In this document: one piece after another, positions 1 through 59,617 of the stretch
Numbering within the stretch: position 1 is the first letter of the stretch
Layout: each line of letters starts with the position of its first letter
NCBI GenBank assembly: GCA_020443075.1
Contig: JAGRIU010000021.1
Coordinates: forward strand, 1-59,617
Direction: 5' to 3'
Source of the DNA: Alphaproteobacteria bacterium
GTDB taxonomy: Bacteria > Pseudomonadota > Alphaproteobacteria > Micavibrionales > Micavibrionaceae
DNA length: 59,617 nucleotides
Program-made: the position numbers and the translations under genes
The notes under the pieces: generated by a model
Seen by the model: the letters and a program-made list of their open reading frames with translations, nothing else
What the model was told of the DNA's origin: nothing
The model's database searches: none

Positions 1-433
1 AATTAAATTCGCGGTTTTCAAAGAGCATGGCTTCGTGCGCCCAGTTTTGATGCGGCTGTCTTTGCGGCTCTATGATGCCTTTTCTTTCCAAAACCGCGCC
101 GATTCTCTCCAGCGCTTCGCGCCAGAGTGTGCAGGCCCGCATTTCCTTGATGCGGCGCGGATCGGGCGCCAGATGACGGCGACCGTAATGGCGCAGCACT
201 AATAAGTGATCTTTGAGCAGGCGGCGCTGGCGATAAAGCCGGTCGAGCACTTTGAGAATATCCAGAGGCTCGCACGGGCGCGGACACAGCCCCTGTCCCG
301 CAACAAAACGCGCGCCGTCATTGCGGGCCTGCTGTGCTGCGATAAACCAGAACCACGCTTCTTCGGCACTTAAAAACGGCATGCCGTGATTTGTTGATGG
401 CTGCGGTTTATATGAGGGGTGCTTGCTCTCCAT
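1..433 (-). CDS. Conserved hypothetical protein, C-terminus beyond the window
   Basis: An open frame of 144 codons runs off the left edge without a stop. It starts at an ATG with a good ribosome binding site (AAGGAGAAC, about 6 nt upstream). The protein is soluble, with no signal peptide or membrane segment. It is rich in Arg, Trp and His: residues 22-31 read SAEEAWFWFI, two Cys lie near residues 50-54 (LCPRPC), and an RLYRQRRLLKD helix follows. I recall similar SAEEAWFWF proteins of unknown function in Alphaproteobacteria but know no role. It is divergent from the HTH-PyrE gene, with about 140 bp of shared promoter space. No function is proposed. Confidence 0.75.
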   Translation of the reverse strand, partial: MESKHPSYKPQPSTNHGMPFLSAEEAWFWFIAAQQARNDGARFVAGQGLCPRPCEPLDILKVLDRLYRQRRLLKDHLLVLRHYGRRHLAPDPRRIKEMRACTLWREALERIGAVLERKGIIEPQRQPHQNWAHEAMLFENREFN

Positions 434-555
434 AAATCTTGTTCTCCTTTGCTCTAGATAAACTTGTTCCCTTTATGTTCTCATTTGTGCTATATATTTT
501 TTGTCGAGTCAAGGAAAAAATAGGATTTTATTCCTGTTTATTTTTGCGCGCGTGG

Positions 556-573
556 ATGGGACTATGGTCCTAT
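556..573. promoter_or_regulatory. Imperfect palindrome overlapping the HTH-PyrE start, possible operator
   Basis: The 18-nt sequence ATGGGACTATGGTCCTAT matches its own reverse complement at 14 of 18 positions, with GGAC/GTCC arms. It overlaps the ATG at 572. The downstream protein begins with a helix-turn-helix domain, so this is the natural place for an autoregulatory operator. That role is inferred from position and symmetry; no binding data are available. Confidence 0.45.
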
Positions 574-1504
574 GTTGACTCATGAAAATATATGGCTGGC
601 CATTGACAGGCTGGCCGCGTCTTTCGGATACTCGCCTTCCGGACTGGCTCGGCATGCGGGGCTTGATCCGACATCTTTTAACAAGAGCAAGCGCATTAGC
701 CCCGATGGAAAACCCCGTTGGCCCTCGACAGAGAGCCTTTCCAAGGTTCTGGCTTTGACGGGAGCGACGATGAGTGAGTTTATAAGCCTGATTGAAGAGG
801 ATGGGCCCGGCACAATGAATATGAACAAAGAAGAGATCGCCCGAAAAACAGCGCAAACGCTTTTGGACACGCAGTCTGTTTTGTTTAATGCGCGCGAGCC
901 TTTTACTTTGAAATCGGGCAAAAAGAGTCCGGTTTATATTGATTGCCGCCGTTTGATTTCCTATGTGGAGGCGCGCCGTTTCCTGATGGATGCGGCGGCG
1001 CATATTTTGACGCAAGAGGTCGGCGCCGAGGCCATTGATTATGTTGCAGGCGGAGAAACGGCCGGTATTCCCTATGGCGCGTTTATTGCCGATCGGCTGG
1101 ACAAGCCGATGCTTTACGTGCGCAAAGAGCCTAAAGGCTATGGCCGCATGGCCCAAATTGAGGGCGATATGGCCGAGTCCATGGAGGATGGGCGCAAGCC
1201 TCGGGTTATTCTGGTCGAGGATTTGCAAACTGACGGCGGCAGCAAGAAAATCTTTATTGATGCGCTACGCGCCGCCGGAGCACAGGTGGAGCACGCCTTT
1301 GTCGTGTTCCATTACGGTATTTTCGAAGCCAGCCGGCAAAACATGGAGGCTATGGGCATCACGCTGCACGCGCTGGCGACGTGGTGGGATGTTCTGGAAG
1401 AAGCCAAAGCGCGTGATTATTTTGACGAGCACACGCTTGCCTCCGTTGAAGCGTTTTTGAACGACCCTGTGGGCTGGCAAGCGCAAGCCGGGAGCGCCTC
1501 ATGA
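572..1504 (+). CDS. pyrE: Helix-turn-helix / orotate phosphoribosyltransferase fusion
   Basis: Residues 1 to about 75 form an XRE-like DNA-binding domain: AIDRLAASFGYSPSGLARHA, then FNKSKR and a PRWPSTESLSKVL helix. It resembles the N-terminus of alphaproteobacterial S24/LexA-like repressors, but no S24 peptidase follows. Residues from about 84 to 310 are a complete orotate phosphoribosyltransferase, which makes OMP from orotate and PRPP in pyrimidine synthesis. Visible motifs are KSGKKSPVYID, GGETAGIPYGA and the PRPP-binding VILVEDLQTDGGSKK. Two in-frame internal ATGs (815, 821) fit where a stand-alone PyrE would start, but the GAAGAGG upstream is badly spaced. Fusion protein, free PyrE or both are possible. 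The stop overlaps nadK by 4 nt, so the two are probably coupled. Confidence 0.85.
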   Translation: MLTHENIWLAIDRLAASFGYSPSGLARHAGLDPTSFNKSKRISPDGKPRWPSTESLSKVLALTGATMSEFISLIEEDGPGTMNMNKEEIARKTAQTLLDTQSVLFNAREPFTLKSGKKSPVYIDCRRLISYVEARRFLMDAAAHILTQEVGAEAIDYVAGGETAGIPYGAFIADRLDKPMLYVRKEPKGYGRMAQIEGDMAESMEDGRKPRVILVEDLQTDGGSKKIFIDALRAAGAQVEHAFVVFHYGIFEASRQNMEAMGITLHALATWWDVLEEAKARDYFDEHTLASVEAFLNDPVGWQAQAGSAS

Positions 1505-2262
1505 AGCTGGGATATTTTGCCGGGAAAAAACCACGGGCGCAAAAAGCTCTGGAAGAATTGAAAAGCACTTACGGCGCTGTAGACCCCGAGGAGGCCGATA
1601 CGATTGTTGTTCTCGGCGGGGATGGTACGATGCTGCGCGCGCTGCACGCTTTTGCCGATTACCAAGCGCCCTTGTTCGGGCTTAATCTTGGAACGCTCGG
1701 GTTTTTGCTTAACGAACACCGCAAGGAGGGGAATTTATTCGAAAGGATTGAAGCCGCCAAACGCTTCACCATCCATCCTTTGCGCATGCAAGCCATTGAT
1801 AAACACGGAAACAAGCATCAGGAGCTGGCGTTTAACGAAGTGTCACTTTTGCGGGAAACGCATAATTCGGCGAAGATCAAAATTTTTGTGAATGACGATG
1901 TGCGCTTGAACGAACTGATCTGCGACGGGGTTATGGTTTCTACGCCTGTGGGCAGCACGGCTTATAACTCTTCGGCAGGCGGGCCGATCCTGCCGCTGGA
2001 GGCTAATATCGTTTCCATCACGCCAATCAGTCCTTTTCGCCCGCGGCGCTGGACCGGGGCACTCGTGCGGAATAACAGCCATATTCGCTTTGAAATCACC
2101 AATCCGACCGAACGTCCGGTCAGCGTTTCAGCCGATTCCAAAGAAATCCGCGATGTGCGCGAAGTCACGGTGAAAGAGGCCCGCCGCATTACCAAGACTC
2201 TGCTGTACGATCCCGACAATCCTTTGCAGGAGCGCATTTTTAAAGAGCAGTTTTTTGGTTAG
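1501..2262 (+). CDS. nadK: NAD kinase
   Basis: ATP-dependent NAD kinase makes NADP from NAD in the cytosol. The 253-residue product has the family's GGDGTML motif at residues 39-45, an FNEVSLL segment near 111-117 and the CDGVMVSTPVGSTAY motif near 141-155. Its length is normal for short alphaproteobacterial NAD kinases. The start overlaps the pyrE stop (ATGA), so translation is probably coupled. It converges with purC, leaving a gap of about 13 bp without a clear terminator. Confidence 0.95.
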   Translation: MKLGYFAGKKPRAQKALEELKSTYGAVDPEEADTIVVLGGDGTMLRALHAFADYQAPLFGLNLGTLGFLLNEHRKEGNLFERIEAAKRFTIHPLRMQAIDKHGNKHQELAFNEVSLLRETHNSAKIKIFVNDDVRLNELICDGVMVSTPVGSTAYNSSAGGPILPLEANIVSITPISPFRPRRWTGALVRNNSHIRFEITNPTERPVSVSADSKEIRDVREVTVKEARRITKTLLYDPDNPLQERIFKEQFFG

Positions 2263-2275
2263 ATAAGCCAGCGCT

Positions 2276-3121
2276 CTACCGCCCCTTAGGACTTTTCACG
2301 TCTTTCAGCTTGCGTTTGGCGGCCAGTTCATTTTCGATCAGTTCCAGCTTTTCCGCCAGTTGTTCGTTGACGCTACCGCCTTTGACGATGCCGTCTTCGG
2401 GGATCAACCCTAAACGCTTGGCGATATATTGATAGCCTTCGACGAGATCGCCCAGATCATAACGGAAACGGTCTTTATCGAGCTTTTCACCGGTTTTAGC
2501 ATCCCACAGGCGGCAATTATCCGGTGAAACTTCGTCGGCCAGAATGATGTAGAGTTCGCCGTGTTCGCCGTAAATGCGGCCGAATTCCAGCTTAAAGTCA
2601 ATCAGGCGCAAACCGATTCCCGAAAACAGACCGTTGAGGAAGTCGTTGACCCGCCAGGCCATCGCAACCATTTCTTCGAGTTCATACGGGTCGGCCCAAC
2701 CGAATGTGAAGATATGTTCTTCACTGACCAGCGGATCGCCCAACTCGTCTTTTTTGTAATAAAACTCGACCAGCGGACGGTTAAGAATAGCACCTTCCTG
2801 TACGCCTAAGCGTTTACACAAAGAGCCTGCGGCCACGTTGCGGACAACGACCTCCAGCGGGATAATCTCCACCTCGCGGATCAGTTGTTCGCGCATATTG
2901 ATCGAGCGAATGAAATGCGTCGGGATACCAATGCCTTCGAGCTTGGTCATCAGGTGGGCGGAAATGCGGTTGTTCAAAACGCCCTTGCCGGCGATGACGG
3001 CTTTCTTTTCGGCGTTAAAGGCTGTAGCGTCGTCCTTGAAATACTGGATAAACGTTCCGGCTTCGGGGCCTTCATAGATAATTTTGGCTTTGCCTTCGTA
3101 GATTTTTTTTCTGCGTGCCAT
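2276..3121 (-). CDS. purC: Phosphoribosylaminoimidazole-succinocarboxamide synthase
   Basis: SAICAR synthase joins aspartate to CAIR in purine synthesis, using ATP. The N-terminus [13 protein letters not shown] is the family signature. [26 protein letters not shown] and [14 protein letters not shown] follow in the usual order. I chose the ATG at 3121, not one seven codons upstream, because it follows AGAGG at 5 nt and matches the usual family start. The product is 281 residues, slightly long because of a charged Lys/Glu-rich C-terminal helix of about 35 residues. It is divergent from the DUF1476 gene, so the promoters share about 140 bp. Confidence 0.95.
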
Positions 3122-3262
3122 GGGAACCTCTATTCCTAACATGTTATGGGGCTTTCAGTTTTATAGGAGTTTTCGGGTGATAACAATGGATTTTCGCGTA
3201 TTTGAGTGCTAGAAATAGGGTATAACATTTGTTCAATCGTCGTGCAGAAAGGGTTTACGTAC

Positions 3263-3589
3263 ATGACACTTGATAATCGTAAAAAAGCGATGGAAAGCAA
3301 ATATGCGCATGATGAAAAGCTGGGCTTTGAAATCGAAGCGCGCGGGTGCAAGCTCTTTGGTCTTTGGGCCGCCGGGCAGCTTGGGCTGGAGGGTGAGGAA
3401 GCCAAGGTTTACGCGGCTTCTGTTGTTGAGGTTAACCTCGATGAGCCGGGCTTTGACGATGTTTTGCGTAAGATTTCAAATGATTTTGATCAAAAGGGTG
3501 TAGAGGCTACTGCCCACACGCTTCATACGGAACTGGATAAAGCGCTACAGCTTGCTAAAGCGCAAAAGATGATTGAAGAGAAAGAGTAG
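3263..3589 (+). CDS. DUF1476 protein, ATP synthase zeta-type inhibitor
   Basis: A 108-residue, mostly helical charged protein with the family core LGFEIEARGCKLFGLWAA. In Paracoccus the family member is the zeta subunit, a natural inhibitor of the F1-ATPase. A role here as regulator of ATP hydrolysis is by family only; no F1Fo genes lie in the window. I chose the ATG at 3263 because GAAAGGG precedes it and the product then starts at the family position (MTLDNRKKAMESKYA). A possible upstream -10 element (TATAAC) lies near 3221. The gene ends at a strong terminator and is probably monocistronic. Confidence 0.88.
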   Translation: MTLDNRKKAMESKYAHDEKLGFEIEARGCKLFGLWAAGQLGLEGEEAKVYAASVVEVNLDEPGFDDVLRKISNDFDQKGVEATAHTLHTELDKALQLAKAQKMIEEKE

Positions 3590-3610
3590 ATTTATGCCGT
3601 CCTTCCAAAC

Positions 3611-3642
3611 AAAAAGCTCCGTTATTTTACGGAGCTTTTTTA
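3611..3642 (+). terminator. Rho-independent terminator after the DUF1476 gene
   Basis: Perfect 12-bp stem (AAAAAGCTCCGT 3611-3622 with ACGGAGCTTTTT 3629-3640) around a TATTTT loop. The T-run continues beyond the stem. The A-run on the other side could make it work in both directions. Confidence 0.93.
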
Positions 3643-3988
3643 TTACTTTTTTTGAAGCCGGCTTCTTGATTTTGTTTGTTCAACTCACCGAATGCAATTG
3701 CTTGCGATTTTTCCTAAGCGGTTTTTGGTTTTGAACCCCCCGATTTTTTCGCCGACTTCAATTATGACTTTTAGCTCCCACCTTTGAGAAAATCAACAAA
3801 AAATTCAATAAAATGAATGCGTTACATATTTTTTATCAATAAATATATAAAAAGTGCATTCTAATTTATTTTCTCTGCTCTCTTCGCAGGAGGTTTGTCC
3901 TTTTGCGCTTGCTTTTTAGAGGTGTGAACGCTATTTCAAGAAACGATCGGCGCGGCTTAACCTGCGTTAAATTATCAGGAGACACTTC
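3643..3988. other. AT-rich intergenic spacer before bolA
   Basis: About 345 bp with no supported gene. It holds a perfect 12-bp palindrome GAAGCCGGCTTC (3654-3665) and an AT-rich imperfect inverted repeat with GAATGC (3815-3820) and GCATTC (3856-3861) at its ends. An isolated AGGAGG near 3889 has no convincing reading frame behind it: the frame opening at 3903 runs out of register across bolA. The bolA promoter probably lies here, but no clear -35/-10 pair was picked out. Confidence 0.6.
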
Positions 3989-4228
3989 ATGGCTATGGAT
4001 GCCCGGCATATTCAAGACCTTATTCAGGACGCGCTGCCCGATGCGGACGTGCGGATCGAGGATATGCGCGGGGATGGCGATCATTATGCGGCCTTTGTCG
4101 AGTCAGCCGCTTTTGAAGGTAAAAGCCGCGTCCAGCAACATCAAATGGTTTATGCCGCGCTGCAAGGCCGGATGGGTGGGCAATTACACGCTCTGGCCAT
4201 CAAAACCGCCGTCAAAAAACAGGCTTAA
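3989..4228 (+). CDS. BolA/IbaG family protein
   Basis: A 79-residue protein of the small BolA class, with the conserved DGDHYAAFVES strand, an invariant-type His in VQQHQMVYAAL and the MGGQLHALAIKT C-terminus. BolA-like proteins bind [2Fe-2S] clusters together with monothiol glutaredoxins and take part in iron-sulfur handling. A CAGGAGA site precedes the start. The glutaredoxin partner is the next gene, 18 bp downstream, a classic conserved pairing, so the two are probably one operon. Confidence 0.92.
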   Translation: MAMDARHIQDLIQDALPDADVRIEDMRGDGDHYAAFVESAAFEGKSRVQQHQMVYAALQGRMGGQLHALAIKTAVKKQA

Positions 4229-4246
4229 AATTTTAAGGAGACTTTC

Positions 4247-4576
4247 ATGCAAAATGTGACATTTCAGCGTATTCAAAAAGAAATCGATAATAACGACATC
4301 GTTTTGTTCATGAAGGGCGAAGCGGCTTTTCCGCAATGCGGCTTTTCCTCTTTGGTCGTGCAGGTTCTCTCACAGCTCGGCGTGCCGTTCAAGGATATCA
4401 ATGTTCTGGAGGATAACGAGCTGCGCCAGGGCATCAAGGATTTCACAAACTGGCCAACCATCCCACAGCTTTACGTGAAAGGCGAGTTTATCGGCGGCTG
4501 TGATATCGTGCGCGAAATGTATGAAAGCGGCGAATTGCAGGATCTGTTGAAAGACAAAGGCCTGCTGGCAGCCTAA
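4247..4576 (+). CDS. grxD: Monothiol glutaredoxin, Grx4 type
   Basis: A 109-residue glutaredoxin with the monothiol active site CGFS at residues 31-34, the WPTIPQLY cis-Pro segment (69-76) and GGCD (83-86), which together form the glutathione and [2Fe-2S] site. It acts as a cytosolic iron-sulfur carrier and forms heterocomplexes with BolA proteins, fitting the adjacent bolA gene. AAGGAGA precedes the ATG. It converges with rodA across a gap of 9 bp. Confidence 0.95.
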
Positions 4577-4585
4577 ATGCCTTTT

Positions 4586-5716
4586 CTACCGCGTGACTTT
4601 GCTGTCGTAGTGGATATTGACCGACATCATCAGGCCAAAGGAAATTAGCGCGGCCAGCATTGACGTGCCGCCGTATGAGATCATCGGCAGCGGCGCGCCA
4701 ACCACGGGGATCAACCCCATGACCATCGCGATATTGATAAAAACGTAGAGCGAGAAGTTCACACACAGTCCCAGCGCTAAATAGCGTCCATAGTTGTGGC
4801 GGCTGCGCAGGGCAATCCGCAGACCGTAGATAAACACCAGACCAAAAAGAACCAAGAGTAGAACGCCGCCGATCAACCCCTGCTCTTCGGCCCAGAGCGT
4901 GAAGATAAAGTCTGTTTCTTTTTCCGGCAAAAAGTTTAGACGCGCTTGTGTTCCTTCTAAAAACCCACGCCCTTGTACCCCTCCTGAGCCCAGCGCAATT
5001 TTGGACTGGGTGATGTGATAGCCCGCGCCCAAAGGATCGGATTCCGGGTTGAGAAATGTTCGCACCCTTTGTTTTTGATAATCATGCATAATGAACTGCC
5101 AGGCGATCGGGATGGCCGCCGTCACGGCTGCGCCGGCGCCTATAAATAACCAGATCGAGGCTCCGGCCATAAAAAACATGGCCGCGCCCGCCATCACAAT
5201 CATCAGCGCCGTGCCCAAATCCGGCTGAAGCATGACCAGCGCCACAGGCGCCAGAATGATCAAGGCCGGAATAATCAAAAAATAGATCCGGCGCATATCA
5301 TCAATCGTGGCGGCGTTGAAATAGCGGGCCAAAGCCATGACAACGGCGATCTTCATCATTTCGGAGGGCTGGAGTTTCATAAAGCCCAGATCAATCCAGC
5401 GCTGCGCGCCCATCCCGACATGCCCCATGACTTCGACGATCACAAGCAGGAACAAACCGCCGAAATAAGCGGGCCACGTCAGACGAAACCACCATTTAAT
5501 GTCAATCAACGCGACGATAAACATGGCGATAACGCCTACAAAAAAGCGGGCGATCTGCCGCGAAGCCCACGGATCAAAGTTCCCGCCGGCAGCCGAATAC
5601 AGCGCGGCAAATCCGATGCTCGCAATCGTACAAATCAGGATAACAAGCCCCCAGTTGATTTGCTGGAGTTTGTGGAGCGGGTTATGGTCCGACTGAATGC
5701 TGATGGGGCGGCTCAT
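4586..5716 (-). CDS. rodA: Rod-shape SEDS peptidoglycan glycosyltransferase RodA
   Basis: A polytopic inner-membrane protein of 376 residues with about ten hydrophobic segments and family motifs: GAQRWIDLGFMKLQPSE, VMLQPDLGTALM, ESDPLGAGYHITQSKIALGSGG and, near the end, PMISYGGTSM. RodA polymerises glycan strands together with PBP2 in the elongasome. It is the last gene of the mreB-mreC-mreD-mrdA-rodA cluster, 3 bp after mrdA, with GGAG ahead of the ATG. The second SEDS gene, at 45333-46514, is the division-type FtsW. Confidence 0.95.
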   Translation of the reverse strand: MSRPISIQSDHNPLHKLQQINWGLVILICTIASIGFAALYSAAGGNFDPWASRQIARFFVGVIAMFIVALIDIKWWFRLTWPAYFGGLFLLVIVEVMGHVGMGAQRWIDLGFMKLQPSEMMKIAVVMALARYFNAATIDDMRRIYFLIIPALIILAPVALVMLQPDLGTALMIVMAGAAMFFMAGASIWLFIGAGAAVTAAIPIAWQFIMHDYQKQRVRTFLNPESDPLGAGYHITQSKIALGSGGVQGRGFLEGTQARLNFLPEKETDFIFTLWAEEQGLIGGVLLLVLFGLVFIYGLRIALRSRHNYGRYLALGLCVNFSLYVFINIAMVMGLIPVVGAPLPMISYGGTSMLAALISFGLMMSVNIHYDSKVTR

Positions 5717-5719
5717 TCT

Positions 5720-7603
5720 TTATATCTCCATAACAACCGAGGCAGGATTACGTTTTTGTGCTTCGAGCAATATGTCGCGGGCGATTGGGGCGGCGGTCAA
5801 CGACCCGCCTATGCCGTGCTCAACAACCACGGCACACACGTAGCGCGGAGCCTTGAGCGGTGCATAGCCTACAAACAAAGCATGGTGGCGCTGGACCCAG
5901 TCCAAATCTTCATTTTTAATGCCCGCGCGGCGCTGGGCCATGGTAATGCGGCGGACCTGCCCGGTTCCGGTTTTTCCACCGAAGGCCAGTTCAGGATCAT
6001 CAATTTTCGATCCCTTGGCCGTTCCTGTGGAATGGTTCACGACATATTCCAGACCTTTCTTGATTTGCGCCAGATGTTTATCGGATACATCCATTTTCGG
6101 CCAATTCCCCGTGAAATGATGGCGGGAGAGCAAATGGCGTTTGGTCATCCAAGGCTTGACCGCATAGCCGCCATTGACGATGCGCGCTGTCATTACGGCC
6201 AGTTGCAAGGGCGTAGCAAGGAGATATCCTTGTCCGATGCTGGCCACTATGGTTTCCCCGGGCTGCCAGGATTGTCCGTTATACCCCATTTTCCACTGCT
6301 TATCGGGCACGAGGCCGGGGCGCTCTTCGGGCAAATCAAAATCGAGCGCCGAGCCAAGCCCAAGCATTCTGGCCGTTTCGGCGATTTTGCCGATGCCGAC
6401 ATCGGTTGCCAGTTCGTAATAAAAAGTATCACAGGACACCGCGAGCGACTTGGTGAGATCAACCCAGCCATGTCCACCGCGTTTCCAGCAATGGAACTTG
6501 TCCTTGCCGTAATTGTAAACTCCTCGGCAATGCGTAACGCGTTTGGAATTAATATGCCCCGTGCGCAGCCCGGTCAAAGCGCTGACGATTTTAAAAGTCG
6601 AAGCCGGAGGGTATTGGCCTGCGATCGCCTTATTGGTTAGCGGGTGCGCCGGATCGGCCAGCAAATCTTCCCAAACGTCGGCGGGCATACCGGCGGTAAA
6701 TAAATTCGGATCGAAAGCCGGTGAAGAACACAGCGCGTAAACCGCTCCGGTATGCGCATCCATAATCACAGCCGTCGCGCTGCGCTCTTTGGCCAAGCGT
6801 TCCTGCGTAAAGCGCTGGAGTTCTCCGTCCAGGCTGAGCATCAAACGATCCCCGGCGCGGCTATTGCGCGTGTTGAGTTCGCGCACCTGACGTCCGGCGA
6901 CATTCACTTCGACTTCGGCGCTGCCTTTTTGACCGCGCAGGTCCAGATCAAAGCGTTTTTCCGCTCCGGTTTTTCCGATTTTGAAACCGGGCAGACTGAG
7001 AACCGGATCATCGCCGATCTCTTCTTTATTCACAGCGCCTACATAGCCCACAACATGGGCTGTGGCCTCGCCTAATGGGTAGGAGCGACGCTGGCCAACA
7101 TCCGTGCTCATGCCGGGAAAATCCGGCAGATTGACCTCTATGCGTGCCACGTCTTCCCAGCTCAGATCGTCTTTGATTTCGATGGGTATGAACTTTGCCG
7201 TTTTCTTGGCCTGTTTTAAAACGCTCTGAATGTCTTTTTCAGATAACTCTATGTGCTTGGACAAGCTGCGTAGGGACTGTTCAAGGTTTTTGGCCTGCTC
7301 CGGGATAATCAAAACACGGAAATTCTGATTGTTCACGGCCAACGGCACACCAAAGCGATCAACGATTTCCCCGCGCACGGGGGCCAGCATCTTCATGTCA
7401 ATGCGATTGTTATCTGAAAGCGTTCGGTATCTAGCGCCGTGCACGACCTGAAGCCATGCCAGACGCCCGCCCAGAACACCCAACAACCCAAACTGCGCCG
7501 CGCCAATGACAAAAGCACGCCGACTGAATACCTTGGCGTGGTCTATATTTCTTTTTCTAGCTCTTCGGCTTTTCTGGCGCGCAAGTTTTCTAAAGGACTT
7601 CAT
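5720..7603 (-). CDS. mrdA: Penicillin-binding protein 2 (elongation transpeptidase)
   Basis: A class B PBP of 627 residues. A basic cytoplasmic tail is followed by one membrane anchor (residues about 30-52), a dimerisation/pedestal region and the transpeptidase domain. Catalytic motifs are STFK (335-338), SCD (390-392, the PBP2 form of SxN) and KTG (544-546). It cross-links peptidoglycan during side-wall growth with its partner RodA, encoded immediately downstream. No strong ribosome binding site precedes the ATG; it starts 21 bp after mreD and may be translationally coupled. Confidence 0.95.
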   Translation of the reverse strand: MKSFRKLARQKSRRARKRNIDHAKVFSRRAFVIGAAQFGLLGVLGGRLAWLQVVHGARYRTLSDNNRIDMKMLAPVRGEIVDRFGVPLAVNNQNFRVLIIPEQAKNLEQSLRSLSKHIELSEKDIQSVLKQAKKTAKFIPIEIKDDLSWEDVARIEVNLPDFPGMSTDVGQRRSYPLGEATAHVVGYVGAVNKEEIGDDPVLSLPGFKIGKTGAEKRFDLDLRGQKGSAEVEVNVAGRQVRELNTRNSRAGDRLMLSLDGELQRFTQERLAKERSATAVIMDAHTGAVYALCSSPAFDPNLFTAGMPADVWEDLLADPAHPLTNKAIAGQYPPASTFKIVSALTGLRTGHINSKRVTHCRGVYNYGKDKFHCWKRGGHGWVDLTKSLAVSCDTFYYELATDVGIGKIAETARMLGLGSALDFDLPEERPGLVPDKQWKMGYNGQSWQPGETIVASIGQGYLLATPLQLAVMTARIVNGGYAVKPWMTKRHLLSRHHFTGNWPKMDVSDKHLAQIKKGLEYVVNHSTGTAKGSKIDDPELAFGGKTGTGQVRRITMAQRRAGIKNEDLDWVQRHHALFVGYAPLKAPRYVCAVVVEHGIGGSLTAAPIARDILLEAQKRNPASVVMEI

Positions 7604-7624
7604 GATCTATCCGTATAGAACACA

Positions 7625-8188
7625 TTATAGGGGGATTCCACGGCTTTGCGAGCCGAAACTATTGTCAAGAAGCGCTTCGGGCAAGATTTTGTGGGTCAAA
7701 TGCAAAAAGATGAAAATGAGCGGGAACAACATCGTTCCGAAGACAATGGATATCCATATTTCCTGCATCGGCAGCAAATGAAGTGTTAGAAGTGACGCCG
7801 CCGCCCATTGCAGGATTTGCAAACCTGCGCAGATTACCAAAAAGCCCAGCCATACTGCGATAAATCCTTGGCCGGCCAGCAGACGTCCTTGCATCATTGT
7901 GACCTGCCGCGCGGCGATTAACGAGAGCGCGTTCAACCCCAAAGGAAGACCACCCAGCAAGTCGATGCTTAGCCCTGCCAGAAAGACCAACCACATGGGC
8001 ACAATAGCGGGACGGTTGATCGACCAGTAGTACACGGCCATAAACACAAACGGCGCACTAAACACGTAGGATAACGGGTAAGGTGCGGCGATCAGATTGA
8101 GCATGAGTAAAAACGCCATGAACCCGTATATAACGCTCATGCGGGTTATAACTTCGAAGCGCTGGGAGAGGGTTAGAAACGATCTCAT
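7625..8188 (-). CDS. mreD: Rod-shape-determining membrane protein MreD
   Basis: A 187-residue protein with five or six hydrophobic segments and no catalytic motifs. GLSIDLLGGLPLGLNALSLIAAR is the most family-like stretch. MreD is the integral membrane link of the MreBCD elongation complex. MreD sequences are poorly conserved, so the call rests on size, topology and its position between mreC (25 bp upstream) and mrdA. Confidence 0.9.
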   Translation of the reverse strand: MRSFLTLSQRFEVITRMSVIYGFMAFLLMLNLIAAPYPLSYVFSAPFVFMAVYYWSINRPAIVPMWLVFLAGLSIDLLGGLPLGLNALSLIAARQVTMMQGRLLAGQGFIAVWLGFLVICAGLQILQWAAASLLTLHLLPMQEIWISIVFGTMLFPLIFIFLHLTHKILPEALLDNSFGSQSRGIPL

Positions 8189-8213
8189 ACAGGTTTCATA
8201 GCATTTTTAAGCG

Positions 8214-9098
8214 CTAATTCAAAACCCCTTCGTGCAGGTTCAGATCTTCGGGGATATCGACAATTCTGACATAGACCAGACGGTTAAAATCAGCGAACGG
8301 CTCGACGTAAAGAGCGCCGCGTTCATCTGCCCTTACGATGCCGACCGGCAAGCCAAAGGGGAACAGGCCGCCATGACCGGATGTGATGACGCGCGCGTTT
8401 TCATTCACCTTACTGTCCGGCGGCAAGTGCAAGAGTTCGCCGCGAGAGCCGTTGGTGCCGGACAGGATCGCGTGCAGGCGGCTGTCTTCAATCAGGATCG
8501 GTACGCGCGAGTTCATATCCGTGATCAGCAAGATACGCGCTGTTTTTTCTCCGGCTTCGATAACGCGGCCAATCACGCCATCACCAGAGAGAACGACCTG
8601 CCCTTTTTTGACGCCGTCTTCTTTTCCGGCAGAGACCAAAATCGTTTTCACAAAGGTCTTTCCGGCATCGGAGAGGATGCGGGCGCTAATATATTTGTGC
8701 TGAGGTTCGGGCTTTACGTTTAAGAGTTCGCGCAGGGATTTGTTTTCAGCTTCCAGCAAAAGGGCTGCCTGATACCATTCGCGCAGGCGCGTATTTTCTT
8801 TTTCAAGACGGTCGTTTTCAGCCTGTAGAGCCGTCAGGCCCGAAACGTTGCGTACGAACATGGCCGCACCCTGCAAAGGCGCTACAATCACACCCAGCGC
8901 AGGGGCCAGAATATCACTCGCGCCCGTGCGCACCCCGTCTACCATCGACGGGCGCAAAGCGGAGACAAACAACATCACGCAGGCCAGAAAAATCAGCAGA
9001 ACCGGCACGCCGCCACCGACAAGATGCACAGGTAAGACGCGAGCCATCGCGCGGTAACTCGCACGTCTTGATAACCCTACTTTTTCACGGCGTTTCAA
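8214..9098 (-). CDS. mreC: Rod-shape-determining protein MreC
   Basis: A 294-residue bitopic protein: basic N-terminus, one membrane helix (about residues 28-48), a coiled coil (ENDRLEKENTRLREWYQA, near 94-111) and the periplasmic beta domain with SGDGVIGRVIEAGEKTARILL and ITDMNSRVPILIEDSR. MreC forms periplasmic filaments that activate PBP2/RodA. The longest frame starts at a TTG (9098) with weak ribosome binding. An in-frame ATG 16 codons later (9050) would remove only the basic tail, so the start is uncertain. Confidence 0.93.
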   Translation of the reverse strand: MKRREKVGLSRRASYRAMARVLPVHLVGGGVPVLLIFLACVMLFVSALRPSMVDGVRTGASDILAPALGVIVAPLQGAAMFVRNVSGLTALQAENDRLEKENTRLREWYQAALLLEAENKSLRELLNVKPEPQHKYISARILSDAGKTFVKTILVSAGKEDGVKKGQVVLSGDGVIGRVIEAGEKTARILLITDMNSRVPILIEDSRLHAILSGTNGSRGELLHLPPDSKVNENARVITSGHGGLFPFGLPVGIVRADERGALYVEPFADFNRLVYVRIVDIPEDLNLHEGVLN

Positions 9099-9284
9099 CT
9101 GTCTGAATCTTTCGCTTTTGCCGCGCTTTCATTTGTTTTTCGCGCGCTTTACTTAACGAACCTAATCTTATGGTATTGAAGCCTGCGAAAAACGCAAGAC
9201 CTATCCTTATATTTTACTCAAAAAATCGTTTTAAAACAAATAAGAAGATCGCGCATTTTACAGCGCAAGATGAAGCCAAAAGCC

Positions 9285-10388
<1,104 letters not shown>

Positions 10389-10467
10389 TCAATGCATTGA
10401 GAAAGTTGTTTTAAGTGCGATTTTCGTGTGAAAACTCTAATTTTCTATACTTTATCGTTTTAGGCAT

Positions 10468-10492
10468 AAAAAACGCCCGCAAAACGCAGGCG
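10468..10492 (-). terminator. Rho-independent terminator after rpmJ
   Basis: Read on the minus strand, CGCCTGC and GCGGGCG pair (one G-T wobble) around a short loop and are followed by six T residues. The structure lies 31 bp past the rpmJ stop. Confidence 0.85.
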
Positions 10493-10522
10493 ATTTCAAA
10501 AAACTTAAAATCAAGGCCTGAA

Positions 10523-10648
10523 TTAACCTTGGCGCGCCTTCATGCGCGGGTTCTTTTTATTGATCACGTAAACGCGACCGCGGCGACGGATCACGCGGTT
10601 GTTACGATCTCTGGACTTCAATGTCTTCAACGAATTTACGACTTTCAT
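10523..10648 (-). CDS. rpmJ: 50S ribosomal protein L36
   Basis: A 41-residue, very basic protein: [20 protein letters not shown] followed by [21 protein letters not shown]. This matches the proteobacterial L36 variant that lacks the zinc-binding Cys residues. It is an accessory protein of the large ribosomal subunit. The gene stands alone, with its own terminator and about 235 bp upstream before the divergent EAL gene. It is too short for most length cut-offs. Confidence 0.95.
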
Positions 10649-10803
10649 GTCAAAACCCTCGTTTAAAATCTTTTTTCAAGCTGGTTTCATTCTTTAAATG
10701 TTTGCGGAGACTACTCATTCCGCGGCCTTATTGTCAAGCGTTTCTTTTACTTCTTTGCAAGGGATGTTCTATCCACAGATTTAGATTGAGGACATATTAG
10801 ACT

Positions 10804-10831
10804 TTGACTTATACTTTCATGCAGTTACACT
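10804..10831 (+). promoter_or_regulatory. Candidate sigma-70 promoter for the EAL-domain gene
   Basis: TTGACT (10804-10809) and TACACT (10826-10831) are separated by 16 bp and lie 54 bp upstream of the start at 10885. A DnaA-box-like CTATCCACA, one mismatch from TTATCCACA, lies close upstream near 10771. Both are read by eye. Confidence 0.4.
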
Positions 10832-10884
10832 TATTGCATCTTTGGCCTTCGGCTGCGTTCACTTACTTATAGGTCTGCCTTTCC

Positions 10885-12099
10885 ATGAGTCCCACCAGTC
10901 AGAAAAAAAAGTACAAAGCCGGCGATGTGATTATGCATCAAGGCGATGCTGGTACGTGCGCCTACATTATCAAGCAGGGACACGTCGAGATTTTGATCGA
11001 AACCCAGCAGGGACAAATTCATTATGTGGGCAAACGCGGGCCCGGCGCCATGATCGGGGAGATGGCGATTATCGACGAAGCACCGCGTACAGCTACCGTG
11101 CGCGCGCTTGACAATTGTGAATTGTTGGAAATCACTCAAGAAGATTTCAAGCTCCGGATGGATGAAGCCGATCCGGTTTTAAAAATGGCGGTACAGATTA
11201 TCCTGACGCGCTACCGCGATATGCTCAAACGCGCAGAGATTATCGGCGACCCGCCACGCGCCGCGCATGATGTGGAAACGCTGGAACTGCGGTATACGGA
11301 GGGCTCCGACGCGCTTGAAACTGTACGGATCACCAATGAGTTTGAGAGCGCTTTGGAAAATGATGAAATCGTTCTTTTCTACCAACCGGTTATGAATTTC
11401 AAAACCGGCGGCATTGCCGGATTCGAAGCCCTGATGCGCTGGGAGCACCCCGAACGCGGTCTTATTTCTCCGGCCGTGTTTATTCCCGTCATTGAAGATA
11501 CCAGCCTTATTGTCAAAGCCTCGCAGTGGGCTCTTAGAAAGTCTCTGCGCGCCCTCAAACGCCTGGAATCACGGGCGGGATTTGAAGACGAACTCTTTAT
11601 GAGCGTCAATTTTTCCAGCCGTGACTTTTCTTCTGAAGATTTTATCGGTAGCGTTTATGACACCATCAGCGCCAGCGATGTACGCCCCGAGCAGCTGCAT
11701 ATCGAAATTACAGAGCGGCTGTTGATGGGACAACCTCAGCGGGCGCAAGAAACGCTCTCGATGTGCCGCAAGGCCGGGATCGGGATCTCGATTGATGATT
11801 TCGGGACCGGTTATTCTTCTTTGAGCTATCTGCATTCATTCCCGATTGATACGCTTAAGATCGACCGTAGTTTTGTCAAGGATATGACAGATAACACCAA
11901 TTCGTTCGAACTGGTTAAATCGGTGATCGGGCTGGGAAAAAACCTGAATATGAAAACAGTTGCCGAAGGGGTTGAAACAGCAGAGCAGGCCGAGGCTTTA
12001 AAAGACCTTGGGTGCGATTTGGCGCAAGGGTACTATTACTGTAAGCCCCTCCCCGAAGGGGAAGTGTCCGAGTTTGCCCGCGAACATCACAAAGCTTAA
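10885..12099 (+). CDS. Cyclic-nucleotide-binding EAL-domain phosphodiesterase
   Basis: Residues about 5-125 form a cyclic-nucleotide-binding domain with the phosphate-binding cassette GEMAIIDEAPRTATVRA, retaining the Glu and Arg that hold cAMP or cGMP. Residues about 150-400 form an EAL domain with the catalytic set intact: FEALMRW, NFSSRDF, ITERLL, DDFGTG, LKIDRSF, AEGVET and the Gln in DLAQGYYYCKP. It is therefore probably an active c-di-GMP phosphodiesterase gated by a cyclic mononucleotide. It converges with a CHASE2 cyclase gene 9 bp away, a likely source of the ligand. No membrane segment is visible. Confidence 0.9.
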   Translation: MSPTSQKKKYKAGDVIMHQGDAGTCAYIIKQGHVEILIETQQGQIHYVGKRGPGAMIGEMAIIDEAPRTATVRALDNCELLEITQEDFKLRMDEADPVLKMAVQIILTRYRDMLKRAEIIGDPPRAAHDVETLELRYTEGSDALETVRITNEFESALENDEIVLFYQPVMNFKTGGIAGFEALMRWEHPERGLISPAVFIPVIEDTSLIVKASQWALRKSLRALKRLESRAGFEDELFMSVNFSSRDFSSEDFIGSVYDTISASDVRPEQLHIEITERLLMGQPQRAQETLSMCRKAGIGISIDDFGTGYSSLSYLHSFPIDTLKIDRSFVKDMTDNTNSFELVKSVIGLGKNLNMKTVAEGVETAEQAEALKDLGCDLAQGYYYCKPLPEGEVSEFAREHHKA

Positions 12100-12108
12100 A
12101 TGTTTTAT

Positions 12109-14328
12109 TTATTTGCTGGTGGCTCGGAATACGCCGTCCCAACTTTCCGGCGGGTTTTTAATGCTTTCTTTTATACGCCCCTCGTAGAGATCGTAAGCAA
12201 TTTCAAGGCTATAGAGTTTTTGTTTGCGACATTCTTTCAAGACATCAAGCGCGCTTTCAAAATTTCCTGCGCGATAAGCTTCAATCATAGTGTTATGCTC
12301 TTGTTCAAGCTTGATAAAATCCGGGTTCTGGGCCGCGTCTTCATTGCCTAAAAGCGCGAAAACGCGTACCGGCTCGGTTTTGCCTTTCACGGCGATCAAA
12401 TCCATCTCCAGTGCCGCCATTTCCGGCGCCCCGATGCGGGTTTGCTCGCCAATCAAAATTTCGACGCCGTAGGTTTTGGTCTGCCCTTCCAAACGCGAGA
12501 CCAGGTTTACCGCGTCGCCTAATGCTGAATAAGCAAAGCGCTGGCGCGAGCCCATATTGCCGACGGCACAGGCCCCCGTGTTCAAACCAATCCCGGCCTT
12601 AAGGATAACCGGTTTTTTACCTTGCTCGTCCGCCCGTCTGGCCAGCTCTTCGTTAATCGGGGCCAGCGCTCTGCTCATCCCCAATGCGGCCTGACAGGCA
12701 TGGCGGGCGTGATTTTCATCATCCAACGGCGCGTTCCAGAACGCCATCATCGCATCGCCCATATATTTGTCGATCGTGCCGCGGTTTTGCATCACTAAAT
12801 CCGACATGGGGGTGAGAAAATCGTTCATAAGCTGAATCAACTCTTCGGGCGTTAGGCCTTCGGAAATACTGGTAAAGCTGCGTATATCGGAAAACAGCAC
12901 CGTGAGATCGCGGATTTCGCCGCCTAATTTGAGCTTATCGGGACTCTTGGTTAGCTCCGCCATAAAGTCCGGGGAAATATAAAGCCCGAAGGCGTCGCGG
13001 ACCTGGCGTTTTTCAAACTCGGTTTTCAGATAGCTGAGAACCGAAGCCGCAATAAATGTCGAAACGATCATTGCAGTCGGCGTTACAGGGTCGAATAGCC
13101 CTCCGTAGAGCGCAAATAATACCCATGACACCCAAAACGCCCCGCCCGAGACCGCCGCAACGATAAGCGCCAGCCAAAGCGGATTGACAAAGAAGGACAA
13201 CAGGATAATCAGCGCCGCCACACCGGCCGCTGCGCCGATTTCCAGTATATTCGCCGTATAGGGCCGAACGAGATATTTATGTTGTAAAATCTGCTCCAGC
13301 GCGTTCATATGCACACGCACGCCGGGCTGCATCCCTAATGGCGTCGCCCGCAAATCCATCAACCCCTCGGCGCTGGAAGCGATAAAGACTATTTTTCCTT
13401 TCAGGTCCGGCGGCTGAGCTACACCAATAAATTTATAGGCGGATATATTTTCTTCATCGCGGAATGCACGGAAAGAAACCCACATCTTACCTTCAACATC
13501 CACCGGAATCTCATAGCGGCCGATTTGCACGACAAATGGCTCCATAATACTGAAATTATTATAATTTTCACGCTCCTTTAGTTTGATATGCTCCTTTCCA
13601 TCATGTTCGTATAAACGCACACCTTCCAGAACAAGTGAGGGGTAGAGGGTTGTTTGATTGTGAAAGATCACCCCCGTGCGGCGAATGACGGCGTCATTTT
13701 CTGCGGAGGCCATAAAGCTGCCGTTTCCGGCAGCCGCCTTTTGCAGAGATGGTAGGAATTGTGCCGTAGTCGCAAAATAGCCTTCTTTAAAATCCTTTCG
13801 GGAGAGAAAAAAGTTTTCAATGTCTTTTTTGACCAGAACCTTTTTTGTGAGCTGCGGCGCGGCCGTATTGGAGCCGTAAGAAAATCCGGCGACAAATTTT
13901 CCCGTGCTTTTGATCGCCTGTGCCAGCAGCGCGTCATTGGCAGGCATCTCCGCCAAAAGCGCTTTGGCCGGGTGTCCGTCTTCCAACAGGGATGCAATAT
14001 TTTCAGGCGATGTCCGGTCCGGCTCCGCCAGAACGCCGTCAAAAATAATCACCGCCGCGCCAGCATGGTCAATGGCAGTGATCAGATCAGCCATGGTTTT
14101 ACGTGGCCACGGCCATTGGCCTATTTTGGTGACCGATTCATCATCTATATCAACAAAGACCAGTTTACCGGACGGCGGGCGCGGCTTCGCCTTCATATAG
14201 GTCTCAAACACGATATTGCTGATCCGGGCCTTAATCCCCGCCTCATCCAGCGCAAGCGACACAAGCCCACCCAGAATACAAAACAATATCAGCGAACGCG
14301 CAAGCGGATGGACGAGGAAATTTTGCAT
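12109..14328 (-). CDS. CHASE2-domain adenylate/guanylate cyclase
   Basis: A 739-residue sensor: one membrane helix (about 10-27), an extracytoplasmic CHASE2 domain (VFVDIDDESVTKIGQWPWPR onward, to about 365), two or three further membrane helices (about 370-450) and a class III cyclase domain (about 495-690). Both metal-binding Asp are present (LFSDIRSF and YMGDAMMAFWN), as are the Asn and Arg of GDAVNLVSRLEG, so it should be active. A Lys in IDKYMGD suggests ATP as substrate. It is the last gene of the type I secretion operon, 15 bp after the adaptor gene. The signal sensed is unknown. Confidence 0.92.
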   Translation of the reverse strand: MQNFLVHPLARSLILFCILGGLVSLALDEAGIKARISNIVFETYMKAKPRPPSGKLVFVDIDDESVTKIGQWPWPRKTMADLITAIDHAGAAVIIFDGVLAEPDRTSPENIASLLEDGHPAKALLAEMPANDALLAQAIKSTGKFVAGFSYGSNTAAPQLTKKVLVKKDIENFFLSRKDFKEGYFATTAQFLPSLQKAAAGNGSFMASAENDAVIRRTGVIFHNQTTLYPSLVLEGVRLYEHDGKEHIKLKERENYNNFSIMEPFVVQIGRYEIPVDVEGKMWVSFRAFRDEENISAYKFIGVAQPPDLKGKIVFIASSAEGLMDLRATPLGMQPGVRVHMNALEQILQHKYLVRPYTANILEIGAAAGVAALIILLSFFVNPLWLALIVAAVSGGAFWVSWVLFALYGGLFDPVTPTAMIVSTFIAASVLSYLKTEFEKRQVRDAFGLYISPDFMAELTKSPDKLKLGGEIRDLTVLFSDIRSFTSISEGLTPEELIQLMNDFLTPMSDLVMQNRGTIDKYMGDAMMAFWNAPLDDENHARHACQAALGMSRALAPINEELARRADEQGKKPVILKAGIGLNTGACAVGNMGSRQRFAYSALGDAVNLVSRLEGQTKTYGVEILIGEQTRIGAPEMAALEMDLIAVKGKTEPVRVFALLGNEDAAQNPDFIKLEQEHNTMIEAYRAGNFESALDVLKECRKQKLYSLEIAYDLYEGRIKESIKNPPESWDGVFRATSK

Positions 14329-14343
14329 GATTTCCGCTACCTC

Positions 14344-15672
14344 CTATCGCTCCGTGAAGGCGCGGTCACGGGCGCGTAAAATAGGCTTGAGCAGATATTC
14401 CAGCACGCTGCGCTTGCCCGTAATAACTTCGACATCGGCGACCATCCCCGGTGTGATGGGGAGCGGGTTTTGCTCATCGCCCAAATAGTTTTTCTGCGTG
14501 TGGACCTCGATTTCGAAGGTTGCATTGCCATTGTTGTCCGTGGCGCTGGTTGCGCCAATGCGCGTCAATGTTCCATCAAGGCTTCCGTATTTCTGCGCAT
14601 CATAGGCGGTGATTTTTACCTTGGCTTTTTGGCCGGGGTGAATGAAGGCGATTTCATTAGGCTGGATCTGGGCGATGATTTTAAGCTGGTCATCAACAGG
14701 AACAATTTCCGCTAGGTGCATCGCCGGTTCAATGACCCCGCCGATTGTGCGCACGGCGATTTTATTGACGATCCCGTCCACGGGCGCGCGGACTTCGCGG
14801 CGCTGCACACGATCGCCGATGGTTTTCAGATTTTCTTTTAAAGAGGATATTTCCGTTTCAACGCCGTTAAGCTCGCCCAAAGCCTGCGAGCGAAATTTAT
14901 CCAGCTGGCTGGCGCGTTCTTTTTTGGCCACTTGCAGCTCGGCCTCCAGCGCTCTTTGCTTTTGCGATTGCGCATTGATCTGGCCGCTCAAGTCACTGAT
15001 TTCACGATTTAAACGCAGCTCCTCCAATTTCGGGACGGCGCGTTTTTTAACCATTTCACTCGTTATAGCCAGCTCATCATTGAGCATTTTACGACTTTGA
15101 TAAAAACGGCTAATTTGCGCTTTCACTTCGGCGAGCTCTGCGTTGGCTTTTGTCGTGCGGTCATCCAAAATCGCATAGGCGTTTTGCAACTCTTTTTGGC
15201 GTGAATCATAAAGGGCTTTTTCGTTTTGAGCCACTTGCGGCGCTTTTTCAGCCACGTTTTCCGGCACGACAAAATCCGCATCATTGGCTTCAGCGAGCAG
15301 ACGGGCCTTTTTTGCCTCCAGCGCCAGAAAACGTGCTTCCGTGCCACGCTCCTCGGATGAGAACTGGATATCACTCAGGCGCATAAGCACTTCATCGCGT
15401 TTAACTTTTTGCCCCGGCTCTACCAGAAGCTCTTCGAGAATACCACCTTCGAGACTCTGGACGAACTGCACCTCGCTAGAAGGGACAACCTTGCCGCGCC
15501 CGCGGGTCAGTTCTTCGACCTTTGCAAAGCCCGCCCAGACGATGCAGAACAAGACAAGCGCCATAATCGAAAACATCAAGATCGTCGCCGAGGTTGCCGG
15601 ACGCATGCGCGTGGCGGCATCCAGTTCGGACATAAAATCATGCTCCCTGATTTTCGGCTCGAACAGGCTCAT
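14344..15672 (-). CDS. HlyD-family type I secretion membrane fusion protein
   Basis: A 442-residue adaptor: short cytoplasmic tail, one membrane helix (about 25-45), a lipoyl-like half (VQSLEGGILEELLVEPGQKVKRDE), a long alpha-helical hairpin (about 95-285) and the C-terminal barrel (VRAPVDGIVNKIAVRT, HPGQKAKVKITAYDAQKYG). It bridges the inner-membrane ABC transporter and outer-membrane TolC. The start at 15672 overlaps the transporter's stop by 4 nt (ATGA); a longer frame upstream lies wholly inside the transporter gene and was rejected. Confidence 0.93.
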   Translation of the reverse strand: MSLFEPKIREHDFMSELDAATRMRPATSATILMFSIMALVLFCIVWAGFAKVEELTRGRGKVVPSSEVQFVQSLEGGILEELLVEPGQKVKRDEVLMRLSDIQFSSEERGTEARFLALEAKKARLLAEANDADFVVPENVAEKAPQVAQNEKALYDSRQKELQNAYAILDDRTTKANAELAEVKAQISRFYQSRKMLNDELAITSEMVKKRAVPKLEELRLNREISDLSGQINAQSQKQRALEAELQVAKKERASQLDKFRSQALGELNGVETEISSLKENLKTIGDRVQRREVRAPVDGIVNKIAVRTIGGVIEPAMHLAEIVPVDDQLKIIAQIQPNEIAFIHPGQKAKVKITAYDAQKYGSLDGTLTRIGATSATDNNGNATFEIEVHTQKNYLGDEQNPLPITPGMVADVEVITGKRSVLEYLLKPILRARDRAFTER

Positions 15673-17846
15673 GCATCGCCTCCTGTACCCTGAAGCTTGG
15701 CGGCGACTTCGCCGCGCGGGCCATCGAGCACAACGCGCCCTTGCTCCATGACGATTAAGCGATCCACCAATTCGAGCATGGCATGTTTGTGCGTGACCAG
15801 AATAAAGGTCCGGTCTTTGATTTCTTCTTCTATGTAGCGCTTGAACACGGCTTCGGCCTGAGAATCCATGGCGTTGGTCGGCTCGTCGCACACCAGCACC
15901 GTGGGGTTTATCAACATCGCACGCGCCAAAGCTATGGCTTGACGCTGGCCGCCGGAGAGCCCTTCTCCGTGTTCGCCGACCTGCGCATCATAACCCATCG
16001 GATGACGAGAGATAAAATCATGCACGCCAGCCGCCTTGGAAACGTTCAGGATTTCTTCTTCCGTGACGGCGGGCTGACTGGCGGCAATGTTATCCCGCAC
16101 AGAGCCACTAAACAGGACGACATCCTGCGCGATGTAGGCCAAAGAACGGCGCAGATCAGCCGGATCAATCTGGCGATAATCCGTATCATCGGCCAATATC
16201 TTACCGCTTGTGGGCTGATACAGGCCCATCATCAAACGCGCGGTGGTGCTTTTGCCCGAGCCAATACGTCCGATAATTCCGACGCGCTCGCCCGGATTGA
16301 TTGTGAAGGATAGATGGCTCAACACCTCTTGCCCGCTGGAAGGGTAGGAAAACGACACATCATCAAAGGTGATTTTGCCCTGCAAATCCGGGCGGTGCAG
16401 AAAGTTCGTAGAGTGCGGCCGCTCAACGGGCTTGTTCATCACATTTTCCAGCGTTTTTAACGCGCCGCCGGCTTGATGATAACGCGACATCAGGTTGGCA
16501 ATCTGGCCGATTGGCGCGAGCGCGCGGCCCGAAAGCAGAACGCAAGCAATCAGCCCACCCATGGTCAGAGATTTATCCGCAACCAGATACATGCCGACGA
16601 GGACAATGATAATGGTCGCGCTTTGCTGGAGGAATGTGGCGATATTGACGCCCAGCCCCGATATAAAGCGCGAAGATTGTCCATAGGCGGCATTTTCACC
16701 AACCAAAGAGCCGTAGCGCAAGCGGAAACGCCCGTCTGCGCCGATCGCCTTGATGGTTTCGAGGCCGTGAATGGTCTCCACCAAAAGACCATGCTTGGCC
16801 TCGGCCGAGCGTGCGGCTTTGCGGACCACCGCTTTTAAAGAGCCTTGTAAAACCAGTCCGACAAGAAAAACCGATCCGATGATCCCGACAATCACAAACG
16901 CCAAGGGGCCACCGAGCTGGTAGATGATAAAGAGGAAGAAGAGTGTAAACGGCAAATCAACAAGCACAGTGATCGTGGCAGAGGTAAAGAAATCGCGCAC
17001 CGTGTCAAAGTCGCGCAACATATTGGCGAAAGCCCCGCTGGATTTCGGGCGCTCGGAAAGCCGGATATTCAAGACCTGATCGTAAATGCGGCGCGTTGCA
17101 ATCACATCCATGCGGCGACCAGCCAGATCGATCAGATAAGAGCGCAGCGAACGCATAATCAGATCAAAGGCAAATACAACCAGCGCACCGATGCCCAGCG
17201 CCCATCCGGTTTCGATCGCGCTATTGGGGATCACACGGTCATAGACATTTTTAATGAAAAGCGGACTGGCCAGACCGAACAAGTTGATAAAGACCGCCGC
17301 CAAAAGGACCATACCATAAATACCGCGATTTTCGCGCACCAGCGACCAGAACCAATGACGAGACGGGTCGTGGCGGTTTTCTTCCTCGGCGGCCTGCGGG
17401 TTCAAGAATTCCGGGCGCGGCTGGATGAGAATTACATATCCGGCAAAACGCTGGTCCAACGCTTCGGTTTTGATCGCTTTGCGGCTGTCGTCCTGCGGAT
17501 CGTATATTTCCGCCTTACCTGCGGATAAAGAGATTAAAACGCAGGCTTTGGAACCATCGAGAATCAAAACAGCGGGCAAGACTGCGGCGGAAATTTTATG
17601 CAGCCCCGAGGCTTTGACGATCTTGGTTTTTAGATCAATATTGGCGGCCGCCTGACAAAAGAGCTCCGGCGTCATCTGCAGCCCGTCATAGGCCAGACCG
17701 GCGCTCAAAGAACGCGGCGATTTGGCGCGTCCGTAATGACGGGTCAAAAAGACCAGAGACTGCAAGAGGCTGTCAGACTCCGGTGAAACCGGCTTTTTAT
17801 CTTCTGCCGGCAAAGGCTTTTGTTTACTGTTTTTCTGTGATTTCAT
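15669..17846 (-). CDS. Type I secretion ABC transporter with Cys-less C39-like domain
   Basis: About 725 residues: an N-terminal peptidase-C39-like domain (about 25-150), six membrane helices and a nucleotide-binding domain with Walker A GRIGSGKST, signature LSGGQRQAIALARAM and Walker B VLVCDEPTNAMD. The position of the C39 catalytic Cys reads LLQSLVFLTRHYG, with no Cys, so this is the non-cleaving type that exports large adhesins or RTX proteins (LapB/HlyB class). The start is uncertain: the ATG at 17846 overlaps tolC by 23 nt, and one at 17888 would overlap by 65. No secreted substrate gene lies in the window. Confidence 0.92.
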   Translation of the reverse strand: MKSQKNSKQKPLPAEDKKPVSPESDSLLQSLVFLTRHYGRAKSPRSLSAGLAYDGLQMTPELFCQAAANIDLKTKIVKASGLHKISAAVLPAVLILDGSKACVLISLSAGKAEIYDPQDDSRKAIKTEALDQRFAGYVILIQPRPEFLNPQAAEEENRHDPSRHWFWSLVRENRGIYGMVLLAAVFINLFGLASPLFIKNVYDRVIPNSAIETGWALGIGALVVFAFDLIMRSLRSYLIDLAGRRMDVIATRRIYDQVLNIRLSERPKSSGAFANMLRDFDTVRDFFTSATITVLVDLPFTLFFLFIIYQLGGPLAFVIVGIIGSVFLVGLVLQGSLKAVVRKAARSAEAKHGLLVETIHGLETIKAIGADGRFRLRYGSLVGENAAYGQSSRFISGLGVNIATFLQQSATIIIVLVGMYLVADKSLTMGGLIACVLLSGRALAPIGQIANLMSRYHQAGGALKTLENVMNKPVERPHSTNFLHRPDLQGKITFDDVSFSYPSSGQEVLSHLSFTINPGERVGIIGRIGSGKSTTARLMMGLYQPTSGKILADDTDYRQIDPADLRRSLAYIAQDVVLFSGSVRDNIAASQPAVTEEEILNVSKAAGVHDFISRHPMGYDAQVGEHGEGLSGGQRQAIALARAMLINPTVLVCDEPTNAMDSQAEAVFKRYIEEEIKDRTFILVTHKHAMLELVDRLIVMEQGRVVLDGPRGEVAAKLQGTGGDA

Positions 17847-19185
17847 CTGATGACGGAGGTGAGTTTGCGACTTTTTCGGCCTTTTCATTCAAGCCCAAAG
17901 CTTCCTGAAGACGGCCCAGGCTGGCCAGAACCGCATATTGTGACAGCACGTAGCGGTATCTGGAGTTCGCCGCCTCTATGCGTGTTTTTAGCAGCTGGTT
18001 TTGGGCGCGCATAAGATCCAGAACAGATACCAGCGCTCCTTCGAATTGTGTTTCATATGTTTCGGACAAATCCTCGTTGATCTTTAGGCGTTTGGCCTGA
18101 TTATCCATTTGTTTTTTGGCCGTGTCGTACTCCGCATAAGCCAAACGAACATTGCGTTCGACTTGCCTTTGCGTTTCCTCGATCTTGGCCAACGCATCCC
18201 GGCGCTCCAGTTTTTTCTTGTTGACCCGCGCCATGGCCGCCCCGCCGGTTTCAAAGCTCCAGTTCATGCGCACGATCGCGCGGCGGTCTTCAACATCACC
18301 GCCGATCATTTCTTCCTTGTTACTTTTCAGGTAGGACAACTCTCCCGTCACATCGGGGTAAAACGCTGCCTTTTCCGCTTCCACACCGTACCCGGAAGCG
18401 GAGGCAACAAACTGCATTTCCTGCAGGATGGGGTGCACTTCTTTAGCCTGTGCGACAGCCTCCTCGACATTTTCGAGGATCATATTTTCAGGCGGCAGCG
18501 GCAGCGCAAAGTCAGAACCGGGCAACTCTCCTACAAGTTCAAGATAATCGGATTCCGCTGCTTTGATCTGCCCTGCGTAATCGGCTTTAAAATTTTCAAA
18601 TGTCAGCAAAATATCTTCTGCCTGCCGCAATTCAGCCTCGTTTCCGGTTCCATCGCGGACCGACGTTTCTATGCGCTCTTTGTAGTCTTGCAGCAGCTTT
18701 TCATGTTTAGCGAGCATTAAATGTCCACCGCGCGCGCGCATAAGGTTAATGTAAGTCTGCACGGCCTTAAAGGCCAGTTGCTCTTTTACATCCATCACAT
18801 TATACAGCGCCGCATTCTCGCTGGCCTTGACCGCATCGACGCGGTTTTGCGTCTCAAAACCATCAAAGAGCATTTGCGAGACGCTCGCTGTTTTTTCCCA
18901 CAAATCCGAATATCCAGCCCCTCTGGTCACACTCAAGCCCCGACTTGTTGCGTTATCGCCATAAATTCGTCCTGTGGTTGCGTTCACAGAAATTTGTGGA
19001 AAATAGGCTGAGCGGTATTCTTTTTGCTCTTCTTGTGCCGCATCAAGTGCTGTTTTAGACATTTCTATCTGCGGGTGATTCAATAATGTTTGCGAAACCA
19101 TATCGGTCAATGATTGGGCGTGAGCCGTTGATACAGACAGCCCCGTAAAAACGGCTAAAGATAAGAGAACACGAGCGTTAAACAT
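17824..19185 (-). CDS. TolC-family outer membrane channel of a type I secretion system
   Basis: A 453-residue outer membrane efflux protein with a signal peptide ending near AHAQS (residue about 24). The two repeats of the TolC fold are visible: LLNHPQIEMSKTALDAAQEE in the first and VRLAYAEYDTAKKQMDNQ, LSETYETQFEGALVSVLDLM in the second. It is the first gene of the operon tolC-ABC-HlyD-CHASE2 cyclase. The 212 bp upstream, shared with divergent pntAA, holds an inverted repeat and two GANTC sites. Confidence 0.93.
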   Translation of the reverse strand: MFNARVLLSLAVFTGLSVSTAHAQSLTDMVSQTLLNHPQIEMSKTALDAAQEEQKEYRSAYFPQISVNATTGRIYGDNATSRGLSVTRGAGYSDLWEKTASVSQMLFDGFETQNRVDAVKASENAALYNVMDVKEQLAFKAVQTYINLMRARGGHLMLAKHEKLLQDYKERIETSVRDGTGNEAELRQAEDILLTFENFKADYAGQIKAAESDYLELVGELPGSDFALPLPPENMILENVEEAVAQAKEVHPILQEMQFVASASGYGVEAEKAAFYPDVTGELSYLKSNKEEMIGGDVEDRRAIVRMNWSFETGGAAMARVNKKKLERRDALAKIEETQRQVERNVRLAYAEYDTAKKQMDNQAKRLKINEDLSETYETQFEGALVSVLDLMRAQNQLLKTRIEAANSRYRYVLSQYAVLASLGRLQEALGLNEKAEKVANSPPSSDEITEKQ

Positions 19186-19208
19186 AAACTAAGAGACCCA
19201 CCTGAAGA

Positions 19209-19350
19209 TCAGTTGAAATCCGCAGAGCCAACGACAAGATTTCGTCAACTGAACCGCGAATGTGTTTCGCAGATTCTAACAGATTCAGGACTTAAAGAAA
19301 AACCGTTTGTTTTTTGCCTCGCCCCCTTCACAAAACGCCCCTGATGGGGC
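19209..19350. promoter_or_regulatory. Divergent tolC / pntAA control region
   Basis: Contains an inverted repeat TCAGTTGA (19209-19216) / TCAACTGA (19245-19252), two GANTC sites (19272, 19282) and a GCCCC-TGAT-GGGGC hairpin (19337-19350) 47 bp before the pntAA start. The symmetry is seen directly. Regulatory roles are inferred from position between divergent operons. Confidence 0.4.
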
Positions 19351-19397
19351 ATGATTTTCTCATCTGCAAGCCTTCAACGTACAAGGACCAAAGCGCC

Positions 19398-20726
19398 GTG
19401 AGTCTGAAGATTATCGTTCCCAAAGAAAAAAACGCGCATGAGCGCCGCGTTGCCGTATCTCCCGATACCGTCAAAAAGCTCGCCGGTTATAATTGTATGA
19501 TTATGATCGAGAGCCATGCGGGCTTGGCAGCGGCTTATACCGACGAGATGTATAAGGCTGCTGGCGCGACAATTGCCAAGGGTGCGAGCGATCTCTATAA
19601 GGGAGCCAATATCGTTTTGAAGGTTCAGGCCCCCGATTCGGATGAGTTAAAGCTGATTCCCAAGGGCGCTTTGTTGATCGGGATGCTCGCGCCTTATAAT
19701 AACGCGGACTTGATCGCCAATCTGGCCAAAGCAGGCGTTGATGCGTTTTCGATGGAGCTGGTGCCACGGATCAGCCGTGCACAGAGCATGGATGTTTTGT
19801 CTTCACAGTCCAATCTAGCCGGATACAAAGCCGTTTTGGATGCGGCCAATGAATTTCCCAAGGCTTTCCCGATGATGATGACGGCGGCCGGGACCGTGCC
19901 GCCTGCCAAAGTCTTTGTTATGGGCGCAGGCGTAGCCGGATTACAGGCGATTGCCACGGCGCGGCGGTTGGGCGCGGTTGTTTCGGCGACGGACGTGCGT
20001 CCGGCGGCCAAAGAACAGGTACAATCTCTGGGGGCCAGCTTTGTCGCAGTCGAAGACGAGGAATTCAAGCAAGCCGAAACCGCAGGCGGATACGCCAAAG
20101 AAATGTCGGAGAGCTATAAGAAAAAGCAAGCCGCTCTGGTCGAGGAGCATATCGCCAAACAGGATATCGTGATTACTACGGCGCTGATCCCCGGTCGTCC
20201 CGCGCCGAAACTGATCAGCGAAGCGATGGTCAAGAGCATGAAACCGGGCAGCGTGATTGTCGATCTGGCCGTGGAGACAGGCGGGAACTGCGCGCTATCC
20301 GAAGCCGGCAAGGTCGTTGAAAAGCATGGGGTTAAAATTCTCGGGCATTTGAATGTGCCGAGCCGTCTGGCGGCCGATGCCAGCGCGCTTTATGCGAAAA
20401 ACCTGCTCAACCTGCTCAATCTGATCATTGACCGTGAGAACGATGTGCTGGCGATTAACTGGGAGGATGACATTATCAAGGGCGTGGCTCTGGTGAAAGA
20501 CGGCGCGGTTATTCATCCGCAGTTTGCCAAACCTTCGGCTTCCGCAGCTAAAACCGACAAAGCGGTGGAAAAGCCTGCGGCTTCAAAACCGGCGGCAAAA
20601 AAAGCTGCGCCTAAAAAGGCCGCACCCAAGAAAACGACATCTGCGAAGAAGACGGCATCTAAACCTAAAGCTTCAAAGCCAGCCAAAAAATCCGGCGACA
20701 AAGCCAATGATAACGAGAAAACCTAA
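19398..20726 (+). CDS. pntAA: NAD(P) transhydrogenase subunit alpha part 1, with Lys/Ala-rich tail
   Basis: The NAD(H)-binding domain I of the proton-translocating transhydrogenase. Residues about 5-370 carry ERRVAVSPDTVKKLAG, the Rossmann motif GAGVAGLQAIATARRLGA and DLAVETGGNCALSEAGK. I chose the GTG at 19398 because the family starts at MKIIVPKE-like sequence and AAGGA precedes it; a TTG 28 codons earlier was rejected. The last ~65 residues are a histone-H1-like run of Lys, Ala, Pro and Ser (for example KPAAKKAAPKKAAPKK), unusual for this enzyme. It heads the pntAA-pntAB-pntB operon, which drives NADPH formation from NADH with the proton gradient. Confidence 0.95.
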   Translation: MSLKIIVPKEKNAHERRVAVSPDTVKKLAGYNCMIMIESHAGLAAAYTDEMYKAAGATIAKGASDLYKGANIVLKVQAPDSDELKLIPKGALLIGMLAPYNNADLIANLAKAGVDAFSMELVPRISRAQSMDVLSSQSNLAGYKAVLDAANEFPKAFPMMMTAAGTVPPAKVFVMGAGVAGLQAIATARRLGAVVSATDVRPAAKEQVQSLGASFVAVEDEEFKQAETAGGYAKEMSESYKKKQAALVEEHIAKQDIVITTALIPGRPAPKLISEAMVKSMKPGSVIVDLAVETGGNCALSEAGKVVEKHGVKILGHLNVPSRLAADASALYAKNLLNLLNLIIDRENDVLAINWEDDIIKGVALVKDGAVIHPQFAKPSASAAKTDKAVEKPAASKPAAKKAAPKKAAPKKTTSAKKTASKPKASKPAKKSGDKANDNEKT

Positions 20727-20746
20727 GACATAGGGATAATTGCATT

Positions 20747-21187
20747 ATGCCAGAAACGGAAAAGACACTATCGCAAAGCGCGGCGGATCTCGCCAGCACC
20801 TTGAAAGAACTCTCGGATAAAGCTGCGGCCATGGCCACAGACAACGGCGGCGACACGGTTGTTACTGTCGCCCACGATACGGCTTCTCACGCACCGTCCT
20901 TTTTGATCAGCGGGATTACCGTGTTCGTTCTGGCCTGCATTGTCGGCTATTACGTGGTCTGGCGGGTGACGCCTGCCCTGCACTCGCCGCTGATGGGCAT
21001 TACGAACGCGATTTCCTCGGTGATTATCGTCGGGGCGATTATGGCGGTATCGCCGGTTCTAGCCGATGGATCGGGCGGATTTTCCCTGATGGCCTTTTTG
21101 GGCATTATTCTGGCTTCGGTGAATATTTTCGGCGGCTTTATCATTACGCGGCGCATGCTGCACATGTTTAAGAAGAAGGGTGGATAA
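20747..21187 (+). CDS. pntAB: NAD(P) transhydrogenase subunit alpha part 2
   Basis: A 146-residue membrane subunit forming part of domain II, the proton channel. The first ~45 residues are a hydrophilic extension (Asp/Ala-rich). Four hydrophobic segments follow, including VFVLACIVGYYVVWRVTPAL, LHSPLMGITNAISSVIIVGA and LGIILASVNIFGGFIITRRM. These match the split-alpha-subunit type found in Alphaproteobacteria. It lies 20 bp after pntAA and 6 bp before pntB. Confidence 0.95.
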   Translation: MPETEKTLSQSAADLASTLKELSDKAAAMATDNGGDTVVTVAHDTASHAPSFLISGITVFVLACIVGYYVVWRVTPALHSPLMGITNAISSVIIVGAIMAVSPVLADGSGGFSLMAFLGIILASVNIFGGFIITRRMLHMFKKKGG

Positions 21188-21193
21188 CGGATC

Positions 21194-22582
21194 ATGGAAA
21201 CGCTTTCTCATCTCTCCTATCTGGTTAGTGCGGTGCTGTTTATTCTGGCGCTGCGGGGGCTGTCGCATCCGGAAAGCGCGCGCAAGGGCGTGAGCTTCGG
21301 GATGGCCGGGATGGCTCTGGCAGTTTTTACGACGATGCTTACCCCCGGTGTGGGCGGGTGGCTTTGGATTGTGCTGGGCATCGCCATCGGCGGAAGCATC
21401 GGTACGGTGATCGCCAACAAAATCGAGATGACCGCCCTGCCCCAGCTTATGGCCGCGTTTCACTCGCTGGTCGGTCTGGCCGCCGTGTGCGTGGCTGCCG
21501 CCGCGTTCGGTAATCCGGAAGCGTTCGGCATCGGCACAATCGGAGATATCAAGCTCTCCAGTCTGATCGAGATGTCTTTGGGGCTGGCGATCGGGGCGTT
21601 CACATTTACGGGCTCCGTCATTGCCTGGGGCAAGTTACAGGGAAAAATCTCCGGCAAGCCCGTTGTATTCGGCGGGCAGCATACGCTTAACGGCGTTTTG
21701 GGCGTGGCGCTTGTGCTATTGATCTTGCTGTTTTGCTGGACGGAAAGCGGGTTTTTCCTGTTCCTGATTGCGGTTTTGGCCATGGCTATGGGCGTTTTGA
21801 TGATTATTCCCATCGGCGGCGCGGATATGCCGGTGATTGTGTCGATGCTCAACTCCTATTCAGGCTGGGCAGCAGCCGGGATCGGCTTTACGCTGCATAA
21901 TAACCTGTTGATTATCGCGGGCGCTCTGGTCGGGGCCAGCGGGGCGATCTTGTCCTACATCATGTGCAAAGGCATGAACCGCAGTTTCCTGAGCGTTCTT
22001 CTGGGCGGTTTCGGCGGCGAGCACTCTTCCGGCGCGCAAGCGGAACTGGGGGATCGCAATGCTAAGATCGGCGCGGCGGAGGATGCGGCCTATATCATGA
22101 AAAACGCGTCCAAGGTCATTATCGTGCCCGGTTACGGCATGGCTGTGGCACAAGCCCAGCATGCTCTGCGCGAGATGGCAGACATTTTGAAACGCGAAGG
22201 TGTTGATGTGAAATACGCCATTCACCCGGTGGCGGGGCGGATGCCCGGGCATATGAACGTGCTGCTGGCCGAGGCGAATGTGCCTTATGACGAGGTGTTC
22301 GAGCTTGAAGATATTAACCGCGAATTTGCGCAGACCGACGTGGTTTACGTTATCGGCGCGAATGACATTACCAATCCGGCGGCGCGCAATGACTCTAGCT
22401 CACCGATTTACGGTATGCCTGTGCTGGACGTGGATAAAGCCAAAACCGTGTTGTTTGTGAAGCGCTCTTTGGGATCAGGATATGCCGGTATCGACAATCC
22501 GCTATTCTTCGAGGACGGCACGATGATGCTTTTGGACGATGCGAAGAAAATGACCGAGGACATCATCAAGGCGATGGAGTAG
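21194..22582 (+). CDS. pntB: NAD(P) transhydrogenase subunit beta
   Basis: A 462-residue subunit. About eight or nine membrane helices (to residue ~270) complete the proton channel, followed by the NADP(H)-binding domain III. Motifs include FTGSVIAWGKLQGKISGKP in the membrane part and GYGMAVAQAQHALREMADIL, HPVAGRMPGHMNVLLAEA and VIGANDITNPAARND in domain III. Full length and intact. A small AT-rich gene starts 5 bp downstream. Confidence 0.96.
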   Translation: METLSHLSYLVSAVLFILALRGLSHPESARKGVSFGMAGMALAVFTTMLTPGVGGWLWIVLGIAIGGSIGTVIANKIEMTALPQLMAAFHSLVGLAAVCVAAAAFGNPEAFGIGTIGDIKLSSLIEMSLGLAIGAFTFTGSVIAWGKLQGKISGKPVVFGGQHTLNGVLGVALVLLILLFCWTESGFFLFLIAVLAMAMGVLMIIPIGGADMPVIVSMLNSYSGWAAAGIGFTLHNNLLIIAGALVGASGAILSYIMCKGMNRSFLSVLLGGFGGEHSSGAQAELGDRNAKIGAAEDAAYIMKNASKVIIVPGYGMAVAQAQHALREMADILKREGVDVKYAIHPVAGRMPGHMNVLLAEANVPYDEVFELEDINREFAQTDVVYVIGANDITNPAARNDSSSPIYGMPVLDVDKAKTVLFVKRSLGSGYAGIDNPLFFEDGTMMLLDDAKKMTEDIIKAME

Positions 22583-22587
22583 GAAAC

Positions 22588-22956
22588 ATGGATATCAATG
22601 TAAACTTGGCCACCAAAAACTTGTTTGAAGGAAAAACAAAGCTTTTACATGCTGTTTTTATATGGGGACTGTTCATCCCTTTCTTCCTTCTTATCATTGT
22701 AGAGAAAGGAGTTATTTTCCCTCTCTTGGAATATTTTAAAGTACCTCCTTATTATTATCCCTTCCGGCTTCCTGTATTTTTATATTTCATAATTTTTTGG
22801 TTTCCAATTTGGAAATGCGTATCCAATCACCCTGGTAAGTTAATATGGAAATATATTTCTTATTTATATCTTATATTCATAGTTTTATCTCTGCTCCTTT
22901 TAGCGTGGATAGATTATACACATATGGTTAATCTCGCACATTCGGCAGGACTGTAG
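22588..22956 (+). CDS. Unknown small membrane protein, AT-rich gene
   Basis: A 122-residue protein with three hydrophobic segments: AVFIWGLFIPFFLLIIV (about 22-38), FRLPVFLYFIIFWFPIW (about 59-75) and YLYLIFIVLSLLLLAWI (about 92-108). It is rich in Phe, Tyr and Trp, with short hydrophilic loops. It starts 5 bp after pntB with a weak GTAGGAA site, so it is probably read through from the pnt operon. The DNA is clearly more AT-rich than its neighbours, suggesting recent acquisition or weak coding constraint. No family was recognised. Confidence 0.7.
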   Translation: MDINVNLATKNLFEGKTKLLHAVFIWGLFIPFFLLIIVEKGVIFPLLEYFKVPPYYYPFRLPVFLYFIIFWFPIWKCVSNHPGKLIWKYISYLYLIFIVLSLLLLAWIDYTHMVNLAHSAGL

Positions 22957-23009
22957 CATATCGCACATTTTATATTTCCCTTAACCGATTCAGCCTATAC
23001 TTTTAGAAT

Positions 23010-24032
23010 ATGAATTTATCCGCTGAAACAATCCCAGCTCTCGAAGAGCGTTTTACGGAGCCGCCCGGATGGCGGTGGCATCAATTTACGCGCCAAGGCC
23101 TGCATGGACCGCGGCGGATTCGCTTTGGCTCTGTGTTTCCGGAAAGCCGCATTCCTGATGCCGTGGTGGTGTGCCTGCCGGGCTTGAGTGAATACGCGGA
23201 GAAGTATTTCGAAATTGCCCGCAGCTGCCTTGATAAAAATCTGGCGTTCTGGGTTTTGGACTGGATGGGGCAAGGGACGTCGGGGCGTTACCTTCAAAAC
23301 CCGCATAAACGCCATAGCGCCGGAGTGGAAGAAGATGTGGCGGATTTGCATTATTTTATCCTCGAATATATCAAGCATTCGAGCGTTCATCCGGATAAGG
23401 GGCGCATTCCGCTGGCGATGCTCGGGCACTCTATGGGAGCGAATATCGGCCTGCATTATCTGCATGCACACCCGGGCATGTTCGAGTGTGCGGCTTTTAG
23501 CGCGCCGTTTTTCGGTTTCAAAATGTTCGAAGGCTGGCCTTGCCCGCTTCCCGTTCTGGCTGCGCGTCTTCTCAATACATTTAGCGGCAGCTCCTATGCG
23601 TCCGGACAGGGCGACTGGGACGGGGAAGACCGCAAGACACCGGGCGAGGATGCCTTCTCATCCGATCCGGTGCGCGGCGCTGTCCATAATGTGTGGATGC
23701 AAAACACCCCCTCTTTACAAATCGGCGGCGTGACCTATGGGTGGATTTACAGCTTTGTGCAGTCCTGTAGAGCCCTACGGCGGCCTTCTTTTCTTAAAAG
23801 CATCCAAACGCCGTGCTTGCTGGCGGAGGCTGGACAGGAAACCTTGGTCAGCAACCGCGCTATCCATAGCGTTAGTTCACGACTACCGCATGCGGAGCTT
23901 ATAGACTTCCCCGAAAGCCGTCATGAAATTTTGATGGAAAAAGATGCCGTGCGAACAGTCTTTTTCGATCATTTTTACAAATTGATCAGAGAATGCATTA
24001 TTGAACGTCCAGAGACCTTGAAACCGTTCTAA
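23010..24032 (+). CDS. Alpha/beta hydrolase, lysophospholipase (PldB) type
   Basis: A 340-residue cytosolic hydrolase of the lysophospholipase/monoacylglycerol-lipase class. The oxyanion strand VVVCLPGLSEYAEKYFE is followed by WVLDWMGQGTSGR, the nucleophile elbow GHSMGAN (Ser near residue 142) and the catalytic His in SRHEILME near the C-terminus. The usual acidic residue after the sixth strand reads AEAGQETLV, with Glu in place of Asp. A role in lipid turnover is by family. The gene starts 53 bp after the membrane gene and is followed by a small conserved-looking gene. Confidence 0.87.
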   Translation: MNLSAETIPALEERFTEPPGWRWHQFTRQGLHGPRRIRFGSVFPESRIPDAVVVCLPGLSEYAEKYFEIARSCLDKNLAFWVLDWMGQGTSGRYLQNPHKRHSAGVEEDVADLHYFILEYIKHSSVHPDKGRIPLAMLGHSMGANIGLHYLHAHPGMFECAAFSAPFFGFKMFEGWPCPLPVLAARLLNTFSGSSYASGQGDWDGEDRKTPGEDAFSSDPVRGAVHNVWMQNTPSLQIGGVTYGWIYSFVQSCRALRRPSFLKSIQTPCLLAEAGQETLVSNRAIHSVSSRLPHAELIDFPESRHEILMEKDAVRTVFFDHFYKLIRECIIERPETLKPF

Positions 24033-24081
24033 GAACAAGGCAAAGTGGTTTGGATTTTTAGAATCGGGAGACATAGAAAAC

Positions 24082-24315
24082 ATGGATAACGCAGAAAAAG
24101 ACAGAATTCGCCTGAGCGACCGCATTCTTTCCGCGCTGGAACTGGCGCTGGAGCAAAATGATTTGAAAATTTCAGAGCTTTTGGTGCGTGCGATGGAGCA
24201 AGCTATGACCCGCAATACCGGCGGCGGCGAGTTTATCGAGCGCCGTGATTATCCGCCCGAAATCGAAAAGGCGATGGATAAACTTTATACTCTTAAGGAG
24301 CAGGAGAAAAACTGA
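24082..24315 (+). CDS. Small hypothetical helical protein
   Basis: A 77-residue acidic protein with a good GGGAGA ribosome binding site. It is predicted to be mostly helical (RILSALELALEQNDLKISEL, then LVRAMEQAMTRN), with a C-terminal RRDYPPEIEKAMDKLYTLKE segment. It has no membrane segment or signal peptide. Coding is supported by the ribosome binding site, neighbour-like codon use and a tight convergent fit against ligA (gap of 2 bp). The family is not recognised. Confidence 0.7.
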   Translation: MDNAEKDRIRLSDRILSALELALEQNDLKISELLVRAMEQAMTRNTGGGEFIERRDYPPEIEKAMDKLYTLKEQEKN

Positions 24316-24317
24316 GG

Positions 24318-26493
<2,176 letters not shown>

Positions 26494-26498
26494 TTAAA

Positions 26499-26777
26499 TC
26501 ATAATTCATTATATAAATCTTTCCATTCAGGATTGTCTTTTTCAATCAGGTTTATTTTCCAATCCCTGTTCCATTTCTTCATGCGCTTTTCCCTGTTGGC
26601 AGCATCCCAATAGTCTTCATAGATTTCATAGTAAACAAGCCGCGTTAAGTTATATTTTTTGCTAAAGCCTTCAATGGTTTTATGTTTATGCTGCCATATA
26701 CGTTTTTGCAAATCCGTTGTTACGCCTATATAGAGCGTTCCATCCTTCCGATTGGTTATCATGTAAACATAGTGCAT
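26499..26777 (-). CDS. GIY-YIG nuclease superfamily protein
   Basis: A 92-residue single-domain GIY-YIG protein of the UPF0213/YhbQ-like class: MHYVYMITNRKDGTLYIGVT carries the GIY (VYM) and YIG elements, followed by the conserved Arg in LQKRIWQHK, Glu in YYEIYEDYWDAANREKRMKKW and Asn in DWKINLIEKDN. Family members are small DNA nucleases with poorly known cellular roles. I chose the ATG at 26777; the longer frame to 26858 only translates the upstream palindrome (SPRRRGSIRK). The gene has lower GC than its neighbours and is bracketed on both sides by the same inverted palindrome, suggesting a mobile or repeat-associated unit. Confidence 0.9.
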   Translation of the reverse strand: MHYVYMITNRKDGTLYIGVTTDLQKRIWQHKHKTIEGFSKKYNLTRLVYYEIYEDYWDAANREKRMKKWNRDWKINLIEKDNPEWKDLYNEL

Positions 26778-26787
26778 TTTTCTTATT

Positions 26788-26810
26788 GATCCCCGCCTGC
26801 GCGGGGATGC
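26788..26810. repeat. Single REP-like palindrome upstream of the GIY-YIG gene
   Basis: A 23-nt palindrome (GATCCCCGCC...GCGGGGATGC), the exact reverse complement of 26471-26493. It ends 10 bp upstream of the GIY-YIG start codon, so it would sit in the 5' leader or promoter of that gene. Confidence 0.85.
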
Positions 26811-26823
26811 CCAATTAGTTTTA

Positions 26824-26880
26824 TCATGCCGCTTTGACCTGCTCGAATAATTCAGCATGGCGGGCGCGGGCCGTTTTTAA
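26824..26880 (-). pseudogene. Fragment resembling the recN 3' end
   Basis: Read on the minus strand, this stretch encodes KTARARHAELFEQVKAA and a stop, close to the true RecN C-terminus EARAAADKLLQVKAA. The DNA shares an exact 15-nt run (GCCGCTTTGACCTGC, 26828-26842 and 27233-27247) plus patchy identity further in. The frame closes about 12 codons upstream and has no good start. It looks like a partial duplicate of the recN end on the far side of the unknown gene at 26886-27200. Confidence 0.5.
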
Positions 26881-26885
26881 ATCGT

Positions 26886-27200
26886 TCAATGTATAAAATC
26901 CTCTTCCTGCGCTTCATTCGGCCACGAGTAATAAACGTAGCATTCTCCGTCCACCATAGCTTGGCGATAATATTCTGCGCCATCCTCATCGTCTTCGTAA
27001 AAGCTTTCGTTAACGCTGAATGATTCTTCTGTGTTTATGATTTTCCAATGATCGGCTTCAATTACCTTTGCGGCAATTTTGTCTGCCTCATTCAATGAAG
27101 AGGCTTTGATCCAGCAATTTACGACAGCGCCTCCAGTGGTTTCATATTCCGAATTCTTTTCCAGAGGAACAACTTCGTACTGTATAAAAAATATTTCCAT
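26886..27200 (-). CDS. Hypothetical acidic protein between recN-end copies
   Basis: A 104-residue, strongly acidic cytosolic protein (MEIFFIQYEVVPLEKNSEYE at the start, a VNESFYEDDEDGAEYYRQAM segment later). It has no signal peptide or membrane helix. The gene is AT-rich compared with recN and ligA. It lies in a stretch of about 400 bp bounded by direct copies of the recN 3' end, as if inserted there. No family was recognised; size, acidity and composition would fit an acquired cassette protein, but that is a guess. Confidence 0.7.
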   Translation of the reverse strand: MEIFFIQYEVVPLEKNSEYETTGGAVVNCWIKASSLNEADKIAAKVIEADHWKIINTEESFSVNESFYEDDEDGAEYYRQAMVDGECYVYYSWPNEAQEEDFIH

Positions 27201-27228
27201 TTATCTTGTTCCTTAACACATTCTTGTT

Positions 27229-28887
27229 TTAAGCCGCTTTGACCTGCAAGAGTTTATCAGCGGCGGCGCGGGCTTCTTCTGTGATGTGCGCGCCGGAGAG
27301 CATGCGGGCGATTTCCTCGCGGCGGGCGGGATCGGCCTCGAGCGGGGTAATCTCGGTTTTAACGTCCTGATCGCCGCTTTTGCGCACGATCCAGTGATGT
27401 GCCGCGCGCGCGGCCACTTGCGGGGAATGCGTAACGACCATGATCTGGTGCGTTTGCGACAGGCGGGCCAGACGCTCACCAACCGCATCGGCCGTAGCGC
27501 CGCCAATGCCGGTATCCACCTCATCGAAAATGAGCGTCGGGGCGCTGCCAACCTGTGCCATGACGACTTTAAGAGCCAGCATAAAGCGCGCCATTTCTCC
27601 GCCCGAGGCGATTTTATTTAAGGGACCGGGCGGGCTTCCGGGGTTTGTCGAGACTAAAAAGCGTACCTGATCCGCGCCATGGGCGCTCCAGTGCTCTTCG
27701 GGCAAAGGCGCAATATCGGTGACAAATTTCGCTTTTTCGAGTTTGAGCGGGGCGAGTTCGGCGGTGATTTTTTGATCGAGCGTTTCGGCCGCGCTTTGGC
27801 GTTTTTGCGTGAGTTTTTCGCATTCGGCTCTGTAAGCCTCTTTGAGCGCTCCCGCCTTTTTCATTTGCGCGGCCAGCAAATCATCCTGATGTTCGATCAA
27901 ATTGAGCTGTGCGGCGAGCTCTTCACGCTTTTGCGGCAAGGCGTCGGGATCGCAATGATGTTTGCGAGCCTGCGTGCGGATTTCGTGCAGGCGCTCATCA
28001 ATGGTTTCGAGGCTGTCTTCGCTTTCGGATAAGTCTGCGCAGAGCGATTGAATGAGACTCACAGCCTCCTGCATTTCATTCGATGCGCGCTCCAATGCAC
28101 CGATCAGATCATCGGCGGCGGGGCCGATTTTATCGGCGACGCGTTCAAGCGCGCCCCATGCGCTGCGCACAGGGTCATCGTCATGATTGAGGGCATTGTA
28201 TGCGTTATTCAAGGCGTCCATGACTTGCTCGCGGTACATGAGAGACTGGCGGCGGGCAGCCAGCGTTTCTTCCTCGCCGGCCTGCGGGGCGAGCGCGTCG
28301 AGATCTTCGAGGGCGCGGCGTAAGTACTCTTCGTCCTCTTTCGCCTTAAGGGCTTGGGCTTTGAGGCTTTCAAGTGCGTCTTCGGCCGCTTTCCACTCCT
28401 GATAATAGGCGGCAACGTTCCCTCCAAGGCCTGCATACTCATCAAGCATGCGCCGGTGATTGGATGCATCCAAAAGTCCGTGCGTGTCGAACTGGCCATG
28501 GATTTCCACCAGCGCTGCGCCGATTTGTTTGAGTAATCCGGCGCTGATCGGCTGATCGTTGATATAGGCTTTCGAGCGCCCATCGGCGGAGAGACTGCGG
28601 CGGATGATGAGCGATTCTCCGGATTCGGCTTCAAGCTCGGCTTCGCCCAGCATTTTATAAACCGGATGCGCGGGCGGAGGTTCGAATATGGCAGTGACCT
28701 GTGCCTGATCGCAACCCCGGCGCACAAGGCCGCTTTCGGCGCGGGCGCCCAAAGCCAGCCCCAGCGAATCCAGCAAAATCGATTTTCCCGCACCGGTTTC
28801 TCCGGTCAGCGCACACAGCCCCGCGCGGAAGTCGATTTCCAGCGATTCGATTAAAACAATATTGCGGATACTCAAGGCCGTCAGCAT
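27229..28887 (-). CDS. recN: DNA repair protein RecN
   Basis: An SMC-like ATPase of 552 residues acting in double-strand-break repair. The N-terminus MLTALSIRNIVLIESLEIDF leads to Walker A GETGAGKSILLDSLGLALGA. A long coiled-coil middle (about 155-390) follows, then the second half with the signature KIASGGEMARFMLALK and Walker B PTLIFDEVDTGIGG. It starts 9 bp after bamD with AAGG before the ATG, so it is probably co-transcribed with bamD and perhaps lpxC. Its last codons are partly repeated about 400 bp downstream. Confidence 0.96.
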   Translation of the reverse strand: MLTALSIRNIVLIESLEIDFRAGLCALTGETGAGKSILLDSLGLALGARAESGLVRRGCDQAQVTAIFEPPPAHPVYKMLGEAELEAESGESLIIRRSLSADGRSKAYINDQPISAGLLKQIGAALVEIHGQFDTHGLLDASNHRRMLDEYAGLGGNVAAYYQEWKAAEDALESLKAQALKAKEDEEYLRRALEDLDALAPQAGEEETLAARRQSLMYREQVMDALNNAYNALNHDDDPVRSAWGALERVADKIGPAADDLIGALERASNEMQEAVSLIQSLCADLSESEDSLETIDERLHEIRTQARKHHCDPDALPQKREELAAQLNLIEHQDDLLAAQMKKAGALKEAYRAECEKLTQKRQSAAETLDQKITAELAPLKLEKAKFVTDIAPLPEEHWSAHGADQVRFLVSTNPGSPPGPLNKIASGGEMARFMLALKVVMAQVGSAPTLIFDEVDTGIGGATADAVGERLARLSQTHQIMVVTHSPQVAARAAHHWIVRKSGDQDVKTEITPLEADPARREEIARMLSGAHITEEARAAADKLLQVKAA

Positions 28888-28896
28888 GGCCTTATT

Positions 28897-29724
28897 TTAA
28901 TCCGGTTTGAACAGGGTTTCCACTGTGCGGTCAACAAAGCCGCGCTCATCAACAATTTTCTGGCGTTGAACCGGGTCGAGCAGATCATAGCTGCGCTCGT
29001 ACCATTCGCTGCCCGGATAGTTATAGCCCAGCACAGCGGCGACTTTCGTTGCTTCATCGCTCAGGCCGAGCGTTAGATAGGCTTCGACCAAGCGGTGCAA
29101 GGCCTCGGGGGTGTGGGTCGTGGTCTGGTATTTTTCAATCACGGTGCGGAAGCGGTTAATGGCCGCATTCACATGACCGCGGTTGAGGTAATAGCGACCG
29201 ATTTCCATTTCCTTGCCCGCCAGATGGTCCAGCGTTAAATCGCGTTTGAGGCGCGCGGCGCGGGTATATTCGCTGTCGGGAAAGCGGCGAATGAGCGAAT
29301 CAAAAGCATCCAGAGCTTCCTGTGTCGTGGTTTGGTCGCGCGCCACGTCGCTGATTTGATCGTAATAACATAGCGCCTTGAGATAGTGCGCATATTCAAT
29401 ATCTTCACTGCCCGGATGCAGTTCGATAAAACGGTCCAGCGCCAAAATCGCCTCATCATAGCTTTGGCCTTGGTAAGACGCGTAAGCGGCCATGAGTTGG
29501 GCGCGGGTCGCCCATTGCGAGTAGGGATGCTGACGTTCGACTTCTTCAAAGTCTTTGGCCGCTTGTGCGTAGTTACCTTCGTCCAGCTCTTTGGCTCCCC
29601 GGTTATAGAGCACTTCGACGCTTTCTTCCGTTTGCGCATTTTCAGCGTCCTTAGTAGAAGAACAGCCAGCCACAGCCAATACAACCAGAGTTGATAAAAA
29701 AAGAAATGAGAAGCGCATACGCAT
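28897..29724 (-). CDS. bamD: Outer membrane assembly lipoprotein BamD
   Basis: Essential lipoprotein of the BAM complex, which inserts beta-barrel proteins in the outer membrane. A lipoprotein signal with lipobox LAVAGC is followed by TPR-like helices (LYNRGAKELDEGNYAQAAKD, RAQLMAAYASYQGQSYDEAI, ALCYYDQISDVARDQTTTQE). I chose the ATG at 29724 because AAAAGGG precedes it at 5-6 nt; an ATG six codons upstream (29742) encodes that same sequence. The product is about 275 residues, a normal family length. Confidence 0.95.
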   Translation of the reverse strand: MRMRFSFLFLSTLVVLAVAGCSSTKDAENAQTEESVEVLYNRGAKELDEGNYAQAAKDFEEVERQHPYSQWATRAQLMAAYASYQGQSYDEAILALDRFIELHPGSEDIEYAHYLKALCYYDQISDVARDQTTTQEALDAFDSLIRRFPDSEYTRAARLKRDLTLDHLAGKEMEIGRYYLNRGHVNAAINRFRTVIEKYQTTTHTPEALHRLVEAYLTLGLSDEATKVAAVLGYNYPGSEWYERSYDLLDPVQRQKIVDERGFVDRTVETLFKPD

Positions 29725-29801
29725 TTTCGCCCTTTTAAACATTAAAGTGTTTACCCGCTTTTATAGATAGCGCGACTGTTTGCGGATTTAAAGGGGAAGT
29801 T

Positions 29802-30728
29802 CTATGCGTAGATCTTTTGTTCTGTCTTTTCTGCGGCAGATTGCGCATCAAACAGCGGAGCGATGACGTGAAGATGTTCGATAATTTCGTAATTTTCTTT
29901 ATCGGCAAACAGCGCGTGGAGGATATCGTTGTTGATGGCGTGTCCGGCTTTTATCCCGTCATACGCACCAACGATCTGACGACCGGCCAAGTAGAGATCG
30001 CCGATCGCATCAAGTAATTTATGGCGGATAAATTCATCTTCACGGCGCAGCCCTTCCGGATTCATCACATGCTCACGGTCCAGAACAATGGCATTATCCA
30101 AAGAGCCGCCGCGAGCAAGACCTTGAGAGCGCATCCATTCGACTTCGTGTAAGAATCCAAAGGTGCGGCAGTCGGCGATATCATGCACGAAGTTACCGTT
30201 CAAAAGCGTTGTTTGATAGGACTGACAGCCAATATCGGGATGATCGAATTCAATCTCGCCGCCGAAGACACTAGCATTTTCCGGGCGGAGCGTTACGCGT
30301 TTACCGTCCTTTTCGACGCTGACTTCTTTGAGAATACGAATTACGCAGCGCAAAACATTCTGCTTTTGCAGGCCGGCGCGGCGGATCAGGTCCACAAACG
30401 GCATGGCGCTGCCATCCATGATCGGCACTTCTGGGCCGTCGATTTCGATGATCGCGTTATCGATGTTACAGCCGCGCAGGGCGGACATCAGGTGTTCGAC
30501 CGTACCAACGCTGACGCCGTCTTTGTTGGCGATCACGGTGCAAAGCTGCGTATCGGAAACATTATTCCACAGAGCGGGAACCGTGTTGTCTTTATCTTTT
30601 ATGTCTGTGCGAACAAACACAATGCCTGTGTTTTCCAGCGCCGGCAAGAGGCTGAGCGTGATTTGCTCTCCCGTATGCAGGCCAACGCCTGAAAGCGTTG
30701 TTTTTGTCTGGATCGTGTTTTGAAACAT
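29802..30728 (-). CDS. lpxC: UDP-3-O-acyl-N-acetylglucosamine deacetylase
   Basis: LpxC performs the committed step of lipid A synthesis. The start MFQNTIQTKTTLSGVGLHTG at 30728 is the family N-terminus; a frame 21 codons longer was rejected. Zinc ligands are visible: His in VGTVEHLMSAL, and His and Asp in RHKLLDAIGDLYLAG; the catalytic His is in GIKAGHAINN. The product is 308 residues. It lies downstream of ftsZ, the usual alphaproteobacterial order, but a terminator and a structured repeat separate the two, so it probably has its own promoter. Confidence 0.96.
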   Translation of the reverse strand: MFQNTIQTKTTLSGVGLHTGEQITLSLLPALENTGIVFVRTDIKDKDNTVPALWNNVSDTQLCTVIANKDGVSVGTVEHLMSALRGCNIDNAIIEIDGPEVPIMDGSAMPFVDLIRRAGLQKQNVLRCVIRILKEVSVEKDGKRVTLRPENASVFGGEIEFDHPDIGCQSYQTTLLNGNFVHDIADCRTFGFLHEVEWMRSQGLARGGSLDNAIVLDREHVMNPEGLRREDEFIRHKLLDAIGDLYLAGRQIVGAYDGIKAGHAINNDILHALFADKENYEIIEHLHVIAPLFDAQSAAEKTEQKIYA

Positions 30729-30838
30729 GTATGAACCGCTTTTGAAGTTTATTGTGCATGCGCACATATTTCTGATTGTTAATATAGGCAATCTGCGCAG
30801 GAAAGCCCAATCACAGTTTATTGCGGTTTGTTACAACA

Positions 30839-30942
30839 TAGAGCCCTCTGCCTTTCAAACCTGACATCGTTATTCGTCGCTTCTGTAGCTCAACTACGCC
30901 ACGCTCCTCATGCCTTGTCAGGTTTAAAACTCATCGGCTCTA
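30839..30942. repeat. Structured intergenic repeat, copy A
   Basis: A 104-nt hairpin element. Outer arms TAGAGCC (30839-30845) / GGCTCTA (30936-30942), middle arms AAACCTGACA (30857-30866) / TGTCAGGTTT (30916-30925), and a loop with TCGTCGCTT (30874-30882), a small hairpin GTAG-CTCAA-CTAC (30885-30897) and ACGCTCCTC (30901-30909). The loop motifs recur at 56907-57002 with unrelated stem sequences. It lies between the ftsZ terminator and lpxC. Confidence 0.7.
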
Positions 30943-30957
30943 CACGAGACCCTATAC

Positions 30958-30988
30958 AAAAAAAGCCCCGCCAAGACCAGCGGGGCTT
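30958..30988 (-). terminator. Rho-independent terminator after ftsZ
   Basis: On the minus strand, AAGCCCCGC and GCGGGGCTT form a 9-bp stem around an 8-nt loop, followed by a run of seven T. It begins 22 bp past the ftsZ stop. Confidence 0.92.
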
Positions 30989-31009
30989 AAAATGGAGGTC
31001 TTTAAAAAA

Positions 31010-32779
31010 TCAGTTTGCCTGACGACGCAGGAAGGCCGGGATATCGAGCTGGTCGTCGTCGCCGGAGGGTTTTCTCGACGGTGCATCGATGTTTAAGCTG
31101 CCTTGGGAAGGGGATTGCGGCGTGGGTGCCGTAGGCGTCCCCATTCCGGCAGACGGTGCAATACGCTGCCTTTGCTCGGCATGTTGTTCACCACGATGCA
31201 GGCTCTCACCTATGCCTTCCAGACGCTCCTGCACACTGCCCGTGATCCGCTCAAACAAGGATGGCGAGCGTTTTTGCTCTTGCGGGTTAGGCATTTTCGG
31301 TGGATTGAGCACCAGCTTTTTCGGTGCGATCGGCGCTTCCATCATCTCAGAGTGGGGCGAGGCCGCAGGGGCGCTGTAAGAACGGCTCTGAGCCGCCTCA
31401 GGAACGTGCTCGCCATAAAAGCTTGAAATGTACGAGCCTGCACCCGATGGGGCTTCGACCGGCTTGGGCGGAATGAATGCGTCGTTATAGCGCGTGCCGC
31501 GCAAAATTGTGTCACGCGGAACGGTCGATTCTTCATTTTCGGCAAATTCAGCCTGTTCGAACATATCAACAGACATTTCCGGTAACGGCTTGCTTTTTTG
31601 CTGTTCAGCCAGTTTTTCGACCGGTGTTTTCACTGGCGCTGTTACTGGCGCGGGCGCTTTGATGGATTGCACGGTTCTGGCCGAGACAAAAGCGGGCGGA
31701 CGGTTGTTAGACGGAAAGGCCGGAGCGCTTTCGTTGCTGCTGACCGTATTGGGTACGGCGCGTTCAAGGATATTTCCCCCGGTATTGTCACCACGCTTTT
31801 GCGCCTCAATTTCTTTGTCGATTCCGGTGGCCACGATCGAAACACGCATTTTGCCTTCGAGCGATTCGTCAAAGGTCGCCCCGAAAATAATATTGGCATC
31901 AGGATCGACTTCATCACGGATACGGTTACAGGCCTCGTCGGCTTCGAACAAGGTCATGTCATAACCGCCTGTGACGTTAATGATCACGCCGCGCGCACCT
32001 TTCATGGACACATCATCGAGCAGCGGGTTGTTGATCGCGGCTTCAGCGGCTTCGATCGCGCGCTTATCGCCTTCGGCTTCGCCTGTTCCCATCATGGCCT
32101 TGCCCATTTCCAGCATCGCGGTGCGGATATCGGCAAAGTCCAGGTTCACAAGCCCCGGGCGCACCATCAGGTCGGTCACGCCGCGCACACCGGCTTGCAG
32201 TACGCCATCGGCCATCTGGAACGCTTCGGCAAAGGTTGTTTTTTCGTTGGCCACACGGAAGAGATTCTGATTCGGAATTACGATCAGTGTATCGACATAG
32301 TCCTGAATTTCATCGATGCCTTTTTCGGCCGATTTCATGCGGTGAGAGCCTTCGAAGTGGAAGGGCTTGGTTACCACACCTACGGTCAGAATGCCGCGCT
32401 CGCGGCAGGCCTTTGCAATAACGGGGGCCGCGCCTGTCCCTGTTCCGCCGCCCATACCGGCGGTGATAAAGGCCATATTCGCGCCATCGAGATGACTCAT
32501 CACTTCTTCGAGAGATTCTTCTGCCGCCGCGCGTCCGACTTCGGGTTTGGATCCTGCCCCCAAACCGCCGGTCACTGTCGCGCCGAGCTGGATTTTATTA
32601 CCGGCCAGGGAATTGCCCAGCGCCTGTGCATCGGCATTGCAAACCAGAAATTCGCATCCTTCAAGATTAGAGGAAATCATGTTGTTGACGGCGTTTCCTC
32701 CGGCCCCTCCGACACCGATGACGGCGATTTTGGGCGCGAGTTTCTGCGATTCAGTCGGTTGCATAGCGATATTGATCAT
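31010..32779 (-). CDS. ftsZ: Cell division tubulin FtsZ
   Basis: A GTPase of 589 residues that forms the division ring. Residues about 1-330 are the tubulin-like core with [14 protein letters not shown], the GTP signature [13 protein letters not shown] and [18 protein letters not shown] long, Pro/Ala-rich disordered linker (about 335-575) ends in the conserved DIPAFLRRQ peptide that binds FtsA and other partners. The long linker is typical of Alphaproteobacteria. GGGGA precedes the ATG. The 319 bp between ftsA and ftsZ holds GANTC and DnaA sites, so ftsZ probably has its own cell-cycle promoter. Confidence 0.97.
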
Positions 32780-32841
32780 GGCGTTTTATCCCCGAAAAGA
32801 CGTTGGTTTTGCAAAATATTCTTCCCACAGGCCTGTAGAAA

Positions 32842-33072
32842 GAATCATGCGGCAGGTTTGTTCAAGAGTGTAGGTAAGTTTAAAAAAGCAGAAAAGTGAA
32901 AAATGAAAAGGATTCACAGGCTTACCGCTTCTCCTGGACATTTCCAGATTAACATTTCCTGAGATGCAAACACAAAAAAAACACTTAAGTGACTCATCCG
33001 ATTCAGATTTTTTCGATACACACCTAAACCCCCAAGGCTATACAAGGCTTATACACAAATTGCTGTGGATAA
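32842..33072 (-). promoter_or_regulatory. ftsZ upstream region with GANTC sites and a DnaA box
   Basis: Four GANTC sites, the CcrM methylase target of Alphaproteobacteria (GAATC 32842, GATTC 32911, GACTC 32991, GATTC 33000), and one exact DnaA box (TGTGGATAA, 33064-33072). The stretch 32780-33098 contains no gene. In Caulobacter ftsZ is controlled by CcrM methylation and DnaA; similar control here is inferred from the sites. No full CtrA box (TTAA-N7-TTAA) was seen. Confidence 0.6.
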
Positions 33073-33098
33073 GTCTCCGAAGGAAAGTAAAGGGATTT

Positions 33099-34367
33099 TC
33101 ACCAGTTTTCCTTCAGCCAGAACTTGACGCGTTCCCACAAGCCGTGGGCTTCCGCATGCGCCATGATCTCGGCGGGCATTTCGTGGCTGTGTTCGGAGAT
33201 ATAAGCAAACAGGCCGGCCGTAGTGGAAAAAGCCGGGCCGCTGACAGCATCGGGCAGGCCGGACAGGCGGATCGGACGGCCCAGCCGCACTTGTTTATCC
33301 AGCACATGCTGGGCGAGGTCCTTTATGCCGGTGAGCTGGCTGGCGCCGCCGGTCAGGACTACGCGGCGGCCCACAGCCGTTCCCAGACCGCTATCGGCGA
33401 GCTTGCCGCGCACGAGTTCGAAGATTTCTTCTACGCGCGGCTGGATGATGCCGACAAGCAAGGTTCGCGGCACGTGATTGGGGACGCGGTGATCTTCTTC
33501 GCCAAGGCGCGGCACGTCGATAAGTTCGCTTTCATCGGCGCTGGTGGCCATGGCGTTGCCATAGAGCGCTTTAAGGCGTTCGGCATCGTGCAAAGAAGTG
33601 GTTAGCCCCTTGGCGATATCGTTTGTGACATGCTGGCCGCCAATGGGCAGCGCATCGGCGTAGATCATACGTCCGCTATGGAAGACGGCAATAGAGGTCG
33701 TGCCTGCGCCCATATCGATCAAGGTGCAACCCAGATCCATTTCATCTTCGACAAGAGAGGCCAGCCCGGCGGCATAGGCCGAATGGCACAAAGCCGTAAT
33801 GTCGAGATGCGAGCGCTCGATTGAGGTCGCCATATTGCGCAGCGCGCCCATATCGCCGGTCAGCATATGGATATCGACGCTGAGATTCTGGCCGAACATG
33901 CCGCGCGGTTCGGTGATGCCGTCATTGCCGTCGATGCGGTAATTCATCGGAATAGTATGGACGAGTTCGTATTCGTCGCTAATCACCTGCTCTTGGGCTT
34001 TAGCCAGCGCACGGCGGATATCGTTACTGGTGATTTCATGGCCATCGACGCGCACATCGGCTGTGTGAACGTGTGAGGCAGCATGCACGCCGGGCAGGTT
34101 CACCACCACTTCGCGCAAAGGATAACCCTTCATGATATCGGCGGCCATATTTTCCGCTGCGTGTACGGTCTGGCGGATGGCGGCTTCGGCCAGATCAAGA
34201 TCGGTAATCGTGCCGCCTTTAACGCCTTTTGAAGCATGATGGCCGACGCCCAAAATCTCAAAGCCGCCTTCATCGTCGATGACGCGGCCGATAAAGCAGG
34301 CGATTTTCGACGAGCCTATATCCAGAACCGCCAGAAGCGTGCCTTTAGGTTTATGCTTTTGGGTCAT
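33099..34367 (-). CDS. ftsA: Cell division protein FtsA
   Basis: Actin-like membrane tether of FtsZ, 422 residues. The nucleotide-binding motifs are LLAVLDIGSSKIACFIGRV (N-terminus), LGCTLIDMGAGTTSIAVFHSG (middle) and VVLTGGASQLTGIKDLAQHV. The SHI/1C region with VVNLPGVHAASHVHTADV is present, and a C-terminal amphipathic end ERVKFWLKENW fits membrane binding. Its ATG directly abuts the ftsQ stop, so the genes are coupled. Confidence 0.96.
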   Translation of the reverse strand: MTQKHKPKGTLLAVLDIGSSKIACFIGRVIDDEGGFEILGVGHHASKGVKGGTITDLDLAEAAIRQTVHAAENMAADIMKGYPLREVVVNLPGVHAASHVHTADVRVDGHEITSNDIRRALAKAQEQVISDEYELVHTIPMNYRIDGNDGITEPRGMFGQNLSVDIHMLTGDMGALRNMATSIERSHLDITALCHSAYAAGLASLVEDEMDLGCTLIDMGAGTTSIAVFHSGRMIYADALPIGGQHVTNDIAKGLTTSLHDAERLKALYGNAMATSADESELIDVPRLGEEDHRVPNHVPRTLLVGIIQPRVEEIFELVRGKLADSGLGTAVGRRVVLTGGASQLTGIKDLAQHVLDKQVRLGRPIRLSGLPDAVSGPAFSTTAGLFAYISEHSHEMPAEIMAHAEAHGLWERVKFWLKENW

Positions 34368-35255
34368 CTAGATACTGTTTCCTGCTTTAACGCTGGTTTT
34401 GAGACTGTCCTGATAGTCCTGAAGCTGGCCGGGGCGGGTCTGGATTGCCAGACGCTCGGGATCGCGCAGGTCTATGGAGATAATATCCTTATCCAGCAGG
34501 CCGTTTTCCTCTTGTGCTCTGGCAAGACGGCGTAGCGCCAGCGGCATATCGTCTTCGGGCAACTTTATCTTGAGACCGTTTTTCAAGGTAATGTCCCAGC
34601 GGCGTCCCGATATGTGCGTTGCCAGACGTATGCGCTTATAGACCGGCTCTTCAATTTTTACAGTGTTCAAAAAATCCTGAAATGCCTGCGGTGCGTCCGT
34701 ACCAGCGAGAAGAAGTATGGATTTGAAGGCTTTAATATCGGCGCCTTTGATAGGCTGTCCGCTTTCATCCAGCACAACGATGTCTTTTCCATCTTGCCAG
34801 AGGGCTTCGGGGCGGCGCTCTTGCAGACGCACGTAAATCGTGTCCGGCAGGCGGCGCTCGACATGGGCATCCTTAACCCAGTTAATGTCTTGCAGGGCTT
34901 GTTGCGCGGCTTGCGGATCGAAGGCAAAGAGCGGATCGTTCTTTTGCATGCCGATAGCGGCCATTAAGGCTTTAGAATCCGTGCGGTTCCGTCCTTCGAC
35001 GAGGATATTTTCCACGCGAAAGCCCATATCGGCGCTGGCCAGAATAATTTTATCCTTGCCCCATTCGCTCGTTTTTCCGGCGCTACCGCTGAGGATAAAC
35101 CATGCGCCGAGCCATAGAGCCAGAACCAGAGCACCGAGAATCAGGCCAAAGCGGCGCAGCCACGGCAAGGTGACCGCCAAAACGCCTTTGCGGCGCTTAT
35201 TCAGCGACGAGCGGCGCGTGCCTTTGCTTTTGGCCATTCGGATATTCACCGCCAT
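34368..35255 (-). CDS. ftsQ: Cell division protein FtsQ
   Basis: A 295-residue bitopic divisome protein. A basic cytoplasmic tail (KGTRRSSLNKRRKG) is followed by one membrane helix (about 33-54) and a periplasmic POTRA domain (FRVENILVEGRNRTDSKAL through NWVKDAHVERRLPDTIYVRL). The beta domain follows. GGAGAGGGTAGGG ahead of the ATG is a strong ribosome binding site within the end of ddl. FtsQ links early and late divisome parts with FtsL and FtsB. Confidence 0.94.
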   Translation of the reverse strand: MAVNIRMAKSKGTRRSSLNKRRKGVLAVTLPWLRRFGLILGALVLALWLGAWFILSGSAGKTSEWGKDKIILASADMGFRVENILVEGRNRTDSKALMAAIGMQKNDPLFAFDPQAAQQALQDINWVKDAHVERRLPDTIYVRLQERRPEALWQDGKDIVVLDESGQPIKGADIKAFKSILLLAGTDAPQAFQDFLNTVKIEEPVYKRIRLATHISGRRWDITLKNGLKIKLPEDDMPLALRRLARAQEENGLLDKDIISIDLRDPERLAIQTRPGQLQDYQDSLKTSVKAGNSI

Positions 35256-35259
35256 TGCC

Positions 35260-36486
35260 CTACCCTCTCCGCTTCAAAAGCCGCGCATCTTTCGGCACGG
35301 GGTCTTTGGGGAGCGCACGGGCGCGGTTTTCAGTGAAGGCCTCTTCGATCAGAGCCGTAAGAAGATCGGTAAAGAGCGCAGGGTGGTCTTTTGCGGCTTC
35401 CCAGAGGAAATAGCCGATCGAACCGGGCCACGGATTGACCTCGTTGAGCCAGAGTTCTCCGGTTTTAGAGTTGCCGATAAAATCAATGCGCGGGGCGCCC
35501 GTGCCATCGACGGCAGCAAACATCTCCATAGCCCATTTACGGATTTTGTCTTGCATGTCTGCGGGGATGTCAGGATTGAGCTCGCGGGTCAGGGACAGCA
35601 TGCCTTCACTCACGGGCCCTTCCGTTTTGGAGCCGAGTTTATTGCCGGATTTATCATTGCCACCCGAACAATATTTTTGTTTGAAATCCAGTAGTTCATC
35701 CGTGGTTTTCGGGCGCTCGATGGCCGAAGTTCTAACTTCACCAAAAGCTTTTGAGACCGCTACGTTATATTCGACCAGATTCTCAACAAAGGGTTCGATG
35801 ATGGCCGCGTCATCATATTCGAAAATCACAGGCAGCGCCGCGCGCAAAGTTTCAAGATCACCCGCTTTGGCCACGCCGATAGAACTGCCCAGATGCGAGG
35901 GTTTAACAATGCACGGGAAGCTTACCGGACCCATCATCGCTTTGAGGTCTTCGGCGGCGATCATATAGCCCTGAGCGGGACGCTTGATGATGGCATAGGG
36001 CAGCATCGGAATGCCCGCGCTGTGCAGGATTTTTTTTGTCGCGCCTTTGTCCATCAGGACCGAAGAGGCTAGCGTGCGCATGCCCGCATAGGGCACGCCG
36101 GCAAATTCGAAGAGGCCCTGTATATTGCCGTCCTCGCCGTACAGACCGTGGAACGAGGGAATCGCGGCGTCGAATTCTATATTTTCAACCTTTTTAAACA
36201 GACCGGCTTTTTTCAGCGGGACCAAGCGGGCGCGGCGACCCGGCGTGACATCAAGCGTTACACTTTGAGTTTGCGCCAGCCCTTCGGCAGATAAGAGATA
36301 ATTCTCGCGCTTGCGCAGAATATCGCCGGTCAGCCATCCCCCTTCCGGCGTGATATAGACCGGAAAGGCTTCGTAGCGGCTCTGGTCGATGGCATGGAGG
36401 ATTTGCAAACCCGTGACGACGCTCACATCGTGCTCTGGACTACGTCCACCGAAGAAAACTGCGATTTTTTTTCTAGAAGCGTTCAT
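35260..36486 (-). CDS. ddl: D-alanine--D-alanine ligase
   Basis: An ATP-grasp ligase making the D-Ala-D-Ala dipeptide that MurF uses. Of its 408 residues, the N-terminus shows AVFFGGRSPEHDVSVVTG, then FHGLYGEDGNIQGLFEF, PCIVKPSHLGSSIGVAKAGD and the metal/ATP motif LWLNEVNPWPGS. It is longer than the common 305-375 residues, with a Gly/Lys/Ser-rich insert (SGGNDKSGNKLGSKTEG, about 275-291) and a basic C-terminal tail. It starts the ddl-ftsQ-ftsA run. The next genes upstream are on the opposite strand, so it is cut off from murB. Confidence 0.94.
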   Translation of the reverse strand: MNASRKKIAVFFGGRSPEHDVSVVTGLQILHAIDQSRYEAFPVYITPEGGWLTGDILRKRENYLLSAEGLAQTQSVTLDVTPGRRARLVPLKKAGLFKKVENIEFDAAIPSFHGLYGEDGNIQGLFEFAGVPYAGMRTLASSVLMDKGATKKILHSAGIPMLPYAIIKRPAQGYMIAAEDLKAMMGPVSFPCIVKPSHLGSSIGVAKAGDLETLRAALPVIFEYDDAAIIEPFVENLVEYNVAVSKAFGEVRTSAIERPKTTDELLDFKQKYCSGGNDKSGNKLGSKTEGPVSEGMLSLTRELNPDIPADMQDKIRKWAMEMFAAVDGTGAPRIDFIGNSKTGELWLNEVNPWPGSIGYFLWEAAKDHPALFTDLLTALIEEAFTENRARALPKDPVPKDARLLKRRG

Positions 36487-36549
36487 GGATCAAAAGATAT
36501 TCGGGCGACTTGGTTCTTATAGACTTGTTTTTTATAAAGGACGCTTGCC

Positions 36550-36579
36550 ATGACATCAAACAAGCGTTTATCTGAATGA
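36550..36579 (+). CDS. Nine-codon leader ORF overlapping the hydrolase start
   Basis: ATG at 36550 preceded by AAAGGA at about 7 nt encodes MTSNKRLSE and stops at TGA 36577-36579. The stop overlaps the ATG (36576) of the next gene as ATGA. The hydrolase itself has no visible ribosome binding site, so ribosomes may reach it by re-initiation after this mini-ORF. Seen directly; the function is inference. Confidence 0.35.
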   Translation: MTSNKRLSE

Positions 36580-37367
36580 TACGTTATTTTAACCACGAAA
36601 CTCCGGCGATGTCACATACTCTTTATTGTAAAAAATCAGGCGAAGGTCCGCGGGCGATCTTCTGGGGGCATGGCTGGGGGCAGGATCACCGTGCTTTCGA
36701 GCCTCTAGCCGAGAGCTTGTCGCGGCTGGGGCGGCATGTGGTTCTCGACTTTCCGGGTTTCGGCACATCGCCGGAGCCGCAAGCGATTTGGGGCACGGAG
36801 GATTACGCCGATGCGATGGCCGATTTTATCCGTGCGCAGACCGGCGAGGGCGAAAAAATTATCTGGTGCGGTCATTCCTTTGGCGGGCGTGTGGGCGTAC
36901 AGCTTGCGGCGCGGCATCCCGATCTGGTGGCCGGGTTGTTTTTGGTGGCGGCCGCCGGTTTACCGCGCAAACGCCCCTTATGGCAAAAGCTGTATTTTAA
37001 AGGACGGGTGGCGCTCTTTAAGACTCTTAAAAAGCTTATTCCACTTGGCCTATCGGAAGAGTGGCTGAAAACGAAATTCGGCAGCGCGGATTATAAAAAT
37101 GTTTCGGGGACGATGCGCGGGATCTTCGTGCGCACGGTGAATGAGGATTTGAGCACGGTCGCCCAGAGCGTAAGCTGCCCTGTTCTTTTGATGTACGGGA
37201 CGCAAGACAGCGAAACCCCTCCGGAAATCGGACGGCGTTATGCGCAATTGATACCACGTGCGGAAATGATTGAGCTTGAGGGGCTGGATCATTACACTGT
37301 GCTGGGCGCGGGGCGGCATCAACTGGCTTCGGCGCTGCAACGTTTTATCAAAAATCTGGATGAATGA
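36576..37367 (+). CDS. Alpha/beta hydrolase coupled to the MurF-like gene
   Basis: A 263-residue hydrolase. IFWGHGWGQDHRAFEPLAES supplies the oxyanion region, VVLDFPGFGTSP follows, GHSFGGR holds the nucleophile Ser (near 100), YGTQDSETPP the acid and LEGLDHYTVLGAGRHQL the His. No signal peptide; cytosolic. The substrate is unknown. The stop overlaps the start of the MurF-like gene (ATGA), which implies that the two products are needed together. It is divergent from ddl and lies inside the dcw cluster on the opposite strand. The start could also be the ATG at 36609. Confidence 0.88.
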   Translation: MIRYFNHETPAMSHTLYCKKSGEGPRAIFWGHGWGQDHRAFEPLAESLSRLGRHVVLDFPGFGTSPEPQAIWGTEDYADAMADFIRAQTGEGEKIIWCGHSFGGRVGVQLAARHPDLVAGLFLVAAAGLPRKRPLWQKLYFKGRVALFKTLKKLIPLGLSEEWLKTKFGSADYKNVSGTMRGIFVRTVNEDLSTVAQSVSCPVLLMYGTQDSETPPEIGRRYAQLIPRAEMIELEGLDHYTVLGAGRHQLASALQRFIKNLDE

Positions 37368-39013
37368 TGATCGAAACCGCCGGACTGTTTTTGTTGTTTC
37401 TAGGATTTGCCGCTTTTGCGACCAAGCGCAGCCTGACCTACATGCATATTTACCAGCAGGAAGAATATGATAGCGCTCGTTTCTTGCGCTGGATATTCAA
37501 AGAGGGCGGCTTTGACAAACGCCTGAGTTTTATGCTGGCTTTGTGCGCGGGTGCGGCGCTGTTTATTCCAGAGATCGCCGCGCAGTTCGTGTTTTTTACG
37601 GCTTTTGTGATGAGCGCCTATTTCGAGAAAGACCCCCGGCGCGAAGCTAAAAAGAAGCTGGTTTTAACGCGGCGGGCGCAGCGCATTTTCTTTCCGGCGC
37701 TGGCTTTGAGCATATTTTCAACGCTTTGGTGCTTTTTCCTGCCGTCTTTTTACGGGCTATGGATCGTCAATGTGCAACTGGTGCCGTTTTTTATTGTTTT
37801 GGTGAATGCAGCCTTACAACCCTATGAAAATAAAGTGCAAAAAGTGTTCTGGCAGGAGGCGCATGATAAAGTTCTGGATTATAACCCGCATATCATCGCC
37901 ATAACCGGATCATTCGGCAAAACGTCGGTGAAGCATATTTTGGGACATATCCTGAAGATGCACGCGCCGAGCCTGATTACGCCGGGCAGCGTCAATACGC
38001 CGATGGGCATTACGCGCATTATCCGCGAAGAGCTGGAGCCGCGGCATCAATATTTCATCGTCGAAATGGGGGCTTACGGGCCGGGCTCTATTGCACGGCT
38101 TTGTGCGCTAACGCCGCCCGATACAGGGGTGATTACGGCGATCGGGCATGCGCATTATGAACGCTTTAAATCTCTGGAGACGGTGGCCGAAGCCAAGTAC
38201 GAACTGGCCGAAGCGGTTTTGAGAAAGCAAGACGGGCTGATGATCGTCAACGAGAATACGCTGCGCTTTGATAAAGCCAAGGCGTTGCAACAGGCCCATG
38301 CCAAGCAGTTTGTTGTTTGCGGGGACGCGCCGGAGTCCAAGGCGAAGGATAAAAAAGAGAAGAAGGAAGACATACCGGGGCATTTGGAGGTGCATAAAAT
38401 CGTACAGGAGCTTGAAGGCTTGCTGGTACGGTTAAGCTGGAAAGGCGCGAGCTATGATCTGAAAGCGCCGCTTTACGGGACACATCACGGGCATAATCTG
38501 GCACTGGCGTTTGTCACAGCCTTCGAACTCGGGCTGGGGCCGGAGGATATTTTGAGCGCGCTCAAAACCCTGCCGCAGATTGCACACCGTTTGGAGGTGA
38601 AGCCGCAAGGGCGCGATATGATCGTCATTGACGATGCCTATAATTCCAACCCGATCGGTTTTCAATCGGCGCTGGGGCTTTTGGCGACGCTGGCGCAAAA
38701 AAGCGGCGGCAAGATCAAGCGCAAGATCCTGATCACACCAGGGATGGTCGAGCTTGGCCCCGCGCATACCGAGGCGCACGAGACAATCGGGCGGCTGGCC
38801 GGACAGGTGTGCGATGTGGCGCTGGTAGTGAACGGGCAGCGTATCCCGAGCTTTCTTGAAGGCTTTAAAGCTACGGGCGGACAAAAAGAGCTGCACGAGG
38901 TCGCCAGCTTCGCCGAGGCGCAAAGCTGGGTTGCGGCGAACAGACAAGACGGCGATGCGGTCTTGATCGAAAACGACTTGCCGGATTTGTACGAACGGAA
39001 ATTACGCCTGTAA
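37364..39013 (+). CDS. MurF-like Mur ligase with N-terminal membrane domain
   Basis: A 549-residue protein. Residues 1-165 hold about five membrane helices (3-20, 55-72, 73-87, 107-126, 129-150) with no Mur-ligase counterpart. From 175 on it is a Mur ligase: ATP loop ITGSFGKTSVK (180-190), FIVEMGAYGPGSIARL (231-246), AIGHAHYERF (259-268), HRLEVKPQGRDMIVIDDAYN (408-427) and ITPGMVELGPAHTEAHE. DDAYNSNP and MVELG are MurF hallmarks, so it may add D-Ala-D-Ala to UDP-MurNAc-tripeptide at the membrane. The canonical MurF uracil-recognition domain is missing. It could be the only MurF here, or act on another substrate. It overlaps the hydrolase gene by 4 nt. Confidence 0.85.
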   Translation: MMIETAGLFLLFLGFAAFATKRSLTYMHIYQQEEYDSARFLRWIFKEGGFDKRLSFMLALCAGAALFIPEIAAQFVFFTAFVMSAYFEKDPRREAKKKLVLTRRAQRIFFPALALSIFSTLWCFFLPSFYGLWIVNVQLVPFFIVLVNAALQPYENKVQKVFWQEAHDKVLDYNPHIIAITGSFGKTSVKHILGHILKMHAPSLITPGSVNTPMGITRIIREELEPRHQYFIVEMGAYGPGSIARLCALTPPDTGVITAIGHAHYERFKSLETVAEAKYELAEAVLRKQDGLMIVNENTLRFDKAKALQQAHAKQFVVCGDAPESKAKDKKEKKEDIPGHLEVHKIVQELEGLLVRLSWKGASYDLKAPLYGTHHGHNLALAFVTAFELGLGPEDILSALKTLPQIAHRLEVKPQGRDMIVIDDAYNSNPIGFQSALGLLATLAQKSGGKIKRKILITPGMVELGPAHTEAHETIGRLAGQVCDVALVVNGQRIPSFLEGFKATGGQKELHEVASFAEAQSWVAANRQDGDAVLIENDLPDLYERKLRL

Positions 39014-39074
39014 TTTGACATAGTTTTAGCTCTGCTTTATATTCCTCCTTCTGTCAATTGATTGGAAACAGGTT

Positions 39075-39869
39075 ATGACTCGTTTGCAGACCTTTCTTTG
39101 CGCTTCGGCGGCCCTCATTAGCGCGCAGGCTACTGCCTCTCTTGATGATGCGGGGTATGATGTCGATGTTTTTGAACAGCATATCAAGCCGCAACTCGTC
39201 CATACTGTCGACGGGATCAAGACTTTAGAAGATCTGCGCGCTCTAAAAGAGGCAGATCGTCGCAGAGCCGATAAAATCTCCAGTGAACTGGGGTGTCATT
39301 CTATCGTATCCGGTGAAGGCCGGACATGGGATAAATCTCTCATTCTCAAGGCTTTTAGCCGCCTTGACGAATATAAAACTATCCTTCGCGGCACGGGGTA
39401 TAAAGGCCCTCTTGACCTTCTTGCCAGAACGGCAGGTTCTCTTGAATTTTCCGATATCAGGCAAGAGCTTCCCCAGACGGTCTGTAGTCAAGCCTATCTC
39501 AGCGGACCTCTTGCGCGTTTTCGCGAGGTTTCTCTGGCTGGTGTTCCCGATGGCCCTGTTCGCAAACAGGTTGAAAAACTGCAGCGCTTTATCAAAGGCG
39601 CCGAACAGGACGGAACAATCTCTATCTATGAGGGTTTTGCCGCATTGAGAGACAAAACCGCGATTGCCGGAGTATTTCATACAGCATACGAGATTCCCGA
39701 GGCTCTTTCGCGTAAAGTGTTGGAAAACCTTGATTTGGACACGTCTTCTAAATCCGTAGCGTTTATGGGCTATCTTCTTTCCAAGAAATTGGAAAGACAA
39801 ATGGGAAGCAACAATGCTTTCGAGCGCGATAGAGCGCAGCTTCCAATTCTCGGGCTGGTGCGGGAATAA
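39075..39869 (+). CDS. Unknown secreted protein, paralogue 1
   Basis: A 264-residue protein with a clear signal peptide (MTRLQTFLCASAALISAQATA, cleavage near residue 21), so probably periplasmic. The mature part is helical and charged, with two Cys (in ELGCHSI and TVCSQAY) that could pair. Its C-terminal half (ALSRKVLENLDLDTSSKSVA) resembles the same region of the next gene (ALAAAILEDLNIDSDDALIK), suggesting tandem duplication followed by divergence. AACAGG precedes the ATG. No family was recognised. Confidence 0.75.
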   Translation: MTRLQTFLCASAALISAQATASLDDAGYDVDVFEQHIKPQLVHTVDGIKTLEDLRALKEADRRRADKISSELGCHSIVSGEGRTWDKSLILKAFSRLDEYKTILRGTGYKGPLDLLARTAGSLEFSDIRQELPQTVCSQAYLSGPLARFREVSLAGVPDGPVRKQVEKLQRFIKGAEQDGTISIYEGFAALRDKTAIAGVFHTAYEIPEALSRKVLENLDLDTSSKSVAFMGYLLSKKLERQMGSNNAFERDRAQLPILGLVRE

Positions 39870-39934
39870 GTTTAATACAGGTGGGTCCTGTAGGTTTGGT
39901 TTAGAACAGTTTTACACATTGAGGGTTTTTATTC

Positions 39935-40786
39935 ATGGCTTTAAGACAAATGGCAACCGCTTTGGCGTTGGTCTTCAGTTCCTATTCTTTTTCTTCAGGC
40001 CGTGACGCTGAGGGATTGTCCTCACTGTCGCTCGATCGACTGCAAGAACTGGCCGGACAGGCCAAAAAAGACGTTGCGGCTATGGACCTTGATGATCTGC
40101 GGAGCAGATATTACCAGCTTCAATGCGAGCCTACTCAATATTATTCAAGATCTTCTGATGATGGCGCAATATCCTCTGATGACGACGTGAGGCGTTTTTT
40201 TGCAGATCAAGCCGTCAGCGAGAGATTTAGTGCGTTATTAAAGACTATTCCCCAAGAACGCATTGATCGTTATCGCGCTATCGCTGATGAAGCCACTGGC
40301 GGCTTTGGTCATGAGGAACTGGCTCTTAAAGCTGCCGTGCTCGCCACACTTTACGAAAACGTATATCCCGTACCAACATGCGCTATGGGGGCCGATTTAC
40401 AGGATATTATCAAGACCAAGCTTAGAAATAATTATTTGAGGCGCACCATCGTGGGGGCTGAGAATGCACCTACGGATGACCAGAATCTTATCGTGGAAAG
40501 AATCAAAGAACTTGCCAACCATACCGAACAAACCCTGGCAGACGGAATGGTGTCCGCACAGGATGCTGTTGAACTGGATACCCGCGTAGCGCGGGTGTTT
40601 GAAAAAACTCAAACAATGGCTTTATTGGTCGGTGCGCGTGCTCTGGCCGCCGCTATATTGGAGGATTTAAACATCGATTCCGACGATGCTCTTATCAAAG
40701 GTCTGGCATCCGCGATGAGTGTAGGCATTATGGCTAAAAACGGACAACATCTGCCGTTAACCTGCCCGATTCCCGAGTCCATATAA
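39935..40786 (+). CDS. Unknown secreted protein, paralogue 2
   Basis: A 283-residue protein with a probable signal peptide (MALRQMATALALVFSSYSF, cleavage near residue 21). The mature protein is helical with Cys in LQCEP, PTCAMG and LTCPIP. The arrangement of two central Cys, a DGMVSAQDAVELDTRVARVF helix and ALAAAILEDLNIDSDD parallels the preceding gene. GAGGG precedes the ATG and the gap between the two genes is 65 bp, so they are probably co-transcribed. Function unknown. Being exported and embedded in a cell-wall cluster, an envelope role is possible but unproven. Confidence 0.75.
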   Translation: MALRQMATALALVFSSYSFSSGRDAEGLSSLSLDRLQELAGQAKKDVAAMDLDDLRSRYYQLQCEPTQYYSRSSDDGAISSDDDVRRFFADQAVSERFSALLKTIPQERIDRYRAIADEATGGFGHEELALKAAVLATLYENVYPVPTCAMGADLQDIIKTKLRNNYLRRTIVGAENAPTDDQNLIVERIKELANHTEQTLADGMVSAQDAVELDTRVARVFEKTQTMALLVGARALAAAILEDLNIDSDDALIKGLASAMSVGIMAKNGQHLPLTCPIPESI

Positions 40787-40907
40787 GCCCCGCTTTCCCC
40801 CTGCACCAAAACTATTACATAAAATGCTATGTAAATTTAACGGTCTGTCAATACAGGCTGTATTAACATTGTAATGTTTGGGTCTTTATCTTTAGGGGGT
40901 AATATCA

Positions 40908-41105
40908 ATGATAACCAATAATGACATGAGAAATGCGCATGCACTTTTAGATGCCATGGGAGAGACGGGCAACGCCTGTATTTCCAGTGGAGAAGAACTC
41001 GCCGACATCATGGGCCTTGCGGCGGCCATGGACGCGTCGATCCAAGGACGTAGACCTGTCGTACGCCATGTACCTGCGGCGGTTTTGGATTCCTTGCCAG
41101 CCTAG
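40908..41105 (+). CDS. Small hypothetical protein
   Basis: A 65-residue acidic protein (MITNNDMRNAHALLDAMGET at the start) with a strong AGGGGG ribosome binding site. It contains helices rich in Ala and Met (LADIMGLAAAMDASIQ) and a C-terminal RRPVVRHVPAAVLDSLPA segment. No signal peptide or membrane helix. The preceding 120 bp is AT-rich with possible promoter elements (TTAACA near 40863). The family is not recognised. Confidence 0.55.
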   Translation: MITNNDMRNAHALLDAMGETGNACISSGEELADIMGLAAAMDASIQGRRPVVRHVPAAVLDSLPA

Positions 41106-41182
41106 ATCATACGTTTTTCTTTAGTTCTGTAATTTACAAGCCAGAGTTGTGTTTCTGGGCTTCTTTTCGGGGGTGTAAAACT

Positions 41183-41836
41183 ATGTTTTGTGCGGCTTTG
41201 CCTGAGGATGACTGTCGTTTAATCCTGCGCTACAGCGCGGAATATCCGGCGATGTGGGATCATATTAACGGGTTTTTGTGGCTTTCGCCGGAAATCCGCC
41301 CGCGGCAGTCGTTGCGGTTTTTGAAAAATCTCTTACGTCAGGAATGGCTGGCTTACGGGCTCAGCGAGGACGAGATCGACGATCTTTTTGCCTTTAAACG
41401 CAAGATGATCAATTTCGATCGTGAATACAGACCGGAGTCTCTGGACGCTTTAGCGACACGCCTGCGGATCTGGGCTTATGACGTGCCAAATGCTCTTTTT
41501 GGGCAAAACCGGGCGGGGGAGCCTATTCCGCAAGATGATCACACGGCTTTACAGAAACTGGCCGGACGGATTGTTTTCGCCGATCCGCGCTTTGGGCAGA
41601 ACCTGCGTGCACTCAACAGCCTTATTCGCGACGATACGCTCGAAGATCGCTGGGTGAAGGATATTGAACGCCTTATGTTGCTGGAGCATTTCACTGACAA
41701 TCCTCAGCCGCGCAGCGGCCATTTCGAGCATTTATTTGAGGATTTCAGACCGGAATGGCGGACGATGGATGGGATGATGCTGTCTTATCACTTCCGCTAT
41801 AAACATCCAGAGCATAAAAAAGCGGCACGCGCCTAG
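41183..41836 (+). CDS. Hypothetical cytosolic protein
   Basis: A 217-residue soluble protein rich in Arg, Leu and aromatic residues (RPRQSLRFLKNLLRQEWLAY, LRIWAYDVPNALFGQNRAGE, LMLLEHFTDNPQPRSGHFEH). I chose the ATG at 41183 because CGGGGGTG lies 8 nt upstream; a frame 12 codons longer starts at a non-ATG codon. It is the last gene of the plus-strand island and converges with murB across 19 bp. No domain was recognised. Confidence 0.75.
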   Translation: MFCAALPEDDCRLILRYSAEYPAMWDHINGFLWLSPEIRPRQSLRFLKNLLRQEWLAYGLSEDEIDDLFAFKRKMINFDREYRPESLDALATRLRIWAYDVPNALFGQNRAGEPIPQDDHTALQKLAGRIVFADPRFGQNLRALNSLIRDDTLEDRWVKDIERLMLLEHFTDNPQPRSGHFEHLFEDFRPEWRTMDGMMLSYHFRYKHPEHKKAARA

Positions 41837-41855
41837 AGAGACCGGAGAGAGCGCG

Positions 41856-42770
41856 TTAGCTCTCCTGCCCTATTCTCTTGATTTCCCAGTGCAGCTTGAC
41901 CCCTAGATCGTACAGGGCACGGCGGCGGAGTTCATTTCCCAAATTTTCGAGGTCCGCGGCGCTAGCATCCCCGGTATTGATCATAAAGTTGCAATGCAGC
42001 TCGTTCATTTGCGCGCCGCCCATACGCAGGCCGCGTCCGCCGACCATATCGACAATTTGCCAGGCGCGCGTGCCGGGGGGCAGGCCCGCTTTTTTGAGTT
42101 CGGTTTCGGACGGATTGGCGAAGGTTGAACCGCCCGTACATTCGCGGATAGGCTGGGTTTCATTGCGCTTGGCCTTAATTTCGGTGATGCGGGCCTTGAC
42201 GGTCTCATAGTCCTCTGCCCGGCCCTTGAGGATGGCAGAGGTGAAGATCAAATCATGATGCACACCGCAATGGCGGTAGGTAAAATGCATATCCTCTGCT
42301 GTGAGGCGGTGGGGATTGCCTTTACGGTCGATAGCGGTCGCGCCGACGAAGATGTCCTTGATTTCCGCACCGTAAGCCCCGGCATTCATGCGCAGCGCCC
42401 CGCCGAGACTACCTGGAATGCCGGAGAGAAATTCCATCCCGCCTATTCCGGCTTTCACGGCGGCGGCGGCAACATTGCCATTGAGCGCCCCACATCCGGC
42501 GGAAATATAGGTATCGTTTAGAACTTTTACGGATGAGAAGGCTTTATCGAGTTGAATCGTTGCGCCGCGCAACCCGCCATCGCGTATAATCGTGTTGGCG
42601 AGGCCACCGATGATGGTGAGGGGCTGATCTGCGGACCATTGGCTCAAGAACGCTGCTAGGTCGTCTTCATCGGCGGGCTTGAAGAGCAGGTCAGCAGCTC
42701 CGCCGCAGCGAAACCAACTCTGCGCGCCGATGGGAGCATTTTCGGTGAGTGTGCCGCGGATGTTTTTCAC
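41856..42770 (-). CDS. murB: UDP-N-acetylenolpyruvoylglucosamine reductase
   Basis: A flavoenzyme of 304 residues that reduces UDP-GlcNAc-enolpyruvate to UDP-MurNAc. N-terminal FAD domain motifs: [15 protein letters not shown] and [17 protein letters not shown]; then [20 protein letters not shown] and NAGAYGAEI, followed by the [11 protein letters not shown] loop and [19 protein letters not shown]. The 4-nt overlap with murC shows coupling. In most Alphaproteobacteria ddl follows directly; here the plus-strand island intervenes. Confidence 0.96.
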
Positions 42771-44206
42771 GCCGCGCTGCCTTTGGCTTTTTCGATGGCC
42801 TCGTCCAGTTGGGCGGGCAGAGCGTAGGCCCAGCTTGTGATATCACCCGCGCCCATGCAAATCACGAAATCGCCGGGGCGGGTGATTTGCGCAACCGTAT
42901 GCGCCAGCTCCTTACGGTCCGGTAGCGCCTGTACATCTCGGTGGCCGTGGTTTTTTATGCCTTCGACGAGGCTGCGTTTATCCGCGCCTTCGATCGGGGT
43001 TTCTCCGGCTTCGTAAACATCGGCGATGATCACCGCATCGGCATCGTTGAAGCATTTGCAAAAGTCCTCGAACAAGTCATGCAAGCGGGTATAGCGGTGA
43101 GGCTGCATGACGGCAATGACGCGGCCGCCATTTCCGCTCACGGCGGTGCGGGCGGTTTTGAGGACGGTTTCGATTTCGATCGGGTGGTGGGCGTAATCGT
43201 CAATCACGGTGATGCCGTGGCTTTCGCCCGTCTTTGTGAAGCGGCGTTTAACGCCGGAAAAGCCGGAAAGCGCCTTTTTCATGGTCGCGGCGGGGACCTC
43301 CATTTGCTTGGCGATCGCCAGCGCGACGAGAGAATTTTGTACGTTGTGGCAGCCAAGCATCGGCAGGTGGATATCCTTTAAGGTCTGGCCGTCGGCAAAA
43401 TGCACGTCAAAGACGCTGCCCTCCGCATCCATATGCAAGTTCAGAGCCTGCACATCGGCCTGCGGGTTAAAGCCGTAGGTGATGATTTTGCGGTCTTTGA
43501 CGTCGGGAACAAGGGCCTGAACTTCGGGATGGTCGATACACAGCACGGCATAGCCGTAGAACGGCAAGTTATGAATGAACTGGCGGTAGGCGGCTTTCAC
43601 ATTTTCGAAGCTGCCGTAATGTTCCATATGTTCGGGGTCCATGTTGGTGACAACCGCGACGCTGGCGGGTAAGCGCGTGAAGGTGCCGTCGCTTTCATCG
43701 GCTTCGACGACCATGATGTTGCTCTGCCCCAGCCTTGTATTTGTCCCGTAGGCATTGACGATGCCGCCATTGATAACTGTCGGGTCAAAACCCGCAGCCT
43801 CCAGCATTTGCCCGACCATGGAGGTCGTGGTGGTTTTGCCGTGTGTGCCGCCAATCGCCACCGCCCATTTCATGCGCATCAGCTCGGCCAACATTTCGGC
43901 GCGGCGCACGACCGGCAGGCCGAGATCACGGGCGGCGGAGAGTTCGGGGTTGGTGGATTTGATCGCGGAGGAGACTACAACGGCGGAAATGGCTTGGCCG
44001 TTTTTGCTTTTCAGGTTCGATGGCTCATGGCCGATATAGATTTCTATGCCCTGATCGCGCAGGCGTTTGACATTGGCGTTTTCGGCCATATCGGAGCCTT
44101 GCACTTCATAGCCCAGCGTGCGCAAAGCCTCGGCGATGCCGCTCATGCCGATGCCGCCGATGCCGATAAAGTGAAGCGGGCCGATGTCTTTGGGCATTCC
44201 TTGCAT
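42767..44206 (-). CDS. murC: UDP-N-acetylmuramate--L-alanine ligase
   Basis: MurC adds L-Ala to UDP-MurNAc. N-terminal motif [23 protein letters not shown] loop [26 protein letters not shown] and the middle/C-terminal [20 protein letters not shown] with [15 protein letters not shown] chose the ATG at 44206, preceded by AAGGACT, over one nine codons upstream that would overlap murG by 13 nt. The product is 479 residues. Confidence 0.96.
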
Positions 44207-44220
44207 GTGCTTTAGTCCTT

Positions 44221-45336
44221 CTATTCGTTCCACCCGCTAATGACCGCAGTGATCAGGTTGCCGAGTTTACGGGCCGCATCGGGGCGGCCGCATTCGCGGG
44301 CTTTTTCAGCGGCGCGGAAAAGAGTTTCCGGATTTTGCAGGAAAGTCTCGATCCTTGCAAGAACCGCTTCGGGGGTGAAGCCGTTTTCGGTCATCACCCA
44401 GGCCCCGCCCGCATCGGCAATCACGTCGGCGTTTTGCTTTTGCTGCTGGTCCTTGTGATGCGGATAGGGCACGAAGACAGCCGGACGTCCGGCGGCGGTG
44501 ACTTCGGCCACAGTGGATGCGCCCGAGCGCGCGATCACGACATGCGCGGCTTCGAGTTGTTCCGGCACATCGTCGATAAAGGGTTTGAGTTCGGCCTTGA
44601 TACCTGCCTCGCCATAGGTTTTACGCGCTTCATCCAGATATTCGGCGCGGCATTGCTGGACGATATGCAAGCGCGCGCGATGGTCAGAGGGCAACCGCGC
44701 CAGCGCTTCGGGCAGAATATCGCTGAACACCTTGGCCCCCAGTGAGCCGCCCATCACGAGAATACGCAACGGGCCACTTGCTTCCAGCGCCGGATAGGGC
44801 TTCGTATAGAGCGCGGTGATTTCGCTGCGCACCGGATTGCCGGTAAAAACGCAGTTGACGGCCTCGGCCTTTTCCAGCCCTTTAAGCTGAGGCACAGAAG
44901 AGGCGATCCGCAGCGCCTTTGGCGCGAGCATGTGATTGGCCTTGCCGATGATGGCGTTTTGTTCGTGCAGGATGGTCGGCACGCCAAGGCTTTGCGCGGC
45001 ATAGACCGCCGGAAAAGACGGATAGCCGCCAAAGCCAACGACCAGGTCGGGCTGGCGGCGTTTGATCAGAGTTTGCGCCTTGAGGATACCCAGCGCCAGC
45101 GCGGCCACGCCTTTGAGTTTGCCCATAAGCCCTGCGCCCAGCGTGCCGGAGGGCAGCACATGCATCGTAACATCACCGAAGCCGTCCTTGAAACGTTCGC
45201 CGCGTTTATCGGTCACCCATTCGACTTCATAGCCGCGCGAGAGCAAATCCTTGGCCAAAGCCTGCGCAGGCATGACGTGACCGCCTGTGCCGCCCGCGCT
45301 TAGGATAACTCGTTTTTTGCGTTCTTCTTTGCTCAT
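44221..45336 (-). CDS. murG: Lipid II synthase MurG
   Basis: Membrane-associated glycosyltransferase of 371 residues that adds GlcNAc to lipid I. N-terminal [19 protein letters not shown], then [19 protein letters not shown] and [14 protein letters not shown]; the C-terminal domain has [18 protein letters not shown] and [20 protein letters not shown], with the UDP-GlcNAc site. It overlaps ftsW by 4 nt and precedes murC in the same direction. Confidence 0.97.
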
Positions 45337-46514
45337 GGTTTTTGCACCGATCCTGTGTTTATGCGCGGCGGGGCACTCAATGACAAGCCGCCGCGTGAAA
45401 CGCCTTCCCGGCCTGAACTGCGTGTTAAGCCTAACACCACACCGAAGGACAGCCCCATCGATAATAAAGACGAGCCGCCATAGCTGATGAAGGGAAGCGT
45501 CATGCCCTTGGCGGGAAGAATATGCATCGCCGAGCCCATATGCACCATCGCCTGCAAGCCCATCATGGTGAGCAGACCTCCGACTGCCAGAATGACAAAC
45601 ATATCGTTACATTCCATCAAACGGTTGATCCCACGCAAGAGAATAAAGCTGTAGAGGCCGATAATAACCAAAATCACCAGCATGCCCATTTCCTCACCGG
45701 CGACGGAGAAGATAAAATCCGCGTGCGCATCGGGCAGATCGAGTTTGACTGTGCCCTGCCCCGGTCCGGTGCCGAGGAAGCCTCCGTTGCGAAGGGCTTC
45801 GAGGGATTTTTCGACCTGAAAGTTGTCTCCGGCAGCCGGATCCAGATAGCGGTTAATGCGGCTGTGGACGTGATCGAAGCCATAATAAGCGCCGACCAGT
45901 CCTACAACTCCGGCCAGCACCAGCAAGATTAAAAGCCGAAAAGGAAAACCGGCGAGGAAAATCTGCGCTGCCCAGACCGAGGTAATAATCACCGTCATCC
46001 CCAGATCGGGCTGCATTAAAAGCAAGATCACGGTCAGGGCATAGACTCCGGCTGTTAACGCATTTCCGGGAAACCCCGGCTTTTCTTTCTGCATCGCCAT
46101 CAGCCACGCCGCAACGATGATAAAGGCGGGTTTGATGAATTCGCTGGGCTGGATGGAAAAGCCGAAGAGATGGAGCCAGCGCTGCGCCCCCTTGATTTCC
46201 ATGCCCGTAAAGAGGACCGCTATCATAGCCACGATACAGCCCATATATAAAAGCGTGGCCATACGCCGGATCAGTTTTCTGTTCAGGAACGAAAAGCCAA
46301 TCAGCATGGCTAGCGACGGCACGAGAAAGATCATGTGGCGGATCAAGAAGTGATACGGCCCCAAGCCGATATGCGTGGCGACAGGCGGGCTGGCGGTCGC
46401 CACCAGCATTACCCCGGTTGTTGCCAGAATAAGGAGCGCCGCCAGCATGCCGCGATCGACCGTCCACCACCATTGGGCGAAGATTGATTTATCGGTGCGG
46501 GCGAAGAGACTCAT
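45333..46514 (-). CDS. ftsW: Division SEDS glycosyltransferase FtsW
   Basis: A polytopic membrane protein of 393 residues with about ten helices. Motifs include GAQRWLHLFGFSIQPSEFIK, LMQPDLGMTVIITSVWAAQ, FQVEKSLEALRNGGFLGTGP and, at the C-terminal end, GMTLPFISYGGSSLLSMG. It polymerises septal glycan with its partner FtsI (51010-52737). Its place between murD and murG identifies it as FtsW, not the RodA paralogue. Confidence 0.96.
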   Translation of the reverse strand: MSLFARTDKSIFAQWWWTVDRGMLAALLILATTGVMLVATASPPVATHIGLGPYHFLIRHMIFLVPSLAMLIGFSFLNRKLIRRMATLLYMGCIVAMIAVLFTGMEIKGAQRWLHLFGFSIQPSEFIKPAFIIVAAWLMAMQKEKPGFPGNALTAGVYALTVILLLMQPDLGMTVIITSVWAAQIFLAGFPFRLLILLVLAGVVGLVGAYYGFDHVHSRINRYLDPAAGDNFQVEKSLEALRNGGFLGTGPGQGTVKLDLPDAHADFIFSVAGEEMGMLVILVIIGLYSFILLRGINRLMECNDMFVILAVGGLLTMMGLQAMVHMGSAMHILPAKGMTLPFISYGGSSLLSMGLSFGVVLGLTRSSGREGVSRGGLSLSAPPRINTGSVQKP

Positions 46515-46533
46515 GGTTTTTTCCTTTTATCAT

Positions 46534-46597
46534 GCATCCTGACGAAAGTCAGGATCTATCGCTTTGTTCAATAGATCCTGAATCAAGTTCAGGATGC
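46534..46597. repeat. REP-like doublet overlapping the murD stop
   Basis: Two inverted palindromic units, 46534-46559 (GCATCCTGAC-GAAA-GTCAGGATC plus TAT) and 46571-46597 (ATAGATCCTGAA...TTCAGGATGC), 11 bp apart. The second unit overlaps the end of murD: the last codons and the TGA stop (46589-46591) are read out of the repeat. Confidence 0.8.
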
Positions 46598-47830
46598 AAC
46601 GAGATTATTGACCAACTCTGTAAACTGATCCCCGCGGCGTTCGAAGGATTTGAACTGATCCCATGAAGCGCAGGCGGGGGAAAGGAGAACCGTGCCTTTT
46701 CCTGCTTTTTGAGCGGCCTCGTGGGCGGCATGAACGGCGTTGTCGAGTGTGGTTTCGATGCTGTGGGGTACGTTGTGGGCCGTTAACCATCCCGCAAAAC
46801 CCTCTGCGGCCTCGCCGATTAAAAAGGCGTGACGGATGTGCGGCATATATTCTTCCAGCCCTTGCAATCCACCGTCCTTGGCCTGTCCTCCAGCGATCCA
46901 GTAAATGTCATCATAGGCGCCGAGCGCCTTGGCAGCGGCCTGCGCATTCGTGGCTTTGCTGTCGTTGATATAGTCCACGCCTGCGATTGTGCGCACGTGG
47001 TACTGGCGGTGGGCTAGACCGGGGAAAGTTTTGATCGCGGCGATAATGTCGGCTTCCTTCAGGCCCAGTGCTTCACAGGCGAGCAAGGCGGCGCTGGCGT
47101 TTTGCAGATTGTGATCGCCTTTCATATTCGTGCAACCGCGCACGCGTTCGTCGATCCCGGGGTATTTGATTTGCACCTGCGCCGGATCGTCTGAAAAAAT
47201 GCGCATTTTAGCCGCGGTGTAGCCTGCCATATCACCGTGGCGGTCGAGATGATCGGGAGTAATATTGAGCAAAATGGCTATATCAGGTTTAAAGGTCGGG
47301 CATAAATCCATTTGGTAGGAGGAAATTTCGAGGACAAAACTCCCGTTTTGGGGCGGCATCTCAAGAGACAAGACGGCTTGGCCGAGATTACCGCCAATGG
47401 CACATGGGGTGCCGTTTTCCTTCAGGATATGGCCGATCAGGGCTGTCGTCGTCGATTTGCCATTGGTGCCGGTAATGCCGACGGTTTTACGGCCATGATT
47501 CAACCGGTGCAATATTTCCAGATCGCCGATAATTTCACACTGGGCGGCACGAGCGGCCTTGACGATGGGGTGGGCTTGCGGGAAATGCAGCGGCACGCCG
47601 GGGGCGAGAATGAGCGCGGCGCAGCTTTTCAGAAGCGCTTCGCCTAACGGCGTCACTTGCGCCCCAAGAGAGAGTGCGGCCTCGCGGCTTTCTTCCTTAT
47701 CATCCCAAGCGATAACCTGCGCGCCCGCCTTGATCAACGCCTCAACGCTTGCCAACCCCGAGCGCGCCAGACCAAAGACGGCAACAGGTCTGTTTTGCAG
47801 GGTTTGGACATAGGCAGCGCAGTCGATCAT
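46589..47830 (-). CDS. murD: UDP-N-acetylmuramoyl-L-alanine--D-glutamate ligase
   Basis: MurD adds D-Glu. Of 413 residues, the N-terminus has AVFGLARSGLASVEALIKAG; the ATP loop is TVGITGTNGKSTTTALIGHI; LEISSYQMDLCPTFKPDIAI and LLNITPDHLDRHGDM follow, then YINDSKATNAQAAAKALGAY and VLLSPACASWDQFKSFERRG. The final residues and stop codon lie inside a REP-like repeat, so the original C-terminus may have been altered. It is separated from mraY by a 167-bp structured spacer. Confidence 0.96.
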   Translation of the reverse strand: MIDCAAYVQTLQNRPVAVFGLARSGLASVEALIKAGAQVIAWDDKEESREAALSLGAQVTPLGEALLKSCAALILAPGVPLHFPQAHPIVKAARAAQCEIIGDLEILHRLNHGRKTVGITGTNGKSTTTALIGHILKENGTPCAIGGNLGQAVLSLEMPPQNGSFVLEISSYQMDLCPTFKPDIAILLNITPDHLDRHGDMAGYTAAKMRIFSDDPAQVQIKYPGIDERVRGCTNMKGDHNLQNASAALLACEALGLKEADIIAAIKTFPGLAHRQYHVRTIAGVDYINDSKATNAQAAAKALGAYDDIYWIAGGQAKDGGLQGLEEYMPHIRHAFLIGEAAEGFAGWLTAHNVPHSIETTLDNAVHAAHEAAQKAGKGTVLLSPACASWDQFKSFERRGDQFTELVNNLVAS

Positions 47831-47838
47831 TTTTTATG

Positions 47839-47988
47839 AACCACCAAGGCACCAAGAACACCAAGACGTTCTCGGCGTAGCCGCGCCGAAGGCGCGATAA
47901 AACAGACTGTCGGTCTGTGTAAAGTTTCTTGTTGCCTGCGTCGCTTCGGTTTCGTGCAATATCTTGGTGCCTTTGTGTCTTGGTGGTT
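47839..47988. repeat. Long inverted-repeat element between mraY and murD
   Basis: The ends pair as AACCACCAAG (47839-47848) / CTTGGTGGTT (47979-47988), and just inside AAGGCACCAAGA (47846-47857) / TCTTGGTGCCTT (47962-47973). Inside lie a GCGCC-GAA-GGCGC hairpin and ACAGAC-TGTCG-GTCTGT (near 47902-47918). It fills nearly the whole 167-bp gap inside the dcw operon. No coding frame is supported. Confidence 0.75.
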
Positions 47989-47997
47989 AAATAAAAC

Positions 47998-49083
47998 TTA
48001 GCGCAGTTTCAATGTCGCCATGCCGATCATGGCCAGAATGACGGCGATAATCCAGAAACGGATGACGATGGTCGGTTCGGACCAGCCTTTTTTCTCGAAA
48101 TGGTGATGCAGGGGCGCCATCGCGAACACCCTTTTTCCGGTCAGTTTGAAAGAGGCTACCTGCACGATCACCGACACGGTTTCGAGTACGAACAAGCCGC
48201 CGATCAGCGCCAGCACCAGTTCGTGCTTGACCATCACGGCAATCGCGCCCAGAACGCCGCCCATCGCGAGCGAGCCCGTATCGCCCATAAAGATCATGGC
48301 CGGAGGCGCGTTATACCAGAGAAATCCCATTGCCCCGCCGATCAATGCGCCGCAAAGGATCGCCAGCTCCCCCGTGCCGACGACATAGGGGATGCGCAAA
48401 TAATCGGCAAAAATCTCGTTTCCGACCAGATAGCTGATAAGGCCGAAACAGGCCGCGACGATCGCCACGGGCACAATGGCCAGCCCGTCCAGACCATCGG
48501 TCAGATTGACCGCGTTGGAGGCCCCGATCATCACGAGCAGCGCCCAGGGAATAAAGAACAGGCCGATAAAAATGAAAGTGTCTTTGAGAACCGGTATAGC
48601 AATATGCTGGTTAATATGGCCGGGCAGATTATACATGATCCCGAAGGCCGCTATGCCGCCGATAATGAGCTGAGCGAGAATTTTAAGCTTTCCGGACAGG
48701 CCTTTGGAGTTGCGCTTGGTGAGCTTGAGATAATCGTCGGCAAAGCCGATCATGCCGTAGCCAACCATCACGAGCAGCGCCAACCAGATAAAAGGATTGC
48801 TCAGATCCGCCCAGAGCAGCGTTGAAACCGTGACCGAGAGTAAAATCATCACCCCGCCCATAGTCGGGGTTCCGGCTTTGCTGGCGTGGGCTTCTTCGAG
48901 ATATTCACGGATGTTATCGGAGCCTGCTTGCTTGCTCTTGAGCCAGAGAATGAGCTTCGGGGCCATCAGGAAACACAGCAGCAACGCCGTCATCACCGCC
49001 AGACCCGTTCGGAAGGTCAGATAATTAAACAGGTTGAAAAATATGTGGTATTCGGCCAGCGGTGTAAGAAGGTGATACAGCAT
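47998..49083 (-). CDS. mraY: Phospho-N-acetylmuramoyl-pentapeptide transferase
   Basis: MraY makes lipid I at the inner membrane. The 361-residue protein has about ten membrane helices and the family motifs [30 protein letters not shown] (the Asp pair), [39 protein letters not shown] and [20 protein letters not shown]. The start lies 3 bp after the unknown 156-residue gene. Canonical clusters place murF at that upstream position. Confidence 0.97.
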
Positions 49084-49086
49084 TGT

Positions 49087-49557
49087 CTAACAGCTCTTTC
49101 TTTTCGATAGCATATCCGGCACGGCCCGCAGGACTCCGGCAAATTTTACGCGTCCTTTTTCAAGCCCGTGGCGGAAAATTACAAAATCACCGGGCCGCAA
49201 AACATCGGGCACAATGGCGGCGATTTTGGCATTTCCTGTCAGGGCTTGCAATGTTTCATGTACATCCGAGACCACGCCGAAGCTCCGGCCTGTATAGGTG
49301 CAATTCAAATGCGCGATCTGGTTAGGCAAAGACGGGGTTTGAACGCGGCGTCCGGCGGCGGCCTGAAGATAATCCAGATCGATTTCCCACGCATCGGGCA
49401 GCGCATTTTTCAAAATCGCTGTCGGGCGGCCAAAGCCTGTGTCGATCATCGATTCCACACGTAAAATCGTATAAGGGGTGCGCGTTTTGGGCTGAACGCT
49501 GACGGTGATGTGTCCAACCCTTCTTGTGTTCCAGTTTGTACGGATATTGGTAATCAT
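49087..49557 (-). CDS. Unknown protein in the canonical murF position
   Basis: A 156-residue soluble protein with an AGAGGATC ribosome binding site, lying between murE (31 bp upstream) and mraY (3 bp downstream), where murF normally sits. No ATP loop or Mur-ligase core is present. Residues about 103-145 (VHETLQALTGNA, then IVPDVLRPGDFVIFRHGLEK) faintly follow the N-terminal substrate-domain pattern of MurE/MurF (DSRxxxPGDLFxALxGxxxDGxxF). It could be a remnant of murF, a detached MurF N-domain or an unrelated replacement. The first 100 residues match nothing I know. Confidence 0.7.
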   Translation of the reverse strand: MITNIRTNWNTRRVGHITVSVQPKTRTPYTILRVESMIDTGFGRPTAILKNALPDAWEIDLDYLQAAAGRRVQTPSLPNQIAHLNCTYTGRSFGVVSDVHETLQALTGNAKIAAIVPDVLRPGDFVIFRHGLEKGRVKFAGVLRAVPDMLSKRKSC

Positions 49558-49588
49558 CGAGATCCTCTTGTGTTTCCTTTTCTCAAAT

Positions 49589-51010
49589 TCAGACAGTTGT
49601 TAATGACAGTTTGTTTATGGCGGCGCGGGCTTCTTCCGCATCGTCAAAATCTTCGGTGTGATCGGCAAAAATCTGGCCGCGCTCGTGACCCTTACCGGCG
49701 ATGATCAGCACGTCGCCACGGCCCAGCATACGGACAGCTTTTTCGATGGCATTGCGACGGCCGGGAATTTCTTCGGCCTTTGGCGCGGCGCTCAGGATTT
49801 CTGCGCGGATCGTGGCCGGGTCTTCGCTGCGCGGGTTATCATCGGTGATGATGACGATATCGGCGAGGCGCGCGGCAATTTCGCCCATTTGCGGGCGCTT
49901 GCCTTTGTCGCGGTCGCCTCCGCAGCCGAAAACGCAAATCAGGCGCTTTTCGGTGTGCGGGCGCAACGCTGTGAGCACGGTTTCCAGTGCGTCGGGCGTG
50001 TGGGCGTAATCAATATAGATGCCAACATCTTGCGAATGGCTTTCGATGCGTTGCAGGCGGCCGGGCGGGCTTTGCAACGCGGGCAGTCTTTCCAGAACAA
50101 GTTCTAGCCAATCCGGGTCGTCGGGGTGTTCGGCCATCACCAGCCCCAACGCACACAAAACGTTCATGGCCTGAAAACGCCCGACCAGCGGCAGGGTTAT
50201 CTGCGCCGAAAGACCTTTGCCTCTAATTTCGATTTCCTGCCCTTGCGGCAGAGGCCGCGCGCTCATCAACCCTATGCCTGTGCCCTGCCGTCCATAGTCA
50301 ATCACGCGGATGCCGCGTTTATCACAGATGGTTTTCAGGGTTTTAAATTCCGGCACATCGGCATTCAACACGGCTGTGCCGCCCTCTTCCAGAACATCGG
50401 AAAACAGACGCACTTTGGCGGCGAGGTAGTCTTCCATGTTTTCGTGATAATCCAGATGATCGCGAGAGAGATTGGTAAAACCTGCCGCTTTGATCCGCAC
50501 ACCGTCAAGACGGTATTGATCGAGGCCATGGCTGGAGGCTTCCATCGCCAGATGGGTCATGCCGTCCTTTTCGAGGCGCGTCAATTCCTCGTGCAGTTCA
50601 ACGGTTTCGAGCGTGGTCATTTTTCCGGAGAGTGTGCCGAGGCTTGCGGATTTTAAGCCCAATGCGCTCCAGATTTGCGCCGCGAAATGCACGACGGAGG
50701 TTTTGCCGTTGGTTCCGGTTACGGCCGCGATATATTCGGGCTGGTTTTTGTAAAAAGCAGCAGCAAGGTGGGCAAAGATTTTGCGCGGGTTTTCGTCCGT
50801 GATGAGCTGCACATTCTCCGGCATGTCAACGGACGTGCCTTTCGGGGCCAAGATGACAGACGCGCCGTTTTGGATGGCGGCGGCAATGTACTCGCGGCCA
50901 TCGGTTTTGACACCGGGAAAGGCGGCAAAGAGAAAACCGGGACGGACCTTGCGGCTGTCCTGCGTTAGCCCTTTGAGAGCGGTGATGTCGATTTTTTCCA
51001 GCGCGCCCAT
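49589..51010 (-). CDS. murE: UDP-MurNAc-tripeptide synthetase, meso-DAP type
   Basis: MurE adds the third residue of the stem peptide. Of 473 residues, the N-domain shows TQDSRKVRPGFLFAAFPGVK; the ATP loop is VTGTNGKTSVVHF; MEASSHGLDQYRLDGV and DYAHTPDALETVL follow. The motif TDDNPRSEDP (DNPR) indicates meso-diaminopimelate as substrate. The ATG at 51010 shares a base with the ftsI stop (TGATG); a TTG one codon earlier was rejected. It ends 31 bp before the unknown gene that occupies the murF slot. Confidence 0.96.
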   Translation of the reverse strand: MGALEKIDITALKGLTQDSRKVRPGFLFAAFPGVKTDGREYIAAAIQNGASVILAPKGTSVDMPENVQLITDENPRKIFAHLAAAFYKNQPEYIAAVTGTNGKTSVVHFAAQIWSALGLKSASLGTLSGKMTTLETVELHEELTRLEKDGMTHLAMEASSHGLDQYRLDGVRIKAAGFTNLSRDHLDYHENMEDYLAAKVRLFSDVLEEGGTAVLNADVPEFKTLKTICDKRGIRVIDYGRQGTGIGLMSARPLPQGQEIEIRGKGLSAQITLPLVGRFQAMNVLCALGLVMAEHPDDPDWLELVLERLPALQSPPGRLQRIESHSQDVGIYIDYAHTPDALETVLTALRPHTEKRLICVFGCGGDRDKGKRPQMGEIAARLADIVIITDDNPRSEDPATIRAEILSAAPKAEEIPGRRNAIEKAVRMLGRGDVLIIAGKGHERGQIFADHTEDFDDAEEARAAINKLSLTTV

Positions 51011-52737
51011 CAATGCTTCGCCCCCTGCTTCTTTGGGGCGCTGATATATTGCTTCAGACCTTCACCGAAGTGATTTTCCGGTGCATCTTCGGCGGCCGGA
51101 GGGATGCCCAATATGGCGGCCATTGATGTAATCACACGCGCCACAGCCGGCGCTGCCACCCAGCCCCCGGTTGCATAACCCCATGTACGTTTTTGTCCTT
51201 TGGGTTCATCAACCATGATGAACACCACATAGCGCGGGGCATCCATGGGAAAAACGCCGACAAAGGATGAGATTTTTTTCTTGGAATCATAACGGCCATT
51301 GACGATTTTTTCCGCCGTCCCGGTTTTGCCGCCGACACGATAGCCCTTCACATCCGCTTTAGAGCCTGTGCCGTCGGTCACAACAAGACGCAAAAGCTGG
51401 CGCATGCGCTGGGCGGTTTGCGCCTTTACAACGCGCAAATCCTGCGAAGGCTTGCCGCCCGCGTTTTCATCGAGTACAAGATGCGGCTTTACAAGATAGC
51501 CGCCATTGACGATAGAGGACACGCCAGCGACCAGTTGTAGCGGCGTTGTGGCGATCCCATGACCGAAGGCGGCGGTGAGGGTATTGACCTCACGCCAAGG
51601 CTCGGGGATAAGGGGGCGCGCCACTTCACGCACTTCAAAATCCAGCGGGTCGAGCAGCCCCAAATCCTTATAAAAATCTTTCAGTGCTTTGCTTCCCACG
51701 GCCTGGCCCATCATGGCCGAGCCGATATTCGAGGAATACATAAAGACTTCCGGCGCAGTGAGAACACGTTTTTCGGCGTGATAATCGTGAATGGTGAAAC
51801 GTCCGGCCTTTATCGGTTCACGCGCATCAAAGCTGACATTGACCGGCACGTCTTTATTTTCGAAAAAAGCGGCGGTGGAGAAAATTTTAAACACCGAACC
51901 CAGTTCATAGGCGCCTAATGTCAGGCGGTTAAAAATTTGTCTGTCTTTTGCCTGACCAATTTGATGCGGATTAAAGTCCGGCCACGACACGCCGGCCAGA
52001 ATTTCCCCGTTTGTCACATCCATGATCACACCGGCTCCGCCCAACCCCTCGAAATCATTTACCGCTTTTTTGACCTCGCGGCGCAGAACGTGTTGAAGGC
52101 GGTTATCGAGTGTTAAGCGAATATTTTCACCATGGGCCAACATATTATCAAAGCCGCGCTCTATGCCCGCCAACCCTTGATTATCAATATCGGTATAGCC
52201 CACCAGATGCGCCACTTCAGATTCTTGCGGGTAGAAACGCTTGTATTCTGTCTGGAAATTTAGTCCCGGCTCACCGATTTTGAGCACCGCTTCACTTTGT
52301 TCAGGTGAGAGGCCACGCCTTATCCAGACGAAGCGCTTGCCGCTTTGCAGCTTTTGCAACACATCGCCGTAACTGAGGTCCGGAAAGATTTTTACCAGCG
52401 CTTTGGACGCCGTTTTAGGATCGGAGATCAGATGCGAGTCCGCATACAAAGACGAGGTTTTCAGCGTTGTGGCCAGCAAAACGCCATTGCGATCAACAAT
52501 ATCGGCGCGGCGGCCATCATCGGCGGCACCTGAGGCTTCATAGATATGCCCCAATCCTTCTCCGGCATCATGCCTTTGTAAGATCGTTAAATCAAACGCG
52601 CGCACCAGAAGCATCATATACACCAGCGCAAAAAGCGTACTCATGAAGACCAGACGCCCACGCGCCAGATCCAGCGCCGAGCTTTTCTCCCCTTCAACGC
52701 GCACGGCATTGCGGCGCATTTGACGCAGCAAGATCAT
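51010..52737 (-). CDS. ftsI: Division transpeptidase FtsI (PBP3)
   Basis: A class B PBP of 575 residues: short cytoplasmic tail, membrane anchor (about 28-50), pedestal domain and transpeptidase with SVFK (281-284), SSN (335-337) and KTG (471-473). It cross-links septal peptidoglycan with FtsW. C-terminal PASTA domains are absent, as usual in Gram-negatives. It overlaps ftsL by 4 nt and murE by 1 nt, indicating translational coupling through the block. Confidence 0.96.
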   Translation of the reverse strand: MILLRQMRRNAVRVEGEKSSALDLARGRLVFMSTLFALVYMMLLVRAFDLTILQRHDAGEGLGHIYEASGAADDGRRADIVDRNGVLLATTLKTSSLYADSHLISDPKTASKALVKIFPDLSYGDVLQKLQSGKRFVWIRRGLSPEQSEAVLKIGEPGLNFQTEYKRFYPQESEVAHLVGYTDIDNQGLAGIERGFDNMLAHGENIRLTLDNRLQHVLRREVKKAVNDFEGLGGAGVIMDVTNGEILAGVSWPDFNPHQIGQAKDRQIFNRLTLGAYELGSVFKIFSTAAFFENKDVPVNVSFDAREPIKAGRFTIHDYHAEKRVLTAPEVFMYSSNIGSAMMGQAVGSKALKDFYKDLGLLDPLDFEVREVARPLIPEPWREVNTLTAAFGHGIATTPLQLVAGVSSIVNGGYLVKPHLVLDENAGGKPSQDLRVVKAQTAQRMRQLLRLVVTDGTGSKADVKGYRVGGKTGTAEKIVNGRYDSKKKISSFVGVFPMDAPRYVVFIMVDEPKGQKRTWGYATGGWVAAPAVARVITSMAAILGIPPAAEDAPENHFGEGLKQYISAPKKQGAKH

Positions 52738-53243
52738 GGAGAGCCCTCCCCTTGCGCGGGAGCGCCCAGATTATCGAGCAGATCCTGAAAATTTTTGGCC
52801 GGTTTGGACGGCTCTGTAATTTTTTCAGGTATTTTTTTGGGCGGCGCGGGCGGCGCTTTTTGAACCGGCACGGGCGGTTTTGCCGTCGGCTTCACGATCG
52901 GCGTATAAACCGCCGGCTCTACTTGCGGAGCCTTTTCAATCTGAACATCAGCCGTTTCTTCCTGAATGGACGGCACATCCTCGGACTCTACAAAATACTC
53001 AGAGTCCGGCGGCATCATATCGAGAAATTCTTTAGCCAGCGTTTCCAGACGCTCGGGACGGTTCAAATACTCCCATTCCGCGCGCAGCATGCGAATCTTT
53101 TCCTGCTCGCGTGCGATCGAGGATTCAAGAGCTGCCTGGCGATCCTGCGCGTTTTGCACGCTTTGCGAGGTGTAGAGCAGCATCACACCGGATAAACACA
53201 CGACAGCGAAAATAACAAAGGTGGCGGGGCGTAAATGCTTCAT
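52734..53243 (-). CDS. ftsL: FtsL-like division protein with Pro-rich tail
   Basis: A small bitopic protein, 169 residues from the ATG at 53243 (AGGGGGCG directly upstream; a longer frame would overlap rsmH). Membrane helix about 6-26, then a coiled coil (RQAALESSIAREQEKIRMLR, AEWEYLNRPERLETLAKEFL) typical of FtsL. The remaining ~80 residues are an unusual Pro/Lys-rich tail (KPPVPVQKAPPAPPKKIPEK) ending in NFQDLLDNLG. FtsL bridges FtsQ/FtsB and FtsW/FtsI. The name rests on position and topology, since FtsL sequences diverge fast. Confidence 0.88.
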   Translation of the reverse strand: MKHLRPATFVIFAVVCLSGVMLLYTSQSVQNAQDRQAALESSIAREQEKIRMLRAEWEYLNRPERLETLAKEFLDMMPPDSEYFVESEDVPSIQEETADVQIEKAPQVEPAVYTPIVKPTAKPPVPVQKAPPAPPKKIPEKITEPSKPAKNFQDLLDNLGAPAQGEGSP

Positions 53244-53244
53244 G

Positions 53245-54177
53245 TCACGCCCCCTGCCCCAGATATTGCGCTGCACGCAAGCGCGCCGAGCGTGAGCGGG
53301 AATTTTCCGAAAGCTCTTGCTCTGAAGGGGTGAGCGCCTTGCGGGTCAAAAGCCTAAACTGTGCGGGCGCTTGTTCGTCAATCTGCGGCCTGTAGCGCGA
53401 GCCACCCCCCATAGAACCGGAACGCTCTTTGAAAAAGTTTTTCACAATCCGGTCTTCCAGTGAATGGAAAGACACCACCACCACGCGCCCGCCGGGCCTG
53501 AGAATATGCTCGCAAGACGCCATCGCGCGTTGCAGCTCGCCAAGCTCATCATTCACCGCAATGCGCAGCGCCTGAAAGGTGCGCGTGGACGGATCAATCC
53601 CGTCACGGCTTTTGGGTACGCAAGAACGCACGATATCGGCCAATTGCCCCGTGGTTTCAATCGGGCTTTGACGGCGCAGCTCGACGATTTTTTTAGCAAT
53701 GCGGCGCGATTTTCGCTCTTCGCCGTAATTATAGATCACATCGGCCAGTTCAGCCTCGCCCGCGCTATTGACAAAATCTGCCGCGCTTTGGCCATTTTCC
53801 GTGTCCATGCGCATATCCAACGGCGCATCATGACGAAATGAAAAGCCGCGCTGCGCTTCATCAAGCTGGAAAGAGGACACGCCCAGATCGAGTACAAAGC
53901 CATCGACTTTTTCAATACCCGCATCTTGCAACAAAGCCTGCACATCACCAAAACAGCCGCGCAGGAAGATCAGGCGCTTGCCGTATTTTTGCGTCAATAC
54001 CTTCGCGCGCGCTTGCGCCGCAGGATCGCGGTCAATGGCCACCACGCGGCAATCGGCCTTTTCAAGGATAGCCTCGCTATACCCGCCGCCGCCGAAGGTG
54101 CCGTCAACATACACCGCCCCATCCGCAGGATCGAGCTGCGCCAGCACTTCGGGCAACATAACAGGATAATGGCTCAA
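53245..54177 (-). CDS. rsmH: 16S rRNA (cytosine-N4)-methyltransferase RsmH
   Basis: RsmH (MraW) methylates C1402 of 16S rRNA using SAM. The 310-residue protein opens with [15 protein letters not shown] from a TTG codon, with AAAAGG about 12 nt upstream and no in-frame ATG before it. Motifs: [16 protein letters not shown] (SAM site), [52 protein letters not shown] and [16 protein letters not shown]. It is the first gene of the dcw operon; mraZ is not present upstream. Confidence 0.95.
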
Positions 54178-54196
54178 GAGATTGAAACCTTTTATT

Positions 54197-54436
54197 GATT
54201 CATTGAACGCGTTTACGCAGAAGCCGTTCGAATCGTTCAGGACTCGAAGAAAGGCTTTAGAACAAGCCTTGACTCTTCTAGAAGTAGCATTTGCATAAAC
54301 GATTCGTCAATTTATCCGCCGAGTCGCTGCACAAGTTGTACACATTTAAATTTTTGGGGAAAAGTTTGTTTTGGTATCCTGCCCAGAAGTTATCCCTGCG
54401 AAAGCAGGGTGCTATCGGTTACGAAGGACCGGATTC
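54197..54436 (-). promoter_or_regulatory. dcw operon leader with seven GANTC sites
   Basis: GANTC sites start at 54197, 54230, 54241, 54271, 54301, 54321 and 54432, six of them within 130 bp; chance expectation is about one per 256 bp. A hairpin AAGGCTT-TAGAAC-AAGCCTT sits among them (about 54251-54270). This gene-free 318-bp stretch lies upstream of rsmH where mraZ is normally found. Control of the dcw operon by adenine methylation is inferred. Confidence 0.55.
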
Positions 54437-54452
54437 CCGCTTGCGCGGGAAT
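54394..54452. repeat. REP-like palindrome pair
   Basis: Hairpins CCCTGC-GAAA-GCAGGG (54394-54409) and ATTCCCGC-TTGC-GCGGGAAT (54433-54452), 23 bp apart. The second resembles the palindromes around the GIY-YIG gene in sequence and size. It lies between the dcw leader and the unknown gene at 54496-54894. Confidence 0.7.
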
Positions 54453-54495
54453 GACTTCAAGGGGTGGAAATGGCAAAGCACAGAGAGAAAGACGT

Positions 54496-54894
54496 CTAAG
54501 CCATCGCTCCGTTGCCGGGCCCCCCGACCTTTGGAGGCGCTACACTTGCGAGATCATCAGGTTCAATCCCGTATTTTTTCGGATTTTCGAGAACGTTTTG
54601 AAGAACTTCTACTTCCTTCTCCGTTACCTCACCTGGATATTGTTTACTTAAATTTTCCATGTCTTTAACGGTTTGCGGATTCATTGCTTCACCACGCATA
54701 TGAAACCCCACGTTTTCGCTCAGGAATTTTTCTTTAATGTTAGCTCTGTTGGCGTAGAGCGCTTGCCTTTCTTCGTCGCTGACCGCGCCGCCGAATAGGT
54801 TTGACAGCTGTCTTTTAATCTGTTTCCAATCATCTATTTCCACAGGTTTTAATACGTCTGCGGCAGCTTGCTTTGGCGTTCTGTAATCCGGCAT
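54496..54894 (-). CDS. Hypothetical cytosolic protein
   Basis: A 132-residue soluble protein with a very good GAGGTGA ribosome binding site. It is charged and probably helical (DDWKQIKRQLSNLFGGAVSD, EERQALYANRANIKEKFLSE, NPQTVKDMENLSKQYPGEVT, EKEVEVLQNVLENPKKYGIE) with a short Gly/Pro C-terminus (PPKVGGPGNGAMA). No signal peptide or known domain. It is divergent from rnpB and separated from rsmH by the repeat-rich leader. Confidence 0.7.
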   Translation of the reverse strand: MPDYRTPKQAAADVLKPVEIDDWKQIKRQLSNLFGGAVSDEERQALYANRANIKEKFLSENVGFHMRGEAMNPQTVKDMENLSKQYPGEVTEKEVEVLQNVLENPKKYGIEPDDLASVAPPKVGGPGNGAMA

Positions 54895-55013
54895 GGTCTT
54901 TCACCTCATTTTATCTTTTCCCAAGAATTATGCCGGAGAAAGATGAATTTTTGATTAACAGCACGGCTACCTAAGGAGGCAGCGTTTTTTATTTTTATCA
55001 CAAGCGATAAAAA

Positions 55014-55042
55014 TTGCATTTTAGCGGAAAAATCGGCATAGT
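55014..55042 (+). promoter_or_regulatory. Promoter of rnpB
   Basis: TTGCAT (55014-55019) and CATAGT (55037-55042) with a 17-bp spacer. The -10 ends 7 bp before the predicted 5' end of RNase P RNA at about 55050. Confidence 0.65.
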
Positions 55043-55049
55043 GCGGACT

Positions 55050-55544
55050 TTCAGAAGATCGGGCAGTCGCCGGTTTTTGCGTCTAACGTGAAAACGGGAG
55101 GAAAGTCCGGGCTTCACGGAAAAACGGCGCCGGGTAACACCCGGGGGGCGAGAGCCTACGGACAGTGCAACAGAGAAGAGGTTTCCTGTATTTAAAACTG
55201 TGATTTTTAAAACGTCGTTTTAAAAATTGTACCGAGCACGAAGCAACACCAAAGGTGTTGTTCGCTTTTTAAAAGCAAACAAAGCAATGCTTTGCTTTGC
55301 GCGAGGCGGCCGAAGGCCGGTTGCAGGTAAAAGTGAAAGGGTGCGGTAAGAGCGCACCGCGCGGATGGTAACAAACGCGGCATGGTAAACCCCGCCGGAA
55401 GCAAGACCGAATAGGAACCGCATATCATGTTTTTCCGCATGGCGGTTCGGGTTGGTCGCTCAAGCGCCCTTGTAAAAGTGCGCGTAGATGAATGGCTGCC
55501 GCTTCTTTTAAGGAGTACAGAACCCGGCTTATAGATTTTCTGAA
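55050..55544 (+). ncRNA. rnpB: RNase P RNA, type A, with enlarged P12 region
   Basis: The catalytic RNA that trims tRNA 5' ends. Conserved blocks in order: GGAGGAAAGTCCGGGCT (about 55099), CGGACAGTGCAACAGAGA, GGTGCGGTAAGAGCGCACC, AATAGGAACCGCATATCATG and AGTACAGAACCCGGCTTATA. The ends pair (TCAGAAGATC with GATTTTCTGA, P1). About 150 nt (55175-55325), where the P12 arm sits, is expanded into a chain of short hairpins, making the RNA about 495 nt instead of the usual 380-430. Ends are approximate. Confidence 0.95.
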
Positions 55545-55555
55545 AATTTATGATC

Positions 55556-55592
55556 GGCCGTCAGAGATACTCTCTGGCGGCCTTTCTTTTTT
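55556..55592 (+). terminator. Rho-independent terminator after rnpB
   Basis: GGCCGTCAGAGA and TCTCTGGCGGCC pair (one G-T wobble) around a TAC loop, then TTTCTTTTTT. It lies 12 bp past the predicted RNA 3' end. Confidence 0.92.
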
Positions 55593-55637
55593 ATTGAATG
55601 CGCGAAACGGTTCGCGGGCCGCGGCCTCCAAATTGGG

Positions 55638-56126
55638 TTACGCATGAATATTGTCTATGCCTTGAGCGGCCAGCCACGCCCAGTCGAACAATTCGCCGGG
55701 GTCTTGTTTACGGTCCGGTGCGACGTCGGAATGCCCCAGCACGGTTTTGATCTCATGGCGGGCCATGATGTCTTTGCACAGAGCCGCGAGCGATTGCATC
55801 TGCGCGGGCGGAAACGGGCGGTAGCCCCATTCATGGCCCGGATTAACCAGCTCTATGCCGATGGAGAGCGAATTGATATCCGTCTGCCCTTCCCAGCAAG
55901 AAACGCCCGCATGCCAGGCGCGTTTATCTTCGCTCACAAGAGCAAAAATGCGCCCGTCTTCTTCGATGACGTAATGGGCACTGACTTTGGCGGCGGGGTC
56001 GCACAGACGCTCCAGCGCTTCGCGGCCCGTTTGCATGCCGGTATAATGAATAAGGATCATTGAAGGGGCTTGCCCTTCTGCGCGCCCTTCGAAGTTCGGG
56101 GATGTGTAAGAGGTATCAATTTGCAT
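55638..56126 (-). CDS. N-acetylmuramoyl-L-alanine amidase, AmpD type
   Basis: A 162-residue amidase_2 domain protein. Zinc ligands are the His in MILIHYTGMQ and the His in LGHSDVAPDRKQDPG, where the Asp of APDRKQDP is the likely third ligand. SAHYVIEEDGRIFALVSEDK and AWHAGVSCWEG form the substrate side. It lacks a signal peptide, so a cytosolic role in peptidoglycan recycling (cleaving anhydro-MurNAc-peptides) is likely. AmpD/AmiD assignment is by domain; naming is left open. Confidence 0.9.
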   Translation of the reverse strand: MQIDTSYTSPNFEGRAEGQAPSMILIHYTGMQTGREALERLCDPAAKVSAHYVIEEDGRIFALVSEDKRAWHAGVSCWEGQTDINSLSIGIELVNPGHEWGYRPFPPAQMQSLAALCKDIMARHEIKTVLGHSDVAPDRKQDPGELFDWAWLAAQGIDNIHA

Positions 56127-56279
56127 GTAACGATCCTGCGCCCTTAAACGAATGTTTATTTAACTTGGACGGCATAAATGAATTTATGCCTGCGTTCAAA
56201 CGCCACGCAGGCTTCGGCCTATGGGGCCGAGCCGCGGTCGCGGCTTTATATAACCTAACGCAAAGACAGGGATTTGGAA

Positions 56280-56909
56280 ATGCGTGATTTTTTCTGGCTG
56301 TTAGCGCTGGCCTTTCTGATATTCGGATTTATCCTGTTTATCGGAGGATCAGGGCGCGCAAGCGATCAAGGGAGCGATTTGATGGAGCAAAAACCCAAAG
56401 GCTATCCGGTGGCTTATTTCGCCGGAGGATGTTTCTGGTGCGTCGAGAGCGAATTCCGTTCGCTGGAGGGCGTTGTCTATACCCGCGCGGGCTATATGGG
56501 CGGGCATCTGGATAATCCGAAATACGAAGACACGCATGACAGTAAATCCGGCCATGCCGAGGCTGTGGAGGTGACGTTCGATCCGGCCAAGACCAGCTAT
56601 GAAACGCTGCTGACGTACTTCATGACCAAGGCGCATGATCCGACGCAGTTTAACCGCCAAGGCCCAGATGTCGGCACGCAGTACCGCTCGGCGCTGTTTC
56701 CCGTTGACGAGGCGCAGAAAGAAACGGCCGAAGCGGTCATTAAAAAGCTGGAGGCCGAGCATGTCTATAACAAGCCCATTGTGACGACGATTGAGCCACT
56801 CGCCACGTTCTGGGAAGCGGAGAGCTATCACCAACAATATTACGAGAAATACGAGGAGAAAAACGGGCGGCCGCATATCAATGACTGGCTGGCGCGTCAA
56901 CGTCGCTAG
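56280..56909 (+). CDS. msrA: Membrane-anchored peptide methionine sulfoxide reductase A
   Basis: MsrA reduces methionine-S-sulfoxide. The catalytic motif YFAGGCFWCVES (Cys near residue 49) and GYMGGHLDNPKYEDTHDSKS, GHAEAVEVTFDP, HDPTQFNRQGPDVGTQYRSA and the C-terminal YHQQYYEKY are all present. An N-terminal hydrophobic helix (FFWLLALAFLIFGFILFIGG, about 4-23) is not part of the usual cytosolic enzyme and points to a periplasm-facing, anchored form. I chose the ATG at 56280 over a TTG two codons earlier because AGGGA lies 8 nt upstream. Confidence 0.93.
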   Translation: MRDFFWLLALAFLIFGFILFIGGSGRASDQGSDLMEQKPKGYPVAYFAGGCFWCVESEFRSLEGVVYTRAGYMGGHLDNPKYEDTHDSKSGHAEAVEVTFDPAKTSYETLLTYFMTKAHDPTQFNRQGPDVGTQYRSALFPVDEAQKETAEAVIKKLEAEHVYNKPIVTTIEPLATFWEAESYHQQYYEKYEEKNGRPHINDWLARQRR

Positions 56910-57002
56910 AGCTTCGATCGTTGAGATTTAATCGCGTCACTCGTCGCTTATGTACGCCCATGTACACTACGCTCCTCGTTTCTAATTAAATCTCAACGCT
57001 CT
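56907..57002. repeat. Structured intergenic repeat, copy B
   Basis: A 96-nt hairpin element between msrA and ileS. A perfect 14-bp stem CGTTGAGATTTAAT (56919-56932) / ATTAAATCTCAACG (56985-56998) carries a loop with TCGTCGCTT (56941-56949), a small GTAC-GCCCAT-GTAC hairpin (56952-56965) and ACGCTCCTC (56969-56977). The loop blocks are those of copy A at 30839-30942; the stem sequences are unrelated. Its first bases overlap the msrA stop. Confidence 0.7.
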
Positions 57003-57033
57003 TTGCTCCGGAACGCTTGCTGTTTATTTGAAT

Positions 57034-59617
57034 TTAAGCCGCTTTGGTTTTTTGATGTTTCACGACGTCGGCGCAGCGGTTACACAAGCCGTCGTTTTCA
57101 GCGACCTCAGGCAGAACTTTCCAGCAGCGCACGCATTTTTCGCCGGAGGCTTTTTCGATTGTGACCGAAGGTGCCCCTTGAGAGATTCGAACGGCTGAGG
57201 TGATGCAGACATCGGCCATATCGACGCTTTTGAGGGTCTCTGCGTTTTCCGCCGTGACGACGGGCAGAGCCTCCAGCGAGGAACCAAGCGTTTTATCGGC
57301 GCGCAGCGGTTCGATGGCCGCTAAGACTTCGCCCCTTATTAATTTTACATACTCCCACTTCGTTGCAAGAGTGGTATTTTCCCACTCTTTTGGAATGATT
57401 GGGAATTCGCGCAAATGGATGCTATCGGCGGCTTCGAACAAGCCTTGTGGTCTATGGGACCAGGCTTCTTCGGCTGTGAAGCTCAGGATCGGGGCGAGCC
57501 ATGCGGATAGGCAGGAAAAGATCTCGGCCATGACGGTGAGGCAGGCGCGGCGCTCAAAGCTCTCCAACGCGTCGCAGTACAAACGGTCCTTGCGGATATC
57601 GAAATAGAAAGCGCTGAGCTCCTGATTGCAGAATTCATGCAGCATCTTGGTCAGCTTCATAAACTCGAAAGCCTCAATGGCGGCGCGCACGGCTTTGTCC
57701 ATCTCGAAAAGCTTGTGCAGCATCAGGCGCTCAAGTTCGGGCACGCGCTCGTCGCTTAAATCCACGCGCTGGCCTGCTGTGAAGCCGTCAAGCGCGCCGA
57801 GCAGAAATCTCAGCGTGTTGCGGATACGGCGATAGAGATCGCCCGTGGTTTTGAGGGTATCGCCGCCGATGCGGATATCTTCGGCGTAATCGGCATTCAG
57901 CGCCCACAGGCGAATAATATCGGCGCCATATTGCTCCATCATTTTCAGCGGATCGACGACGTTGCCGAGGGATTTGGACATTTTATAGCCCTTTTCATCG
58001 AGCACAAAACCGTGGGTGAGCACGGTTTTATAGGGCGCGCGGCCTTTGGTGCCGCAGGATTCAAGGAGGGAGGATTGGAACCAGCCGCGGTGCTGGTCCG
58101 AGCCTTCGAGATAGAGGTCTATTTTCTCTACGCCTTCATATGCGGGCCATGTTTGGGTATCGCCGACGACGAATTCATGGGTCGAGCCGGATTCAAACCA
58201 GACATCGACGATGTCGTCGATTTTGTTGTATTGATCCGCTTTATCGCCGAGGAAGCGCTCTTTGACGCCGTCCTTGTACCACGCATCTGCGCCCTCTTCT
58301 TCGAAAGCTTGGGCGATGCGCTCGTAGAGATCGGGGTCGTTCAAGACCTCGCCGGTGTCTTTATGAACGAACAAGGCGATCGGCACGCCCCAGGCGCGCT
58401 GGCGAGAAATGCACCAGTCGGGGCGATTTTGGATCATCGCGGTAATGCGGGTTTCACCTTTAGCGGGGACCCATTTTGTATCCTTGATGGCTTTGAGAGC
58501 GCTCTGGCGGATTTGCCCTTCGCCGTCCATAGCGATAAACCATTGCGGAGTGGTGCGGAAAATCACCGGAGCCTTGGAACGCCAGCTATGCGGATAGTCG
58601 TGCTTAACCGAGCCTTTAGCCAGCAGCGCTCCGGCCTCATCCAGTGCTTTTATCGGGGCGAAGTTGCCCGGCCCCATCTTGCCGTCTTTGTCGTAGATTT
58701 CGAGACCGGCGAATAGCGGGACGTGCGGGCGAAACTTGCCGTCATCAGTGACGTTGTCGGTGATTTCGATTCCATTGGCCACACCGAGGTTAAAGTCGTC
58801 TTCCCCGTGACCGGGGGCGATGTGAACAAAACCCGTCCCGGCATCGGCACTCACGAAGTCTCCGGCCAGCGCGGGCACTTCAAAGCTATCATAGCCCTGC
58901 GCATGTAACGGGTGTTTAGCGACAGTCCCGGCCAGATCTTTGCCTTCAAAACGGGAGAGCAGCTTCCAGTCTTCAATTTTCGCTTGTTCTTTGACACTAT
59001 CAGACAGCGCCGTGGACAGGACAAGCTTGTCTCCCACTTTTGCACGGCATTCCTTGCCGACGGCCTGCACTTCATACACGCCGTAGGGCAACGCCTCGCC
59101 ATAAGCCAGTGCGCGGTTCGATGGCAAGGTCCAAGGGGTTGTCGTCCAGATGACGATGCTTGCACCTTCAAGTTCGGGTACAGGCGTTTCAATGATCGGA
59201 AACTTCACCCATACGGTGATGGATTTGTGTTCTTTATATTCCACTTCGGCTTCGGCGAGGGCGGTTTTTTCGACCGTGGACCACATGACGGGCTTGGCGC
59301 CTTTGTAGAGGCTGCCCCCCGTTCCATCTTTAGAGAGGGCAAATTTGTGGATTTCGCGCACGATTTTGCTTTCGGCGCGGAAGGTCATGGTGCGATACGG
59401 ATTTTGCCAATCACCGCTGACGCCGAGCCTTTGGAACTGCGCGCTTTGCGTATCGACCCAGCCTTGGGCAAACTGGCGGCATTCCTCGCGGAATTCGAGA
59501 ATATTGACTTCGTCCTTGTCCTGTCCGGCGTTTCTATATTTTTCCTTGACTTTCCATACGATGGCCAGGCCGTGGCCGTCCTATCCCGGTACATCCTGCG
59601 CGTCTTGGCCGGTCGTG
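57034..59617 (-). CDS. ileS: Isoleucyl-tRNA synthetase, 5' part outside the window, in-frame TAG near the edge
   Basis: Most of a class I isoleucyl-tRNA synthetase. Downstream of the edge come the CP1 editing domain (VIWTTTPWTLPSNRALAYGE, FVHIAPGHGEDDFNLG), DVWFESGSTHEF, GSDQHRGWFQSSLLES, the KMSKS loop YKMSKSLGNVVDP and the C-terminal zinc finger (CVRCWKVLPE, LCNRCADVV). The HIGH motif lies beyond the window. Reading back from 59388 the frame stays open and family-like to 59584, but the Trp codon of VPGWDCHGLP is TAG (59581-59583), with further unusual substitutions around it. It is either a nonsense-mutated gene or sequence error near a contig end. An ATG at 59388 begins the longest uninterrupted frame. 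Confidence 0.88.

Follow-up and report, generated by a model that had tools for sequence, protein, structure and literature searches.

A Three-Gene Module Predicted to Stand in for MurF and Ddl in a Micavibrio-like Bacterium and Other Alphaproteobacteria

Related Systems

MurF and Ddl are essential enzymes that are usually taken as fixed cytoplasmic parts of the cell-wall precursor pathway. The locus described here carries a membrane Mur ligase (hereafter mMurF) together with a ddl gene and an alpha/beta hydrolase gene, and it resembles several known systems in part. The van gene sets combine a Ddl-type ligase with accessory enzymes. The present module shares with them a Ddl-type ligase accompanied by a hydrolase and a MurF-type ligase, but its Ddl meets no van ligase cut-off and the module appears to replace the standard enzymes. 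MurT, like mMurF, lacks the UDP-binding N-terminal domain; its reported substrates are lipid I and lipid II, not UDP precursors. It amidates D-Glu with ammonia from GatD, whereas mMurF has membrane helices and the MurF motif DDxYN. Fusion enzymes in which MurE and MurF form one chain are represented by PDB 8f5d (by its title alone). UshA of Bacillus subtilis, also a putative alpha/beta hydrolase, acts on envelope intermediates that are linked to undecaprenyl, its reported substrates being undecaprenyl-monophosphate sugars (PMC11898649); the module hydrolase shares this putative type and is likened to it by description only. Literature searches outside subscription journals showed, among the records listed, no paper matching a membrane, missing or replaced MurF.

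Organization of the Locus

The window is the whole 59,617-nucleotide stretch analysed, contig JAGRIU010000021.1 of a member of the Micavibrionaceae. As the first-pass annotation had claimed, its minus-strand dcw genes are split by plus-strand ORFs, with murG-murC-murB on one side and ddl-ftsQ-ftsA-ftsZ on the other (Table 1). The space between murB and ddl is filled by the hydrolase, the Mur ligase and four further ORFs, and the hydrolase and mMurF ORFs share a four-base ATGA overlap. The module consists of three genes: ddl (minus), the alpha/beta hydrolase (plus) and mMurF (plus). Hydrolase and mMurF lie on the plus strand because the module arrangement is divergent; ddl diverges from hydrolase-mMurF in several other genomes as well. 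Two features had been overlooked: there is no murF between murE and mraY, and ddl belongs with the hydrolase-mMurF unit.

Table 1. Features of the window that bear on the module and on the old murF place
Feature	Position	Strand	Basis or remark
ddl-ftsQ-ftsA-ftsZ	31010-36486	minus	gene order
ddl, module-type D-Ala-D-Ala ligase, 408 aa	35260-36486	minus	Ddl domains
alpha/beta hydrolase	36576-37367	plus	Pfam PF00561; predicted active
mMurF, membrane Mur ligase, 549 aa	37364-39013	plus	PF08245 + PF02875, no PF01225; best genome MurF match; MurF-like fold
mMurF residues 1-173, predicted membrane helices	37364-37882	plus	four hydrophobic peaks; helices in AF2 model
mMurF ATP-binding loop TGSFGKTS	37904-37927	plus	7/8 positions invariant in 41 rows
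mMurF DDAYNSNP motif	38630-38653	plus	all 41 rows keep D424 and N427-P430
mMurF end ENDLPDLYE	38969-38995	plus	alignments; standard MurF has KGS there
two exported-looking ORFs	39075-39869 and 39935-40786	plus	in island, judged outside module
~66-aa ORF	near 40908-41105	plus	read by eye
229-aa ORF	41147-41836	plus	no Pfam match; judged outside module, no room in L013-L016
murG-murC-murB	41856-45336	minus	gene order
mraY	47998-49083	minus	downstream neighbour of murF place; PF00953 + PF10555
orf156, 156 aa, probable conserved C-terminal domain left of MurF	49087-49557	minus	between murE and mraY
murE	49589-51013	minus	upstream neighbour of murF place; Mur ligase match L001 + gene order

The six plus-strand genes had been proposed to form one unit that included "two secreted paralogues". 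The hydrolase-mMurF part of this proposal holds. In 18 of 20 class genomes (the window's own genome among the 20; two loci are cut inside the hydrolase by a contig end) a hydrolase gene precedes mMurF at a distance of no more than 0.8 kb, and one adjoins it in all 11 named loci (L013, L014, L016-L024), an adjacency that is more than chance. ddl is near mMurF in 13 of the 20 and not beside it in five; in G219 neither gene is near. The hydrolase thus adjoins mMurF more often than ddl does. In these readings, as in those of the murF site, genes were named by their best match to the window proteins.

The exported pair is judged not to belong to the set. The description as paralogues was not confirmed: BLASTP did not match the two ORFs to each other at E up to 10, and Pfam (E up to 1) matched neither. 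A search of 36 relatives, six of which share the genus, found no counterpart of either ORF. The gap between mMurF and murB is at most 206 bases in four relatives (L013-L016). G+C is lower over the exported-ORF stretch (0.47-0.49) than over mMurF (0.50-0.57).

Across 15 genomes, distances suggest that the three module genes diverge in step with one another, and that mMurF has next to no such tie to mraY or murE. Distance correlations among the three module genes are 0.62-0.71, versus only 0.12-0.23 for mMurF with mraY, murC and murE; those of the hydrolase are correlated with mraY (0.51) and murC (0.49) as well. The number of genomes behind these values is 15 each for mMurF, the hydrolase, ddl and murE, 12 for mraY and nine for murC.

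The Membrane Ligase and the Hydrolase

By sequence, mMurF keeps MurF domains 2 and 3, and predicted membrane helices replace the UDP-binding domain. Pfam finds PF08245 (104.1 bits) and PF02875 (39.8 bits). The window protein gave no match to the UDP-binding domain, PF01225 (E up to 1), nor was this domain found in mMurF of Kordiimonas aquimaris; the standard MurF of relative G136 scores 38.9 bits with this model, which is an imperfect detector in that it also misses the degenerate MurF of G219. The conserved ATP loop and DDxYN motif, both shared with MurF, indicate that the ligase core is intact. The differences from MurF, besides the UDP-binding domain and the helices, are the missing KGS end, the company of ddl and hydrolase, and a score of 195.9 bits with the MurF model TIGR01143, below its curated cut-off of 288.6 bits. 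With the MurT model mMurF scores 16.2 bits (cut-off 800), and no GatD glutaminase partner was found near it among the genes of 31010-54177, where its neighbours are hydrolase and ddl. The nearest structures by both sequence and fold are those of MurF (PDB 4qf5, 3zl8, 1gg4, 4cvk). Relatives of mMurF are labelled Treponema, Synergistaceae and Clostridiales, and databases name them MurF or Mur ligase family protein. In the alignment used for the mMurF end and the degenerate MurFs, rows L045, L048 and L052 contribute nothing; the tree was built fast and leaves 19 of its 43 inner branches open, with the G137 ORF represented by its last 560 residues only.

The module hydrolase is predicted to be active: Ser, Asp and His are retained in 18 of 18 aligned module hydrolases. 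Neither a signal peptide nor a membrane helix was seen in it, and its hydrophobicity shows no hydrophobic segment.

Decay of the Old MurF

Between murE and mraY, the ancestral position of murF, the window carries orf156 instead. Its sequence indicates that orf156 is homologous to the C-terminal domain of MurF. An HMM built from the orf156 group gave 102-108 bits with three degenerate MurFs and 39 bits with the MurF of G136; the best of 4000 shuffles reached 7.1. Profile comparison of orf156 with MurF was weak (10%, E 0.003), and that with mMurF gave 1.4%. The AF2 model of orf156 (pLDDT 72.8) is mostly strands; its best Foldseek E was 0.36, with no match to MurF domain 3.

Relatives with the gene order of the window display a decay series at this place: i) an intact MurF; ii) a full-length protein with the catalytic motifs erased; iii) a single C-terminal domain, the stage that orf156 represents in the window; and iv) nothing. 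The survey covered 18 mMurF genomes, and the site itself was read in all but six of them: G667 and G686 are cut by contig ends, G688, G689 and G693 carry the module away from the cluster, and G671 was not included. In four more genomes MurF is fused and P-loop-less. MurE and MurF form one chain, as in 8f5d, in G166, G050, G251, G153 and G021, but the MurF half is without catalytic motifs in all five. Nothing of MurF remains between murE and mraY in 8 of the 20 mMurF genomes, so a leftover MurF domain is not generally needed. Assembly gaps were rejected as a general cause of the missing murF, murE and mraY being adjacent in continuous sequence in eight class and five named genomes.

A normal murF elsewhere in the genome, which the first-pass annotation had named as part of what would speak against it, was looked for and not found. 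Searches with the Mur ligase middle domain and the MurF profile revealed no second MurF in this genome, which is listed as 100% complete and in which mMurF is the best MurF match. The six middle-domain matches are MurE, MurC, mMurF, MurD and two proteins whose sequences we read as Mpl-like and FolC-like, leaving no candidate.

Distribution of MurF and mMurF

Twenty of 289 alphaproteobacterial genomes carry mMurF. MurF over the curated cut-off is present in 2 of these 20 versus 241 of the 269 others (Fisher p 2.4e-14, kinship ignored), and in 2 of 12 named mMurF genomes. Of the 13 family groups that carry mMurF in the class survey, 12 include genomes in which it occurs without a MurF above that threshold. 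Kordiimonas aquimaris, a cultured species, likewise carries the module while none of its proteins reaches the MurF cut-off. The lack of such a MurF proves little by itself, because 28 of the 269 genomes without mMurF also have none over the cut-off. The two ligases can coexist, since G115, G198, G298 and G299 keep MurF over the cut-off among the 32 mMurF genomes listed (class and named lists together, one genome reached twice). A short-word contig scan with the window protein gave 12 mMurF loci, and of 398 Pseudomonadota surveyed, mMurF turned up in four (E up to 1e-60), each of them an alphaproteobacterium. The samples overlap: L015 and G237 are one contig, and the genomes of L013, L014 and L016 apparently are G671, G677 and G668.

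Models for a Probable Takeover

The module has likely taken over the making and attaching of D-Ala-D-Ala. Its Ddl would make D-Ala-D-Ala and mMurF would attach it in place of MurF. Our best guess is that mMurF acts after MraY on lipid-linked MurNAc-tripeptide (lipid I or II), because membrane helices stand where MurF has its UDP-binding domain; the analogy is MurT. The hydrolase might clear a wrong or stalled mMurF substrate, which is a weak guess. Takeover from standard Ddl and MurF together with the lipid-linked step is a reading to which we give even weight. The full altered order is put forward a little more tentatively: MraY would move MurNAc-tripeptide to the lipid carrier, mMurF would then add D-Ala-D-Ala on lipid I/II without UDP-MurNAc-pentapeptide as an intermediate, and the old MurF would persist in some genomes as a domain that no longer catalyses but has gained a new function.

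It is also possible, if rather doubtful, that mMurF replaced MurF and is merely membrane-tethered. It would still use UDP-MurNAc-tripeptide, its membrane domain or a partner holding the UDP end, and the pentapeptide would be handed to MraY. That MurF structures are the nearest folds of mMurF fits this, and the degenerate MurFs fused to MurE retain a UDP-binding-like N-terminal stretch that could serve in trans in four genomes; the mMurF genomes devoid of any remnant at the murF place and the failure to find PF01225 in mMurF argue against it.

The module Ddl is of the D-Ala-D-Ala ligase family by fold and domains, but of a distinct type. It scores 232.6 bits with TIGR01205, under the cut-off of 245.65, and falls below every D-Ala-D-Ala cut-off shown; it is 23.6% identical to the 325-aa standard Ddl at the same place in G136. 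In all 10 class loci and all 5 named loci that show both murB and ftsQ, no standard ddl stands between the two. These low scores, the PGS end of all 16 module Ddls, and the grouping of Ddl, MurF-type ligase and hydrolase would suit a van-like module that makes another stem terminus (e.g., D-Ala-D-Lac or D-Ala-D-Ser), with the hydrolase removing the ordinary product. We regard this as improbable: none of the listed D-Lac and D-Ser ligase models comes near its cut-off (the best, VanG, 161.3 versus 495 bits), the module is without a dehydrogenase, and all 16 module Ddls have the Lys-Tyr loop pair, which we take to favour D-Ala.

Least probable, if by a small margin, is an extra membrane-localised modification branch beside the normal pathway, as first proposed, for although mMurF is a membrane protein, belongs to a cell-wall family and adjoins the hydrolase, and both ligases occur in the four genomes named above, this genome yielded no standard MurF, MurF and mMurF nearly exclude each other across the class, and the exported genes were not found in the 36 relatives. 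What stands of that proposal is a membrane-localised step of precursor synthesis for ligase and hydrolase, with ddl added; the evidence points to replacement of Ddl and MurF.

Implications

The usual D-Ala-D-Ala genes are mostly missing or broken in this Micavibrio-like bacterium, as they are in many further Alphaproteobacteria, and a three-gene set is predicted to do the job instead, on a building block that is possibly tied to the membrane before mMurF acts. The MurF/Ddl part of the pathway would thus be exchangeable: the module is predicted to stand in for both enzymes, genomes with mMurF and without a MurF over the cut-off recur in nearly all mMurF-carrying family groups, and the decay stages of the old MurF are still visible. 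Should mMurF indeed use a precursor bound to lipid, the order of steps given in textbooks would not hold everywhere.

Gene Order and the Membrane Ligase

The dcw cluster of the window lies on the minus strand, and its murB-ddl interval is filled by plus-strand genes, as the first-pass annotation had described. The source genome is a 1.97-Mb assembly of 71 contigs with completeness listed as 100%. The closest sequences carry the labels Micavibrio sp. and Alphaproteobacteria bacterium. Two fetched loci (L013, L016) are named Micavibrio but stand under Bdellovibrionota in the taxonomy; records grouping with them are labelled Alphaproteobacteria.

Features of the window
Feature	Position	Strand	Remark
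dcw cluster	mraW (54177) to ftsZ (31010)	-	
ddl	35260-36486	-	408-aa product
alpha/beta hydrolase	36576-37367	+	murB-ddl interval
mMurF (membrane Mur ligase, 549 aa)	37364-39013	+	four-base overlap with hydrolase gene
Two exported-looking ORFs	39075-40786	+	rest of interval
Small ORF and 229-aa ORF		+	rest of interval
orf156 (156 aa)	49087-49557	-	usual murF place, murE-mraY

Pfam detects the middle and C-terminal domains of Mur ligases in mMurF, and predicted membrane helices occupy residues 1 to ~170. The N-terminal domain PF01225 was not found in a Pfam search of the window protein; the same library detected it in the standard MurF of G136, a relative with standard MurF and Ddl. The top NCBIfam model is MurF, below its cut-off (195.9 vs 288.6), and the best PDB matches, both by sequence and by fold, are MurF structures. 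The ATP loop, lysine K278 and D424/N427-P430 are invariant in a 41-row alignment; ENDLPDLYE stands at the position of the KGS end of standard MurF. A quick tree places the alphaproteobacterial mMurFs in a single group (support 82), apart from that of G031, whose neighbours are labelled Treponema primitia, Synergistaceae, Fretibacterium, Clostridiales and Deltaproteobacteria.

The exported-looking ORFs, which the first-pass annotation described as secreted paralogues that may act in the periplasm, share no similarity by BLASTP and have no family matches. They were rejected as module parts: no match was found in 36 relatives, and they sit in a lower-G+C stretch.

Near-Exclusion of mMurF and MurF

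The best match of the MurF model in the window's genome is mMurF itself. The remaining matches (MurE, MurC, MurD and an Mpl-like ligase) are all below the cut-off, and the middle-domain model adds one FolC-like protein. A normal murF elsewhere, the contrary case raised at first pass, was looked for in this genome with both models and none was found.

Called at a score of at least 283 bits (the next below is 167), mMurF occurs in 20 of 289 alphaproteobacterial genomes, spread over 13 family groups. MurF over the cut-off is present in 243 of the 289, comprising 2/20 mMurF genomes versus 241/269 others (Fisher p 2.4e-14, a test that ignores shared ancestry); 28 of the 269 likewise have no MurF over the cut-off. 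Among 12 named mMurF genomes, MurF exceeds the cut-off in two (L022; L023, Rhodothalassium), lies just below it with some motifs altered in one (L018), and is absent from nine. Four of these nine are Micavibrio types carrying orf156; murE directly abuts mraY in the other five, including the cultured Kordiimonas aquimaris.

State of the murE-mraY site in mMurF genomes
State	Count	Genomes
Class survey		
No gene between	8/20	G058, G275, G137, G235, G069, G038, G222, G117
orf156	2/20	G000, G237
MurE fused to MurF without ATP loop	4/20	G050, G251, G153, G021
Full-length MurF, broken motifs	2/20	G166, G219
MurF over cut-off	2/20	G115 (at site), G198 (elsewhere in genome)
In no category	2/20	G013, G031
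Window's order (site readable in 12/18)		
414-430-aa MurF; ATP loop, YNN, HIEHF, DESYN regions erased		G672, G680, G681
orf156		window, G237, G669, G670, G677, G668
152-154-aa form		G675, G676
Nothing		G695

In the four fusion loci (L065, L074, L077, L078) the N-terminal stretch of the truncated MurF is still recognisable; judged by its sequence, this MurF is a conserved dead half-enzyme. Besides the module, G198 has a MurF over the cut-off outside the dcw cluster (L099), and its murE and mraY are 658 bases apart.

Decay of murF and Retention of orf156

Within the window's order, 37 genomes were compared (that of the window among them), and 18 carry mMurF. G136, of the window's family and found via the class survey, has an intact MurF and no mMurF. 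In G695, which has no MurF trace, a ~1.3 kb mraY-murD stretch (L134, 8964-10282) has no match to the window's cluster genes.

Against an HMM of the orf156 group, the three degenerate MurFs scored 102-108 bits and the G136 MurF 39, and the best of 4000 shuffles reached 7.1. With an earlier HMM the G136 MurF scored 29.6 bits and the runner-up 8.7, in a set made up of 2000 shuffles and the ORFs from the loci then at hand. Since codon positions show orf156 to be selected about as strongly as ftsQ and less strongly than mraY, and 11 more homologues occur in the protein database, orf156 is read as a retained domain, not debris. Predicted structure and structure search gave no demonstration of a MurF fold for it.

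The Module ddl and Co-divergence

The window Ddl shares 23.6% identity with the 325-aa Ddl of standard type at the same place in G136. No ddl lies between murB and ftsQ in any of the loci showing both genes (10/10 class loci outside the window's family, 5/5 named loci). Ddl exceeds the TIGR01205 cut-off in 3/24 genomes: G136, G031 (module-adjacent) and G237 (a second Ddl); G050 and G069 carry other Ddl-like ORFs. Of the 20 class mMurF genomes, 13 have a ddl next to the hydrolase or ligase gene. In G237 and G166 the contig stops at that point, and in 5/20 the stretch examined showed no ddl, the G069 contig being only 3.9 kb. The window ddl is counted as part of the module, with the hydrolase and mMurF. 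The window has an opposite-strand island because this ddl is divergent, as in 7 of the 13.

Distances among mMurF, hydrolase and Ddl correlate at 0.62-0.71. Correlations with mraY, murC and murE are 0.12-0.23 for mMurF, 0.25-0.47 for Ddl and 0.35-0.51 for the hydrolase. Because distances correlate more within the module than with these genes, we read it as a unit that has moved relative to the rest of the cluster, with mMurF showing this most clearly.

Proposed Function

The Ser, Asp and His of the hydrolase are conserved in 18/18 aligned rows, and its gene is near the ligase in 18/20 class mMurF genomes, more often than ddl; the hydrolase thus probably acts on the substrate or product of mMurF. 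UshA is reported (PMC11898649) to be a putative alpha/beta hydrolase able to act on undecaprenyl-linked intermediates, a parallel offered as a lead only.

No paper on a membrane, missing or replaced MurF was found among the open-licence papers listed. MurT, according to published descriptions, lacks the UDP-binding domain as mMurF does; its substrates are lipid I and lipid II, not UDP precursors, and authors argue that such a domain would clash with the membrane. From the domain loss and this analogy, mMurF may work at the lipid-linked precursor step. The main rival reading is that mMurF is a tethered, otherwise ordinary MurF. On either the lipid-linked or the tethered reading, mMurF would add D-Ala-D-Ala in place of standard MurF. 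The way mMurF and MurF tend to exclude each other, the graded decay of murF and the preserved core of the ligase strongly suggest that the module took over D-Ala-D-Ala addition.
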